A stretch of DNA of 44,985 nt from Chloroflexi bacterium TSY. Lineage in GTDB: Bacteria > Chloroflexota > Anaerolineae > Caldilineales > Caldilineaceae. Positions 1 to 44,985 of the stretch are shown here, in pieces. Location: assembly GCA_019217005.1 (NCBI GenBank), contig JAHBNG010000124.1, forward strand, positions 1 through 44,985, given 5' to 3'. The notes beneath the pieces are model-generated. The model searched no databases. It worked only from the letters and a program-made list of their open reading frames with translations, and was not told the origin of the DNA. The first letter of the stretch is position 1; each line of letters begins with the position of its first letter. Position numbers and translations under genes: made by a program.

Positions 1-14
1 ACCAGAAAGTAAAG
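1..14. mobile_element. Right terminus of a third IS-A copy (cut by window edge)
   Basis: The first 14 bases are the same terminal inverted repeat that closes the two full IS-A copies further on (ends at 7378 and 38772). Only the tip is visible, so orientation and integrity of this copy cannot be judged. The coding frame of a glycosyltransferase tail begins directly behind it, which suggests that the insertion truncated that gene. Confidence 0.75.
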
Positions 15-246
15 TTCAAAACAACCAGCCCTCACTGACTATTTTACAAAAGGAGCCGTTTTTGTTGCACACTCGGTTGACAGCATGAGCAACGGAATCC
101 GTTTCGCTTTAGAGAATCGTGCTCTACTCAGTCAGGAATCCGCCGAACTTTCGCGAGAGAAGCGGCAACGTTGGGATCATACACATCAAGAATTAGTTGA
201 TCGAATTGGAGAAACCGCGTGTACGGCAGTTCAACTTGGAGTTTAA
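15..246 (+). pseudogene. C-terminal remnant of a glycosyltransferase (GT4-like)
   Basis: An open frame without its own start runs from the IS end to a TAA at 244-246. Its protein contains a stretch ending in GAVFVAHSVDSM followed by GIRFALENR and an Arg/Lys-rich helix. This resembles the last alpha/beta part of GT4 glycosyltransferases, where the C-terminal helix folds back on the N-domain. It overlaps the start of the following flippase gene by 28 bases, the spacing expected for consecutive genes of a polysaccharide operon. The 5' part is either displaced by the IS or lies outside the window. Family assignment rests on the tail only and is moderate. Confidence 0.5.
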
Positions 247-1514
247 AAAATCGATTAAAAGAACTGGACTGGACTTTTATTAAAGGGTCAGCAGCTCTTT
301 CAATTGGCTCCGTAATCGCCAGAATTCTAGGATTTGCCTATTCGTTGGTTTTGGCGGCCATCTTTTTGCCAGAAGAATTTGGCGCTGTTAAATATGCAAT
401 CACCCTGGGAGGAATCGCGGCAATTGTCACACAACCTTTTGGACAACATGTACTGGCTCGCTTTGTGGGGCTGCATCAGCATGACAATGATGCGCAAAAA
501 CGATTTCTAGCAAATGCGTGGGTCATTGCTCTTTGTTTACTCTGCGCCACGATATTCATTGTCGTGAGTCTGATGGCATTTATGAAGGCATTTGATATTG
601 GCGTGCTCTTTGTATTCCTGGGAACCACCGTATTTTATTCATACTGGGGTTTAGCGAGCGGGTTTCAGGCACCCTATCGATTGACGATCGCCTATCTAGC
701 CAGTAACATCGTTCAGATCGCCCTGGTGGGTCTCTTTTTGTATTGGATGAATATCAGGTCACCTCAGTTGGCGGTCACAATCTACGGCATATCTTATTTC
801 ATTCCGCTTGCTCTTCTGCAGATCATGCAACCGTTGCCTCTGAATTTTCAATGGAAGTACGTTTGCCGCACTGACTTATTTGATATTCTCAAATTTTCTG
901 TTCCCGTTTGGCTCTCGCATGCAGGATATGTCATCTTTAATGCACTCCCAATTCTTTTCCTAGAATATTATGTAGGCAAAGCCGCCGTCGGTGTTTACAG
1001 TGCATCGCTCACTCTGACAATGGTCTACCTTTTTGTTCCACAAGCAATGGCGGCATTGCTCTTGCCCAGAGCCGCCTCCTTGCCCAAAACCGAACATCGC
1101 AAACTCATGCTCAAAACATTGAGTTTGTCATTCCTTGTTAACTTTATCGGATTGATTCTCTATATTCCATTATTACGTTGGGTGGTAAATGTGGTCTATG
1201 GTCCAGCATATTTGGTATCAATGAATACTTATATTTTGCTTTCAATTGCCATGATTGCCTTCGGTTCACACAGCATCATTACAGCTATTCTGGTGGGAGG
1301 TGGCAAAGCATCATATGAGACACTCAGCCGCATGATTGCCCTTATCTGTACCGCCATCGCAGGTTGGTATTTGATTCCACACCAGGAAGTATTTGGCACC
1401 GCTTTGACCGAATTTATTGGTGTTTTAGCCCTGCTCGGAGTCTATGGTGTGATTGGGTGGCGCTTACGATTTGGTACACGTAGTCGGAAGGTTCTTCGTC
1501 CAATTGTATTCTGA
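219..1514 (+). CDS. Oligosaccharide flippase (Wzx/MATE-like polysaccharide exporter)
   Basis: 431-residue, very hydrophobic protein with about a dozen membrane segments spread over its whole length. The N-terminus has the pattern of Wzx-type lipid-linked oligosaccharide flippases (a short basic lead, then KGSAALSIGSVIARILGF). Such proteins move undecaprenyl-linked repeat units across the cytoplasmic membrane for capsule or exopolysaccharide assembly. The start chosen is a GTG with GGAGA about 8 bases upstream; it overlaps the preceding glycosyltransferase remnant, which implies translational coupling. Neighbouring glycosyltransferases and the deacetylase agree with this role. The specific substrate cannot be read from the sequence. 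Confidence 0.85.
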   Translation: MYGSSTWSLKNRLKELDWTFIKGSAALSIGSVIARILGFAYSLVLAAIFLPEEFGAVKYAITLGGIAAIVTQPFGQHVLARFVGLHQHDNDAQKRFLANAWVIALCLLCATIFIVVSLMAFMKAFDIGVLFVFLGTTVFYSYWGLASGFQAPYRLTIAYLASNIVQIALVGLFLYWMNIRSPQLAVTIYGISYFIPLALLQIMQPLPLNFQWKYVCRTDLFDILKFSVPVWLSHAGYVIFNALPILFLEYYVGKAAVGVYSASLTLTMVYLFVPQAMAALLLPRAASLPKTEHRKLMLKTLSLSFLVNFIGLILYIPLLRWVVNVVYGPAYLVSMNTYILLSIAMIAFGSHSIITAILVGGGKASYETLSRMIALICTAIAGWYLIPHQEVFGTALTEFIGVLALLGVYGVIGWRLRFGTRSRKVLRPIVF

Positions 1515-1562
1515 GAATCTTTTCACCCATCTTCCGAATGTGTAAGCATGAGCATTAAATTA

Positions 1563-1677
1563 AGGTTCTTTGAGGTTTTGTGGGGTAAACGTTGGATAGT
1601 TTGTTGGTTTGCTCGTTTGTCAGCCAACCATCTAACCAACAAACCAACTGAAAACCACACAATTCCTCAGACAACCT
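1563..1677. repeat. Miniature inverted-repeat element (115 bp hairpin)
   Basis: Both ends pair over more than 20 bases (AGGTTCTTTGAGG at the left; the right end reads AGGTTGTCTGAGG on the other strand) and the centre forms a second stem around AGTTTGTTGGTTT. The hexamer AAATTA flanks it on both sides (1557-1562 and 1678-1683), the expected target duplication. No coding capacity. It lies directly behind the flippase stop and may also act as a terminator-like hairpin. Confidence 0.75.
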
Positions 1678-1684
1678 AAATTAA

Positions 1685-1971
1685 TTAGGCTTTTCCAACA
1701 ATTAAACTCTAATAGTGACATTTGTCACCCTAATTGACAATTTCAAGGGTTTGTAGAGGGTTCGCACCTCAAATTTGTCATGTTGTAACCTTTTTGACGC
1801 TAACAGACCCTCAGAGGTGTTCTAAGGACTCGATTGTATAGGGTTTGAACACCCAAAATCAGGGACCAAGGTGACAAATGTCACCATACGTAATTTGATC
1901 TGGAAAAGCTCAAGCCATTCCAGAGAAATCGAGTTGGCAAATTAGGGAATTATTTCTCTGGAATGGCCTAA
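1685..1971. repeat. Miniature element family E, copy a (287 bp, carries an internal insert)
   Basis: Ends are inverted repeats of about 13 bases (TTAGGCTTTTCCA and, on the other strand, TTAGGCCATTCCA), flanked by ATTAA at 1680-1684 and 1972-1976. The outer parts match, in reverse orientation, the shorter copy at 33774-33883. Relative to that copy this one holds about 170 extra bases in the middle (1715-1885), bounded by near-palindromic GTGACATTTGTCAC and GTGACAAATGTCAC. Confidence 0.75.
1715..1885. repeat. Insert nested in family E copy a, bounded by GTGACA palindromes
   Basis: This segment is absent from the related element at 33774-33883. It begins and ends with inverted copies of a 14-base near-palindrome (GTGACATTTGTCAC / GTGACAAATGTCAC). 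No open frame of note. It could be a further miniature element, or a paired operator-like site; the flanks do not show an unambiguous target duplication. Confidence 0.5.
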
Positions 1972-2022
1972 ATTAATTGAACGTACTATTGTTTTCGTAC
2001 TTCGATTCGAGGAATCGTCCAA

Positions 2023-3438
2023 ATGATTCGACTATCTGTTTTTGGATTTATCATAACATCAATGCTTTTGGTGCTCTACACGGCCTATGAGTCTGGCGAT
2101 GTGTTGAGTTCATCGATCGCAACAGATGATAAGACGACGGTGATAAACGAACCCCAAGTGCCAACTCCCGCTATGGCACAGTTGTCAGCAGCTTTACCAC
2201 CGGAAAGCCCTTCCGCCAAGACGCCTCAGCCTGTTGCAGAACCATTCACACCAGCTGTCGAACGGAGCCAAAGAGTAGCGGTGACGCAAGGACGTCTAGT
2301 TCCCGCACGCGACGCAGCACTCAGTTTTTCAGTGAGCGGCTCTGTTGTCCAGATATTTGTGGATGAAGGTGACGTGGTCGAGGCTGGGCAAGTGTTGGTC
2401 AAGCTAGACGACGCATTGCAGCAAGCTCAAGTACGCGAAGTAGAAGCAAGATTGGCTAGAGCAGAAGCAGATTTAGAGATATTACTAGCAGGAGCAACAA
2501 AAGAAGAATTAGATGCAGCACGGGCACAATTAGAGCGAGCCAAAGCCGAACAAGCAAAGCTAGAAGACGGAACGATGGGGGGAGATATTGCTGCCGCCGA
2601 AGCATCAATTGCGTCTGCTGAAGCAGCCCGCCAAAAGCTATTAGAGGGTCCGAATAGGGAATTGATTATCGCCGCTGAGGCGGAGTTGGCAAACGCTGAG
2701 GCAATTAGACGCCAAGCTCAGCGAGCGTATGATCAAGTAAAGTGGAGAAATGATATTGGAATGTTGCCTGAATCGGCTGCGTTAGAACTGGCAACCAATG
2801 CCTATAATGCGGCCTTAGCCCGTCTCAATGCTGCCAAATCAGGAATAACGCCCGCAGACATTTCGAGTGCAAATGCACAAGTAAGACGTTATCAAGCAGA
2901 ATTGGAGCAAGTCAAGGCATCATTACCATCACAAATGGAAGCTGCTAGAGCAACCGTACGATTGTTTGAAGCTCAACTCCAAGCGATGGAATCTGGACCA
3001 AAGCCTCAGGAAATAGCAATTGCCAAAGCAGATGTCGCTGCTGCTCATGCGGCGTTGGAAAGGGCGCAAACCTTGCAGCGCAACATGCTTCTCGTTGCGC
3101 CGTTTGACGGCACGGTGGCCTTGCTCGATGTTGATATTGGAGAGCAAGTGCAATCGAATCATCCCGTCGTGCGTCTGGCGAAACTTGATACTTGGCTGGT
3201 TGAAACCGAAGATATAACCGACTTAGATATCGTTAAAATAAATCAAAAGAGTAGTGTTTTATTGACGTTTGATGCAGTCCCAGAATTGGAAATTCCTGGA
3301 CGTATTCAACATATCCGACCTTTTGCAGAAAATGATGGTCGAAACACTGTATATACAGTTATGATAGAGCCCCTAATACAAGATAAAAGATTCTTATGGA
3401 ATATGACAGTCTCTGTTGTATTTGAACCAGAAAAATGA
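2023..3438 (+). CDS. HlyD/RND-type periplasmic adaptor (membrane fusion protein)
   Basis: 471 residues. Residues 1-22 form a single N-terminal membrane anchor. A first lipoyl-like half-motif lies near residues 100-135 (SFSVSGSVVQIFVDEGDVV). A long Ala/Glu/Leu-rich coiled coil spans about 135-350, followed by the second lipoyl half near 355-380 (APFDGTVALLDVDIGEQV) and a beta-barrel tail. This is the architecture of HlyD-family adaptors that join an inner-membrane transporter to an outer partner. No transporter gene lies next to it, so the partner is unknown; the setting suggests polysaccharide or peptide export. The start has GAGG about 10 bases upstream. The gene begins about 50 bases behind the family E element, so its promoter may lie in or next to that element. 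Confidence 0.85.
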   Translation: MIRLSVFGFIITSMLLVLYTAYESGDVLSSSIATDDKTTVINEPQVPTPAMAQLSAALPPESPSAKTPQPVAEPFTPAVERSQRVAVTQGRLVPARDAALSFSVSGSVVQIFVDEGDVVEAGQVLVKLDDALQQAQVREVEARLARAEADLEILLAGATKEELDAARAQLERAKAEQAKLEDGTMGGDIAAAEASIASAEAARQKLLEGPNRELIIAAEAELANAEAIRRQAQRAYDQVKWRNDIGMLPESAALELATNAYNAALARLNAAKSGITPADISSANAQVRRYQAELEQVKASLPSQMEAARATVRLFEAQLQAMESGPKPQEIAIAKADVAAAHAALERAQTLQRNMLLVAPFDGTVALLDVDIGEQVQSNHPVVRLAKLDTWLVETEDITDLDIVKINQKSSVLLTFDAVPELEIPGRIQHIRPFAENDGRNTVYTVMIEPLIQDKRFLWNMTVSVVFEPEK

Positions 3439-3473
3439 TCTGATCATGGTCGCCTGAATTCCTGGAAATAAAT

Positions 3474-3647
3474 ATGAAGAGGCCAAATCAAATGAAAATC
3501 AGTGCCTTTGGCATAGGCTGTGCTGGTTGCTTTGCACCAGCCTGGTTGGTACAGAACTGGTGTGCAGAACAACAGCCACATGATTTTGCTGACATTGCAA
3601 AAGGAAAAGATCACATAGGAGAATGTTATGACGCTATCTGCTGGTAA
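3474..3647 (+). pseudogene. Remnant resembling the N-terminus of a UDP-glucose/GDP-mannose 6-dehydrogenase
   Basis: A 57-codon open frame contains MKISAFGIGCAGCF, then AWLVQNW, and ends near KGKDHIGE. This follows the order seen at the start of nucleotide-sugar 6-dehydrogenases: a Rossmann GxGxxG strand, a conserved Cys-containing turn, then a GKSPIxE-like motif. The glycines are partly lost and the frame ends inside the next gene, so it cannot be functional. Such dehydrogenases commonly sit in exopolysaccharide clusters like this one. The match is by eye over fewer than 50 residues, so confidence is moderate at best. Confidence 0.4.
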
Positions 3648-4857
3648 GAAAATATTAATGCTCGTTGAGAATAATCCTTTTCCGGCAGATTTACGGGTGC
3701 GCCAGGAGGCTGTGGCACTTGTAGAGGCAGGCTATCAAGTAAGTGTTATTGCTCAACGCGACGAGGGTGAGCCCCTATTCGAAAAGGTGGATGGTGCTTT
3801 TGCTTATCGCTATCCAGCACCCAGAGAAGCAGATAGCTTACTGGGCTACATGTGGGAATATGGTTACTCGCTTGTTGCAGCATTTATTCTCTCGTGGGTC
3901 GCCTATTTTCATAGGGGGTTTAAAGTGATTCATGCTCACAACCCACCAGACATTTATGTGTTTATTGCAATAATTTTTAAGCCTTTAGGCGTTAAGTTCA
4001 TTTTCGACCATCATGATTTGTCACCCGAAAATTATAATGCCCGGTTTCGACAAGGCGGTAACCCTCTCGTCTATAAAGTATTGCTATGGCTTGAACGGCT
4101 AACTTGTCAGGTAGCGGATCATGTTATTTCTACAAATGAATCATACAAACGGATTGCAATGGAGCGCAATGGCGTAGCAGAAGAAAATGTAACAGTTGTG
4201 CGCAATGGTCCAAATCTAGAGCGTCTACGACTAGTGGAGCCAGACCGCCGATTACGCGAAAAAGGCAAGACAATTGTCGGCTATGTGGGGATCATGGGAC
4301 CACAAGATGGTCTGGACTATTTACTGCGTGCACTTAGGCATTTAGTATATGATCTGAAGCGACAAGACTTTTATACCGTTATTATTGGAACGGGTAGTGA
4401 ATGGGAACGTTTGAAGGAATTATCTACCCAATTGGGGCTGGATGAATATGTATGGTTCACTGGTCGTATTACCGACGATGAGCTTTGCTCCTATCTTTCT
4501 ACGGCCGATATTTGTGTCAGTGCCGATCCCTATAACCAATTTAACGATCATTGTACGATGATTAAAATGGTTGAATATATGACTTTTGGAAAGCCAATTG
4601 TGGCGTTTGATCTGACGGAACATCGATACACAGCGCAATCCGCGGCTATCTATATCCCTGACAACGATGAATTGTTATATGCCAAGGCCTTGGCAGAGCT
4701 GATGGATGATCCTGAACGTCGTCAAATGATGGGACAATTCGGGCGTAAAAGAATTGAAACCGAGTTAGATTGGAAATACTCGCTCCAAAACCTTCTATCA
4801 GTTTACGATAAGTTGTATTCTCGAAAACAACCAGAGGTATCAGTCGTGCACGAGTAG
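3628..4857 (+). CDS. Glycosyltransferase family 4 (GT-B fold)
   Basis: 409 residues, typical length for GT4. The N-domain starts with a beta strand ILMLVENNPFPADLRVRQEA, which matches the donor/acceptor cleft entry of this family, and contains HAHNPPD near residue 108. The C-domain has GYVGIMGPQDGLDYLLRAL near residue 220 and, around residue 310-330, the nucleotide-sugar binding stretch MVEYMTFGKPIVAFD with its conserved glutamate. It should transfer a sugar from a nucleotide donor during assembly of a lipid-linked repeat unit. ATG is preceded by AGGAGAA at good spacing. Followed after 35 bases by the deacetylase gene, probably in one transcript. Donor sugar not predictable. Confidence 0.87.
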   Translation: MTLSAGKKILMLVENNPFPADLRVRQEAVALVEAGYQVSVIAQRDEGEPLFEKVDGAFAYRYPAPREADSLLGYMWEYGYSLVAAFILSWVAYFHRGFKVIHAHNPPDIYVFIAIIFKPLGVKFIFDHHDLSPENYNARFRQGGNPLVYKVLLWLERLTCQVADHVISTNESYKRIAMERNGVAEENVTVVRNGPNLERLRLVEPDRRLREKGKTIVGYVGIMGPQDGLDYLLRALRHLVYDLKRQDFYTVIIGTGSEWERLKELSTQLGLDEYVWFTGRITDDELCSYLSTADICVSADPYNQFNDHCTMIKMVEYMTFGKPIVAFDLTEHRYTAQSAAIYIPDNDELLYAKALAELMDDPERRQMMGQFGRKRIETELDWKYSLQNLLSVYDKLYSRKQPEVSVVHE

Positions 4858-4892
4858 GAGTCGTTGACATTTGTAGTAAGCAGTCTGGTGCA

Positions 4893-5855
4893 ATGCGTAT
4901 GAACCTCACAAAAGTATACTATCAGCTAAAGCCGCTCTTACCAAGATCGACTCAAATTTGGCTTCGAAGGCGTATTGCACAACAAAAGCGTCTCGATGTC
5001 ACAGGTCTTTGGCCAATTCTCGAATCAGCGGGGAAAGCCCCAAGTGGATGGCCTGGTTGGCCAGATGGTAAACAGTTTGCATTTGTATTGACTCATGATG
5101 TCGAAACAGACGTTGGGCACGAACGTTCCTGGCCTTTGGCCCGCCTGGAAAGGGAACTAAATGTTCGTTCATCATATAACTTTGTCCCTGAACGCTATAC
5201 GGTGTCGCCAGAATTACGTGCACATTTAGTCGAACATGATTTTGAAGTGGGCGTTCATGGATTAATCCATGATGGTCGATTATACAAATCTCGTCAGATT
5301 TTCGACGAACGTGCCAAAAAAATCAACGCCTATCTGGCTGAATGGGACGCTGTTGGTTTTCGATCACCAGCGATGCACCATAATCTTGATTGGATCAGCC
5401 AACTCAATATCGATTATGATGCATCTACATTTGATGTCGATCCTTTTGAACCACAACCTGACGGGGTTGAGACAATCTTTCCTTTCTGGGTTGACAAAAA
5501 AACTGAGGATTTCAACGGTTGTTCAGGATACGTCGAGTTGCCTTACACATTGCCTCAAGATCACAACCTATTTATCATATTGCAAGAACCCACGATTGCA
5601 GTATGGCAAGAAAAATTGGATTGGGTTGTAGAGCGCAATGGGATGGCACTACTTAACACACATCCAGACTACATGGGGTTTGGAGACAGCCTTAAATCCA
5701 TTGACGAGTATCCTGTTGGACATTACATTGAATTTATCAATTACGTCAAAGAGCGATATGGAGAGCGGGTTTGGTTCGCATTACCTAAAGAAATAGCTGC
5801 CTACTATCGAACAGTGTATCGCACAAAGGCTGACAGTGTATCCCAAAGTGTGTAA
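4893..5855 (+). CDS. Polysaccharide deacetylase-like (NodB/CE4) protein
   Basis: 320 residues. A NodB-like core is seen: LTHDVETDVG near residue 70 supplies the catalytic Asp region (one of the usual two Asp is Val-Glu here), GVHGLIHDG near residue 115 has the metal-binding His-x(3-4)-His pattern, and GFRSPAMH near residue 155 corresponds to the conserved Arg motif. No signal peptide is evident. Proteins of this group sit in exopolysaccharide clusters and remove acetyl or related groups, or act on lipid-linked sugars. ATG codons at 4893 and 4899 are both possible starts. IS-A copy 1 is inserted 18 bases behind the stop codon, so the frame is complete. Confidence 0.8.
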   Translation: MRMNLTKVYYQLKPLLPRSTQIWLRRRIAQQKRLDVTGLWPILESAGKAPSGWPGWPDGKQFAFVLTHDVETDVGHERSWPLARLERELNVRSSYNFVPERYTVSPELRAHLVEHDFEVGVHGLIHDGRLYKSRQIFDERAKKINAYLAEWDAVGFRSPAMHHNLDWISQLNIDYDASTFDVDPFEPQPDGVETIFPFWVDKKTEDFNGCSGYVELPYTLPQDHNLFIILQEPTIAVWQEKLDWVVERNGMALLNTHPDYMGFGDSLKSIDEYPVGHYIEFINYVKERYGERVWFALPKEIAAYYRTVYRTKADSVSQSV

Positions 5856-5873
5856 ATAGAGACTGTAAATAGA

Positions 5874-7378
5874 CTTTACTTTCTGGTAAAGGCTTGAGTG
5901 ACAAAGGGCAAACCGAAAGGGGCGGAAAAAAGAATCCACCCTGAAAAAACGGGATAAAATGTAAAAATAGTGCTCGGCTAGTTTAAGCAGCGGCATTGAG
6001 GCGGCGATGAGCGAGAACGCCTTTAGGTAAATGGTGTGAAACCGAGGCCTTTTTCCGAAAGTCAGGGTCGAGTTGGTCAGGAGTTGGAAAAAGAGCACTC
6101 GAGAGAACACGGCGCAGCCTGCCGGGAGTGGATTGAGGCTCTCGATCCCAGTAGCCAGTCGGTATGGGAGGAAGAGAAGCGGCTAAATGGGAAAGAAGAT
6201 TGCCAGCAAGCAGCCCCAGTTCAGGTAAGCGGAAACAAGCCTCATCGGCATGAACAAATTGACGATGTAAGCCAATCATCTGCTTGGAAGCCAAGGGGGG
6301 GATGTTCAACAGGCCAGCGTTCCAGGTAGACAAGATAAATGGTTTCAGGCTGCAAAGTCATAACGGTCGCCAAAACCAAAGGTGTGTTGTAGGCCGGATC
6401 CTGAATGACGTAAATCGAGTAGGTACGGTTGGCTGTATCCACCTTGGTTGTTCTGGGGACGAGATTGTGCCATGCTTGATAGCAAATCAGGCGACCACTA
6501 TAGAGAAAGCGACCAGACGAGTCCGGAGTTGTAGCCTCGAGTCGCTTTCCCTTATAGCTGCGAGAGAGCGGTCGCACAATATCACCATATTCAGGTGGTC
6601 TGCCTTTTCCTTTGCGTTTGGGTAACTCATTGCGGCGCACTGTGCAGTTAATCGCTTCCCGCAGGACAAATCGGTCTATGCCGCTTTCTAGCATTTCTCT
6701 GATTGTAAACCCGGCATCGACCACCGCCACTTCGTCTGACTCCAGTGATTTCTTCGTCTCTGTCAGCAGCTTTTTCCGAAACTCACTTTCCTTTGTTCCA
6801 ACCGTGCATCTCATGATTGCCTTGAGCAGTGGCACTCGCTTCCCGCCTATCTCCCCCGAGCTTATCATCACTCCAAAGATGAGCGCGGGCAATGCCCGAC
6901 GAGCCGTTGAGTTATAGAGTCGGTTCACTTTCCCTTGCAGCTTCGGTCGCCAGAACCCTGTGATATCTATGCTTTTCACTCGGTACCCTTCTAACTTTTT
7001 TGCCTCCCATTCCCCTTTCCACTCCACTTCTTCTTGCCACGACCCCAGCAGACTTGTGATATCCCATGATCCATATCGAAAGCTCCACCAGCTTCGCCGG
7101 AGCTCCTCATCTTCAAACCCGCTTTCTTTCAATGCGCTATGGATTGCTCCTCGACTTTTCAGAAACGACCCATTCAGCATTGCCCACATCAGACGCATTA
7201 CATTTACGTTTGTTCCCATCGGCGTTACTTGCAATACATTCATCAGTACTGCTATAGTTATTTCTGGCGCGGTTAGCATTCCTTCCTCCTTTTTGGGTTC
7301 TCTACCTTTAGGATGAACTGCTAACCGCTTTTTGTCACATTTCTCACCTCATCTCTTTTCTTTTACCAGAAAGTAAAG
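5874..7378 (-). mobile_element. IS-A copy 1 (1505 bp), transposase on minus strand
   Basis: Both ends carry the inverted repeat CTTTACTTTCTGGTAAA. The 5-base duplication ATAGA flanks it (5869-5873 and 7379-7383), so the boundaries are firm. One transposase gene fills the element, broken by one extra G in a seven-G run at 6295-6301. A second copy (37273-38772) lies in the opposite direction and a third ends at base 14. The family could not be named with certainty; the transposase has the DDE layout of IS4-superfamily enzymes. Confidence 0.92.
5983..7279 (-). pseudogene. IS-A transposase (DDE type), single frameshift
   Basis: Starts with ATG behind a strong AAGGAGG ribosome site inside the element. 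The first frame (345 codons) covers the N-terminal region, SIDITGFWRPKLQG, the second Asp region AVVDAGF and the Y-x2-R-W-x-(I/V)-E signature as YLERWPVE. One base later the frame is lost: copy 1 has C7 (coding strand) where copy 2 has C6. With C6 the reading continues as PPLASKQMIGLHRQF to a natural end near 5983, giving roughly 430 residues. The extra base may be a real inactivating mutation, a slippage signal or a sequencing error. The encoded enzyme cuts and pastes its element using the CTTTACTTTCTGG ends. Confidence 0.8.
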
Positions 7379-7484
7379 ATAGAGCAAGTTTTCAAATCGA
7401 TACAATCAATCCGCTTTCACCTCCCAAATCCACGCGGTCCGCATTCTATTTCTGGTTGGTTTGAGATAGAGCTTCGCAGGATGA

Positions 7485-8390
7485 TTACGAACGCCCCCCC
7501 ACCATAAACGGAAAATAATTCTTCATTATATAAGCAGTGGGATAACTTACAAATAAAGCCCCGACGGTATAGATCAGTGCAAAGAGAAAGCTTTCTTTAA
7601 AGTCAAAGGGGAGGTTCAGTGCCGTTACGCCAATCCCAGTAAATATCCTGAACACAATAGTATGTGTCGGGAATATGACAATCGTATTTTGGGAGAGCCA
7701 ACTCATAATCGAGCTTGGCTTTAGCAATAAGCTGAACCAAAGGACACAACTCGTTCCACTCAAACAAAATAATAAGTTGTTTTCGTTTGATATTCTTGAT
7801 GCAACTAGCATAAGATCGCGTGATGTTTCCAAGTGCATAAAAAGCGCACCAGCGACCAACGAAAGTTCTAAATTCCATGGCAGTCTATAGGTAGGCTGGT
7901 TAGCCCAATATGCAACCGCGCCCCCAAAGATACCCAGAAGAATAAGAGACGTTATTTTTGAAACACGCTGTCGCAAAACAAAAAATGATAAACTTGTAAC
8001 AAATAAACAGGGAAAAAACCATAAAACTGGATTGACAAAAAGATCTGCCTCGTTGCCGAATAGCAATCCTTTGACAGGTTGAAACCAAGTCATATCCGCA
8101 TAGATTTCTGCATTCGAACCCAACGAACGGGTTAGAAGCCAGTACACATATGCCACAACGAAGAATAAAGTATAAGGGACAAGCAATGATCGAGCGAGAT
8201 TCGTACTGTATTGGTAAAAAGATCGCTGTAATCTTTTATTAGAAAATAAAAAGCCGGAAATACAGAAAAATAACGGCATATGAAAACTATAGATGAAGTT
8301 GCCAAGCGGTTCGATTAACCCTGCTGTATGACCCAATACGACCAAGATGATGCCGAAGGCTCTTGCATTGTCAATGAAATCATATCTCAT
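7485..8390 (-). CDS. Acyltransferase-3 family membrane protein (OafA/WecH-like)
   Basis: 301 residues with about ten hydrophobic helices. The N-terminus IDNARAFGIILVVLGH carries the Arg and His of the acyltransferase-3 family, and HMPLFFCISGFLF near residue 40 is the second hallmark stretch. Such integral membrane enzymes add O- or N-acyl groups to extracytoplasmic sugars, which suits the neighbouring polysaccharide genes. It is transcribed against the left-hand gene block and lies alone between IS-A and the signalling module. The start codon is the first ATG of the conserved N-terminus. The 198 bases upstream hold an AT-rich stretch with no site that can be called confidently. Confidence 0.85.
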   Translation of the reverse strand: MRYDFIDNARAFGIILVVLGHTAGLIEPLGNFIYSFHMPLFFCISGFLFSNKRLQRSFYQYSTNLARSLLVPYTLFFVVAYVYWLLTRSLGSNAEIYADMTWFQPVKGLLFGNEADLFVNPVLWFFPCLFVTSLSFFVLRQRVSKITSLILLGIFGGAVAYWANQPTYRLPWNLELSLVAGALFMHLETSRDLMLVASRISNENNLLFCLSGTSCVLWFSLLLKPSSIMSWLSQNTIVIFPTHTIVFRIFTGIGVTALNLPFDFKESFLFALIYTVGALFVSYPTAYIMKNYFPFMVGGRS

Positions 8391-8588
8391 AGTTGATATG
8401 CCTATACTCGTGATTGCTGAAGATATACTCTCGTAAGCAAAATGAAATAATTGCCGGTGTAAACGTAATTACTTGCCAGTAAATTGTAACAATATTATTA
8501 AATCAAACTATTGTATAATTGATGATTACAAAGGGCTTACAGAATATCGAGGTTGGCGTGGATCGGATATTCAGAAGCTTTCGGATAA

Positions 8589-9017
8589 GTGGATAAAATG
8601 AGGGGTGGTTCAGAATTAGGTTTACACTTTTGTCTATGTATCAAAAGTGTAAACCTAATTCTGAACCACCCCAAAATTCCCATTGAAACCCATGGTCCAG
8701 TTCATATTGGTCGTAAAAGAGCTTACTGTGAACAAATTATTGATGACATACGCGTTTCTCGGTTACATGCAACCATTACTTTTGTCAACGGAAAATTTTA
8801 TATAAAAGATGAAGGAAGTTCAGGTGGAACATTTGTCAATCGCCGCAAATTAGGTACGGTCGATAATTGGTTACTGAATCACAACGACATTATTAATTTC
8901 AATGAACTTGAGTACCGTTTTGAGATTTCAAACAATCCAACCCAGAATGCATCTCAAAATGGTGAAAATAGCCATTATGAATATGCAGATCTAATCTCTA
9001 CAAGTATAGACTCATGA
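8589..9017 (+). CDS. FHA-domain protein whose N-terminus is encoded by a miniature element
   Basis: A forkhead-associated phosphothreonine-binding domain is clear: IGRKRAYC, then SRLHATITF, KDEGSSGGTFVN and a loop up to the YRF strand, in the right order for FHA. About 142 residues in total. The start (GTG 8589 or ATG 8598) lies beside, and codons 5-28 lie inside, a 71-bp hairpin element, so the native N-terminus and probably the native translation start were replaced. The frame stays open through the element, so a chimeric protein could still be made. The stop overlaps the PP2C start by four bases (ATGA). Role: docking of phosphorylated proteins in the kinase/phosphatase module that follows. 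Confidence 0.75.
   Translation: MDKMRGGSELGLHFCLCIKSVNLILNHPKIPIETHGPVHIGRKRAYCEQIIDDIRVSRLHATITFVNGKFYIKDEGSSGGTFVNRRKLGTVDNWLLNHNDIINFNELEYRFEISNNPTQNASQNGENSHYEYADLISTSIDS
8602..8672. repeat. 71-bp miniature inverted-repeat element (family M2, copy 1)
   Basis: An almost perfect palindrome: GGGGTGGTTCAGAATTAGG and onward to CACTTTTG, a 9-base loop, then the exact complement. The ends match those of the 155-bp element nested in the kinase gene (11207-11361). Flanking bases do not show the 8-base duplication seen there, so one flank was probably altered after insertion. It forms the 5' coding part of the FHA gene. Confidence 0.85.
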
Positions 9018-10438
9018 TTTGGTCTACCCTCCAACTCAAACCACCAATTTTTGCCTCCAAAACGGACAAAGGAGTCCGAGATAAACCGAATGATGATGCC
9101 TTTGATCATTTTATTGGTCAGACAAGCGACCAAAAGACAGTATACTTTATGGTCGTGGCCGATGGTGTAACAAGCGCAGCTGGCGGAGCTCAGGCCAGCC
9201 AGATTACTATTACCCATATCCGACAGCAGCTAGAGTTACTCAATGAGCAACCTCTGCTTGCTCAAATGGAAGCCGCAGTTCAATCTGCACACAAATCTAT
9301 TCTGGAGACGGCCCGAAATAATCCGGAATGGAGCAACATGAGCACGACTGTCGTGCTAGCAGCAATAGATGGAAATCAATTGTATGTTGCACATATGGGT
9401 GATAGCCGTGCATATCTTATTCGAAACAAATCAGTCCATTTGCTAACCAATGACCATACCTGGGTTCAAGAGGCAGTTGACAAGGGACGTTTGTCGAGAA
9501 AAGAAGCAAAGACTCATCCCAATCGGCATGTTATCCGCAAATTCTTGGGTATTCAAGAACACATTGTTGTTGACCACGATATGATCAATCCAGATGGCTA
9601 TCATACCCAATCTTTCTACCCACAGAAGGTCGATTCTATAGCCATTCAAAACGGTGACGCGATTTTGCTTTGCACTGATGGACTGACCGATAAAGTACAA
9701 GATACAGAAATTGGTCATCTAGTTCATACATCTGGCAACCAAATTCAGAGAGCGGTGGATAATCTAATTGATCTTGCTTTACAACGTAAAGAAGGTGATA
9801 ACATTACTGCTGTCCTGATGAAGCTGCCGAGAACCCAATTTTTCTCGCAATTTCAACCTTCTCTCATTGCTGCTATTGCTAGCCTATTGCTGATTGTCAT
9901 CATTGCAGCATCGACTGCAAGAGGAGTGTCATTTATACGCGCAGATACTACAAAAAGAGCTCCCGAAATCTCCCAAAATAGTCTGTTTGATTCGAGCACT
10001 TCGCTTAATTCTTTTGCTGCTTCCCAGGATATAATTTCAGGTACGCTTCGTAATGTCCAACCACCACAGGTTCGTATTGAATCAAATGCGCCCACTGAAG
10101 CCACCCTTCGTAAACCTTTAGCAACTCTGGTGGAACCACTCACTGACACACTTAATGGAATCCAGACTTTTCGCTGGCAAACTTCCGTAAAACCGCGTGC
10201 AAATCAAGCATTTGAAGTTGTGATCTGGGAAGAAGGACAAAACCCTCTGCAAGCCGGAATTAGCTTTCGCTCAAATGGATCAGATCATTGGCTGGAGGTC
10301 GATTTGGACAGCACAATTGCTATGCATTTGGTGCCAAATCCACGTAAACGTTACCGATGGAGCGTGTTACTTGTTGATGTTGTTCCATATAAACGACTGG
10401 AACAATTAAGTGGGGACCATCAATTTAGATTGCAATAA
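9014..10438 (+). CDS. PP2C-type Ser/Thr phosphatase with membrane anchor and extracytoplasmic domain
   Basis: 474 residues. Residues 1-270 form a PP2C (PPM) domain: metal-binding VVADGVTSAAGG, STTVVLAAI, AHMGDSRAYLI, LLCTDGLTDKV and the final GDNITAVL. One membrane helix follows (about 283-303, LIAAIASLLLIVIIAAS). A low-complexity linker leads to a C-terminal domain of about 90 residues (FRWQTS, FEVVIW, LEVDLDS, YRWSVLLV) that is also found at the end of the kinase downstream. It should dephosphorylate Ser/Thr targets of that kinase at the inner face of the membrane, with an outside sensing domain. Start overlaps the FHA stop; the kinase begins 26 bases after its end. Confidence 0.9.
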   Translation: MIWSTLQLKPPIFASKTDKGVRDKPNDDAFDHFIGQTSDQKTVYFMVVADGVTSAAGGAQASQITITHIRQQLELLNEQPLLAQMEAAVQSAHKSILETARNNPEWSNMSTTVVLAAIDGNQLYVAHMGDSRAYLIRNKSVHLLTNDHTWVQEAVDKGRLSRKEAKTHPNRHVIRKFLGIQEHIVVDHDMINPDGYHTQSFYPQKVDSIAIQNGDAILLCTDGLTDKVQDTEIGHLVHTSGNQIQRAVDNLIDLALQRKEGDNITAVLMKLPRTQFFSQFQPSLIAAIASLLLIVIIAASTARGVSFIRADTTKRAPEISQNSLFDSSTSLNSFAASQDIISGTLRNVQPPQVRIESNAPTEATLRKPLATLVEPLTDTLNGIQTFRWQTSVKPRANQAFEVVIWEEGQNPLQAGISFRSNGSDHWLEVDLDSTIAMHLVPNPRKRYRWSVLLVDVVPYKRLEQLSGDHQFRLQ

Positions 10439-11063
10439 ATATCGGCACATCAAAATTACATTTTATGTCATCTGCTATTACTCAGATCGATTCATATCGA
10501 CCCCTTGAAATTATTGGGCAAGGTGGAACGTCCACGATTTCCCACGCCATAAATATGGATACCCATCAGGATGTAGCACTTAAGGTTCTAAATCCGCAGG
10601 CAGCTCTGGATCCATCATATGTACGCCGCTTTCTAAAAGAAAGTAAAAATGTACAACGGCTACAACATCCTAACATCGTAAAAATATTTGATGCAAACGA
10701 ATCAGATGGTTTTCACTATATCGCAATGGAGCTAGTGGTTGGAGGATCTTTGGCCGATTATCTTAAAAGGCAAGATCAGCTGATCTCTCCAGACCATGCT
10801 CTACAAATTCTCCATCAGGCTGCCGCTGGTCTCGATCACGCCCATCAATTAGACATCCTCCATCGAGACATCAAGTTAAGCAATCTCTTGATCGCAGAAG
10901 ATGGAACGACATTATTGTCAGATTTTGGTTCAGCCAAAAGCATGGCATCAGACGCAACCATGGTCACCCAGGCAGGTTTCTCTGTTGGTACGCCAACTTT
11001 TATGTCACCAGAGCAGGCACGGGGAGATGGAAAGATCGATCAACGCAGCGACATTTATAGTCT

Positions 11064-11441
11064 CAGTAGATCCAAATTTCAGGTTTTGAGAGAGAATTCT
11101 GGCTAAACAGTTGACATAAATACAAATTTGCCGGTCGATATCTAGTTTTTGCGTTAGATTTGGGCGATTTTCAGATATGAAATAGGTTGTTTTCTGTAAC
11201 CGAAATGGGGTGGTTCATTTTAGCTGGATAGATAGGTTTACACTTTTAGAAACAGAAAGAACGTTTATATTCTCTGATTTCGCCGGTTCTCAGAGAGAAA
11301 ACGGTCTCATATAGATTTTTGTCTATATATCAAAAGTGTAAACCTAATTTTGAACCACCCCACCGAAATCTGAATAAATGACTCCAAAATCCCTGCAATC
11401 TCGACTGAAAATAGCCAAAAACGCCAAATTTGGATCTACTG
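11064..11441. repeat. Miniature element family M1, copy 1 (378 bp, contains M2 insert)
   Basis: Ends read CAGTAGATCCAAATTT in inverted orientation and are flanked by AGTCT (11059-11063 and 11442-11446). Subtracting the nested 155-bp element and its 8-base duplication leaves exactly 215 bases, the length of copy 2 at 20970-21184, which it matches in reverse orientation. It lacks a transposase; its ends match those of the ISH3-like element at 24547-25826, so it is probably a non-autonomous relative. Confidence 0.9.
11207..11361. repeat. Miniature element family M2, copy 2 (155 bp), nested inside M1 copy 1
   Basis: Begins GGGGTGGTTCA and ends TGAACCACCCC, with the inner inverted stretch TAGGTTTACACTTTT shared with the 71-bp copy at 8602-8672. 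An 8-base duplication ACCGAAAT flanks it (11199-11206 and 11362-11369); in M1 copy 2 this sequence occurs once and is uninterrupted, which proves the insertion. An 8-base duplication is the rule for families such as IS1595 or ISAs1; the parent element is not in the window. Confidence 0.9.
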
Positions 11442-13087
11442 AGTCTTGGAGTTGTTGCATATATTCTTTTCACTGGTAAACAGCCCTTTAAAGCCGATAA
11501 TCCCCTCGCCTTACTCCACCAGATAGTTTATGAGCAGCCTCCATCTGCTAGACAGTTTAACAAGTTGATCCCTCCTGGGGTTGGGTATGCATTGCAGCGC
11601 GTCCTCAATAAGGAACCCCAAAATAGATTTGAAACTGCTGGTCAATTTGTAGAGGCTCTAGAAAGAGGGAAGGAGCAGATTCCATTTGAAACAGCATTTT
11701 CGCGACGTTCGATACCGCTGACGGTGCAAAAACGAATCTCAAAAACAAGTGCGAAGCCACCGTCTAAAACCCCTCAGATCCTGGTTCGTCACAAGGAATC
11801 GCAGTGGATTCGTACGATGACGCTAGTACTATTAGCTGCAATGACAACGATTGGTGTTTCTTTTAGTACGTTATTTTTACTTGATAGTGATCTACGCAAT
11901 CGTATTATCTTTGCCCAATCGGGAACAACAGCGCAAGAAAGCAGTAACTCAACAGCTCTGATAGAATCAAGCTCGAGCGCAAGTGGACCGAATTCAACGA
12001 CTGGTTATATACAGTCAACACAACCAGTTCCGCTAACACCTTTCATTGATCAACAGAAAAAATTTCAACTTTATGTTCCAGCTGAATGGCAGCAACTGAT
12101 TGGGATGGATTTTGTCCGCTTTGATGATCCCCATGAAAATGCCAGATTATTTGTAGAACAATTGACTAATAATTCTCCAGATCAGACGCCGCGCGAAGCC
12201 ATTTGGAATTACCTTGAAACAAGAGATGATCTTTATCAAAAGCTAACTTTTATTGAGCAATCGACACGAAATATTGATGACACAGTCGCATACGAACAAA
12301 AATTCGAAGGAATATGGAGAGAGACACCAGTTTACCTACAACTAACGATCATTGACGATCAGGATCTGTTCTACATGATTGGACGTATCGTTGCAATCGA
12401 TAAACATAGATTATTGGAGCCTGTTCTGAACATGGTTGTCGAAAGTTTTATAATAACACATCAGGAAAACAGTGTGATAGATACTGCGTTCGTGCCTTTT
12501 ACAAGTGCTGGTCTATCAGACGAAGTACAAACAGACTCTACATCGGAATTTCCCACATCGACCGTAACAATTCCAAAACAAATCCCAACATCAACGCCGA
12601 TTCCCCAACGAACCGTTCCTCCAGCCTCCACACCCTCAGGCCCTATATCTTTTATCTCTACACCTCCACCCACAAAAGATGAAGCTTTACAAATTGGGCA
12701 GATTCAGCTCATCTCACCGACAGACAACACACTTGGTAATGGACATCAATTCTTTGAATGGCAGACGAGTTTTACCCCCACTCAAGGACAAGGGTTTGAA
12801 TTGATATTCTGGCGAGACTTTGAAGACCCGATTGTGAATGGGTTTGGTCTTGCTGCGCCAACAAAAGAAACTCAAATTCTCGTAGACCTTGATGCTCTTG
12901 ATGACGTTTTAGGTGATCTATTGGAACCTGGAAGCTATTTGTGGGGCATTCTGTTGGTGAATGAAGATCCATACATACGGCTCAAACTGCTCGAGGGCGG
13001 ACGGACATATCAGTTTACTCGTGATCGAAGCGGTTCCAGTCAAAATCCAGCGTCTGGCGAATAATATGGACCATCCTCCCAAAAAGG

Positions 13088-13168
13088 GCTTATCGAAAAA
13101 GTTCTATGACGAACCATTCTTGCTCGAGAATCCGTTTGGACTCACAACCACTTTTCAGACAGGTTTTA
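13088..13168. repeat. Dispersed ~80-bp repeat family D, copy c
   Basis: Reads GCTTATCGAAAAAGTTCT at one end and CCACTTTTCAGACAGG at the other, with a TTGCTCGAGAA centre. The same order is seen at 18816-18894, 33695-33773 and 40555-40634. It lies 24 bases behind the kinase stop, where its hairpin could also end transcription. Confidence 0.7.
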
Positions 13169-13643
13169 AACAACACTCATCAGATGAAGCTGTGCAAATA
13201 GATACTGCTATTTTCTCTGTGAACAGCAGTATGTGCAATTTTCTTAAATGAGTCTATCTCCAAATGCCCTTCATCTCCCCATAAAATCAAGCATCAGATT
13301 AAAAGTCAGCAATAGAATCCCACGGACATCTGGTTGTACTCTAATGGATTTCCAAGATTTATCTGAGTAAATCCGTGTGATCTAAGCACAATTTTTCTCT
13401 AGATTACTCAAGCTTATTATTTTTCAATATGTGTCTATACAACACAAAATATTTCTTCATGATTTGTCCTGACAGAAAATTGTCACACCAATGAATGTAT
13501 TTTTTTGATATCTTTATATACGGCTTTGCTACTCTCTTTCTAAACGAACTCTACGATCATCGCGCGGAAATAAAGACTCGTTTGATTCGCTCAAATGAGT
13601 GAGTATTTTTTTAGATCAAGCCAAGTTGAAGAGCAAGTTGTAC
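13169..13643. other. Intergenic stretch upstream of the biosynthetic genes
   Basis: No convincing gene. A short open frame (13595 onward, ATG overlapping the alternative GTG start of the next gene) ends after about 28 codons and resembles nothing known to me. AT-rich segments near 13430-13520 are plausible promoter territory for the cluster, but no -35/-10 pair stands out enough to name. Confidence 0.4.
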
Positions 13644-15815
13644 ATGTCAAATATTGTCATTTCAGCCACATTCACTGCTGAACCACTAGAACATTCCCTG
13701 ATATTTTTGGGGCATTCAATCAATCATCCGGTTCAGGTTCAATTTGCCCCATATAATCAAGTATTCCAGCAGCTTTTAAGTTCCGAAAGCGAAATCTTAC
13801 AAAATCAGGAAGGAATAAACATCTTCTTGTTGCGCCTGGAAGATTGGGGTCAAGGTGCAGAAAGCGCAAATGCCATTGAGAAAAGCGTGATGGATTTCGT
13901 TTATATGCTCGAATCATTACAGGAGCGCTCAACGATTCCACGACTGATTTGTATCTGTGAGCCTTCTGAGCGGGTTGTCGCTGATTATGTGCTCCATTCG
14001 CTTTGTATGCGCATGGAAAAATATATAATCGATCATTTGGCCCCTCTTTCCAATACATACGTTGTCGAATCAAATGAAATTCGCGAGGCTTATCACTTAG
14101 AACAGATTCATGACATTTACGCTGACCAGGCCGGTCAGATTCCCTACACACAACAATACTTTATCGCGTTAGGTGCAGTCATTGCGCGTAAACTAGATGC
14201 AATTCGACGGGCGCCTCACAAAGTAATTATTTTGGACTGCGATAACACGTTGTGGAAAGGGGTCTGCGGTGAGGATGGAGCTCTCGGCATTGAAGTAGGA
14301 GCATCGTTCCAGGCGCTCCAAGAATTTATGGTTGCCCAATATCATTCGGGAATGCTTCTCTGTCTATGTAGCAAGAATATCGAATCGGATGTACTAGAGG
14401 TTTTCGAGCAGCGCCCAGAGATGCCATTAAAGATTGACCATCTTGTTGCTTGGAAGATCAACTGGTCTCCAAAATCCCAAAATATCAAAGAGTTGGCTCA
14501 GGAATTACAACTTGGAGCAGATAGTTTTATCTTTATTGACGACAATCCGCTGGAATGTGCTGAAGTACGTGCAAATTGCCCCGAAGTTCTGACGCTACAA
14601 CTTCCCGCTGATGAGGCAAATATACCAGACTTTCTAAAACATTTGTGGATCTTTGATCGCATCTCAGTTGCAACAGATGTGGACGCGAAACGCACTCTGC
14701 TTTACCGCCAGAACGTCCAACGAGAGCGCCTGCGTAACAAAGTTCCATCCCTCCAGGAATTTCTAGAAAAGCTGGACCTCAACATACAGATTTCCCCTAT
14801 TCAGCCAGAGCATTTTTCGAGAGTCGCCCAGCTTACGCAGAGAACGAATCAGTTCAACCTCACCACGAGGCGACGCACCGAATCTGAGTTACGCGCGTTT
14901 TGCCAAGACACGAATACAGGATGCTTGATTGCCAATGTCAGTGATCGGTTCGGCGATTACGGCCTTGTGGGAGCTGTTCTCTATGCGCAATCCTCTCAAG
15001 CAATCACTGTAGATACATTTTTGCTGAGTTGTCGTGCATTAGGTCGCGGGGTTGAAGAGCGCTTAATGTCAATTTTAGGTGAGATAGCAACGTCGAAAGG
15101 CATCAATTTTCTAGAGGTTCTTTATTATCCAACAAAAAAGAACAAACCTGCACTCGACTTTCTGACGCGAATTGCAAGCCAGTTTAAGCAAGATCAGCTG
15201 GAGGATCACCTTTTCCACATTCCGGCGGATTACGCAAGTCAGCTGACACAACGACAGGGAAACGCTCTGCCTGCTGAACACTCGGCGGATACCGAAAGCA
15301 CAATGCACCCAACTACTGAGAACGATTCGAGTTCAAGCAGTAGCTCAATGGTTACAGAAATAACTGCTCAGAGTTTGTCAAAGTCTGAACAATATCAGCG
15401 AATCGCGACTGACCTATGCAAAATTTCTTTTGTGCAAAAAATACTAACTGCGACAAGACACTCTCGACCGGTACTTGCACAACCATATGTACCCCCCCAA
15501 ACAGCAACTGAAAAAGCAATCACTGAGATTTGGCAAGATGTCCTACACATTGAGCAAGTTGGACTCAATGATAACTTTACTGAACTTGGTGGAGGGTCGC
15601 TTCATTTGGTCCAAATTTATAGCCAACTCAAAAACTCCATTGCACCAGACCTCGCCATCGTTGCGCTCTTTGACCTGCCCACAATCAGCGCACTCGCTCA
15701 GTATCTCGCCCATCAGAACCGGCAAGAAACCGTTAAAATGAAGGTTCAATCACGCGCGACCCGCCAGAAGCAAGCATTAGAACGACAAAAGAGACGACGA
15801 ATAAAAGTAGCATAA
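13644..15815 (+). CDS. FkbH-like glyceryl loading protein with C-terminal carrier domain
   Basis: About 723 residues. The N-terminal region begins VISATFTAEPLEHSL as in FkbH-like enzymes; therefore the ATG here is preferred over the GTG 45 bases upstream (13599). The HAD-like domain starts with ILDCDNTLWKGVCG (DxDxT nucleophile motif) and carries FIFIDDNPLE later. After a Ser-rich linker comes a phosphopantetheine carrier with ELGGGSLHLVQ. FkbH enzymes take 1,3-bisphosphoglycerate, dephosphorylate it and place a glyceryl group on a carrier. The built-in carrier suggests that glycerate is the starter unit here. The stop overlaps the next start (TAATG), so the genes are translationally coupled. 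Confidence 0.88.
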   Translation: MSNIVISATFTAEPLEHSLIFLGHSINHPVQVQFAPYNQVFQQLLSSESEILQNQEGINIFLLRLEDWGQGAESANAIEKSVMDFVYMLESLQERSTIPRLICICEPSERVVADYVLHSLCMRMEKYIIDHLAPLSNTYVVESNEIREAYHLEQIHDIYADQAGQIPYTQQYFIALGAVIARKLDAIRRAPHKVIILDCDNTLWKGVCGEDGALGIEVGASFQALQEFMVAQYHSGMLLCLCSKNIESDVLEVFEQRPEMPLKIDHLVAWKINWSPKSQNIKELAQELQLGADSFIFIDDNPLECAEVRANCPEVLTLQLPADEANIPDFLKHLWIFDRISVATDVDAKRTLLYRQNVQRERLRNKVPSLQEFLEKLDLNIQISPIQPEHFSRVAQLTQRTNQFNLTTRRRTESELRAFCQDTNTGCLIANVSDRFGDYGLVGAVLYAQSSQAITVDTFLLSCRALGRGVEERLMSILGEIATSKGINFLEVLYYPTKKNKPALDFLTRIASQFKQDQLEDHLFHIPADYASQLTQRQGNALPAEHSADTESTMHPTTENDSSSSSSSMVTEITAQSLSKSEQYQRIATDLCKISFVQKILTATRHSRPVLAQPYVPPQTATEKAITEIWQDVLHIEQVGLNDNFTELGGGSLHLVQIYSQLKNSIAPDLAIVALFDLPTISALAQYLAHQNRQETVKMKVQSRATRQKQALERQKRRRIKVA

Positions 15816-18607
15816 TGACCAACGTCAGTACCGATTTAACCAAGACAGAAAATATAGATACAGATGAGCAAGTAGATGGCATCGCCATTGTTGGAATGGC
15901 TGGTCGTTTTCCAAGTGCACAAAATCTGGATGAATTTTGGGATAATTTGCGGAATGGCGTCAACTGCATCATTCCAATTCCAGATGATGAATTAGAGCTT
16001 TCTAAGTCAGACGCGGCAGTCGCCAAAGACAACCCCAACTATATCAAAAAAGCCGCGGCTGTTGAGGATGCAGATATGTTTGATGCTGCTTTCTTCGGTA
16101 TCTACCCCAAGGAAGCACAGGCCATGGATCCCCAACATCGTATCTTTCTGGAATGCTCATGGCAGGCACTTGAAGATGCAGGATATAATCCTGACACCTA
16201 TGAAGGTGCCATTGGCGTCTTCGCTGGCAGTTACATGAATACCTATATTCTATCAAGCCTCGATACCCATCCAGACTTTATGACCAGCTTGGCAAATTCC
16301 TTTCATGGAGGCTCGCTACAGACCGAGCTCGGCAACGATAAGGATTATCTTGCGACACGAGTCTCATTCAAGCTCAACTTACGCGGCCCTGGTCTGACGA
16401 TTCAAACAGCGTGTTCCACATCTTTGGTTGCTGTGGCTCAGGCCTGCCAAAACTTGATGAGTTACCAGTGCGATATGGCGCTTGCCGGTACGGCAACCTT
16501 ACGTTTTCCACAAAAACGAGGCTATCTCTACGAAGAAGATGGGATGGTTTCACCCGATGGCCGCTGCCGTACCTTTGATGCGAACGCGCGTGGTACGATC
16601 TTTGGGAATGGTGTTGGAGTTGTTCTTCTAAAACGTGTCGAAGATGCGATTGCAGATGGCGATAGCATTTACGCCGTTATCCGAAGCTGGGGTCTGAATA
16701 ATGATGGTGGAACCAAAGTTGGATACACAGCGCCTAGCGCCGATGGGCAAATGGAGGCAATTGCTACTGCTCATGCTTTGGCCGATATCAGTGCTGATAC
16801 CATCACATACATTGAAGCGCACGGTACGGGAACGCCTTTAGGCGACCCAATTGAAATTGATGCTCTAGTAAGAGCATTTCGGTTGACAACGGATGCAAAA
16901 CAATTTTGCGCAATCGGTTCAGCCAAGACAAACATCGGACATCTTGATTGTGCTGCTGGGGTAGCAGGTTTGATTAAGACGGCGCTCTCTTTAACCCATC
17001 GCCAGATTCCCCCAAGTCTACATTTTGAAACGCCCAACCCAAATATTGATTTCGAGAATAGCCCATTTTACGTCAATACCGAATTGTCTGACTGGAATCC
17101 TGGATCGATGCCGCGTCGAGCCGGTATTAGCTCGTTTGGGGTCGGTGGGACGAACGCCCATGTGGTGGTCGAAGAAGCTCCAGCTTTGGAGATCAATCCA
17201 CCACAACGAAAATCTCAACTTGTGACCCTTTCGGCCCGTAGTGAAAAGGCACTCGACGCCATGACAGCAAACTTGGTTGCTTATCTGCGTAAGAATCAAG
17301 ATCTCGAACTGGCCGACGTTGCTCATACCTTGCACGTTGGACGCAAGACATTCGGTCACACTCGAATCGTTGTTGCCGATAGTGCGGAAGACGCTGCGAT
17401 GATTCTGGAGAAGAACAGTTCCCAACGAGTCTACACACATCATCAAGTTCGACGGAATATTCCGGTTGTTTTTATGTTTCCGGGGCAAGGATCGCAATAT
17501 ATCAACATGGGCCGCGATCTTTACGAGTCCGAATCGGTCTTTCGTCAACATTTTGATCGGTGCGCCGACATCCTTACTCAGATTCTAAATTTTGATATTC
17601 GACCCCTGATTTATCCAACAGCGGAATTACCTCTCGCAGAGCAACAGCAAATTAATCAAACGTCAGTCGCCCAGCCTGGAATCTTTGCCGTCGAATATGC
17701 CATCGCTCAGATGTGGATGGCAATGGGGATTCAACCACAGGCATTTATCGGACATAGTGTAGGTGAATTTGTGGCTGCTTGTCTTGCCGGTATCTTTTCT
17801 TTGGAGGATGCATTGGCACTCGTGGCAGCGCGCGGTCGATTGATGCAAGATCTTCCAAGTGGTTCCATGATGGCTGTGCGCACATCTGAACAAAAACTCC
17901 TGCCACTCTTGCCCCCGGACGTTGAAATTGGTGCGATCAATGGGCCATTGCTCTGTGTTATCTCTGGTCCGACAGAGAGCGTAGATATGCTCCAAAAGAA
18001 GCTAGAAGAGCAAGATATTGTCTGTCGAGCTTTGCGTACATCCCATGCATTCCATTCCGCCATGATGGACCCTGTCATTGAGCCATTTTCTGCTCAAATC
18101 AATGAAGTAACACTACGTCCACCGCAGGTTCCGATTTTATCCACAGTGACCACTGAATGGTTAACACCAGAGCAAGCAACTGACCCCACATATTGGGCTG
18201 CTCACCTGCGTAAGACGGTCCGCTTCTCTGAAAGTGTCGGACAACTGCTGGCTGAACAGACATCAATTCTACTTGAGGTGGGCCCTGGACAGACACTTAG
18301 CACACTGGCACGTCAGCATCCGATGCAACATGAGAAGCAAGTGATCCTGTCATCATCCCCTCATGTGCAACAACAGATATCGCATGTAGAATTCATTTTA
18401 CAGACGCTCGGTCGCCTATGGCAGGCAGGTGTCGACATCGATTGGTCCGCACTGTATAGTGGTGAACAACGAAAGCGTGTACACTTGCCAACATACCCAT
18501 TTGAACGGAAGCGTTTTTGGTATGATACTGGTGAGTTTGCAGTGCAAGACGCCCCCAATCGCAGCAGGCGCAACATGAATCTGCCAACAGAATTCATCCT
18601 CCCATGA
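15815..18607 (+). CDS. Type I polyketide synthase module, KS-AT
   Basis: 930 residues. The ketosynthase covers about 22-450: TACSTSLVAVAQ holds the active Cys, EAHGTGTPLGDP and KTNIGHLDCAAG the two catalytic His. After the linker the acyltransferase spans about 545-840: FMFPGQGSQY, GHSVGEF with the active Ser, and HAFHSAMMDP, the malonyl-CoA type. The typical post-AT end YPFERKRFWYD is followed by about 25 residues and a stop. No ketoreductase, dehydratase or carrier is on this protein; the carrier follows on the next open frames. It should elongate the glyceryl starter with one malonate and leave a beta-keto group. The ATGA overlap with the small frame after it may be natural or a one-base frameshift in a once longer protein. 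Confidence 0.92.
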   Translation: MTNVSTDLTKTENIDTDEQVDGIAIVGMAGRFPSAQNLDEFWDNLRNGVNCIIPIPDDELELSKSDAAVAKDNPNYIKKAAAVEDADMFDAAFFGIYPKEAQAMDPQHRIFLECSWQALEDAGYNPDTYEGAIGVFAGSYMNTYILSSLDTHPDFMTSLANSFHGGSLQTELGNDKDYLATRVSFKLNLRGPGLTIQTACSTSLVAVAQACQNLMSYQCDMALAGTATLRFPQKRGYLYEEDGMVSPDGRCRTFDANARGTIFGNGVGVVLLKRVEDAIADGDSIYAVIRSWGLNNDGGTKVGYTAPSADGQMEAIATAHALADISADTITYIEAHGTGTPLGDPIEIDALVRAFRLTTDAKQFCAIGSAKTNIGHLDCAAGVAGLIKTALSLTHRQIPPSLHFETPNPNIDFENSPFYVNTELSDWNPGSMPRRAGISSFGVGGTNAHVVVEEAPALEINPPQRKSQLVTLSARSEKALDAMTANLVAYLRKNQDLELADVAHTLHVGRKTFGHTRIVVADSAEDAAMILEKNSSQRVYTHHQVRRNIPVVFMFPGQGSQYINMGRDLYESESVFRQHFDRCADILTQILNFDIRPLIYPTAELPLAEQQQINQTSVAQPGIFAVEYAIAQMWMAMGIQPQAFIGHSVGEFVAACLAGIFSLEDALALVAARGRLMQDLPSGSMMAVRTSEQKLLPLLPPDVEIGAINGPLLCVISGPTESVDMLQKKLEEQDIVCRALRTSHAFHSAMMDPVIEPFSAQINEVTLRPPQVPILSTVTTEWLTPEQATDPTYWAAHLRKTVRFSESVGQLLAEQTSILLEVGPGQTLSTLARQHPMQHEKQVILSSSPHVQQQISHVEFILQTLGRLWQAGVDIDWSALYSGEQRKRVHLPTYPFERKRFWYDTGEFAVQDAPNRSRRNMNLPTEFILP

Positions 18608-18813
18608 ACGATGTTGCATCAACTTCGCTCATGTCAAACAGGCTATCGAAAGAAACACCTCCGCCGGCAGCGATTCAAGCACAATCTGTCCAGCAACCGA
18701 ACGGTCACGGCGCGCAACATGAAATCGTGCAGCACCTCGTCCAGCAACAGCTCCACTTGATGGTTCAACAGTTAGCCACCTGGCAAGCCCATCAGCTCAA
18801 TCATAGTCAATAA
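18604..18813 (+). pseudogene. Detached AT-to-ACP linker segment of the megasynthase
   Basis: 69 codons with no catalytic motif. The composition (Pro/Gln-rich, then HLVQQQLHLMVQQLATWQAHQ) is that of the glutamine-rich linker found between AT and carrier domains in PKS modules of the mycosubtilin/microcystin type; a second such stretch, AQQMQLMSMQLAMLSGQ, follows the ACP downstream. The frame is closed by TAA at the edge of a family D repeat. So it is most likely the piece that once joined KS-AT to the ACP, cut off by the repeat insertion. Whether it is translated as a separate peptide is unknown. Confidence 0.55.
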
Positions 18814-18815
18814 GA

Positions 18816-18894
18816 AGCTATCCGAAAAGTGGCTGCGAATCCAATTCATTTCTCGAGCGAGAACAGATCGTCACAGAACTTTTCGGATAAGCAG
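18816..18894. repeat. Dispersed repeat family D, copy a
   Basis: The ends are inverted (AGCTATCCGAAAAGT and CTGCTTATCCGAAAAGT on the other strand). TAAGA flanks both sides (18811-18815, 18895-18899), a possible target duplication. About 80% identical by eye to copy b at 33695-33773. It closes the reading frame of the linker segment. Confidence 0.75.
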
Positions 18895-19091
18895 TAAGAG
18901 TAGCCCCAATATTTGATTTTGGTTATCATTTCGGCAAGTTGGAAGATATCTTTCGAGTGGCTGAAACGATCACCAATGGTAGACAAGATGCCCATATACC
19001 TATCCAGAAAAGTTTTGTCCCGTCACAGCTCTGGGAGACGGGGTATAAAACTTTTCTGGAAACTATATGACGATGAAACAAGGTTGTTATT
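18895..19091 (+). other. Foreign segment with gene remnant and 58-base hairpin
   Basis: An open frame without start codon (18900-19070) encodes about 56 residues including FDFGYHFGKLEDIFRVAET and PSQLWETGY; it looks protein-like but I do not recognise it. The hairpin at 19003-19060 pairs TCCAGAAAAGTTTT with AAAACTTTTCTGGA and its outer end resembles the family D ends. Because the flanking frames read as linker and ACP of one PKS, the whole stretch with copy D appears inserted into the synthase. Confidence 0.5.
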
Positions 19092-21510
19092 ATGCCACAG
19101 AACACAAACCGCGAAAGCCAAATTTTATCGATTCTTGACACGATTTTAAGCGATCTATCTGGTTTTGAATTGAGTGAATTAGATATGTCAGCCTCTTTTT
19201 TAGAACTTGGCTTCGATTCGCTCTTTCTAATTCAATTCAGCACGAGTATCAAAGGCGAATTGGGTGTACAAGTCTCTTTCCGCCAGATGATTGAAGAGAC
19301 CCCGACGTTTCCCTCCTTAGCTGCTTATCTTGATGCGAATTTGGCACCTGATGCTCTGACTTCTATCGCCTCTGAAGAAGCAGAGCCACTTTTAGAATCG
19401 GCTTCAATGGTCGTTCCGGATGGGGAAACGGAGCAGGATGTATATACATCAACCTCTGCACCCGTACCAATCTCTGCTTCAGAACCACCGACGCCTGTAC
19501 CTCTGCAACAATTTACACCGCCGACATTGCCCACGCCATCCATGCCCCCACCGGGACCAACGGCACCGAATCCTGCATCAACGAGTGGATTAGAGGCATT
19601 GCTTGCCCAACAAATGCAGTTAATGTCGATGCAGTTAGCCATGCTAAGTGGACAAGCGATGCCGGCCCAAACGCAAATCCCACAAGTAGAACTGCCTCCG
19701 GTCAAATCGCCTCCGCCACAGCCCTCAAATATCCCTCCTACGCCGACACAAGCAACACAGAATGGCTCTGTCGCACAGAAAAGCATTCTTCCCAAGGATG
19801 ACAAAAATAAGACTGAAGAGCAATATAAACCCCAAAGCAGCAAAGAGATGAAACCTTTTGGGGCTATTGCGCGGATTGAGACCAACAAAAGTGATGATCT
19901 AACTCCGCAACAGCAACAGTGGCTCAGCGAATTTATCAATCGCTATAACGCAATGACCAGCAAGTCGAAGGCGTTCACGGCAGAGCATCATGCATATATG
20001 GCAGATCCGCGCGTTGTTTCAGGCTTTAAGTCCAAAATCAAAGAGCTCATTTATCCCATTGTGGCAAGTCGAACCAATGGGTGTCGGATTTGGGATCTGG
20101 ATGGTAATGAATATGTTGACGCACTCAATGGCTTCGGTTCTAATTTCTTCGGGTATGCGCATCCCAAAATCACGCAAGCCGTTGTAGACCAACTCTGGCT
20201 TGGCACAGAAATTGGTCCCCAAAATCCACTCACGGGCGATGTGGCAAAGATCATCTGTGAGATGACTGGTATGGAGAGAGCAGCCTTTTGCAACACTGGT
20301 TCAGAAGCCGTTATGGGTGCCATGCGTATCGCTCGTACTGTCACTGGACGGAAACTGATTGCGATTTTTACTGGGTCATATCACGGTATATTCGACGAAG
20401 TCTTGGTTCGAGGCACAAAAAAGTTACGCTCAATTCCGGCCGCCCCCGGTATTATGCCTTCCACGGTTGAAAATGTATTGGTTCTGGATTATGGGACGGA
20501 AAAATCGCTGCAAATCCTGCGTGAACGCGCTCACGAATTAGCGGCTGTTATGGTTGAGCCAATCCAAAGCCGACGACCTGATTTCCAGCCGCGTGAATTT
20601 CTTCATGAAGTTCGCAAAATTACCCAAGATGCAGAGTGTGCCTTTATCTTTGATGAGGTCATTACTGGCTTTCGCATGGGACCAGGAGGTGCCCAAGACT
20701 TTTATGGAATTGATGCGGACATTGGAACATATGGCAAGGTGATTGGTGGCGGGATGTCAATCGGCGTTGTGGCGGGGAAAGCCAAGTGGATGGATGCTCT
20801 GGATGGTGGTCCATGGTGCTATGGTGATGATTCTGTCCCTGAAGTGGGCGTTACCTACTTCGCGGGGACATTTGTACGTCATCCAGCTGCCATTGTTGCT
20901 TGTAAAGCTGCCTTGGAAATTCTCCAGGATGAGGGACCTGCGCTCCAACAACGAGTCAACAATCAGACTCAGTAGATCCAAATTTGGCGTTTTTGGCGAT
21001 TTTCAGTCGAGATTGCAGGGATTTTGGAGTCATTTATTCAGATTTCGGTTACAGAAAACAACCTATTTCATATCTGAAAATCGCCCAAATCTAACGCAAA
21101 AACTAGATATCGACCGGCAAATTTGTATTTATGTCAACTGTTTAGCCAGAATTCTCTCTCAAAACCTGAAATTTGGATCTACTGAGACTACCTATCTTGT
21201 TTCAGAGCTAGACAACTTCTTCCGTGATCGAGAGGTCCCCCTCGAAATCAAATCATTCAGCTCGCTTTGGCGGATAACCTATACCGACAGCGTGCCGTAT
21301 GGTGAGCTACTTTTCTATCTGATTCGTGAAAAAGGGGTTCATATTTATGATGGTTTCCCCTGCTTCCTGACCATGGCGCATACGGACAATGATGTCGAAA
21401 TCATCATCCGTGCAATCAAAAAGAGCATTGTTGAGCTTCAACAAGCTGGTTTTTTGCCCCAACCCGCGCACGAGGTGGCGCAAGCTGATTTTTTTGCGAT
21501 AGCCAACTAG
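19092..21510 (+). pseudogene. ACP-aminotransferase part of the hybrid megasynthase, split by element M1
   Basis: The carrier comes first (ELGFDSLFLIQ, Ser near residue 43), then a long Pro/Gln linker, then a class-III PLP aminotransferase from about residue 255: FCNTGSEAVMGAMR, FTGSYHGIFDE, FIFDEVITGFRMG and the Lys motif TYGKVIGGG. The coding is continuous until 20969, where a 215-bp element interrupts; removal of it and one AGACT copy gives NNQTTYLVSELDNFF and a normal aminotransferase end. Such in-line AMT domains turn a beta-ketoacyl thioester into a beta-aminoacyl thioester. The frame then fails at a seven-T run (21489-21495): adding one T would join it to the condensation domain. Motifs are intact. 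Confidence 0.88.
20970..21184. repeat. Miniature element family M1, copy 2 (215 bp)
   Basis: Inverted ends CAGTAGATCCAAATTT, flanked by AGACT at 20965-20969 and 21185-21189. It has the same sequence as M1 copy 1 minus its nested insert, in the opposite direction. No coding capacity. It sits inside the aminotransferase domain. Confidence 0.93.
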
Positions 21511-22688
21511 ATGAAGGCCATTTCCCTCTCACCGAGGCGCAAATGGAAATCTGGTTGGCGTCACAAATGGGCGATGATGCTTCTTGCGCATACAACGAAC
21601 CGTTTATGGTTCAACTAAATGGCCTCTGCGATCTGAACGGGTTGCGCCAGGCAATTCAGACAATCCTTGCGCGTCATGAGGCACTCCATCTGCGGTTTAG
21701 TCCCGATGGTGGTTATCAGCAAAAAACGACACCGCGACCAATTGAGATCCCGTTCCAGGATTTTGCGGAACTAGAAACAGAAGTTAAAGAAGCACGACTT
21801 CAAGAGATATTGGCGGCAGCGGCAGCGACACCTTTTGATCTGACACATGGGCCGCTGGTTCGTGTACAGATTTTGAGATTAGCGGAAGAACAACACCTCA
21901 TTGTTTTCTCCTGCCATCACATTGTCTGTGACGGTTGGTCTTGGAATCATATGCTACAGGAGATCGGTCAGGTCTATACAGCATTGAGCAAAGGAACCCC
22001 TTATCGGTTGCCCAGAACGTTCTCTTATAGCAATTTTGTTGTGGCTGAGATGCAGCGACAGACGACCGATGCGGTGAAGGCTTCTTATGATTATTGGCTC
22101 ACACAATTTGCCGAGTTGCCACCCGCACTGGATTTGCCCACGGACTATACACGTCCTCCCGTCAAAAGCTACAAGGGTGGAACTGTGACGTACCACTTCA
22201 AGTCGGATGTTTATGATGCCATAAAACACACAGCCGCTGAACAGAGGGCAAGTCTGTTCTCGATCTTGTTTGCTAGCTTCAATTTGCTGCTTGCCCGCTT
22301 ATCCGGTCAAACAGATGTGGTCATGACTGTTCCCGCAGCAGGGCAACTCATGGTCGGTGAAACATCGCTTGTGGGTCATTGCGTCAACCTGTTGCCGATC
22401 CGTACGAAGCTCGAAATGGACGTCACGTTCAGCGAGCTATTGACGGCAACAACGACAAAGATCCTGGATGCCTATGATCATCAAGAATCCACGCTTGGAG
22501 GGATCATCAAGCGTCTCGACATGCCGCGAGATATCAGCCGTATTCCGCTGGCCGAAGTCAATTTCAATGTCGACCGAGATGATGCTGGGGTTAAGTTTGG
22601 CAACTTAGATGTGAGCATAGCCCAAACGCCGAAAGAAGCAGTTATCTTTGACATCTTTTCAACATCAATGAAACCCGCGATGGACTGA
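21496..22688 (+). pseudogene. NRPS condensation domain part of the megasynthase
   Basis: In-frame coding can be followed from the frame break near 21496 through HFPLTEAQMEIWLA, the usual start of a condensation domain. The active motif HHIVCDGWSW is intact (near 21918), as are DYWLTQFAEL, and a GHCVNLLPIR stretch. The frame is lost again at the T run 22654-22657: with one more T it would read DIFFNINETRDGLMVDCDF, as expected at the C-to-A border. So the ATG at 21543 and the stop at 22688 are products of frameshifts and not natural limits. The domain should join the beta-amino acid to the amino acid held on the following carrier. Confidence 0.85.
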
Positions 22689-24546
22689 TGGTCGATTGTG
22701 ACTTCAATACAGATCTTTATCGTCATGAAACCATTCAGCATTGGATTGCCTGCTACGAGACACTACTCACGAGCATTGCGGCAAATCCAGCACAGCCGCT
22801 GGCAACGCTCAACCTGTTGCCCGCTGTTGCCCGCGAGCGAATTTTGGTCGATTGGAATCAAACGCAACACGAGTACCCTTCTGATCAAAGCGTACATCAA
22901 CTCTTTATCCAGCAGGCAATGCGTACGCCCGATGCGATTGCTGTGGTTGCCGATCAACAAAGTTATACATACGGTGAACTCAACCATCGGTCGAATCAGG
23001 TGGCCAATTATCTACGCAGTTGTGGTGTTCAAAGAGAGATGCTGGTCGGCATCTGTTTGGAACGTTCGCTCGATCTGGTTGTAGGATTGCTTGGTATCTT
23101 GAAAACGGGTGCTGCCTATGTCCCCATGGATCCCATCTATCCTGCCCAACGCTTGGCTTATATGATTGCCGACGCTCAGATGGAGTTTATCCTGACAGAA
23201 CAGTCACTAGCGAATGAGCTTGGTGAACACAATGCTGTCATCATTTGTATCGATTCCGATTGGGCAAAGATTGAAGAACAAGCCGATACCTTTGTACAGG
23301 TGGAAGCAGAACCAGAAAATTTGGCCTACGTAATCTATACATCTGGTTCTACCGGCAATCCAAAAGGTGTTCAGATCCCGCATCGAGCATTGACCAACTT
23401 TCTCTGCTCCATGCAGCGCGAGCCAGGAATCAAACCCGATGATGTTCTGGTCAGTGTCACAACGATTTCGTTTGATATTGCAGCCTTAGAGCTATATCTA
23501 CCACTGATTACCGGTGCCCGTTTGGTGGTGATAGATCCAGAAACAGCCACAGATGGACGCGTTTTAGCAGATGAGCTAAAACGACATGGGGCAACAGTAA
23601 TGCAGGCAACACCAGCCACTTGGCGGCTGCTTCTCGAATCTGGCTGGACAGGTCGTGATGGTCTGAAAATGCTCTGCGGCGGAGAAGCGCTACCTGTTGA
23701 TCTGGTCCAGAAGCTGCTAATGTTTGAAGGCGAACTCTGGAACATGTATGGTCCAACCGAGACGACCATCTGGTCAACGACGCACCGGATCTTGCCAGAG
23801 GAAACAACGATTTCGATTGGACGACCGATCGCAAATACGCAAATCTATTTGCTCGACAAGCATTTGCAACCAGTCTCTCCTGGGGTTGTTGGCGAGCTTT
23901 ACATTGGTGGAGACGGGCTGGCACGCGGCTACCTTAATCGAGATGAGCTGACGGCAGAAAAATTTGGTCAGCATCCATTCGACGAATCGCCGAATGCTCG
24001 ACTGTATGCGACAGGCGATCTGGCGCGTTACTTACCAGATGGGCGCATCGAGTGTTTAGGGCGTAGTGATTCGCAAGTAAAATTACGGGGATTCCGCATT
24101 GAGCTAGGTGAAATCGAAGCGACACTCAATCAACAGGCTGGTATTCGCCAAGCGGCGGTTGTTGTATGCGAAGATGGGCCAGGAGATAAACGTCTAGTGG
24201 CTCACCTTGTGGCGGAAGAGGAGCAACCCTCGGTTTCTGAACTGCGCAACGGTCTACGTCAATATCTGCCAGAGTATATGATCCCAGCCACATTTATATT
24301 CTTGGATGCAATGCCGCTAACTCAGAATGGCAAAGTTGATCGCAAAGCCCTACCTGCACCGGACGGACAGGAAGTATTGTCAGAGCAGGAGTATGTTGCG
24401 CCCCAGACACCGGTGGAGATCGAACTTGCATCAATCTGGTCTGATATATTGAACGCCCCGCAAGTTGGGTTACACGATAACTTTTTTGATCTGGGCGGCC
24501 ATTCGCTATTGGCAACGCGGATGATTGTTCGGCTTCGAGATAGACT

Positions 24547-25826
24547 CAGTAGATCCAAAAATCAGATACCAAGGGGGTCAACAAGAGAGAAAATGATAGA
24601 AACAACCCCATAGATATTTTCGATAGCACGATTAAGAAAAGAAGAAAAGCGTGGCAGCTCAAAACGAGTGGTATCGATTTGTCGCCGTCCTTGGCATTTG
24701 AGTTGGCAGAAGCGATGGCGTAGCTCTATCCAGAAGTTGACAAGAATAAAGCCCAGGCTGATGAGCAAGAAGCGGAGAGCGCCATTGCGGGAGGTAGTCC
24801 AAGCGCGAACTTTGCGCATACAGCGATAGCTGGTTTCGATGCCAAAGCGTTTGCGGTAGAGTTTGCGAACAGTTCTGGGATTGAAGGAGCAGTTCAAGAC
24901 GACATAAACAAGCCAAGTTGCGCGTCGCTTTGCTTGTTTGCTGCGTTTGTGAGAAGTATAGGTTCGCACAATGGCAACAGGAGCCGTGAAGGAACCGTAT
25001 TGCGCACTTTCAAAGGTATGCTGGGTAGAATAGCTCTTGTTCCCTTGACAAAGTCCTCGGGTTCCTCCTGTCTTCCCGCGAATGGAACAGGCGATGATGG
25101 CAGGCCAACCGCTTTGTTTTATGGACTCTAGAACTGGACTCGAACAAAACCCTTTATCCAGGTATAAACGGCGTACTTTCAGCCCTAAAATGCGCAAACG
25201 ACGCAACAATGAGGTCACGATATCAGCTGTTTTATCTTCGGGACGGACGAACAGAATACTCAACGTCACCCGCACATCCTTAAATATGACGTAGGCTGTG
25301 GCTACTCGAAAGAATCGGGTTGTGCCTTTCTCTGCTTCACCACGGCAGGTCAGCTCGAGGAGTTCTGGACTCTTGCCGTAGAAGGGTTCATCGTGAAAGT
25401 CTATTGCGATTTCTAGCTTTGTTTTCATCAGCCGACCTGGCAATCCGGCTACCAGGGCTTGGTTGACTTGTCGCTCCAAATTCTGCAAGTCATCTACTCT
25501 TACCTGCTCCTTCAGATAGCTACGGATCGTTTCACCATCAACCATTTCTGGCAGGTCTTTACACACACTTTCTATGGTTTGTCTCGTCACTGCTGCTTTC
25601 ACCAACACATCAAATCCCTTTTCGGGCGTACATTCATATCCCGATATTTCTAGCGGTAGATATCTGTTCAATCTCTCTCTACCGCTTCATTGCGACTATC
25701 TCTGTCTGTTAACTTTAGCTTTGTTTGTTGGGCCATCTCTCTGCTCCTTTTCACTATTTAAGGTGCAGCATAGATTACACTTTTTCTCTCTAATTTCAAC
25801 TTTTTACTTGAAATTTGGATCTACTG
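24547..25826 (-). mobile_element. ISH3-like insertion sequence (1280 bp)
   Basis: Inverted ends CAGTAGATCCAAA with diverging inner bases; flanks AGACT (24542-24546) and AGTCT (25827-25831), one base apart from a perfect 5-base duplication. One transposase on the minus strand fills it. Its ends match both M1 miniature elements, which are therefore probably moved by its enzyme. Length, end length and 5-base duplication agree with the ISH3 family as I know it; family name moderate. Confidence 0.85.
24562..25671 (-). CDS. Transposase, DDE type, ISH3-like
   Basis: 369 residues, intact. The first Asp motif is AIDFHDEPFYGK near residue 88, the second LYLDKGFCSS near residue 170, and the Glu lies in the YRKRFGIETSYRCMRK helix near residue 275, giving a DDE triad with the Y-x-K/R-R-F-x-I-E signature. 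The C-terminus is basic with a hydrophobic helix LLISLGFILVNFW. It reads opposite to the NRPS gene it disrupts. As the only complete transposase of this family in the window, it is the likely source of mobility for the two M1 elements with matching ends. Confidence 0.85.
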   Translation of the reverse strand: MNRYLPLEISGYECTPEKGFDVLVKAAVTRQTIESVCKDLPEMVDGETIRSYLKEQVRVDDLQNLERQVNQALVAGLPGRLMKTKLEIAIDFHDEPFYGKSPELLELTCRGEAEKGTTRFFRVATAYVIFKDVRVTLSILFVRPEDKTADIVTSLLRRLRILGLKVRRLYLDKGFCSSPVLESIKQSGWPAIIACSIRGKTGGTRGLCQGNKSYSTQHTFESAQYGSFTAPVAIVRTYTSHKRSKQAKRRATWLVYVVLNCSFNPRTVRKLYRKRFGIETSYRCMRKVRAWTTSRNGALRFLLISLGFILVNFWIELRHRFCQLKCQGRRQIDTTRFELPRFSSFLNRAIENIYGVVSIIFSLVDPLGI

Positions 25827-26151
25827 AGTCTACAAGTTGAGTTGCCGATGCGCACAGTCTTTGAATCACCAACGGTTCATGAGTTGGCCCTTGCCATAAC
25901 AGAGCTTTTGGCCTCTGATGAGGATGACGACGAATTGTTGAGCATGATTAAAGAGCTACAAGAACTCTCTGGCGATGATCTGGATAGCGTCTTAAACGCT
26001 ACCTAAGGTATCTGCTCAACCGGAAATGGTTGGACAGAGCTGACCTTTCCGGAAGAGGTCAAGAGTTGTCTGGCATTCAAGGCGATTTCTAACCTTTTCC
26101 GGGAAGATCTTGTTTCAATTGGTTGAGACGATACTGACTGAGGAATCAACA

Positions 26152-29037
26152 ATGAGCAAGCTTGCAGAGGCAATCAGCCAGCTTAGCCCAGAACAGCGGG
26201 CTATTCTTGAACAGAGATTACAAGAGAAACGAAAAAAACAAACGCAGATTGACCGAATCCTGCCTCGTATCGATCAGAGTGAATTTCCACTTTCGGCTGG
26301 TCAACAACGCCTCTGGATTTTGCACCAACTGGATCCTCGCTCTGCAGCGCATAATATCACTGAAGCATTCCATCTGAAAGGTGTCCTCAATATTGAAGCA
26401 TTTGAGAAGAGTCTTGATCTGATTCAGCGTCGGCATGAAGTTTTGCGCGCCCGTTTTTTTGTGGCAGGGGAAAACTCCGTCGCACATCCCTCAAAGCCGA
26501 AACAGGACAATACGCTTCTGAGTGAGTATGCAGCGGGTGGGATGGAGCCAGTGCAAACAATCGTTGCTCCAGAGCCATATGCGCTATCACAAATTGACTT
26601 GCAATCCGACTCAAGTGACGAGCGGTTCGAGATCGCACGGCAGCGCATACAAAATATGGCGCGACAGCCATTTAATCTGGCCCATGAGCCACTGTGGCGT
26701 GTCCAACTCTTTCGTCTGGCTCAAGATGAAAATATATTCGTCTTGTCAATGCATCATATGCTCACAGACGTTTGGTCGTTTGAGTTGTTCTTGCAAGAAC
26801 TTGGAGCACACTATGCTGCCTGCGCCAATCAAGAAACTCCTACGTTGGCCGTCTTGCCGATTCAGTATGCAGATTTCGCTTGGTGGCAACAGCGATGGCT
26901 AACAGAGAGTAAAGCCACAGCTCAACTTGCCTATTGGGAAAACAAACTCGCTGGCGATATCGCCCCACTCCGCTTGCCTACGACGCGTGAACGAACAGGG
27001 CTACAGCAGGCAACGGCTGCACAGGTGACCAGCACTATCTCGTCACAAATCCTTCAGGGGCTCGAGATGCTTGCCCGCAAAGAGGGCATTTCGCTCTTTA
27101 GCCTGCTACTCAGTGTGTTCAAGGCAACCCTCTATCGTTATACGGAACAACAGAAGATGGTTGTCTGTTCGCCTGTTGCTGGACGCAGGTATAGCGAACT
27201 TGAAGGGTTGCTCGGTTACTTCAATAACATCGTGGCCCTGTGCACAGATGTATCCGAAAATCAGACGCTTTCTGCGTTGATACAGCAGGTTCATCAAAAT
27301 GTCCTTGAAGCACATGAGAATCAAGAAGTGCCATTTCAACAGGTATGTGAACTGCCAAATCTGATCCGTGTGCCGCTTTCTCGGGCCTTGTTTACCCTTC
27401 AGGACGCCTTAGAAGCGTCGCTTAATTTGCCCGATATAACAGTGACTCAATTAGAGGTAGAGGCCGAGATTGCTGATTTTGATCTGTCGATCTTCATTGA
27501 ACGCCAAGATAACTCCCTCACAATTGTTACTGATTACAAGAAGGAGTTGTTTGAGCGCCAGATTATCCAAGGAATAGTGGACGATTATCTTTCCGTTTTG
27601 AAACTCCTCCCGGAAAATTTCCACCAGGAAATATCTACTCTGCCGATTTCTAGAAATTCACTGTGCATAGAAAGATCTGAGCACGCCTGGCCCTTCAATG
27701 AGAATCCAAGCACAATTCATTTGCAGACGAATGCTCTCAGTGAAGACATTCATACGAACGGACATTCTCTGGATAGGCAACATTCGTCTGCTGCGCACCT
27801 CAATGGAACATGCACACATGAGATTGCGCGACAGAAGACTTCTTCAGATTTAGGCACGATGAGTGCTCTGGAACAATCACTCCCACCTGTCACAGTGGCG
27901 CGTACGGAATTGGAAGAAAATCTAGTGGAGATCTGGAAACAGGTGCTGAACCTGGAAACTGTGGGGATTCACCAAAACTTCTTTGCATTGGGGGGTCATT
28001 CGATGCTGGCCGTGCATCTATTCAGCGAGATTCAGCAACAGATTACAAAAGCACCTGTGCCATCTGTGCAACAGTTGCTGCAAGCACCAACTGTTGCACA
28101 GATGGCCAAAGCTCTCACAAATGAGGAGGAGTCGCCAGAGTGGTCTCCTTTGACGCTGATTCAGCCAGGAACGAATGTTCGGCCAACTCTCTTCTGTATT
28201 CATGGTGCGGGCGGAAATGTCTTGATTTATCGGGAATTGGCGACTTATCTTGGGCCAGAACAGACCGTTTATGGTCTGCAGTCGCAAGGGCTTGACGGGC
28301 AGCAGCCGCTTCAGACCAGCGTTGAAGAGATGGCTGAACTCTATCTACGCCATATTCAAGAGGTACAACCTCGGGGGCCATATATGATTTGTGGCTACTG
28401 CATGGGGGGGACCGTTGCCTTAGAGTTAGCACATCAATTACGTGAACAAGGAGATGAAGTGGCGTTCTTGGGCTTTCTGGAGACGTATAACTGGGCCAAC
28501 CTACGTGAAGAGAACTTTGTCGATCACGCTTACTATTGGTGGCAGAAAATCGTCTTCCATTGGCGCAACTTCTTGCTTCTCGATACTCCACAAAAGCGCA
28601 TGTTTCTCGCTGAAAAATGGGATGCGTTGCGACAACGAACGAAAGTTTGGCGAGGTTCGTTCCAACAGATCTTAAAACGGAGTCAAGGAAATCGAGTTTC
28701 TGAACAAGCGGTTCACTCAGATAAGGCGCTTTCTGCTACGATGACGCCGGAACAGATTTTGGCAGCAGTTTGGGACAACAACGATGCGGTATCAATGCGC
28801 TATCAACCCAAACCTTATGCCGGGCGAATCACTTGCTTCCGCCCACGCAAGGAATACACAATCTATCTAAGCCAAGACACGGGGTGGGAAAAGTTTGCCC
28901 AAGATGGCATTGAGAATCGAACGCTACCCGTCTATCCAGCGGGAATGCTTTTGGAGCCGTTTGTGCAGAAACTTGCCAACGAGATGTCCGACTCGATTGA
29001 CAAGGCACTCCAAAATGTGTATAGTGGTGATGCTTAA
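26152..29037 (+). CDS. NRPS terminal protein, C-PCP-TE without adenylation domain
   Basis: 961 residues from the ATG behind GAGGAATC; the ATG 42 bases upstream is less likely because MSKLAEAISQLSPEQRA is a typical docking start. The condensation domain (about 45-470) has HHMLTDVWS, where Val replaces the usual Gly after Asp. A low-similarity linker leads to a carrier (FFALGGHSMLAVHLF) near 620. The last part is a thioesterase-like alpha/beta hydrolase starting LFCIHGAGGNVLIY; its nucleophile elbow reads GYCMGG with Cys for Ser, the usual Asp position reads FLETYN, and the expected His near the C-terminus is not seen (VYPAGMLLEP). No adenylation domain exists, so the carrier must be loaded in trans or stay unloaded. 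It follows the megasynthase in the same direction. Confidence 0.88.
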   Translation: MSKLAEAISQLSPEQRAILEQRLQEKRKKQTQIDRILPRIDQSEFPLSAGQQRLWILHQLDPRSAAHNITEAFHLKGVLNIEAFEKSLDLIQRRHEVLRARFFVAGENSVAHPSKPKQDNTLLSEYAAGGMEPVQTIVAPEPYALSQIDLQSDSSDERFEIARQRIQNMARQPFNLAHEPLWRVQLFRLAQDENIFVLSMHHMLTDVWSFELFLQELGAHYAACANQETPTLAVLPIQYADFAWWQQRWLTESKATAQLAYWENKLAGDIAPLRLPTTRERTGLQQATAAQVTSTISSQILQGLEMLARKEGISLFSLLLSVFKATLYRYTEQQKMVVCSPVAGRRYSELEGLLGYFNNIVALCTDVSENQTLSALIQQVHQNVLEAHENQEVPFQQVCELPNLIRVPLSRALFTLQDALEASLNLPDITVTQLEVEAEIADFDLSIFIERQDNSLTIVTDYKKELFERQIIQGIVDDYLSVLKLLPENFHQEISTLPISRNSLCIERSEHAWPFNENPSTIHLQTNALSEDIHTNGHSLDRQHSSAAHLNGTCTHEIARQKTSSDLGTMSALEQSLPPVTVARTELEENLVEIWKQVLNLETVGIHQNFFALGGHSMLAVHLFSEIQQQITKAPVPSVQQLLQAPTVAQMAKALTNEEESPEWSPLTLIQPGTNVRPTLFCIHGAGGNVLIYRELATYLGPEQTVYGLQSQGLDGQQPLQTSVEEMAELYLRHIQEVQPRGPYMICGYCMGGTVALELAHQLREQGDEVAFLGFLETYNWANLREENFVDHAYYWWQKIVFHWRNFLLLDTPQKRMFLAEKWDALRQRTKVWRGSFQQILKRSQGNRVSEQAVHSDKALSATMTPEQILAAVWDNNDAVSMRYQPKPYAGRITCFRPRKEYTIYLSQDTGWEKFAQDGIENRTLPVYPAGMLLEPFVQKLANEMSDSIDKALQNVYSGDA

Positions 29038-29082
29038 TTTTGTCACTCATTATCGAATTAGCGATCCAAAGTCAATTTAGAA

Positions 29083-29844
29083 ATGACATGGTATTCACCA
29101 CCAGATCCCCCGAAGCTTCAGACACGGCAAGTACATATCTGGCGAGTAAGTTTAGAGCAACCGTTGACCAGAATCGAGTATCTACGTCAATGGTTATCTC
29201 CTGATGAGGTAGAACGTGCCGAGCGCTTCTATTTTGAACGAGATCGGAAGCACTATATTGTAGGGCGCGGTCGGTTACGCGAATTGCTTAGCCTCTATCT
29301 AAACTGTTCGCCAGATCAGATACAATTTGAGTACAGTGAGTATGGCAAGCCAACACTTGCTGCGCACTTGCAAGATTTGGTTGACGGATCCCAATCCGCG
29401 CAAAGGGGCCATTTGCAGTTCAACCTTTCCCATTCGGGAGATCTCGTCCTCTATGCCTTTACGCACGATCGGGCGATTGGAGTGGACATCGAATACATGA
29501 AGCGAGATATTTCTTGTCTTGAGATTGCAGATAGCTTTTTCTCGGCCCAAGAGGTTGCAACGCTACATTCTCTGCCAGAGTCAATTCATCGTCAAGCATT
29601 TTTTAACTGTTGGACCCGAAAGGAAGCTTATATTAAGGCACACGGGGAAGGCTTGTCACTGCCGCTCAGTCAATTTGATGTATCATTAAAACCTGGTGAA
29701 CCGGCGGCTCTTCTGGCAACACGTCCCAACCCAGAAGAGGTCAACCAATGGACAATGGATGAATTATTTCCTGGACAAGATTATACTGCTGCGGTCGTTG
29801 TAGAGGGCAGTAGTTGGGAACTCCAAACATTTGATGGTGGTTAA
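29083..29844 (+). CDS. Sfp-type 4'-phosphopantetheinyl transferase
   Basis: 253 residues, the usual size of the Sfp group. Seen in order: VGRGRLRELL, FNLSHSGDLVLYAF, IGVDIEYMKRD with the Mg-binding Asp-x-Glu, and FNCWTRKEAYIKAHGEGL containing the W-x-x-K-E-A-x-x-K core. It moves the phosphopantetheine arm from CoA to the carrier Ser of the synthases upstream (the four carriers at about 15596, 19218, 24508 and 28000). Starts 45 bases behind the C-PCP-TE stop. Its stop codon overlaps that of the convergent lipoprotein gene. Intact although the synthase it serves is broken; it could still serve other synthases. Confidence 0.93.
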   Translation: MTWYSPPDPPKLQTRQVHIWRVSLEQPLTRIEYLRQWLSPDEVERAERFYFERDRKHYIVGRGRLRELLSLYLNCSPDQIQFEYSEYGKPTLAAHLQDLVDGSQSAQRGHLQFNLSHSGDLVLYAFTHDRAIGVDIEYMKRDISCLEIADSFFSAQEVATLHSLPESIHRQAFFNCWTRKEAYIKAHGEGLSLPLSQFDVSLKPGEPAALLATRPNPEEVNQWTMDELFPGQDYTAAVVVEGSSWELQTFDGG

Positions 29845-31121
29845 TTCTCGATTGCGTCATTTCCAATCACTTGAACAACTCTCAAGACCTCCTCGGACGA
29901 TATCTCCGCATCAAATACTTGATTCACACTACTGTTGAAGGCGTCGATCACGCGCTGAAAATCTGGCGGAAAGCGCCAAGGATGTGCATGTGCGACCCCG
30001 AAGAGAAACGGTTCAAGGGTAGAGTTCTGCGCCAACCATTCATCCTGCAGACTGAAACGTGGCGGCATGACGTGGCGACCTTGTGCCCAAATCCATATGC
30101 CTTCCTGACTAGTCAAGTAGTCTGTCAGTTCAAATGCTTCAACAGGATGTTCTGACCGTTGAGTAACTGCATAGCAGCTGCTAAAGGCCAACGTGGCACG
30201 ACCTTTTGGACCAGCTGGTAAAGGAACAACGCCATAATCAAGATCAGGAAATTCCTGGTCGAGATAAGGCTGAATCCAGTTTCCTTCGATCACCATCCCA
30301 ACGCGCTCTTGCCCAAACGCTTCGCCTCCCCAACTGCTGCGAAACTCTGTAAACGGAGCCGCCGACCCCTCCAAAACCAGATCAAGATAAAAGTCTAAAG
30401 CATCTTGCGCTTCTGGCGTATCGAGTGTCATTCGAGAATGGTCTTCTGCGAATACACGGCCTCCATTCTGATAGAGAAACGGCAACCATCTCGAAAAGTC
30501 GTTCCCAATCACAATCCCATATACTGTGTAAAATGGATATTTCATGTTTGCCAGTGCGTCAGACGCATTTTGTAGCTCTTCCCAGGTCCAATTAGCGGAA
30601 GGGTAGGGTTGCTCAGCCAGGTCGAACAGCCGCTTGTTATAGACGAGAGCGAGGGTGCTGAAGTCACGAGGAAGGCAATAGAGGATATCGTTCACACTAA
30701 ATGCATCAAGGAGTGCGGGAGGGAAATCGTCGATCAGACCGGCGAACGTAGAGGCGGGCTCTGTTTGTGGTAAAGCGCGCAACGAATTATTGACGACCAA
30801 ATTAGGGAAAGTGAAGCTATCAAGTAGAACAATATCTGGTGTTGAACCACCCGGACCATTCGCTGTAAGGACGGCCCGGAGCGCTTGCTCGTAATCGGAC
30901 ACCAGCTCGATCTGAATCTTGATACTTGGGTTTGTCGAAGCATATGCATTGACCAATTGTTGAAGGCGTCTGGTGCCTTCAGTACTCTCTTGCCAGCCTA
31001 GAATATGCAGCTCAATTGGCGGAGGTGGTCCATCAGGTGTTCGCCACCAGTTGATGATACGGTTGGTCTGGCAGGCGGTTAATAGGAGAGAAATAATCAG
31101 AACATAACTATGTTTCAGCAT
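29841..31121 (-). CDS. Extracellular solute-binding lipoprotein (ABC sugar type)
   Basis: About 427 residues from the chosen ATG, which begins MLKHSYVLIISLLLTAC, a lipoprotein signal with lipobox LTAC; the ATG 60 bases upstream would put the signal inside the protein. The body has the family-1 pattern: ELHILGWQESTEGTRRLQQL, DIVLLDSFTFPNLV, NKRLFDLAEQPYPSANWTWEE and an EGNWIQPYL region. Such proteins bind oligosaccharides or similar solutes for an ABC importer. No permease is near, so it is orphaned here. The start overlaps the BY-kinase-like gene end by 14 bases, which points to one transcript with the polysaccharide genes. Confidence 0.88.
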   Translation of the reverse strand: MLKHSYVLIISLLLTACQTNRIINWWRTPDGPPPPIELHILGWQESTEGTRRLQQLVNAYASTNPSIKIQIELVSDYEQALRAVLTANGPGGSTPDIVLLDSFTFPNLVVNNSLRALPQTEPASTFAGLIDDFPPALLDAFSVNDILYCLPRDFSTLALVYNKRLFDLAEQPYPSANWTWEELQNASDALANMKYPFYTVYGIVIGNDFSRWLPFLYQNGGRVFAEDHSRMTLDTPEAQDALDFYLDLVLEGSAAPFTEFRSSWGGEAFGQERVGMVIEGNWIQPYLDQEFPDLDYGVVPLPAGPKGRATLAFSSCYAVTQRSEHPVEAFELTDYLTSQEGIWIWAQGRHVMPPRFSLQDEWLAQNSTLEPFLFGVAHAHPWRFPPDFQRVIDAFNSSVNQVFDAEISSEEVLRVVQVIGNDAIEN

Positions 31122-32838
31122 GAAGCGGTTGACGTTCCCCAGGACCTGGTTCAACTTCGGCGACCCTGCGATTCGGTGCATGCGTTGGCTTTGGCTGTTG
31201 CCATGGAGTCAATAAGCGGATGATATGCGAGAACCCAACCCGATGCGTTCCTATCTGATTGAACACAAGACCGAGCATATTTGCTTTGGCTTGATGCAGA
31301 TTGAACAGAGCCTGTAGTGCCGATTCTCGCTTCGAGCGACTGGTGGCCAAGACTAGCAGAACCCCATCGACGCTATTGGATAGAACAACTGCATCCGCCG
31401 TGGAAAGAGCTGAAGGACTATCCAAAATGACAACGTCAGCCAAATTTTTAAATTCGGCCAACAGTTCTTCCATTCGAGGAGAACCAAGCAACTTTGATGG
31501 GCTCGGCGGTAAGTTGCCTCCCATCCGTTCTGCTACTGGTGATGGCAAAGTTCCGCTGTTGAGAATCCAAAGATTGGGTAAATTTCTCGTGCGTCTCAAA
31601 TAGATATTGGGCTTGAGATCTGGGTAGCGGATCAGTTGGCAAAGCCCGCCTTCGTTGGTGATACCAAACAGTCTATGTTGGATTGGGTGACGTAGATCGG
31701 CATCGACCAGAATTGTCTTAAAACCTGCTTGCGCCATGACAATGCCCAAGTTGGCCGCTGTTGTGCTTCGTCCCTGATTACTACGAGGACTGATCACCAG
31801 AAAAGATTTCGGACCATCTAACGTCATGAATTGAATCTTGCTGCGCAATAGACGATACTCTTCAGCCACCTGTGAGTAAAGGTTCTTATTTGAAAGCAAT
31901 CGATCACGCTCTCCATCTCCATCAATACGGCCAATGTTCCCCAAAACAGGTGTCCCAAGCAACTGTGGAATGTTATGCCCTGGTTTGAGTGAATCATCAA
32001 TAAATTTGGTCAGAAAAATAAGCCCGATGGATAGAATCGTGCCTAAGATGGCCGCAATCACTGTGTTGATCAGTGTGCGCGGACGAACCGGCGTGTTGCT
32101 GGATTGAGCTGGTTCCACAATTGCAAGATAGTTGGCTGACTTATTGGCGTTTGCCGAATCAAGCAGATTTTGATAATTTGCTTCCCAGCCTATAATCAGC
32201 TGTTCGAGCGCATTGCTCTGATTTTGTCTCTGTAATATCTGTTCGAATGGTGCATTGTTGGGAAGCGTTTGTTGTAATTGATCGAGGCGCTTTTCCGCAT
32301 CTTCAATTTTGCTTTGCAGTTTTTCCAGGCGCTCCTCGCGAAACCGTCTGTTCTCTTCACTCTCAATTCCCTGTAAATTGGTTGGGCTCAAGAGAATGAG
32401 TTGGTTTGCCACTTCATCTGCAATGACCGCAGCCAATGCTGGCGACGATGCCTCAACTGTAATTTCAAGAAGCTGTGTTTCATCAATTAATTCTACGCTG
32501 GTCCGCTTACGCAACGTCTGCCAATGCTCGCTTAACCCGAGTGTTTCGACTGTGCCGTGCAATACGGGTTGTCGGCGAGCAATATCAGCGTAGGTCAGCG
32601 CAACGCGATAACTCGTCTCGATGTCCCCTCGGTTTACGTTGATATCTTGAATCGTCTGTCCAACAATCAAACTCGTCGTGGCCTGATAGACGGGTGTCTG
32701 ACGAACGCTATATAGATAGCCGGCCGCCCCCATCAGGAGGGTGCATAACAAAACAAGCCACCATTTTTGGCCTATTTTGCTGAGAACTTGACGCAGTTCT
32801 ACAAAGTCATTCAATGCGATTCTCCATTTGTACTGCAC
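31108..32838 (-). CDS. Wzz/BY-kinase-like polysaccharide chain-length and ATPase protein
   Basis: 576 residues. N-terminal helix (WWLVLLCTLLMGAAGYLY) and a second helix near 265-290 enclose the Wzz periplasmic domain with a coiled coil (about 155-210). The C-terminal half is an MRP/MinD-like ATPase: P-loop region SPRSNQGRSTTAANLG, Walker A' ILVDADLRHP, Walker B VVILDSP. The usual Gly-Lys-Ser/Thr of the P-loop reads Gly-Arg-Ser, so the catalytic Lys is missing, and there is no Tyr cluster at the C-terminus. It therefore probably sets chain length or assembles the exporter without autophosphorylation on a Tyr tail. Lies between the lipoprotein and SGNH genes. Confidence 0.88.
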   Translation of the reverse strand: MQYKWRIALNDFVELRQVLSKIGQKWWLVLLCTLLMGAAGYLYSVRQTPVYQATTSLIVGQTIQDINVNRGDIETSYRVALTYADIARRQPVLHGTVETLGLSEHWQTLRKRTSVELIDETQLLEITVEASSPALAAVIADEVANQLILLSPTNLQGIESEENRRFREERLEKLQSKIEDAEKRLDQLQQTLPNNAPFEQILQRQNQSNALEQLIIGWEANYQNLLDSANANKSANYLAIVEPAQSSNTPVRPRTLINTVIAAILGTILSIGLIFLTKFIDDSLKPGHNIPQLLGTPVLGNIGRIDGDGERDRLLSNKNLYSQVAEEYRLLRSKIQFMTLDGPKSFLVISPRSNQGRSTTAANLGIVMAQAGFKTILVDADLRHPIQHRLFGITNEGGLCQLIRYPDLKPNIYLRRTRNLPNLWILNSGTLPSPVAERMGGNLPPSPSKLLGSPRMEELLAEFKNLADVVILDSPSALSTADAVVLSNSVDGVLLVLATSRSKRESALQALFNLHQAKANMLGLVFNQIGTHRVGFSHIIRLLTPWQQPKPTHAPNRRVAEVEPGPGERQPLHAET

Positions 32839-32916
32839 TCGCTTGCAAATAAGACGAACTGTCTGTTCACTTGATCATAAGATAAAAAGGGCTAAATATG
32901 CAAGCCAACTCAACCT

Positions 32917-33651
32917 TTATCCGTATGGGACGGACATAATCTGTTTTAAAATCGGTTCAAGATGTTGATTGAGGGCTGCGTAGCCGTATTCGTTAAGATG
33001 CAGCGCATCCTCCATGAATTTGTGATCGATATATCCATCGGCTACACACAAGATTTGCCATGCATCCATGACCGTACACGCCGCCCCTGCCAATTCCCGA
33101 ATATGCTGATTGGTTTCAGTAATTGCGGCGGTCACGGTGGCAGCTATCGTTGATTCAAGTTTATCATGAGACGTAATATCTTGTTGGTCAATCCACCAGA
33201 AATCGCCTGAAGCAGCATCTTCCTGGCGTGCAACAGGAAAGATAGTGGTGAGGATCACGTGCGCACCCATGTTCTCTAATCGCTTAACGATCAATTCGAT
33301 ATTTGCTTGACACGCTTGTATTATCTCCGTTTTTTTGGCTGGCTGGAGCAGAATCGAACGAAAGTCGTTGACACCAATCTGTACGAGAACGACGTGGGGG
33401 TTCAGGAGTGCCACATGCCTATTCAATCTTGATGCAGTTTGCCACGACATATTATAGCCAATGCCGCGATTGAAATACCGGACCTGCTCTCCGATAGCAA
33501 TCGGAGGCCACGCCCTGGTGCGCGAATCGCCTAAAAAGACCACACGTTTCTCATCGGTTTTTGACGCAAAACGCCATGCCTCAAGGTAGGTTTTGTATTG
33601 CAATAGCTGTGACTTGAGCCCGCGTTTCGTTGTTGCTAATCGATCAAACAT
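32917..33651 (-). CDS. SGNH/GDSL-family hydrolase (acylesterase-like)
   Basis: About 245 residues from the ATG chosen. Block I reads VVFLGDSRTRAWPP with the nucleophile Ser, a Gly region RGIGYNMSWQ, block III QIGVNDFRS and block V DALHLNEYGY with the Asp-x-x-His pair. These are the SGNH catalytic blocks; enzymes of this kind remove acyl groups from polysaccharides or lipids. No secretion signal is visible. A TTG at 33705 would extend it by 18 codons into a family D repeat; that start is unlikely. The repeats directly upstream may have displaced the original promoter region. Confidence 0.82.
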   Translation of the reverse strand: MFDRLATTKRGLKSQLLQYKTYLEAWRFASKTDEKRVVFLGDSRTRAWPPIAIGEQVRYFNRGIGYNMSWQTASRLNRHVALLNPHVVLVQIGVNDFRSILLQPAKKTEIIQACQANIELIVKRLENMGAHVILTTIFPVARQEDAASGDFWWIDQQDITSHDKLESTIAATVTAAITETNQHIRELAGAACTVMDAWQILCVADGYIDHKFMEDALHLNEYGYAALNQHLEPILKQIMSVPYG

Positions 33652-33694
33652 GAACGACCCGTCGACACTATTTTCTTTGAATTGTTTTACTAAG

Positions 33695-33773
33695 AACCTA
33701 TCCAAAAAGTGGTTGTGAGTCCAACCAGCCTCTCGAGTGAGAATAGATCGTCACAGAACTTTTCGGATAAGCA
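33695..33773. repeat. Dispersed repeat family D, copy b
   Basis: Same orientation as copy a: AACCTATCCAAAAAGTGG at the left, TTTTCGGATAAGCA at the right, CTCTCGAGTGAGAA in the middle. CTAAG flanks it at 33690-33694 and 33774-33778. Its right flank is also the left end of the next element. Confidence 0.75.
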
Positions 33774-33883
33774 CTAAGGCCATTCCAGAGAAATAAATCC
33801 CTAATTTGGCAAGTCGATTTCTCTGGAATGGCTTGCGCTTTTCCAGATCAAATTTGGGATTTTAATTGTTGGAAAAACCTAAG
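33774..33883. repeat. Miniature element family E, copy b (110 bp)
   Basis: Reverse copy of the outer parts of the element at 1685-1971; shared pieces include GGCCATTCCAGAGAAAT, TCTCTGGAATGGC and CTTTTCCAGATCAAATTT. The last bases (CTAAG, 33879-33883) provide the stop codon of the adjoining membrane protein gene. Confidence 0.75.
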
Positions 33884-34946
33884 TCTGCACGCTTTGCAGA
33901 GACATGCGATCCGAGAGGATGAAAAACAGACCACCTGGCAAAACAAGCGCAAGCGTTAAGAGATGGGTAACCAATCCCAATAGCAATCCCTGTGCGGCTG
34001 AGAATCCAACGAGTGCCATAAGATAAACGAAGGCACCTTCATGAATACCTGCACCGTCAATCGAGATGGGCAACCGGCGTAGAAGGAGCACGATGGGAAC
34101 GAGAACGAAGGTATAGAGAAACGGAAGCTCAATCTGGAAAGCCAATGCGAGACAGTAGGTCCAAGCAATTGGAAAGAGGTTCTCAAGTAGGGATAAGAAC
34201 AAAAAGAATATTAATGCATCTTTGGCGTGGCGAAAACTGACATAAGACTCATATGTATCACGCAAAATCTGGCTGATCCTGCGCCCCACTTTACCTTGCG
34301 TAATGCGATCTGGCAGCCTTTGCAAATGGGCTGTGGAGAATCGGATAGTTTTTTTCTCACATCTTTCAGGAACCAAGCGAAACAAGATTTTTCTAGATGC
34401 ATTGACAAATGTGCGATTGAGGCTTAGAACGAGAAATAGAACCACCACTAAGAGAAGCAAGCCACTTACCCAAAAGAGATTTGCCATATTGCCATGGATG
34501 CGTTCCTCAGCCAGCAACAAACTTAAGCCAATGCCACTCAACACAAAGCTCATGAGCGCAATTAAACCAAAGACCCGCTCCAAAATGATCGACGAAACAA
34601 TTTCCCCCAGAACATACCCACGTTTTGAGACCGCGTAGGCTCGGAAAGCGTCTCCACCGATAGTTGCCGGGAGAAAGAGTCCGAAAAAGGTCGATGCCCA
34701 ATAAATTTCAATGATGGTGGTCAAAGAAAGCCAGATTCCACGGACGCGCAGAAGTACATTCCACTTATACGCCATCAGAATTCGATCAACAATGCCCAAT
34801 CCACATGCAAGAATCACTAGACGTAGATCTGCTTTTGTGGTCACAGCCACAACTTCACTCAGGTCTACCGTGTAGAACAAAAACGTAAATAGACCAACTC
34901 CAACAAATAGTCGTATCCAGGACCAGGGACGCGTGATGGTTTTCAC
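33879..34946 (-). CDS. Flippase-like integral membrane protein (YbhN/UPF0104 group)
   Basis: 355 residues with about eight membrane helices. The stretch IYWASTFFGLFLPATIGGDAFRAY near residue 80 (shared by the lysylphosphatidylglycerol-synthase membrane region and AglD-like proteins) and PISIDGAGIHEGAFVYL near residue 295 place it in this family. Its members are thought to translocate lipid-linked or phospholipid substrates. The start overlaps the acetyltransferase gene by four bases (ATGA), so they are co-translated. The stop lies in the end of a family E element; a few native C-terminal residues may have been lost. Confidence 0.83.
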   Translation of the reverse strand: MKTITRPWSWIRLFVGVGLFTFLFYTVDLSEVVAVTTKADLRLVILACGLGIVDRILMAYKWNVLLRVRGIWLSLTTIIEIYWASTFFGLFLPATIGGDAFRAYAVSKRGYVLGEIVSSIILERVFGLIALMSFVLSGIGLSLLLAEERIHGNMANLFWVSGLLLLVVVLFLVLSLNRTFVNASRKILFRLVPERCEKKTIRFSTAHLQRLPDRITQGKVGRRISQILRDTYESYVSFRHAKDALIFFLFLSLLENLFPIAWTYCLALAFQIELPFLYTFVLVPIVLLLRRLPISIDGAGIHEGAFVYLMALVGFSAAQGLLLGLVTHLLTLALVLPGGLFFILSDRMSLQSVQT

Positions 34947-35539
34947 AACTGCTTTACTACTTTGGCTGGTACACCAACGGCAACGGTGCGAGGTGGGATA
35001 TCTTTGTTGATGACTGCGCCTGCCCCAATCACTGCGTAGTCACCAATGGTTACACCAGGTAAGATTGTAACATTCGCACCTATCCAGACGCGCCGTCCAA
35101 TGGTTACTTTTTTGAATGCGGGTTCAAGATTTTCATCATAATAATCGTGATCGGTGGTTGTTATGAGACTTCCTGGTCCAATCTGCGTTTCTTCGCCAAT
35201 CTCTATGCCGCCATGTCCAAAGAGCTTGGAAAAACTATTCAATGCGGCCCGATCACCAATGATGATGCGACCTTGATTGCCAGCACGCATATAGACACCA
35301 TCTTGAAATAGACATGCTTTACCGATTTCGACGTTTGCTACATTGACGATCTCAACCCAACGGCCAACAATTGTGCCCTTCCCCACACACCGTCTCAAAT
35401 ATCGATATTTGACCGTAGTCCAAGCAACATGGAGCAAGCGCGGAAACTCTAACGGATCCGTCCGCAAAATTTTGCCAATGTAATCCATTTTGCGGATATG
35501 AACGATCCGATCAGGAGACGGTTGTGGCTGGACAGTCAT
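34943..35539 (-). CDS. Hexapeptide-repeat acetyltransferase (left-handed beta-helix)
   Basis: 198 residues. From about residue 60 the sequence runs in hexapeptide turns ([LIV]-G-x4), e.g. IEIGEETQIGPGSLI, VTIGRRVWIGANVTILPGVTIGDYAVIGAGAVI, with a TTTDHDYYDE loop that carries the catalytic His, and ends VAVGVPAKVVKQL. This is the WbbJ/maltose O-acetyltransferase type that acetylates sugars using acetyl-CoA. A basic N-terminal part of about 50 residues may bind membrane or substrate. One-base overlap (TAATG) with the upstream GT4 gene indicates tight coupling. Confidence 0.9.
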   Translation of the reverse strand: MTVQPQPSPDRIVHIRKMDYIGKILRTDPLEFPRLLHVAWTTVKYRYLRRCVGKGTIVGRWVEIVNVANVEIGKACLFQDGVYMRAGNQGRIIIGDRAALNSFSKLFGHGGIEIGEETQIGPGSLITTTDHDYYDENLEPAFKKVTIGRRVWIGANVTILPGVTIGDYAVIGAGAVINKDIPPRTVAVGVPAKVVKQL

Positions 35540-36786
35540 TAGTCTCCTATTCCCGAAACTGTGTGTTCATGTAACGACCAGACACGATCTTCCGTTTGAT
35601 AGGCGCGAATCACCTGTTCGTAAATCGCCTCGTGCTGTTTTGCACAGGTATCGATAAAATATTCTTCGACTCGCTTGCGGCAAATATCGTCCATGCGGCG
35701 TTGCGCATGATCATCTTTAAGCAAAGCAAGAACGCGCTCAGTAAATAATGGCAAATTATCAAGCGGGATCAAATGACCAGTCTCGTTATCTGTCAGAAAA
35801 TCGGTCTGTCCACCGTGATCATAACAGATCACGGGAAGCCCACAGGCCATTGCTTCCAAAAAGACCAATCCAAAGCCTTCATGTTGGCTCGTGGAAACGT
35901 ATAGATCGCACATGTGCAAGAGACGCATCTTTTCGTCGTCATCGATGAATCCTAAAAAATGAACACGATCCGTTACCTGCATCTCGGCCGCTAATGTTCT
36001 TAAATGTTCTTCCTGCGGTCCAGATCCGACGATTAATAAGTGCACTGGTGTGGGATGATCATGGATCTCATGGAGCATTGTGATCAGCTGATCAATGTTT
36101 TTTCGTGAGACGAGACGTCCAATGGTTATCAAGAGCTTATCTTCTTGGCAAAATCCATAATCTGCACGAGATGCTTTTTCCGGGTTGGGGCGACGAATTG
36201 CAAGCGGAATACGAATTGCATCAATGTTTGGACTGTAGTGTTGATGCATGTTTTGCAATGTATCTATTGACTGCCCCAAAACAACATCAGCCTGACGCAG
36301 TAAATACCGGATGAAAGGGCGGAACAGCGCATGACGGTGTGGGGAAAAAAATTTGCTTGGATCGTAAAGATCCCCACCATGCAGCGACAAGACGTTTGGG
36401 ATCTGGGCACGACGCGCCAATGTATGTCCCACGGGTCCTGTTGGAACGACAAAGTGTGTATTGATGATATCGAATTTTTGTGTCTCTAGGAGTTTTTTAC
36501 CTAGACGGATACCCGTTGGAATAAAGGCCAACAGGGAACTCATTGTGGCCACGGCTTCTTGCTTGCGAAAGAAAACGGGCGCGCGAAGAACGTCAACACC
36601 TCCTTCGACAATGCGCTCCGGTAACCCCAATGCCTGTGACGTTAAGACTGTTACATCATGTGTCTTGGCTAATTCTTGGGCCAAATGTGCATTGATAATT
36701 CCACCACCACCACCAAGTGGAGGATATTCATAATTGCAAAACAAGATGCGCAAGCGATCTCTTGTTTGGTTCCTCCATGCGTTCAT
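35539..36786 (-). CDS. Glycosyltransferase family 4
   Basis: 415 residues, GT-B fold. Glycine loop near the N-terminus: FCNYEYPPLGGGGGIINAHL. HGGDLYDPSKFF near residue 137. The C-domain shows TIGRLVSRKNIDQLI and the donor-binding E-x7-E stretch as EGFGLVFLEAMACGLPVI near residue 305. It is a retaining transferase probably acting on the lipid-linked repeat unit. It is first in a three-gene coupled set with the acetyltransferase and the flippase-like protein. Upstream lies the element-rich gap that separates it from the epimerase-methyltransferase gene. Confidence 0.9.
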   Translation of the reverse strand: MNAWRNQTRDRLRILFCNYEYPPLGGGGGIINAHLAQELAKTHDVTVLTSQALGLPERIVEGGVDVLRAPVFFRKQEAVATMSSLLAFIPTGIRLGKKLLETQKFDIINTHFVVPTGPVGHTLARRAQIPNVLSLHGGDLYDPSKFFSPHRHALFRPFIRYLLRQADVVLGQSIDTLQNMHQHYSPNIDAIRIPLAIRRPNPEKASRADYGFCQEDKLLITIGRLVSRKNIDQLITMLHEIHDHPTPVHLLIVGSGPQEEHLRTLAAEMQVTDRVHFLGFIDDDEKMRLLHMCDLYVSTSQHEGFGLVFLEAMACGLPVICYDHGGQTDFLTDNETGHLIPLDNLPLFTERVLALLKDDHAQRRMDDICRKRVEEYFIDTCAKQHEAIYEQVIRAYQTEDRVWSLHEHTVSGIGD

Positions 36787-37020
36787 CGATATTCCTACAA
36801 ATTTTATCGCTCATCAGATGAGCCAAGTTCATTCAGTCGTCGTAAAAGACTTCCTTCGCCATGTTTTTCTCGAGTGAAGCGTAGAATCGATATCGAAGTC
36901 AGTTTTTTGGCTCTTCAGGAATCCAAGGGGTTGACAAACTCGAAAATGGCTAGCGCCGGTTGAGTGGCAGAGCCGTATCGAAACCAAAGCGGGTCTACCC
37001 CCTGAGATCCGGTTGAGCCA
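36787..37020. other. Intergenic stretch with a clipped dispersed-repeat core
   Basis: No gene called. The segment 36867-36888 (TTCTCGAGTGAAGCGTAGAATC) shares its core with 42528-42550 and the centre of the family D copies. A minus-strand frame reads protein-like for about 30 codons before a stop, but there is too little to support a gene. Confidence 0.35.
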
Positions 37021-37141
37021 GTTTTTTTACAGCTACGGCAAAAGTCGGGTACAAAAAATGACCATAAGGGGTGAAATCCTAGAGCAGCCCTCTGTTTGCA
37101 TGAAAAATTTGTACCCGACTTTTGCTGCTACTGTTTTTTAC
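37021..37141. repeat. 121-bp inverted-repeat element
   Basis: The arms carry CAAAAGTCGGGTACAAA and its exact complement, with further pairing outward through CAGCTACGG and CTGCTACTG to T-rich ends; loop about 50 bases. It touches the stop codon of the methyltransferase tail (37138-37140), and so may serve as its terminator or have replaced its original end. Confidence 0.65.
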
Positions 37142-37272
37142 AAGCCCTCATCTCGGATGGCAATTCCGCCAATCTTTTTCGTGAAAATTTTATTCTTTTT
37201 TCCATAGAGCATAAATCCAATCCGAAACAACAGGGAAAGCATTGTGACGATCAAAAGTCCAATATAATTGAG

Positions 37273-38772
37273 CTTTACTTTCTGGTAAAAGAAAAGAGAT
37301 GAGGTGAGAAATGTGACAAAAAGCGGTTAGCGTTTCATCCTAAAGGTAGCGAAACCAAAAAGGAGGAAGGAATGCTAACCGCACCAGAAATAACTATAGC
37401 AGTACTGATGAATGTATTGCAAGTAACGCCGGTGGGAACAAACGTAAATGTAATGCGTCTGATGTGGGCGATGATGAATGGGTCGTTTCTGAAAAGTCGA
37501 GGAGCAATCCATAGTGGATTGAGTGAAAGCGGGTTTGAAGATGAGGAGCCCGGCGAAGCTGGTGGAGCTTTCGATATGGATCATGGGATATTGCAAGCCT
37601 GCTCTCATCGTGGCAAGAAGAAGTGGAGTGGAAAGGGGAATGGGAGGCAAAAAAGTTAGAAGGATACCGAGTGAAAAGCATAGATATCACAGGGTTCTGG
37701 CGACCGAAGCTGCAAGGGAAAGTGAACCGACTCTATAACTCAACGGCTCGTCGGGCATTGCCCGCGCTCATCTTTGGAGTGATGATAAGCTCGGGGGAGA
37801 TAGGCGGGAAACGAGTGCCACTGCTCAAGGCAATCATGAGATGCGAGGTAGGCACAAAGGAAAGTGAGTTTCGGAAAAAGCTGCTGAAAGAGACGAAGAA
37901 ATCACTGGAGTCAGACGAAGTGGCGGTGGTCGATGCCGGGTTTACAATCAGAGAAATGCTAGAAAGCGACGTCGACCGATTTGTCCTTCGGGAAGCGATT
38001 AACTGCACAGCGCGCCGCAATGAGTTACCCGAACGTAAGGAAAAAGGCAGACCACCCGAATATGGTGATATTGTGCGTCCGCTCTCTCGATGCTATAGGG
38101 AAAGCGACTCGAGGCCACAACTCCAGACTCGTTTGGTCAATTTGTCTATAGTGGTCGCCTGATTCGCTATCAAGCATGGCACAATCTCGTCCCCAGGACA
38201 ACCAAGGTGGATACAGCCAACCGCACCTATTCGATTTACGTCTTTCAGGATCCTGCTTATCACACACCTTTGGTTCTGGCGACCGTCATGGCTTTACAAG
38301 CTGAAACCATTTATCTTTTCTCTGGAGCGCTGGCCTGTTGAACATCCCCCCTTGGCTTCCAAGCAGATGATTGGCTTACATCGTCAATTTGTTCATGCCG
38401 ATGAGGCTTGCTTCCGCTTACCTGAACTGGGGCTGCTGGCTGGCAATCTTCTTTCCCATTTAGCCGCTTCTCTTCCTCCCATACCGACTGGCTACTGGGA
38501 TCGAGAGCCTCAAGCCACTCCCGGCAGGCTGCGCCGCGTTCTCTCGAGTGCTCTTTTTCCAACTCCCGACCAACTCGACCCTGACTTTCGGAAAAAGGCC
38601 TCGGTTTCACACCATTTACCTAAAGGCGTTCTCGCTCATCGCCGCCTCAATGCCGCTGCTTAAACTAGCCGAGCACTATTTTTACATTTTATCCCGTTTT
38701 TTCAGGGTGGATTCTTTTTTCCGCCCCTTTCGGTTTGCCCTTTGTCACTCAAGCCTTTACCAGAAAGTAAAG
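37273..38772 (+). mobile_element. IS-A copy 2 (1500 bp), opposite to copy 1
   Basis: Ends CTTTACTTTCTGGTAAA, flanks TTGAG at 37268-37272 and 38773-38777. It is close to copy 1 throughout but has several small deletions. It lies in the 3' end of the epimerase-methyltransferase gene. Confidence 0.93.
37372..38663 (+). pseudogene. IS-A transposase, decayed (several frameshifts)
   Basis: The first frame from the ATG behind AAGGAGGAAGG matches copy 1 for about 65 codons, then shifts; the middle part (VDAGFTIREMLESDVDRF) is readable in another frame, and the end (PPLASKQMIGLHRQF onward) in a third. Compared with copy 1, a two-base loss lies just before the RWPVE motif, and the C run at 38346-38351 has six bases, the in-frame number. 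So it cannot produce a full enzyme, but it records the ancestral state of the run that is mutated in copy 1. Confidence 0.85.
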
Positions 38773-40445
38773 TTGAGCGGATTGTCGAAAAAGACATATA
38801 GATTCAGTGGAATCGTACGAACTCTAACAAAACCACTATATTCAAGTACTTGCTGAAGAGAATATTCCGTAAATGTATTGAAGTGATCGAAATTCTGTGC
38901 GGCAGCATCAGAACCGGTTAGTGGATTTGCGCCGTTTAATCCATGAACAATTAATGTTGCGCCAGGCGACATTTTTCGCCAACAGAGCCGTAAGAAAATG
39001 ACCATCTCCTCCTTCGTTAGATGGTTCAGTTCTTGTTCGCAAATAATGACGTCGAATGGCTCCCTGGCACCCTCAAGAAAGTTCATTGCCTGAGCGACAA
39101 TGCAATTCAGTCCTTTTTGCGCCGCATATCGCACCTTTGATAGCTCTGAATCAATGCCCAAAACATTTTGATATCCTTCTTCTTGTAGAAGATGGACGAA
39201 ATAGCCAGGCCCACAGCTAATGCAAAGGATTTTGGCCTTGCGATCTTTTGGGACATAAGGAAGATAATTGGCTCGATAAAAGTGTCCAAACGAAGTATAC
39301 CCTTTCTCAACGTCATCTGGCCCCTCCCAAAACGAATCGAACTGCTCGATTTTGGCCGACAGCATCGGCCGTGTGCTGAAGGGGTGCTGGCCTGTCTTTC
39401 GTTTGCGCCACGCAAGATGCTTTTGGCGTGCGTGACTATCTCTCCCATCGTCAATTGTCAGATATCCTTGCTCTGCATACCACTCCGCTGTCTTCTCAAC
39501 GCCTTGCGCAAAGCTGATCTGTGGCTCGAATTCTAGCAGACGAACGGCTTTTTCAGACGAGAAAAGATAGCTCTTCTTGAAAAAATCCAGACGACGACGA
39601 TGTAGCGGCGGTTGGATGCCCAACGGTTGCATGATCGTTTCCATCAGGGCAGCAATATAATCAAATGGAGCGAGGGGAATCCGAATTGGGAATAATGTTG
39701 CCGTGAGTCCATTCGCAATTGTATCAATCATCTCGTCTGTCGTCAACGCATCTTTGCCCGCTAGGACGAAGACTTGACCGATTGCTTCCTCTTTTGATGC
39801 TGCCAAACGCATTCCAGCAATCAGATCATCCACATAAATTAAGTGGTGTTCATTGGTGCCTGGGCCGATTTTGAAAAACATCCCCTTCTGAATGCCCTTA
39901 AAAAGTTTGAGCAACCGATAATCACCTGGTCCATAGGTTTCAGAGATGCGAACTACGACGACAGGTAGTTTCTCCCGATAGGAAAGAACAAGCTCTTCCG
40001 CTTTTTGCTTCGTGATGCCATAGATATTCTCTGGCTGCTGTGGGGAGTCCTCATCTAACGGGACTTCTGTTGCTGTGCCATATACACCAATCGTACTGCC
40101 ATAAACCAATCTCCGGATACCCGCCTTCACACAAGCATCAAGCAAATGTTGTGTACCGCGTACATTGACATCATCGAAATGTTGCTCAGATACATTCGCC
40201 TCATGTTGTGCAGCAGCCAGATGGTAGACTAGCTCCATCCCTACAACAGCTTCGGAGATCGCTGTTTTGTCTGTGATGGACGCGCAGATCACTTCAATTC
40301 CAGCGTCCATTAACCACTGCGCATTTTTTGATTCAACATCATTGTTGGTCTGCGCAAATACCCGAACCATATCGCCATCAGCCGCAAGTTTTTGGGCAAG
40401 TCGGTAACCAATAAACCCCGTGCCTCCTGTTATCAGCACATTCAT

Positions 40446-40770
40446 TCAATATATGCCTTTACTTTACTTGACTCATCTACCACAAATGTGCGCCGTCGGC
40501 GACGTCTTTCTGAGCCTAGTGTCTCTTTACACACATTTGGAAGATGAGCGTAGTACTTATCTGAAAAGCACTGCGACAGTGCATTCTTGCTCGAAAAGAT
40601 AGTCAGACTTACAGCCACTTTTCGAACAGGTTCTTATCTTGACTTTGTACAAAATTGGCGATTTAGCTCAGAATGCCCGCTTTTGGGGCATATTTCGGCA
40701 GATTCGCCGCTGTATTTAGTAGGTCGGCTCTTGCAAAACCACAATATACAGAAAATGTACAAAGCGGAGC
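40446..40770. other. Intergenic stretch with repeats upstream of the epimerase fusion
   Basis: Contains family D copy d (40555-40634) and, from 40643 to 40765, a segment whose ends read CTTTGTACA and TGTACAAAG. No open frame resembles a gene. The promoter of the epimerase-methyltransferase gene should lie in the right part of this stretch, but no clear -35/-10 pair is seen. Confidence 0.5.
40555..40634. repeat. Dispersed repeat family D, copy d (diverged)
   Basis: Reads ACTTATCTGAAAAGC at one end, CATTCTTGCTCGAAAAG in the middle and CCACTTTTCGAACAGGTTC at the other end, the order of copy c. Several positions differ from the other copies, so it is older or from a side branch. Confidence 0.6.
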
Positions 40771-42480
40771 TTATGAAAAATTGGGGAAATAGCTCTCTAC
40801 ATCCGCTAACTCTCTGGTCTTCCGTTCCTTTGTCCAGTTTAGTTCTTGCGCCATGAGATCCGCACAAGTTTCCAGAGCCCTTTGTCCCGGATGAGAACCA
40901 GTCCCCAGATCTGTGCGCCGAAAGACGACATCGCTTAGCTTATAAGCCATTTCCTCGCGAACGGCGTGAGTAATTTCAGCCTGTAACACTGTTGAATCCC
41001 CAATCGGATTCCCCGATTGTTGGTCTCGTTGAATATAGTACAGGATACGTTGGAAGTTTGTGCCATGATTGTGAACCAATGCTTTAACCTGTTCTGGCTT
41101 TATTTTGGGCGGGCAAATAGCCTTTGCTTGAGAGACCAGATCGTCAAAACTTTCAAAATCACCGCCATAGATTGGTGTAACAGCTGTTCGACATTTCAAT
41201 TTAGTGTGGACAATCTCGCTTCGCTTCAACAAATCACGGTCCAATTTTGAACAAACAAGATCGATGGCTTTTTCTGCCATGCCGCGTGCTGTTGTAAAGC
41301 GAACACCAATCAGGCTGATGAGACCAGAGACGCCATGCTCTTCTTCATGATCGATGAGAATTGACCGTTTACCATAGCTAAGGTGAATTGCGTCAGCCTC
41401 ATTTTCCCCAAAGAGTGTCAACCCGGCATGACACATTGAGACATCGGCTAGCGTAAGTTCTAATGCTGGATTCGATGTATGGATTTCACCGATAAACTCT
41501 TCGATCTCTGAGGCAGTTAAAGTAAATTTGTTGGGATGACCATTATGTACAACATGCCAGACACCGATCAACGTGTAACCTCGCCAAGGAACAAGAAATA
41601 AGTGACGATTTCCCCTGTTGATCAAGGCATCTGGATCGTGAGTTTGTCCCTGAATTGCCAATGCACAACTATCTACGAGCTTACGTTTGACAACAAAATA
41701 GGCATCCCGTGAGAAGATAGGCTGCTTTTTCAGGTGCAGCTCTGGAGATGAAGCCAAAAGCCAAGGTCCCCAAGGCCCCGCCGCGTTTAGAACCACATGT
41801 CCACGGATCTCAAACTCATCTCCCGTTAAGCGATCATGAACAACGACTCCTTGAATCCGATCGCCCGCTCGATTCTGACAAAGCTCGACTGCTTCTGCAT
41901 AATTTACAACGTCTGCACCTGCTTCCACAGCTGATTGGATAAAGGCAAGAGAGAGTCGAGATGGGTTATACATCTGACCATCGTAGAAAAGCGCCGCGCC
42001 GGTTAGATTGTTGGAATCCAACTGAGGAAAGAGGGAAAATGTTTCCGAGCGAGATAGGATGCGACTGCGAGGAATCTTTCTTGTTGGATCTTGGATGGCG
42101 CGATTACGGTCCCACGTACAGGCATCGTAAAGCAACAGCCCTACCCGCATAACTTCTGACCCTTTTAGCCCATGACCATAGGTGGGAACAACAAAGGGCA
42201 TTGGATAAACGAGGTGGGGCGCGATACGGAGAAGAGTTGTCCGTTCAGCACTCGATTCGCGAATGCGAGCCAGATCTGCATGTTGTAAATAGCGAATACC
42301 ACCATGAACAACCTTAAAATGATTGGCCGAAGTTGCGTGCCCAAAATCACCACGTTCAAGAAGAGCAACTGACAGACCCCGCAATGCTGCATCCCACGCA
42401 GCACAAATACCAAAAATCCCACCACCAATCACAACAAGATCATATTGTTTATTCGAAAGATTGGTTGTATTGCGCTGCAT
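40771..42480 (-). CDS. FAD-dependent glycerol-3-phosphate dehydrogenase/oxidase-like protein (GlpD family)
   Basis: 569 residues. The N-terminal dinucleotide fold reads YDLVVIGGGIFGICAAWDAA, then LLERGDFGHATSANHFKVVHGGIRYL, matching the FAD-binding and the S-x(3)-K/HGGxRYL region of GlpD. VLNAAGPW near residue 237 and LIGVRFTTARGMAEKAIDL near 390 are further family marks, followed by the helical C-terminal domain. GlpD oxidises sn-glycerol-3-phosphate to dihydroxyacetone phosphate at the membrane. In a polysaccharide cluster it could instead act on a glycerol-phosphate-like side group. First gene of the right-hand minus block after the IS110 remnant; start is the ATG behind a weak site. Confidence 0.85.
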   Translation of the reverse strand: MQRNTTNLSNKQYDLVVIGGGIFGICAAWDAALRGLSVALLERGDFGHATSANHFKVVHGGIRYLQHADLARIRESSAERTTLLRIAPHLVYPMPFVVPTYGHGLKGSEVMRVGLLLYDACTWDRNRAIQDPTRKIPRSRILSRSETFSLFPQLDSNNLTGAALFYDGQMYNPSRLSLAFIQSAVEAGADVVNYAEAVELCQNRAGDRIQGVVVHDRLTGDEFEIRGHVVLNAAGPWGPWLLASSPELHLKKQPIFSRDAYFVVKRKLVDSCALAIQGQTHDPDALINRGNRHLFLVPWRGYTLIGVWHVVHNGHPNKFTLTASEIEEFIGEIHTSNPALELTLADVSMCHAGLTLFGENEADAIHLSYGKRSILIDHEEEHGVSGLISLIGVRFTTARGMAEKAIDLVCSKLDRDLLKRSEIVHTKLKCRTAVTPIYGGDFESFDDLVSQAKAICPPKIKPEQVKALVHNHGTNFQRILYYIQRDQQSGNPIGDSTVLQAEITHAVREEMAYKLSDVVFRRTDLGTGSHPGQRALETCADLMAQELNWTKERKTRELADVESYFPNFS

Positions 42481-42511
42481 AAATTAAAGTTCGGTTTAAC
42501 CAATTATCAGT

Positions 42512-42565
42512 AGACCGCAATCGTGTCATTCTCGAGTGGAGCGAAGAATCTAATGATTGCGGTCT
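42512..42565. terminator. Hairpin with dispersed-repeat core upstream of the GlpD-like gene
   Basis: AGACCGCAATC pairs with GATTGCGGTCT; the loop holds ATTCTCGAGTGGAGCGAAGAAT, itself able to pair. The next bases form a second stem (CTGCCCT/AGGGCAG around a run of seven A). Such hairpins often end transcription; the same core motif occurs at 36867-36888. It may also mark the outer edge of the IS110 remnant. Confidence 0.5.
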
Positions 42566-42706
42566 GCCCTGAAAAAAAGGGCAGCAAGAGAAGAGAGAGA
42601 GGGGTTAAAGGCCGCGTTGAATAAGAAGCGGGTCCAAGTTGACCCGCCAGAGTGGGTGGCGTCGTTGCCTGTGCCCAACGCAAATCAGTTGTAGTGAGCA
42701 CCGTAC

Positions 42707-43922
42707 TTAGGCGGTCGGTGCCAAGAAAACCTTGAAGCCGAGGGACTCGAGGGTTTTGAGTGCGCCGGCTTGTGCATGCTCCTTGCGTCGTTTGAGAAAG
42801 AAGTCGCCGCCGAGTTCTTCAAAGACGGCATCGGGCTTGTCGATGAGATGATAGACGATGGTCAAGATGGAATGGGCCACGGCAATAGCTGCCCGCTTGG
42901 CTCCGCGTCGTGCCTTGAGACGGTGGAACTGTGCGGCGAGATAGGTGTCCTTGGTGCGAGAGGCGGCCCGCCGCTTCAACGAGGGCGGTGACTAACCATT
43001 TCTGGCTCTTCGTCGGCGACCACTCTTGCGTTTGCCCGCCGATTCGTTGTTGCCAGGACAGACACAAGCCCAGGAGGCCAGTTTCTTAGCTGAGGGCCAG
43101 CTTTCGACCGAGGGACCGATCTCCGCCAGAATTATCTCGGCGACGACTCGCCCCACACCGGGAATGGCATCTAGGCGTGCGATGAGGTCAGCATGCGGAG
43201 AGGACCCCAATCTGTTGATTGAGGGCATCAATGCGTACATTCAGGTGATCGAGATGATGCAGAACTTTGCAGCATAAAACGATGATGAGGACGGACCAGT
43301 CCCGTCAACGCATCAACCAACTGGGGAATCTTGGCCCGCAGCCGCTTTTGTGCCAAGTCAGCCATGGCTTCTGGGTCCATCTCATCTGCAATCAGGGCCT
43401 CGATCATCTGGCGTGCCGATACACCTTGACAGACCACCGATCCCAACTTGACGTTGGCATCTTCCAACACCTTATGCAGGCGATTGACTGCCGCACTCTT
43501 TCTTGCAAGAGACGCGTCCGATAGCGTCAGGTCTCGCAAGTCCCTTTGCTCCACATCTGGAATGAAACTGCGCTCCAGCAGTCCATAACTCATCAGTTTC
43601 GTGATCCAGGCCGCATCGCTCTCATCCGTCTTGCGACCAGGCACCTGTGCCAGATGGGCATTCACAATCCAGACCTCAAAATGCTCATGCAACACATTGT
43701 AGATCGGTTTCCAATACACTGTACTTCCATCGCCACATGCGTGATCCCATACGACGACAGCCACGACCTCAACCCCTCCAACTCGACCGTCGTTGTCCCA
43801 AATCGCTTGCGCACCTGCTCCATCCTCCCTGATTCATCTACCACACACGCCACTACCATCCGCTTGTGAACATCCAGGCCGCTGCACTTCGGAAACATCA
43901 CTTCCATCTTCTTTCCTTTCAC
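42707..43922 (-). pseudogene. IS110-family (DEDD) transposase with several frameshifts
   Basis: All parts of an IS110 transposase are present in order but in different frames: GLDVHKRMVVACVVDE and THVAME (RuvC-like DEDD half), VYWKPIYNVLHEHFEVWIVNA, GRKTDESDAAWI, the connector LVRPHHRFM, then LDAIPGVGRVVAEIILAEIG (helix-hairpin-helix of the serine-dependent half), WACVCPGNNESAGKRKSGR and finally AAQFHRLKARRGAKRAAIAVAHS. At least three frameshifts separate them, so no active enzyme can be made. IS110 enzymes use an RNA from their own non-coding end to choose target and donor. Confidence 0.88.
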
Positions 43923-44083
43923 AGCCGCTTATATGCCGATTGTGAGCACAGTCTGCCGTTCTGCGTGTTTCGTCCGAGGAACGTCCACATCCTCGTGGTG
44001 CGTCGGTGCCCACCCATCCCACGACCCGGCTGCCACCCACACATTTTCATCCCCTGTTGTTTCACCGCATGTTTATCTACTGA
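43923..44083 (-). ncRNA. Candidate IS110 bridge RNA region upstream of the transposase
   Basis: About 160 bases without a gene lie between the transposase start and the flanking gene, on the side where IS110-group elements encode their bridge RNA. The stretch contains stem-forming segments, e.g. CCGAGGAACGTCCACATCC followed by TCGTGG/CCACGA-type pairings, and is richer in GC than its flanks. No covariation or expression evidence is available; the call rests on position and family knowledge. Confidence 0.4.
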
Positions 44084-44553
44084 TTATGAATTTTCGCCCG
44101 TTATGACACCCAAAGTCTGGCGGACAGCATAGATTGGCTTGCCTTGCGTTTCATGATATGTGCGGACCATGGCTTCACCCAGCAACCCCATGATGATGAG
44201 CTGAACACCTATCATGATTAACAGCGCGGCCAATATGACAAGCGGCCGGTTACCAATGGCCTGGTTAAAAAAGAGTCGGATCGTTGTCAGATATGCACCA
44301 AGGATCGAACCAGTTGTTAATGTTGTCAACCCAAGAAGACCAAAGATTTGAATAGGACGTGTTGCATAGTATATAGCTCGCGCAAAATTTCTACACTGCC
44401 GTCGCGGCTTCCATCATCAACAAAAAAAACTTCGCATGACCTCTCCCAACGATCTAAAAGGAGGCACAAGCGTTCATAGAGGAGATGTAAGCTCTCGGCT
44501 TCATTGTAAATCGGTATAACAATTGAGACGTCAATATGGTGCGTGTCCATCAT
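44084..44553 (-). pseudogene. GT2 glycosyltransferase (DPM1/ArnC-like) with internal deletion
   Basis: The N-terminal 65 residues are a normal GT2 start: VSIVIPIYNEAESLHLLYERL and EVFFVDDGSRDGSVEILREL. After LYTMQH the frame breaks and the sequence jumps to the membrane tail (RPIQIFGLLGLTTLTTGS, then LVILAALLIMIGVQLIIMGLLGE), in a second frame up to the natural end. About 190 residues with the DxD and acceptor motifs are missing. It cannot catalyse transfer. Lies seven bases behind the sugar-phosphate transferase in one operon, and is next to the IS110 remnant, which may have been involved in the deletion. Confidence 0.8.
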
Positions 44554-44559
44554 ATAGGG

Positions 44560-44985
44560 CTATGTTCCGCGTAATTGAAAGACAACACCAATTGTGCGAA
44601 AAATAGTATATATGTCAGGTAGAATAGACCAGTAACGTACATAGTAGAAATCATACTGCAATTTGACAAGTGCATCTTGAATGCTGTTGCCATAATCATA
44701 ATGAACCTGTGCCCAGCCCGTAAGCCCTGGTTTGACCATGTGCCTTGTCCGGTAGTATGGAAGTTGGGAGACTAGTTGAGCGACAAACTCAGGTCGTTCC
44801 GGTCGGGGGCCGACGAGACTCATTTCGCCATGAAGAATATTAAAGACTTGAGGGAGCTCATCCAAACGCGTACGGCGTAACCATCGCCCCACTTTTGTAA
44901 TCCGGTCATCATTTTCATCTGCCCAACGGGGTTCGCCATCTTCTTCTGCATCAACGCGCATTGTGCGAAATTTATACATGGTAAA
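44560..44985 (-). CDS. Polyprenyl-phosphate sugar-1-phosphate transferase (WcaJ/WbaP type), partial
   Basis: Only the C-terminal catalytic part is inside the window; the frame is open to the right edge, and the ATG at 44979 is internal (preceded by Phe-Thr). Motifs: MYKFRTMRVDAEEDG, GRWLRRTRLDELPQVFNILHGEMSLVGPRPERPEFV with the catalytic Asp-Glu pair, and KPGLTGWAQVHYDYG. These are characteristic of enzymes that start a polysaccharide repeat unit by moving a hexose-1-phosphate to undecaprenyl phosphate. As the initiating enzyme it fits the head of the right-hand polysaccharide block. Confidence 0.92.
   Translation of the reverse strand, partial: FTMYKFRTMRVDAEEDGEPRWADENDDRITKVGRWLRRTRLDELPQVFNILHGEMSLVGPRPERPEFVAQLVSQLPYYRTRHMVKPGLTGWAQVHYDYGNSIQDALVKLQYDFYYVRYWSILPDIYTIFRTIGVVFQLRGT

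What the first reader, a model, noticed from the sequence alone, without database searches (positions are those of the whole stretch)
13644..29844. Compact PKS/NRPS cluster predicted to build a 3-amino-4,5-dihydroxypentanoyl-glycyl core
Domains in order: FkbH loader with carrier; KS; malonyl-type AT; ACP; aminotransferase; C; A; PCP; then C-PCP-TE and a Sfp-type PPTase. By known functions a glyceryl starter plus one malonate, then transamination of the beta-ketone, gives a 3-amino-4,5-dihydroxy acid, which is then joined to an amino acid. No ketoreductase or dehydratase is present. I know no described product with exactly this start. The combination of glyceryl starter and in-line beta-amination is uncommon.
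Basis: partly seen in the sequence, partly recalled or inferred. Interest (0 to 1): 0.75.

Follow-up and report, generated by a model that had tools for sequence, protein, structure and literature searches.

The report
Broken glycerate-started amino-polyol peptide cluster
This stretch holds a small gene cluster that once seems to have built an unusual amino-alcohol peptide starting from a sugar-breakdown product; this copy is broken by jumping DNA, but a related bacterium carries a comparable set with its genes unbroken.

Summary
The listed domains are present in the stated order. The 3-amino-4,5-dihydroxypentanoyl unit is then joined to an amino acid, probably glycine (recalled code).

This copy is broken. 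A small insert splits the aminotransferase gene, an IS splits the first PCP, and the frame is lost inside C1 and in the KS-AT tail. It is very unlikely to make the product.

The plan is shared. Nitrospirales MAG NPIRA02 carries it in three open genes. Three unnamed contigs, judged by shared contig length, pair close FkbH-CP and ACP-aminotransferase relatives. The five linked aminotransferases fall in one 15-row clade. It is rare: 1 of 80 fetched genome loci.

Extra finding: the terminal C-PCP-thioesterase lacks an A domain, and its thioesterase has Cys and Glu but no His at the usual place, as in 15 of 78 domains compared.

Known parts, apparently undescribed combination.

The parts
13644..15815 (+). 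FkbH-type HAD glyceryl loader with N-terminal extension and fused C-terminal carrier; uninterrupted
   Evidence: TIGR01686 4.2e-91, PP-binding 3.1e-11; DCDNTLW, LSCRALGR and GGGS motifs; 50% identical to P0002 and P0003
15815..18607 (+). KS-AT (malonyl-type AT by HAFH, recalled meaning); both domains complete, C-terminal tail loses frame at about 18605
   Evidence: 58% identical to L004 KS-AT
18608..18813 (+). former KS-AT tail in a different frame, ending at a stop
   Evidence: translation compared by eye with the L004 tail
18811..18898 (.). 88-bp repeat element between KS-AT and ACP genes; copy at 33691-33778, inverted relative at 13085-13176
19092..20969 (+). ACP and most of the PKS-type class-III aminotransferase
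   Evidence: MycA of mycosubtilin synthase is the best solved relative; 68-69% identical to P0122 and P0123
20970..21184 (.). 215-bp non-coding insert (MITE-like), ends CAGTAGATCC...GGATCTACTG, flanked by AGACT on both sides; splits the aminotransferase gene
   Evidence: near-identical copy in the kinase gene at 11064-11441
21190..21510 (+). C-terminal part of the aminotransferase, in another frame
   Evidence: 82.7% identical to P0122 residues 599-708
21510..22658 (+). C1 condensation domain, first part (HHIVCDG motif)
   Evidence: 51% identical to L004 C domain
22604..24546 (+). end of C1 in a shifted frame, A domain, 5' part of PCP1
24547..25826 (-). IS with DDE_Tnp_1 transposase (ORF 24562-25671), same ends as the small insert, flanked by AGACT and AGTCT; splits PCP1
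25832..26006 (+). 3' part of PCP1 and gene end
   Evidence: sequence read directly
26152..29037 (+). A-less terminal module C2-PCP2-TE (open frame from 26110); TE has Cys nucleophile, Glu acid, no His at the usual place
29083..29844 (+). Sfp/HetI-type phosphopantetheinyl transferase
   Evidence: ACPS 2.9e-19; HetI model 228.5 bits, below its 370 cut-off

Best explanation
The locus is the recently broken copy of a small PKS/NRPS assembly line. FkbH takes a three-carbon glyceryl unit (from 1,3-bisphosphoglycerate, by the literature on the family) and loads it, dephosphorylated, on its own carrier. KS-AT extends it by one malonate to 4,5-dihydroxy-3-oxopentanoyl-ACP. The in-line aminotransferase converts the beta-ketone to give 3-amino-4,5-dihydroxypentanoyl-ACP. 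C1-A-PCP1 adds an amino acid, most likely glycine. C2-PCP2-TE, which has no A domain, accepts the chain and releases or transfers it; whether it adds a second unit loaded in trans is unknown. Shown by computation: domains, order, motifs, breaks, and a relative with open genes. Inferred: every chemical step, glycine, and the release step.
For: Domain hits and motifs. The aminotransferase's best solved relative is MycA, whose AMT acts on a beta-ketothioester (PMC3870968, passage). NPIRA02 (L004) has FkbH-CP, KS-AT and ACP-AMT-C-A-PCP-TE in three open genes in the same order. P0002+P0122, P0003+P0123 and P0101+P0130 share contig lengths 36234, 91360 and 18830 and a source. All 5 FkbH-linked AMTs lie in one 15-row clade, support 99, in a 184-row tree. 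The FkbH domain is 55-62% identical to those partners but 30-31% to the FkbH of the extender-like sets. FkbH-PCP as a glycerate loader is the published proposal for suomilide (PMC13122637, passages); FkbH domains are proposed to load 1,3-bisphosphoglycerate, and activation of 3-phosphoglycerate was shown for vioprolide (PMC10099666, passages).
Against: No biochemistry, and no characterised FkbH or KS sequence was at hand. A fragmented myxococcal MAG with an AMT in the same clade has only carrier-domain matches to FkbH-CP in 7.4 Mb, so the clade may not always go with glyceryl; the FkbH label needs 4 changes on the AMT tree, as low in 18 of 500 shuffles. In the FkbH tree only P0002 and P0003 group with the window (3 rows, 95); P0101 and L004 sit on long branches elsewhere, so FkbH may have joined more than once. 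NPIRA02's A domain looks threonine-like (recalled code), so the second unit varies. Contigs of the closest relatives could not be fetched; co-occurrence rests on contig lengths. None of the 120 C-PCP-TE relatives listed (of 621) lies on the 36234- or 91360-bp contig, and none of the 120 FkbH relatives listed (of 7748) on the 144450-bp contig of P0129.
Confidence: 0.72

Rival explanations
1. FkbH serves an extender pathway: the glyceryl unit is oxidised on a carrier to a hydroxymalonyl-type extender that the KS-AT module uses, and the starter is something else.
For: In genome G063 (L103) a short FkbH sits beside a 3-hydroxyacyl-CoA dehydrogenase and an acyl-CoA dehydrogenase, directly upstream of a KS-AT-ACP-AMT protein; G084 and G328 have similar ORF sizes and an FkbH at the same place.
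Against: The 20 flanking window ORFs scanned gave no 3HCDH or acyl-CoA dehydrogenase hit. The window FkbH is fused to a carrier and only 30-31% identical to the extender-set type. In NPIRA02 the 3.6 kb before FkbH hold no ORF of 150 aa or more; the rest of that genome was not searched for these enzymes.
Confidence: 0.1
2. FkbH-CP does not feed the KS; glyceryl goes to C2-PCP2-TE as a terminal ester or amide unit, while the KS uses another acyl starter.
For: C-PCP-TE P0243 and FkbH-CP-FkbM P0051 share contig length 25164, contig number 6 and source. C-FkbH-T units insert glycerate through a C domain in vioprolide and corramycin (PMC10099666, passages) and C-fkbH-PCP occurs in cystomanamide (PMC9581180, passage).
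Against: NPIRA02 has FkbH-CP next to KS-AT and no second C domain. No other loading domain was found in the window cluster.
Confidence: 0.1
3. The cluster in this genome still works, and the frame breaks are partly sequencing or assembly errors.
For: The two frame changes (about 18605 and 22604-22658) could be base-calling errors; conserved motifs are otherwise intact.
Against: The inserts at 20970-21184 and 24547-25826 have inverted ends and flanking short repeats and split coding domains; a near-identical insert also splits the kinase gene.
Confidence: 0.06

Closest known systems
Iturin/mycosubtilin-type beta-amino acyl synthases (MycA, ItuA, BamA)
   Same: PKS module, AMT and NRPS module in a row; AMT sequence is of the MycA kind
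   Different: There a fatty-acyl ligase loads the starter (PMC4219810, passages); here FkbH-CP does, and the predicted product is a short polar amino-diol
Suomilide/banyaside bsl loading module (FkbH-PCP)
   Same: FkbH loads a glycerate unit on a PCP as the first step (PMC13122637, passages)
   Different: There the glycerate goes straight into an NRPS; here a KS-AT follows
Vioprolide/corramycin and cystomanamide C-FkbH-T modules
   Same: FkbH with a carrier in an NRPS
   Different: Glycerate is inserted through a C domain, not extended by a KS (PMC10099666, PMC9581180, passages)
Streptomyces CoL/T-KS/AT/ACP/AMT protein tabulated in PMC5932044
   Same: KS/AT(m)/ACP/AMT order (passage)
   Different: Starter loaded by a CoA-ligase domain; the FkbH in that paper belongs to another cluster
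Nitrospirales bacterium NPIRA02 cluster (L004/L108)
   Same: Same three-step plan in the same order, all frames open
   Different: ACP-AMT-C-A-PCP-TE in one gene, other A code, no A-less C-PCP-TE beside it, TE with Ser and His (read by eye)
Cys thioesterases SulTE and ObiF TE
   Same: Cys nucleophile
   Different: SulTE has His and both have Asp after strand 7 (PMC11298585, passages); this pattern has Glu at the usual Asp place and no His at the usual place

Membership tests
FkbH glyceryl loaders (HAD-IIIC) | FkbH domain over the curated cut-off with DxD HAD motif and a carrier | tested here: met
   TIGR01686 305.5 bits against a 146.65 cut-off; DCDNTLW and fused PP-binding
FkbH glyceryl loaders (HAD-IIIC) | Transfers and dephosphorylates a phosphoglyceryl unit | not testable with these tools
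   needs enzyme assay
PKS-embedded beta-aminotransferases (MycA type) | Class-III AMT beside an ACP, between KS-AT and C, with PLP Lys and Asp | tested here: met
   K549 and D521 invariant in A1; their roles as PLP Lys and Asp are recalled
PKS-embedded beta-aminotransferases (MycA type) | Uninterrupted gene in this genome | tested here: not met
   split by a 215-bp insert
FkbH extender (hydroxymalonyl/methoxymalonyl) sets | 3-hydroxyacyl and acyl dehydrogenases beside FkbH | tested here: not met
   no such Pfam hit in the 20 flanking ORFs scanned
Iturin-type lipopeptide synthases | Fatty-acyl ligase loading | tested here: not met
   FkbH-CP instead; the only AMP-binding domain found in the cluster lies after C1
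Ordinary type I NRPS thioesterases | Catalytic His near the C-terminus | tested here: not met
   VYPAGM at that place; no His there in any of 12 (window plus P0242-P0252). Two other His columns exist: the HG motif (12 of 12) and FHxRNF (9 of 12)

The most novel reading that the evidence does not exclude
A conserved family of glyceryl-started, beta-aminated mini assembly lines makes short polar amino-diol peptides. In this branch the chain passes to an A-less C-PCP-TE whose thioesterase type has dropped the catalytic His and holds the chain on a Cys with a Glu nearby, so that it hands the product to a nucleophile, perhaps a cell-surface polysaccharide, rather than hydrolysing it.
Probability: 0.2. 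Interest if true: 0.7.

Novelty: new variant of a known kind. Interest (0 to 1): 0.48.

Why it matters
Glycerate loading and in-line beta-amination are each known, but their direct coupling was not found in the paper searches made. If it works as read, it gives a three-gene route of about 11.6 kb (NPIRA02) to 3-amino-4,5-dihydroxy acids that is small enough to rebuild in vitro. The Cys/Glu thioesterase type without the usual His, if active, would be an unusual way of chain release and is directly testable.

Tried and rejected
A genome-contig scan with the single FkbH protein found nothing; the scan with alignment A1 worked. FkbH relatives in Aquisphaera (L001) and Streptomyces (L003) plasmids lie in sugar or polysaccharide gene neighbourhoods without a KS-AT match, and the record of Niallia (L002) carries almost no annotation, though a KS match lies about 2 kb upstream of FkbH; all were set aside as too distant.

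Glycine by homology to LgrA was considered and dropped: both LgrA A domains score nearly alike. The fold of the whole C-PCP-TE (pLDDT 76.9) and its structural comparison gave mainly condensation-domain matches and do not bear on the TE site; model coordinates were not in the script box. A six-term paper search for a Cys TE lacking His returned nothing; it was narrow. Four MAGs (G396-G399) and the Niallia record searched with C-PCP-TE gave partial matches only. The TE comparison started from the 360 proteins listed (window's own P0241 left out) plus window and NPIRA02; 78 passed a filter for a GxSxG/GxCxG motif, a 200-340-residue tail and an upstream HxxG motif. NPIRA02's TE did not pass and is described by eye.

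Contig-length pairing was done by eye. Besides the pairs used, lengths 3731 (P0021, P0166) and 6229 (P0061, P0319) also coincide, with different sources; taken as chance, they show that a shared length alone is not proof.

Full report
What is there. The window carries, all on the + strand, FkbH-CP (13644-15815), KS-AT (15815-18607), ACP-aminotransferase (19092 onward), C-A-PCP, C-PCP-TE (26152-29037) and a Sfp/HetI-type PPTase (29083-29844). No ketoreductase or dehydratase was among the Pfam hits of the nine stretches scanned (18605-19090 was not scanned, as it holds stops).

It is broken. A 215-bp non-coding insert at 20970-21184 with ends CAGTAGATCC/GGATCTACTG and AGACT on both sides splits the aminotransferase. 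An IS with a DDE transposase and the same ends (24547-25826; flanks AGACT and AGTCT) splits the first PCP. The frame changes inside C1 between about 22604 and 22658, and the KS-AT tail continues in another frame after about 18605. A copy of the small insert, matching over 149 and 85 bases at 100% and 99%, splits the kinase gene upstream (11064-11441) and itself carries a nested insert, so the insertions look recent. The two frame changes alone could be sequencing errors; the inserts could not easily be.

The plan is conserved. One of these 80, and one of the 73 with more than 6 kb upstream of the match, has an FkbH domain in the fetched stretch: Nitrospirales bacterium NPIRA02, L004. There the order is FkbH-CP (762 aa), KS-AT (993 aa), ACP-AMT-C-A-PCP-TE (2061 aa), all open. 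Among proteins from unnamed sources, close FkbH-CP and ACP-AMT relatives share contig length and source in three cases (36234, 91360, 18830). C-PCP-TE P0245 shares contig length 9312 and source with ACP-AMT P0127. Two further coincidences (3731, 6229) have different sources and are taken as chance. In a tree of 184 aminotransferases, window, P0122, P0123, P0130 and NPIRA02 fall in one clade of 15 rows with support 99; within the whole tree the FkbH label needs 4 changes, as low in 18 of 500 shuffles. Of the other ten rows of the clade, one, a myxococcal MAG (L005/G396), has only carrier-domain matches to FkbH-CP in 7.4 Mb of fragmented assembly. Eight lie on contigs of 2.8-9.8 kb, and the 144-kb contig of P0129 could not be fetched; no FkbH listed (120 of 7748) has its length. 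In the FkbH tree (127 rows) P0002 and P0003 group with the window (95), but P0101 and L004 do not join them closely.

Starter or extender. In 395 genomes of NPIRA02's phylum, 6 had an aminotransferase match at 1e-100, and 4 of these 6 have an FkbH within about 5.5 kb upstream. One is NPIRA02. In G063 the FkbH is short, lacks a carrier, and sits beside a 3-hydroxyacyl-CoA dehydrogenase and an acyl-CoA dehydrogenase, the recalled signature of a hydroxymalonyl or methoxymalonyl extender set. G084 and G328 have similar ORF sizes but were not annotated. The window shows no such dehydrogenases in the 20 flanking ORFs scanned (small and antisense ORFs and the last 1.2 kb were not scanned), and its FkbH domain is 55-62% identical to the carrier-fused partners and 30-31% to the short ones. 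The starter reading is therefore preferred for the window and NPIRA02.

Chemistry. Glyceryl loading by FkbH on a PCP is the published proposal for suomilide, and FkbH activation of 3-phosphoglycerate is reported for vioprolide. The aminotransferase's best solved relative is MycA, whose AMT aminates a beta-ketothioester. With a malonyl-type AT and no reductive domain, 3-amino-4,5-dihydroxypentanoyl-ACP follows. The A-domain code read by eye is DILQLGMIWK, which I recall as glycine-like; NPIRA02 reads about DFWNIGMVF, recalled as threonine-like. Similarity to solved A domains does not decide it.

Last module. C-PCP-TE without A is a recurrent protein: P0242-P0251 are 38-41% identical to the window's, over 97-98% of it in all but one (P0248, 55%). 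Its TE has GYCxGG and Glu (ETYNW or near) where Asp is usual in all 12 of window plus P0242-P0252. At the place of the catalytic His the window and P0242-P0251 read VYPAGM, VFPAGM or VYPGGM, and P0252 AYPSAT. Two other columns hold His, the HG motif (12 of 12) and FHxRNF (9 of 12), so a base elsewhere is not excluded. Over 78 TE domains the combinations were Ser/Asp/His 33, Cys/Asp/His 26, Cys/Gln/His 2, Cys/Glu/no His 15, Cys/Asn/no His 2; none had Ser without His (His sought within one column of the place). The 15 comprise 12 A-less C-PCP-TE (window included), one FkbH-CP-TE (P0021) and two C-A-PCP-TE (P0314, P0315). They are not an exclusive clade in a quick tree: they lie in a clade of 24, support 0.757. 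An acidic residue before a Tyr (KEY, KDY, QEY, QDY or EDY) after the next strand is present in all 12 (by eye). SulTE also uses Cys but keeps His. So this TE is probably not an ordinary hydrolase; what it does is open.

Setting. Genes on both sides concern polysaccharides (flippase, HlyD, glycosyltransferases, Wzz, epimerase) and signalling (FHA, PP2C, kinase). The source organism is not known; Chloroflexota is a weak guess from P0129, named 'Chloroflexota bacterium', in the same aminotransferase clade.

Literature. Searches for FkbH with aminotransferase, glyceryl, NRPS or bisphosphoglycerate, and for beta-amino/glycerate, dihydroxypentanoic and mycosubtilin terms listed no paper that, from titles, abstract starts and the passages read, describes a glyceryl starter followed by KS-AT-ACP-AMT. 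The bafilomycin, tetromadurin, foxicin, oocydin and abyssomicin papers, which hold FkbH, were seen as listings only. Only open-licence papers are held, and MIBiG could not be searched.

Verdict. Observation confirmed and interpretation supported; the locus is a broken member of a small, rare family whose parts are known and whose combination appears undescribed.

Noticed in passing
26152-29037; P0021, P0242-P0252, P0314, P0315: Thioesterase pattern with Cys nucleophile, Glu in place of Asp and no His at the usual place; 15 of 78 TE domains compared, no Ser-type TE lacks His.
   Followed up: partly
11064-11441 and 20970-21184: Two near-identical MITE-like inserts with the ends of the IS at 24547-25826; the kinase copy contains a nested element (about 11207-11361) whose relative lies alone at 8602-8672.
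   Followed up: partly
13085-13176, 18811-18898, 33684-33778: About 90-bp imperfect repeat found just upstream of the cluster, inside it, and downstream of it.
   Followed up: no
5873-7378 and 37273-38773: About 1.5-kb inverted repeat pair (90-99% alike) flanking a 30-kb stretch that contains the whole cluster; the ORFs 6242-7279 and 37623-38162 in it have no Pfam hit.
   Followed up: no
L103 (G063), L104 (G084), L105 (G328): Another cluster type in NPIRA02's phylum: FkbH (with HCDH and acyl-CoA DH beside it in L103) before a protein of about 3450 residues, in L103 KS-AT-ACP-AMT with an A and three C domains; looks like an extender-type FkbH with beta-amination.
   Followed up: partly
L001 15001-17052: FkbH-CP-TE in a planctomycete plasmid polysaccharide locus; together with P0051 (FkbH-CP-FkbM) it suggests glyceryl carriers may also serve polysaccharide decoration.
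   Followed up: no
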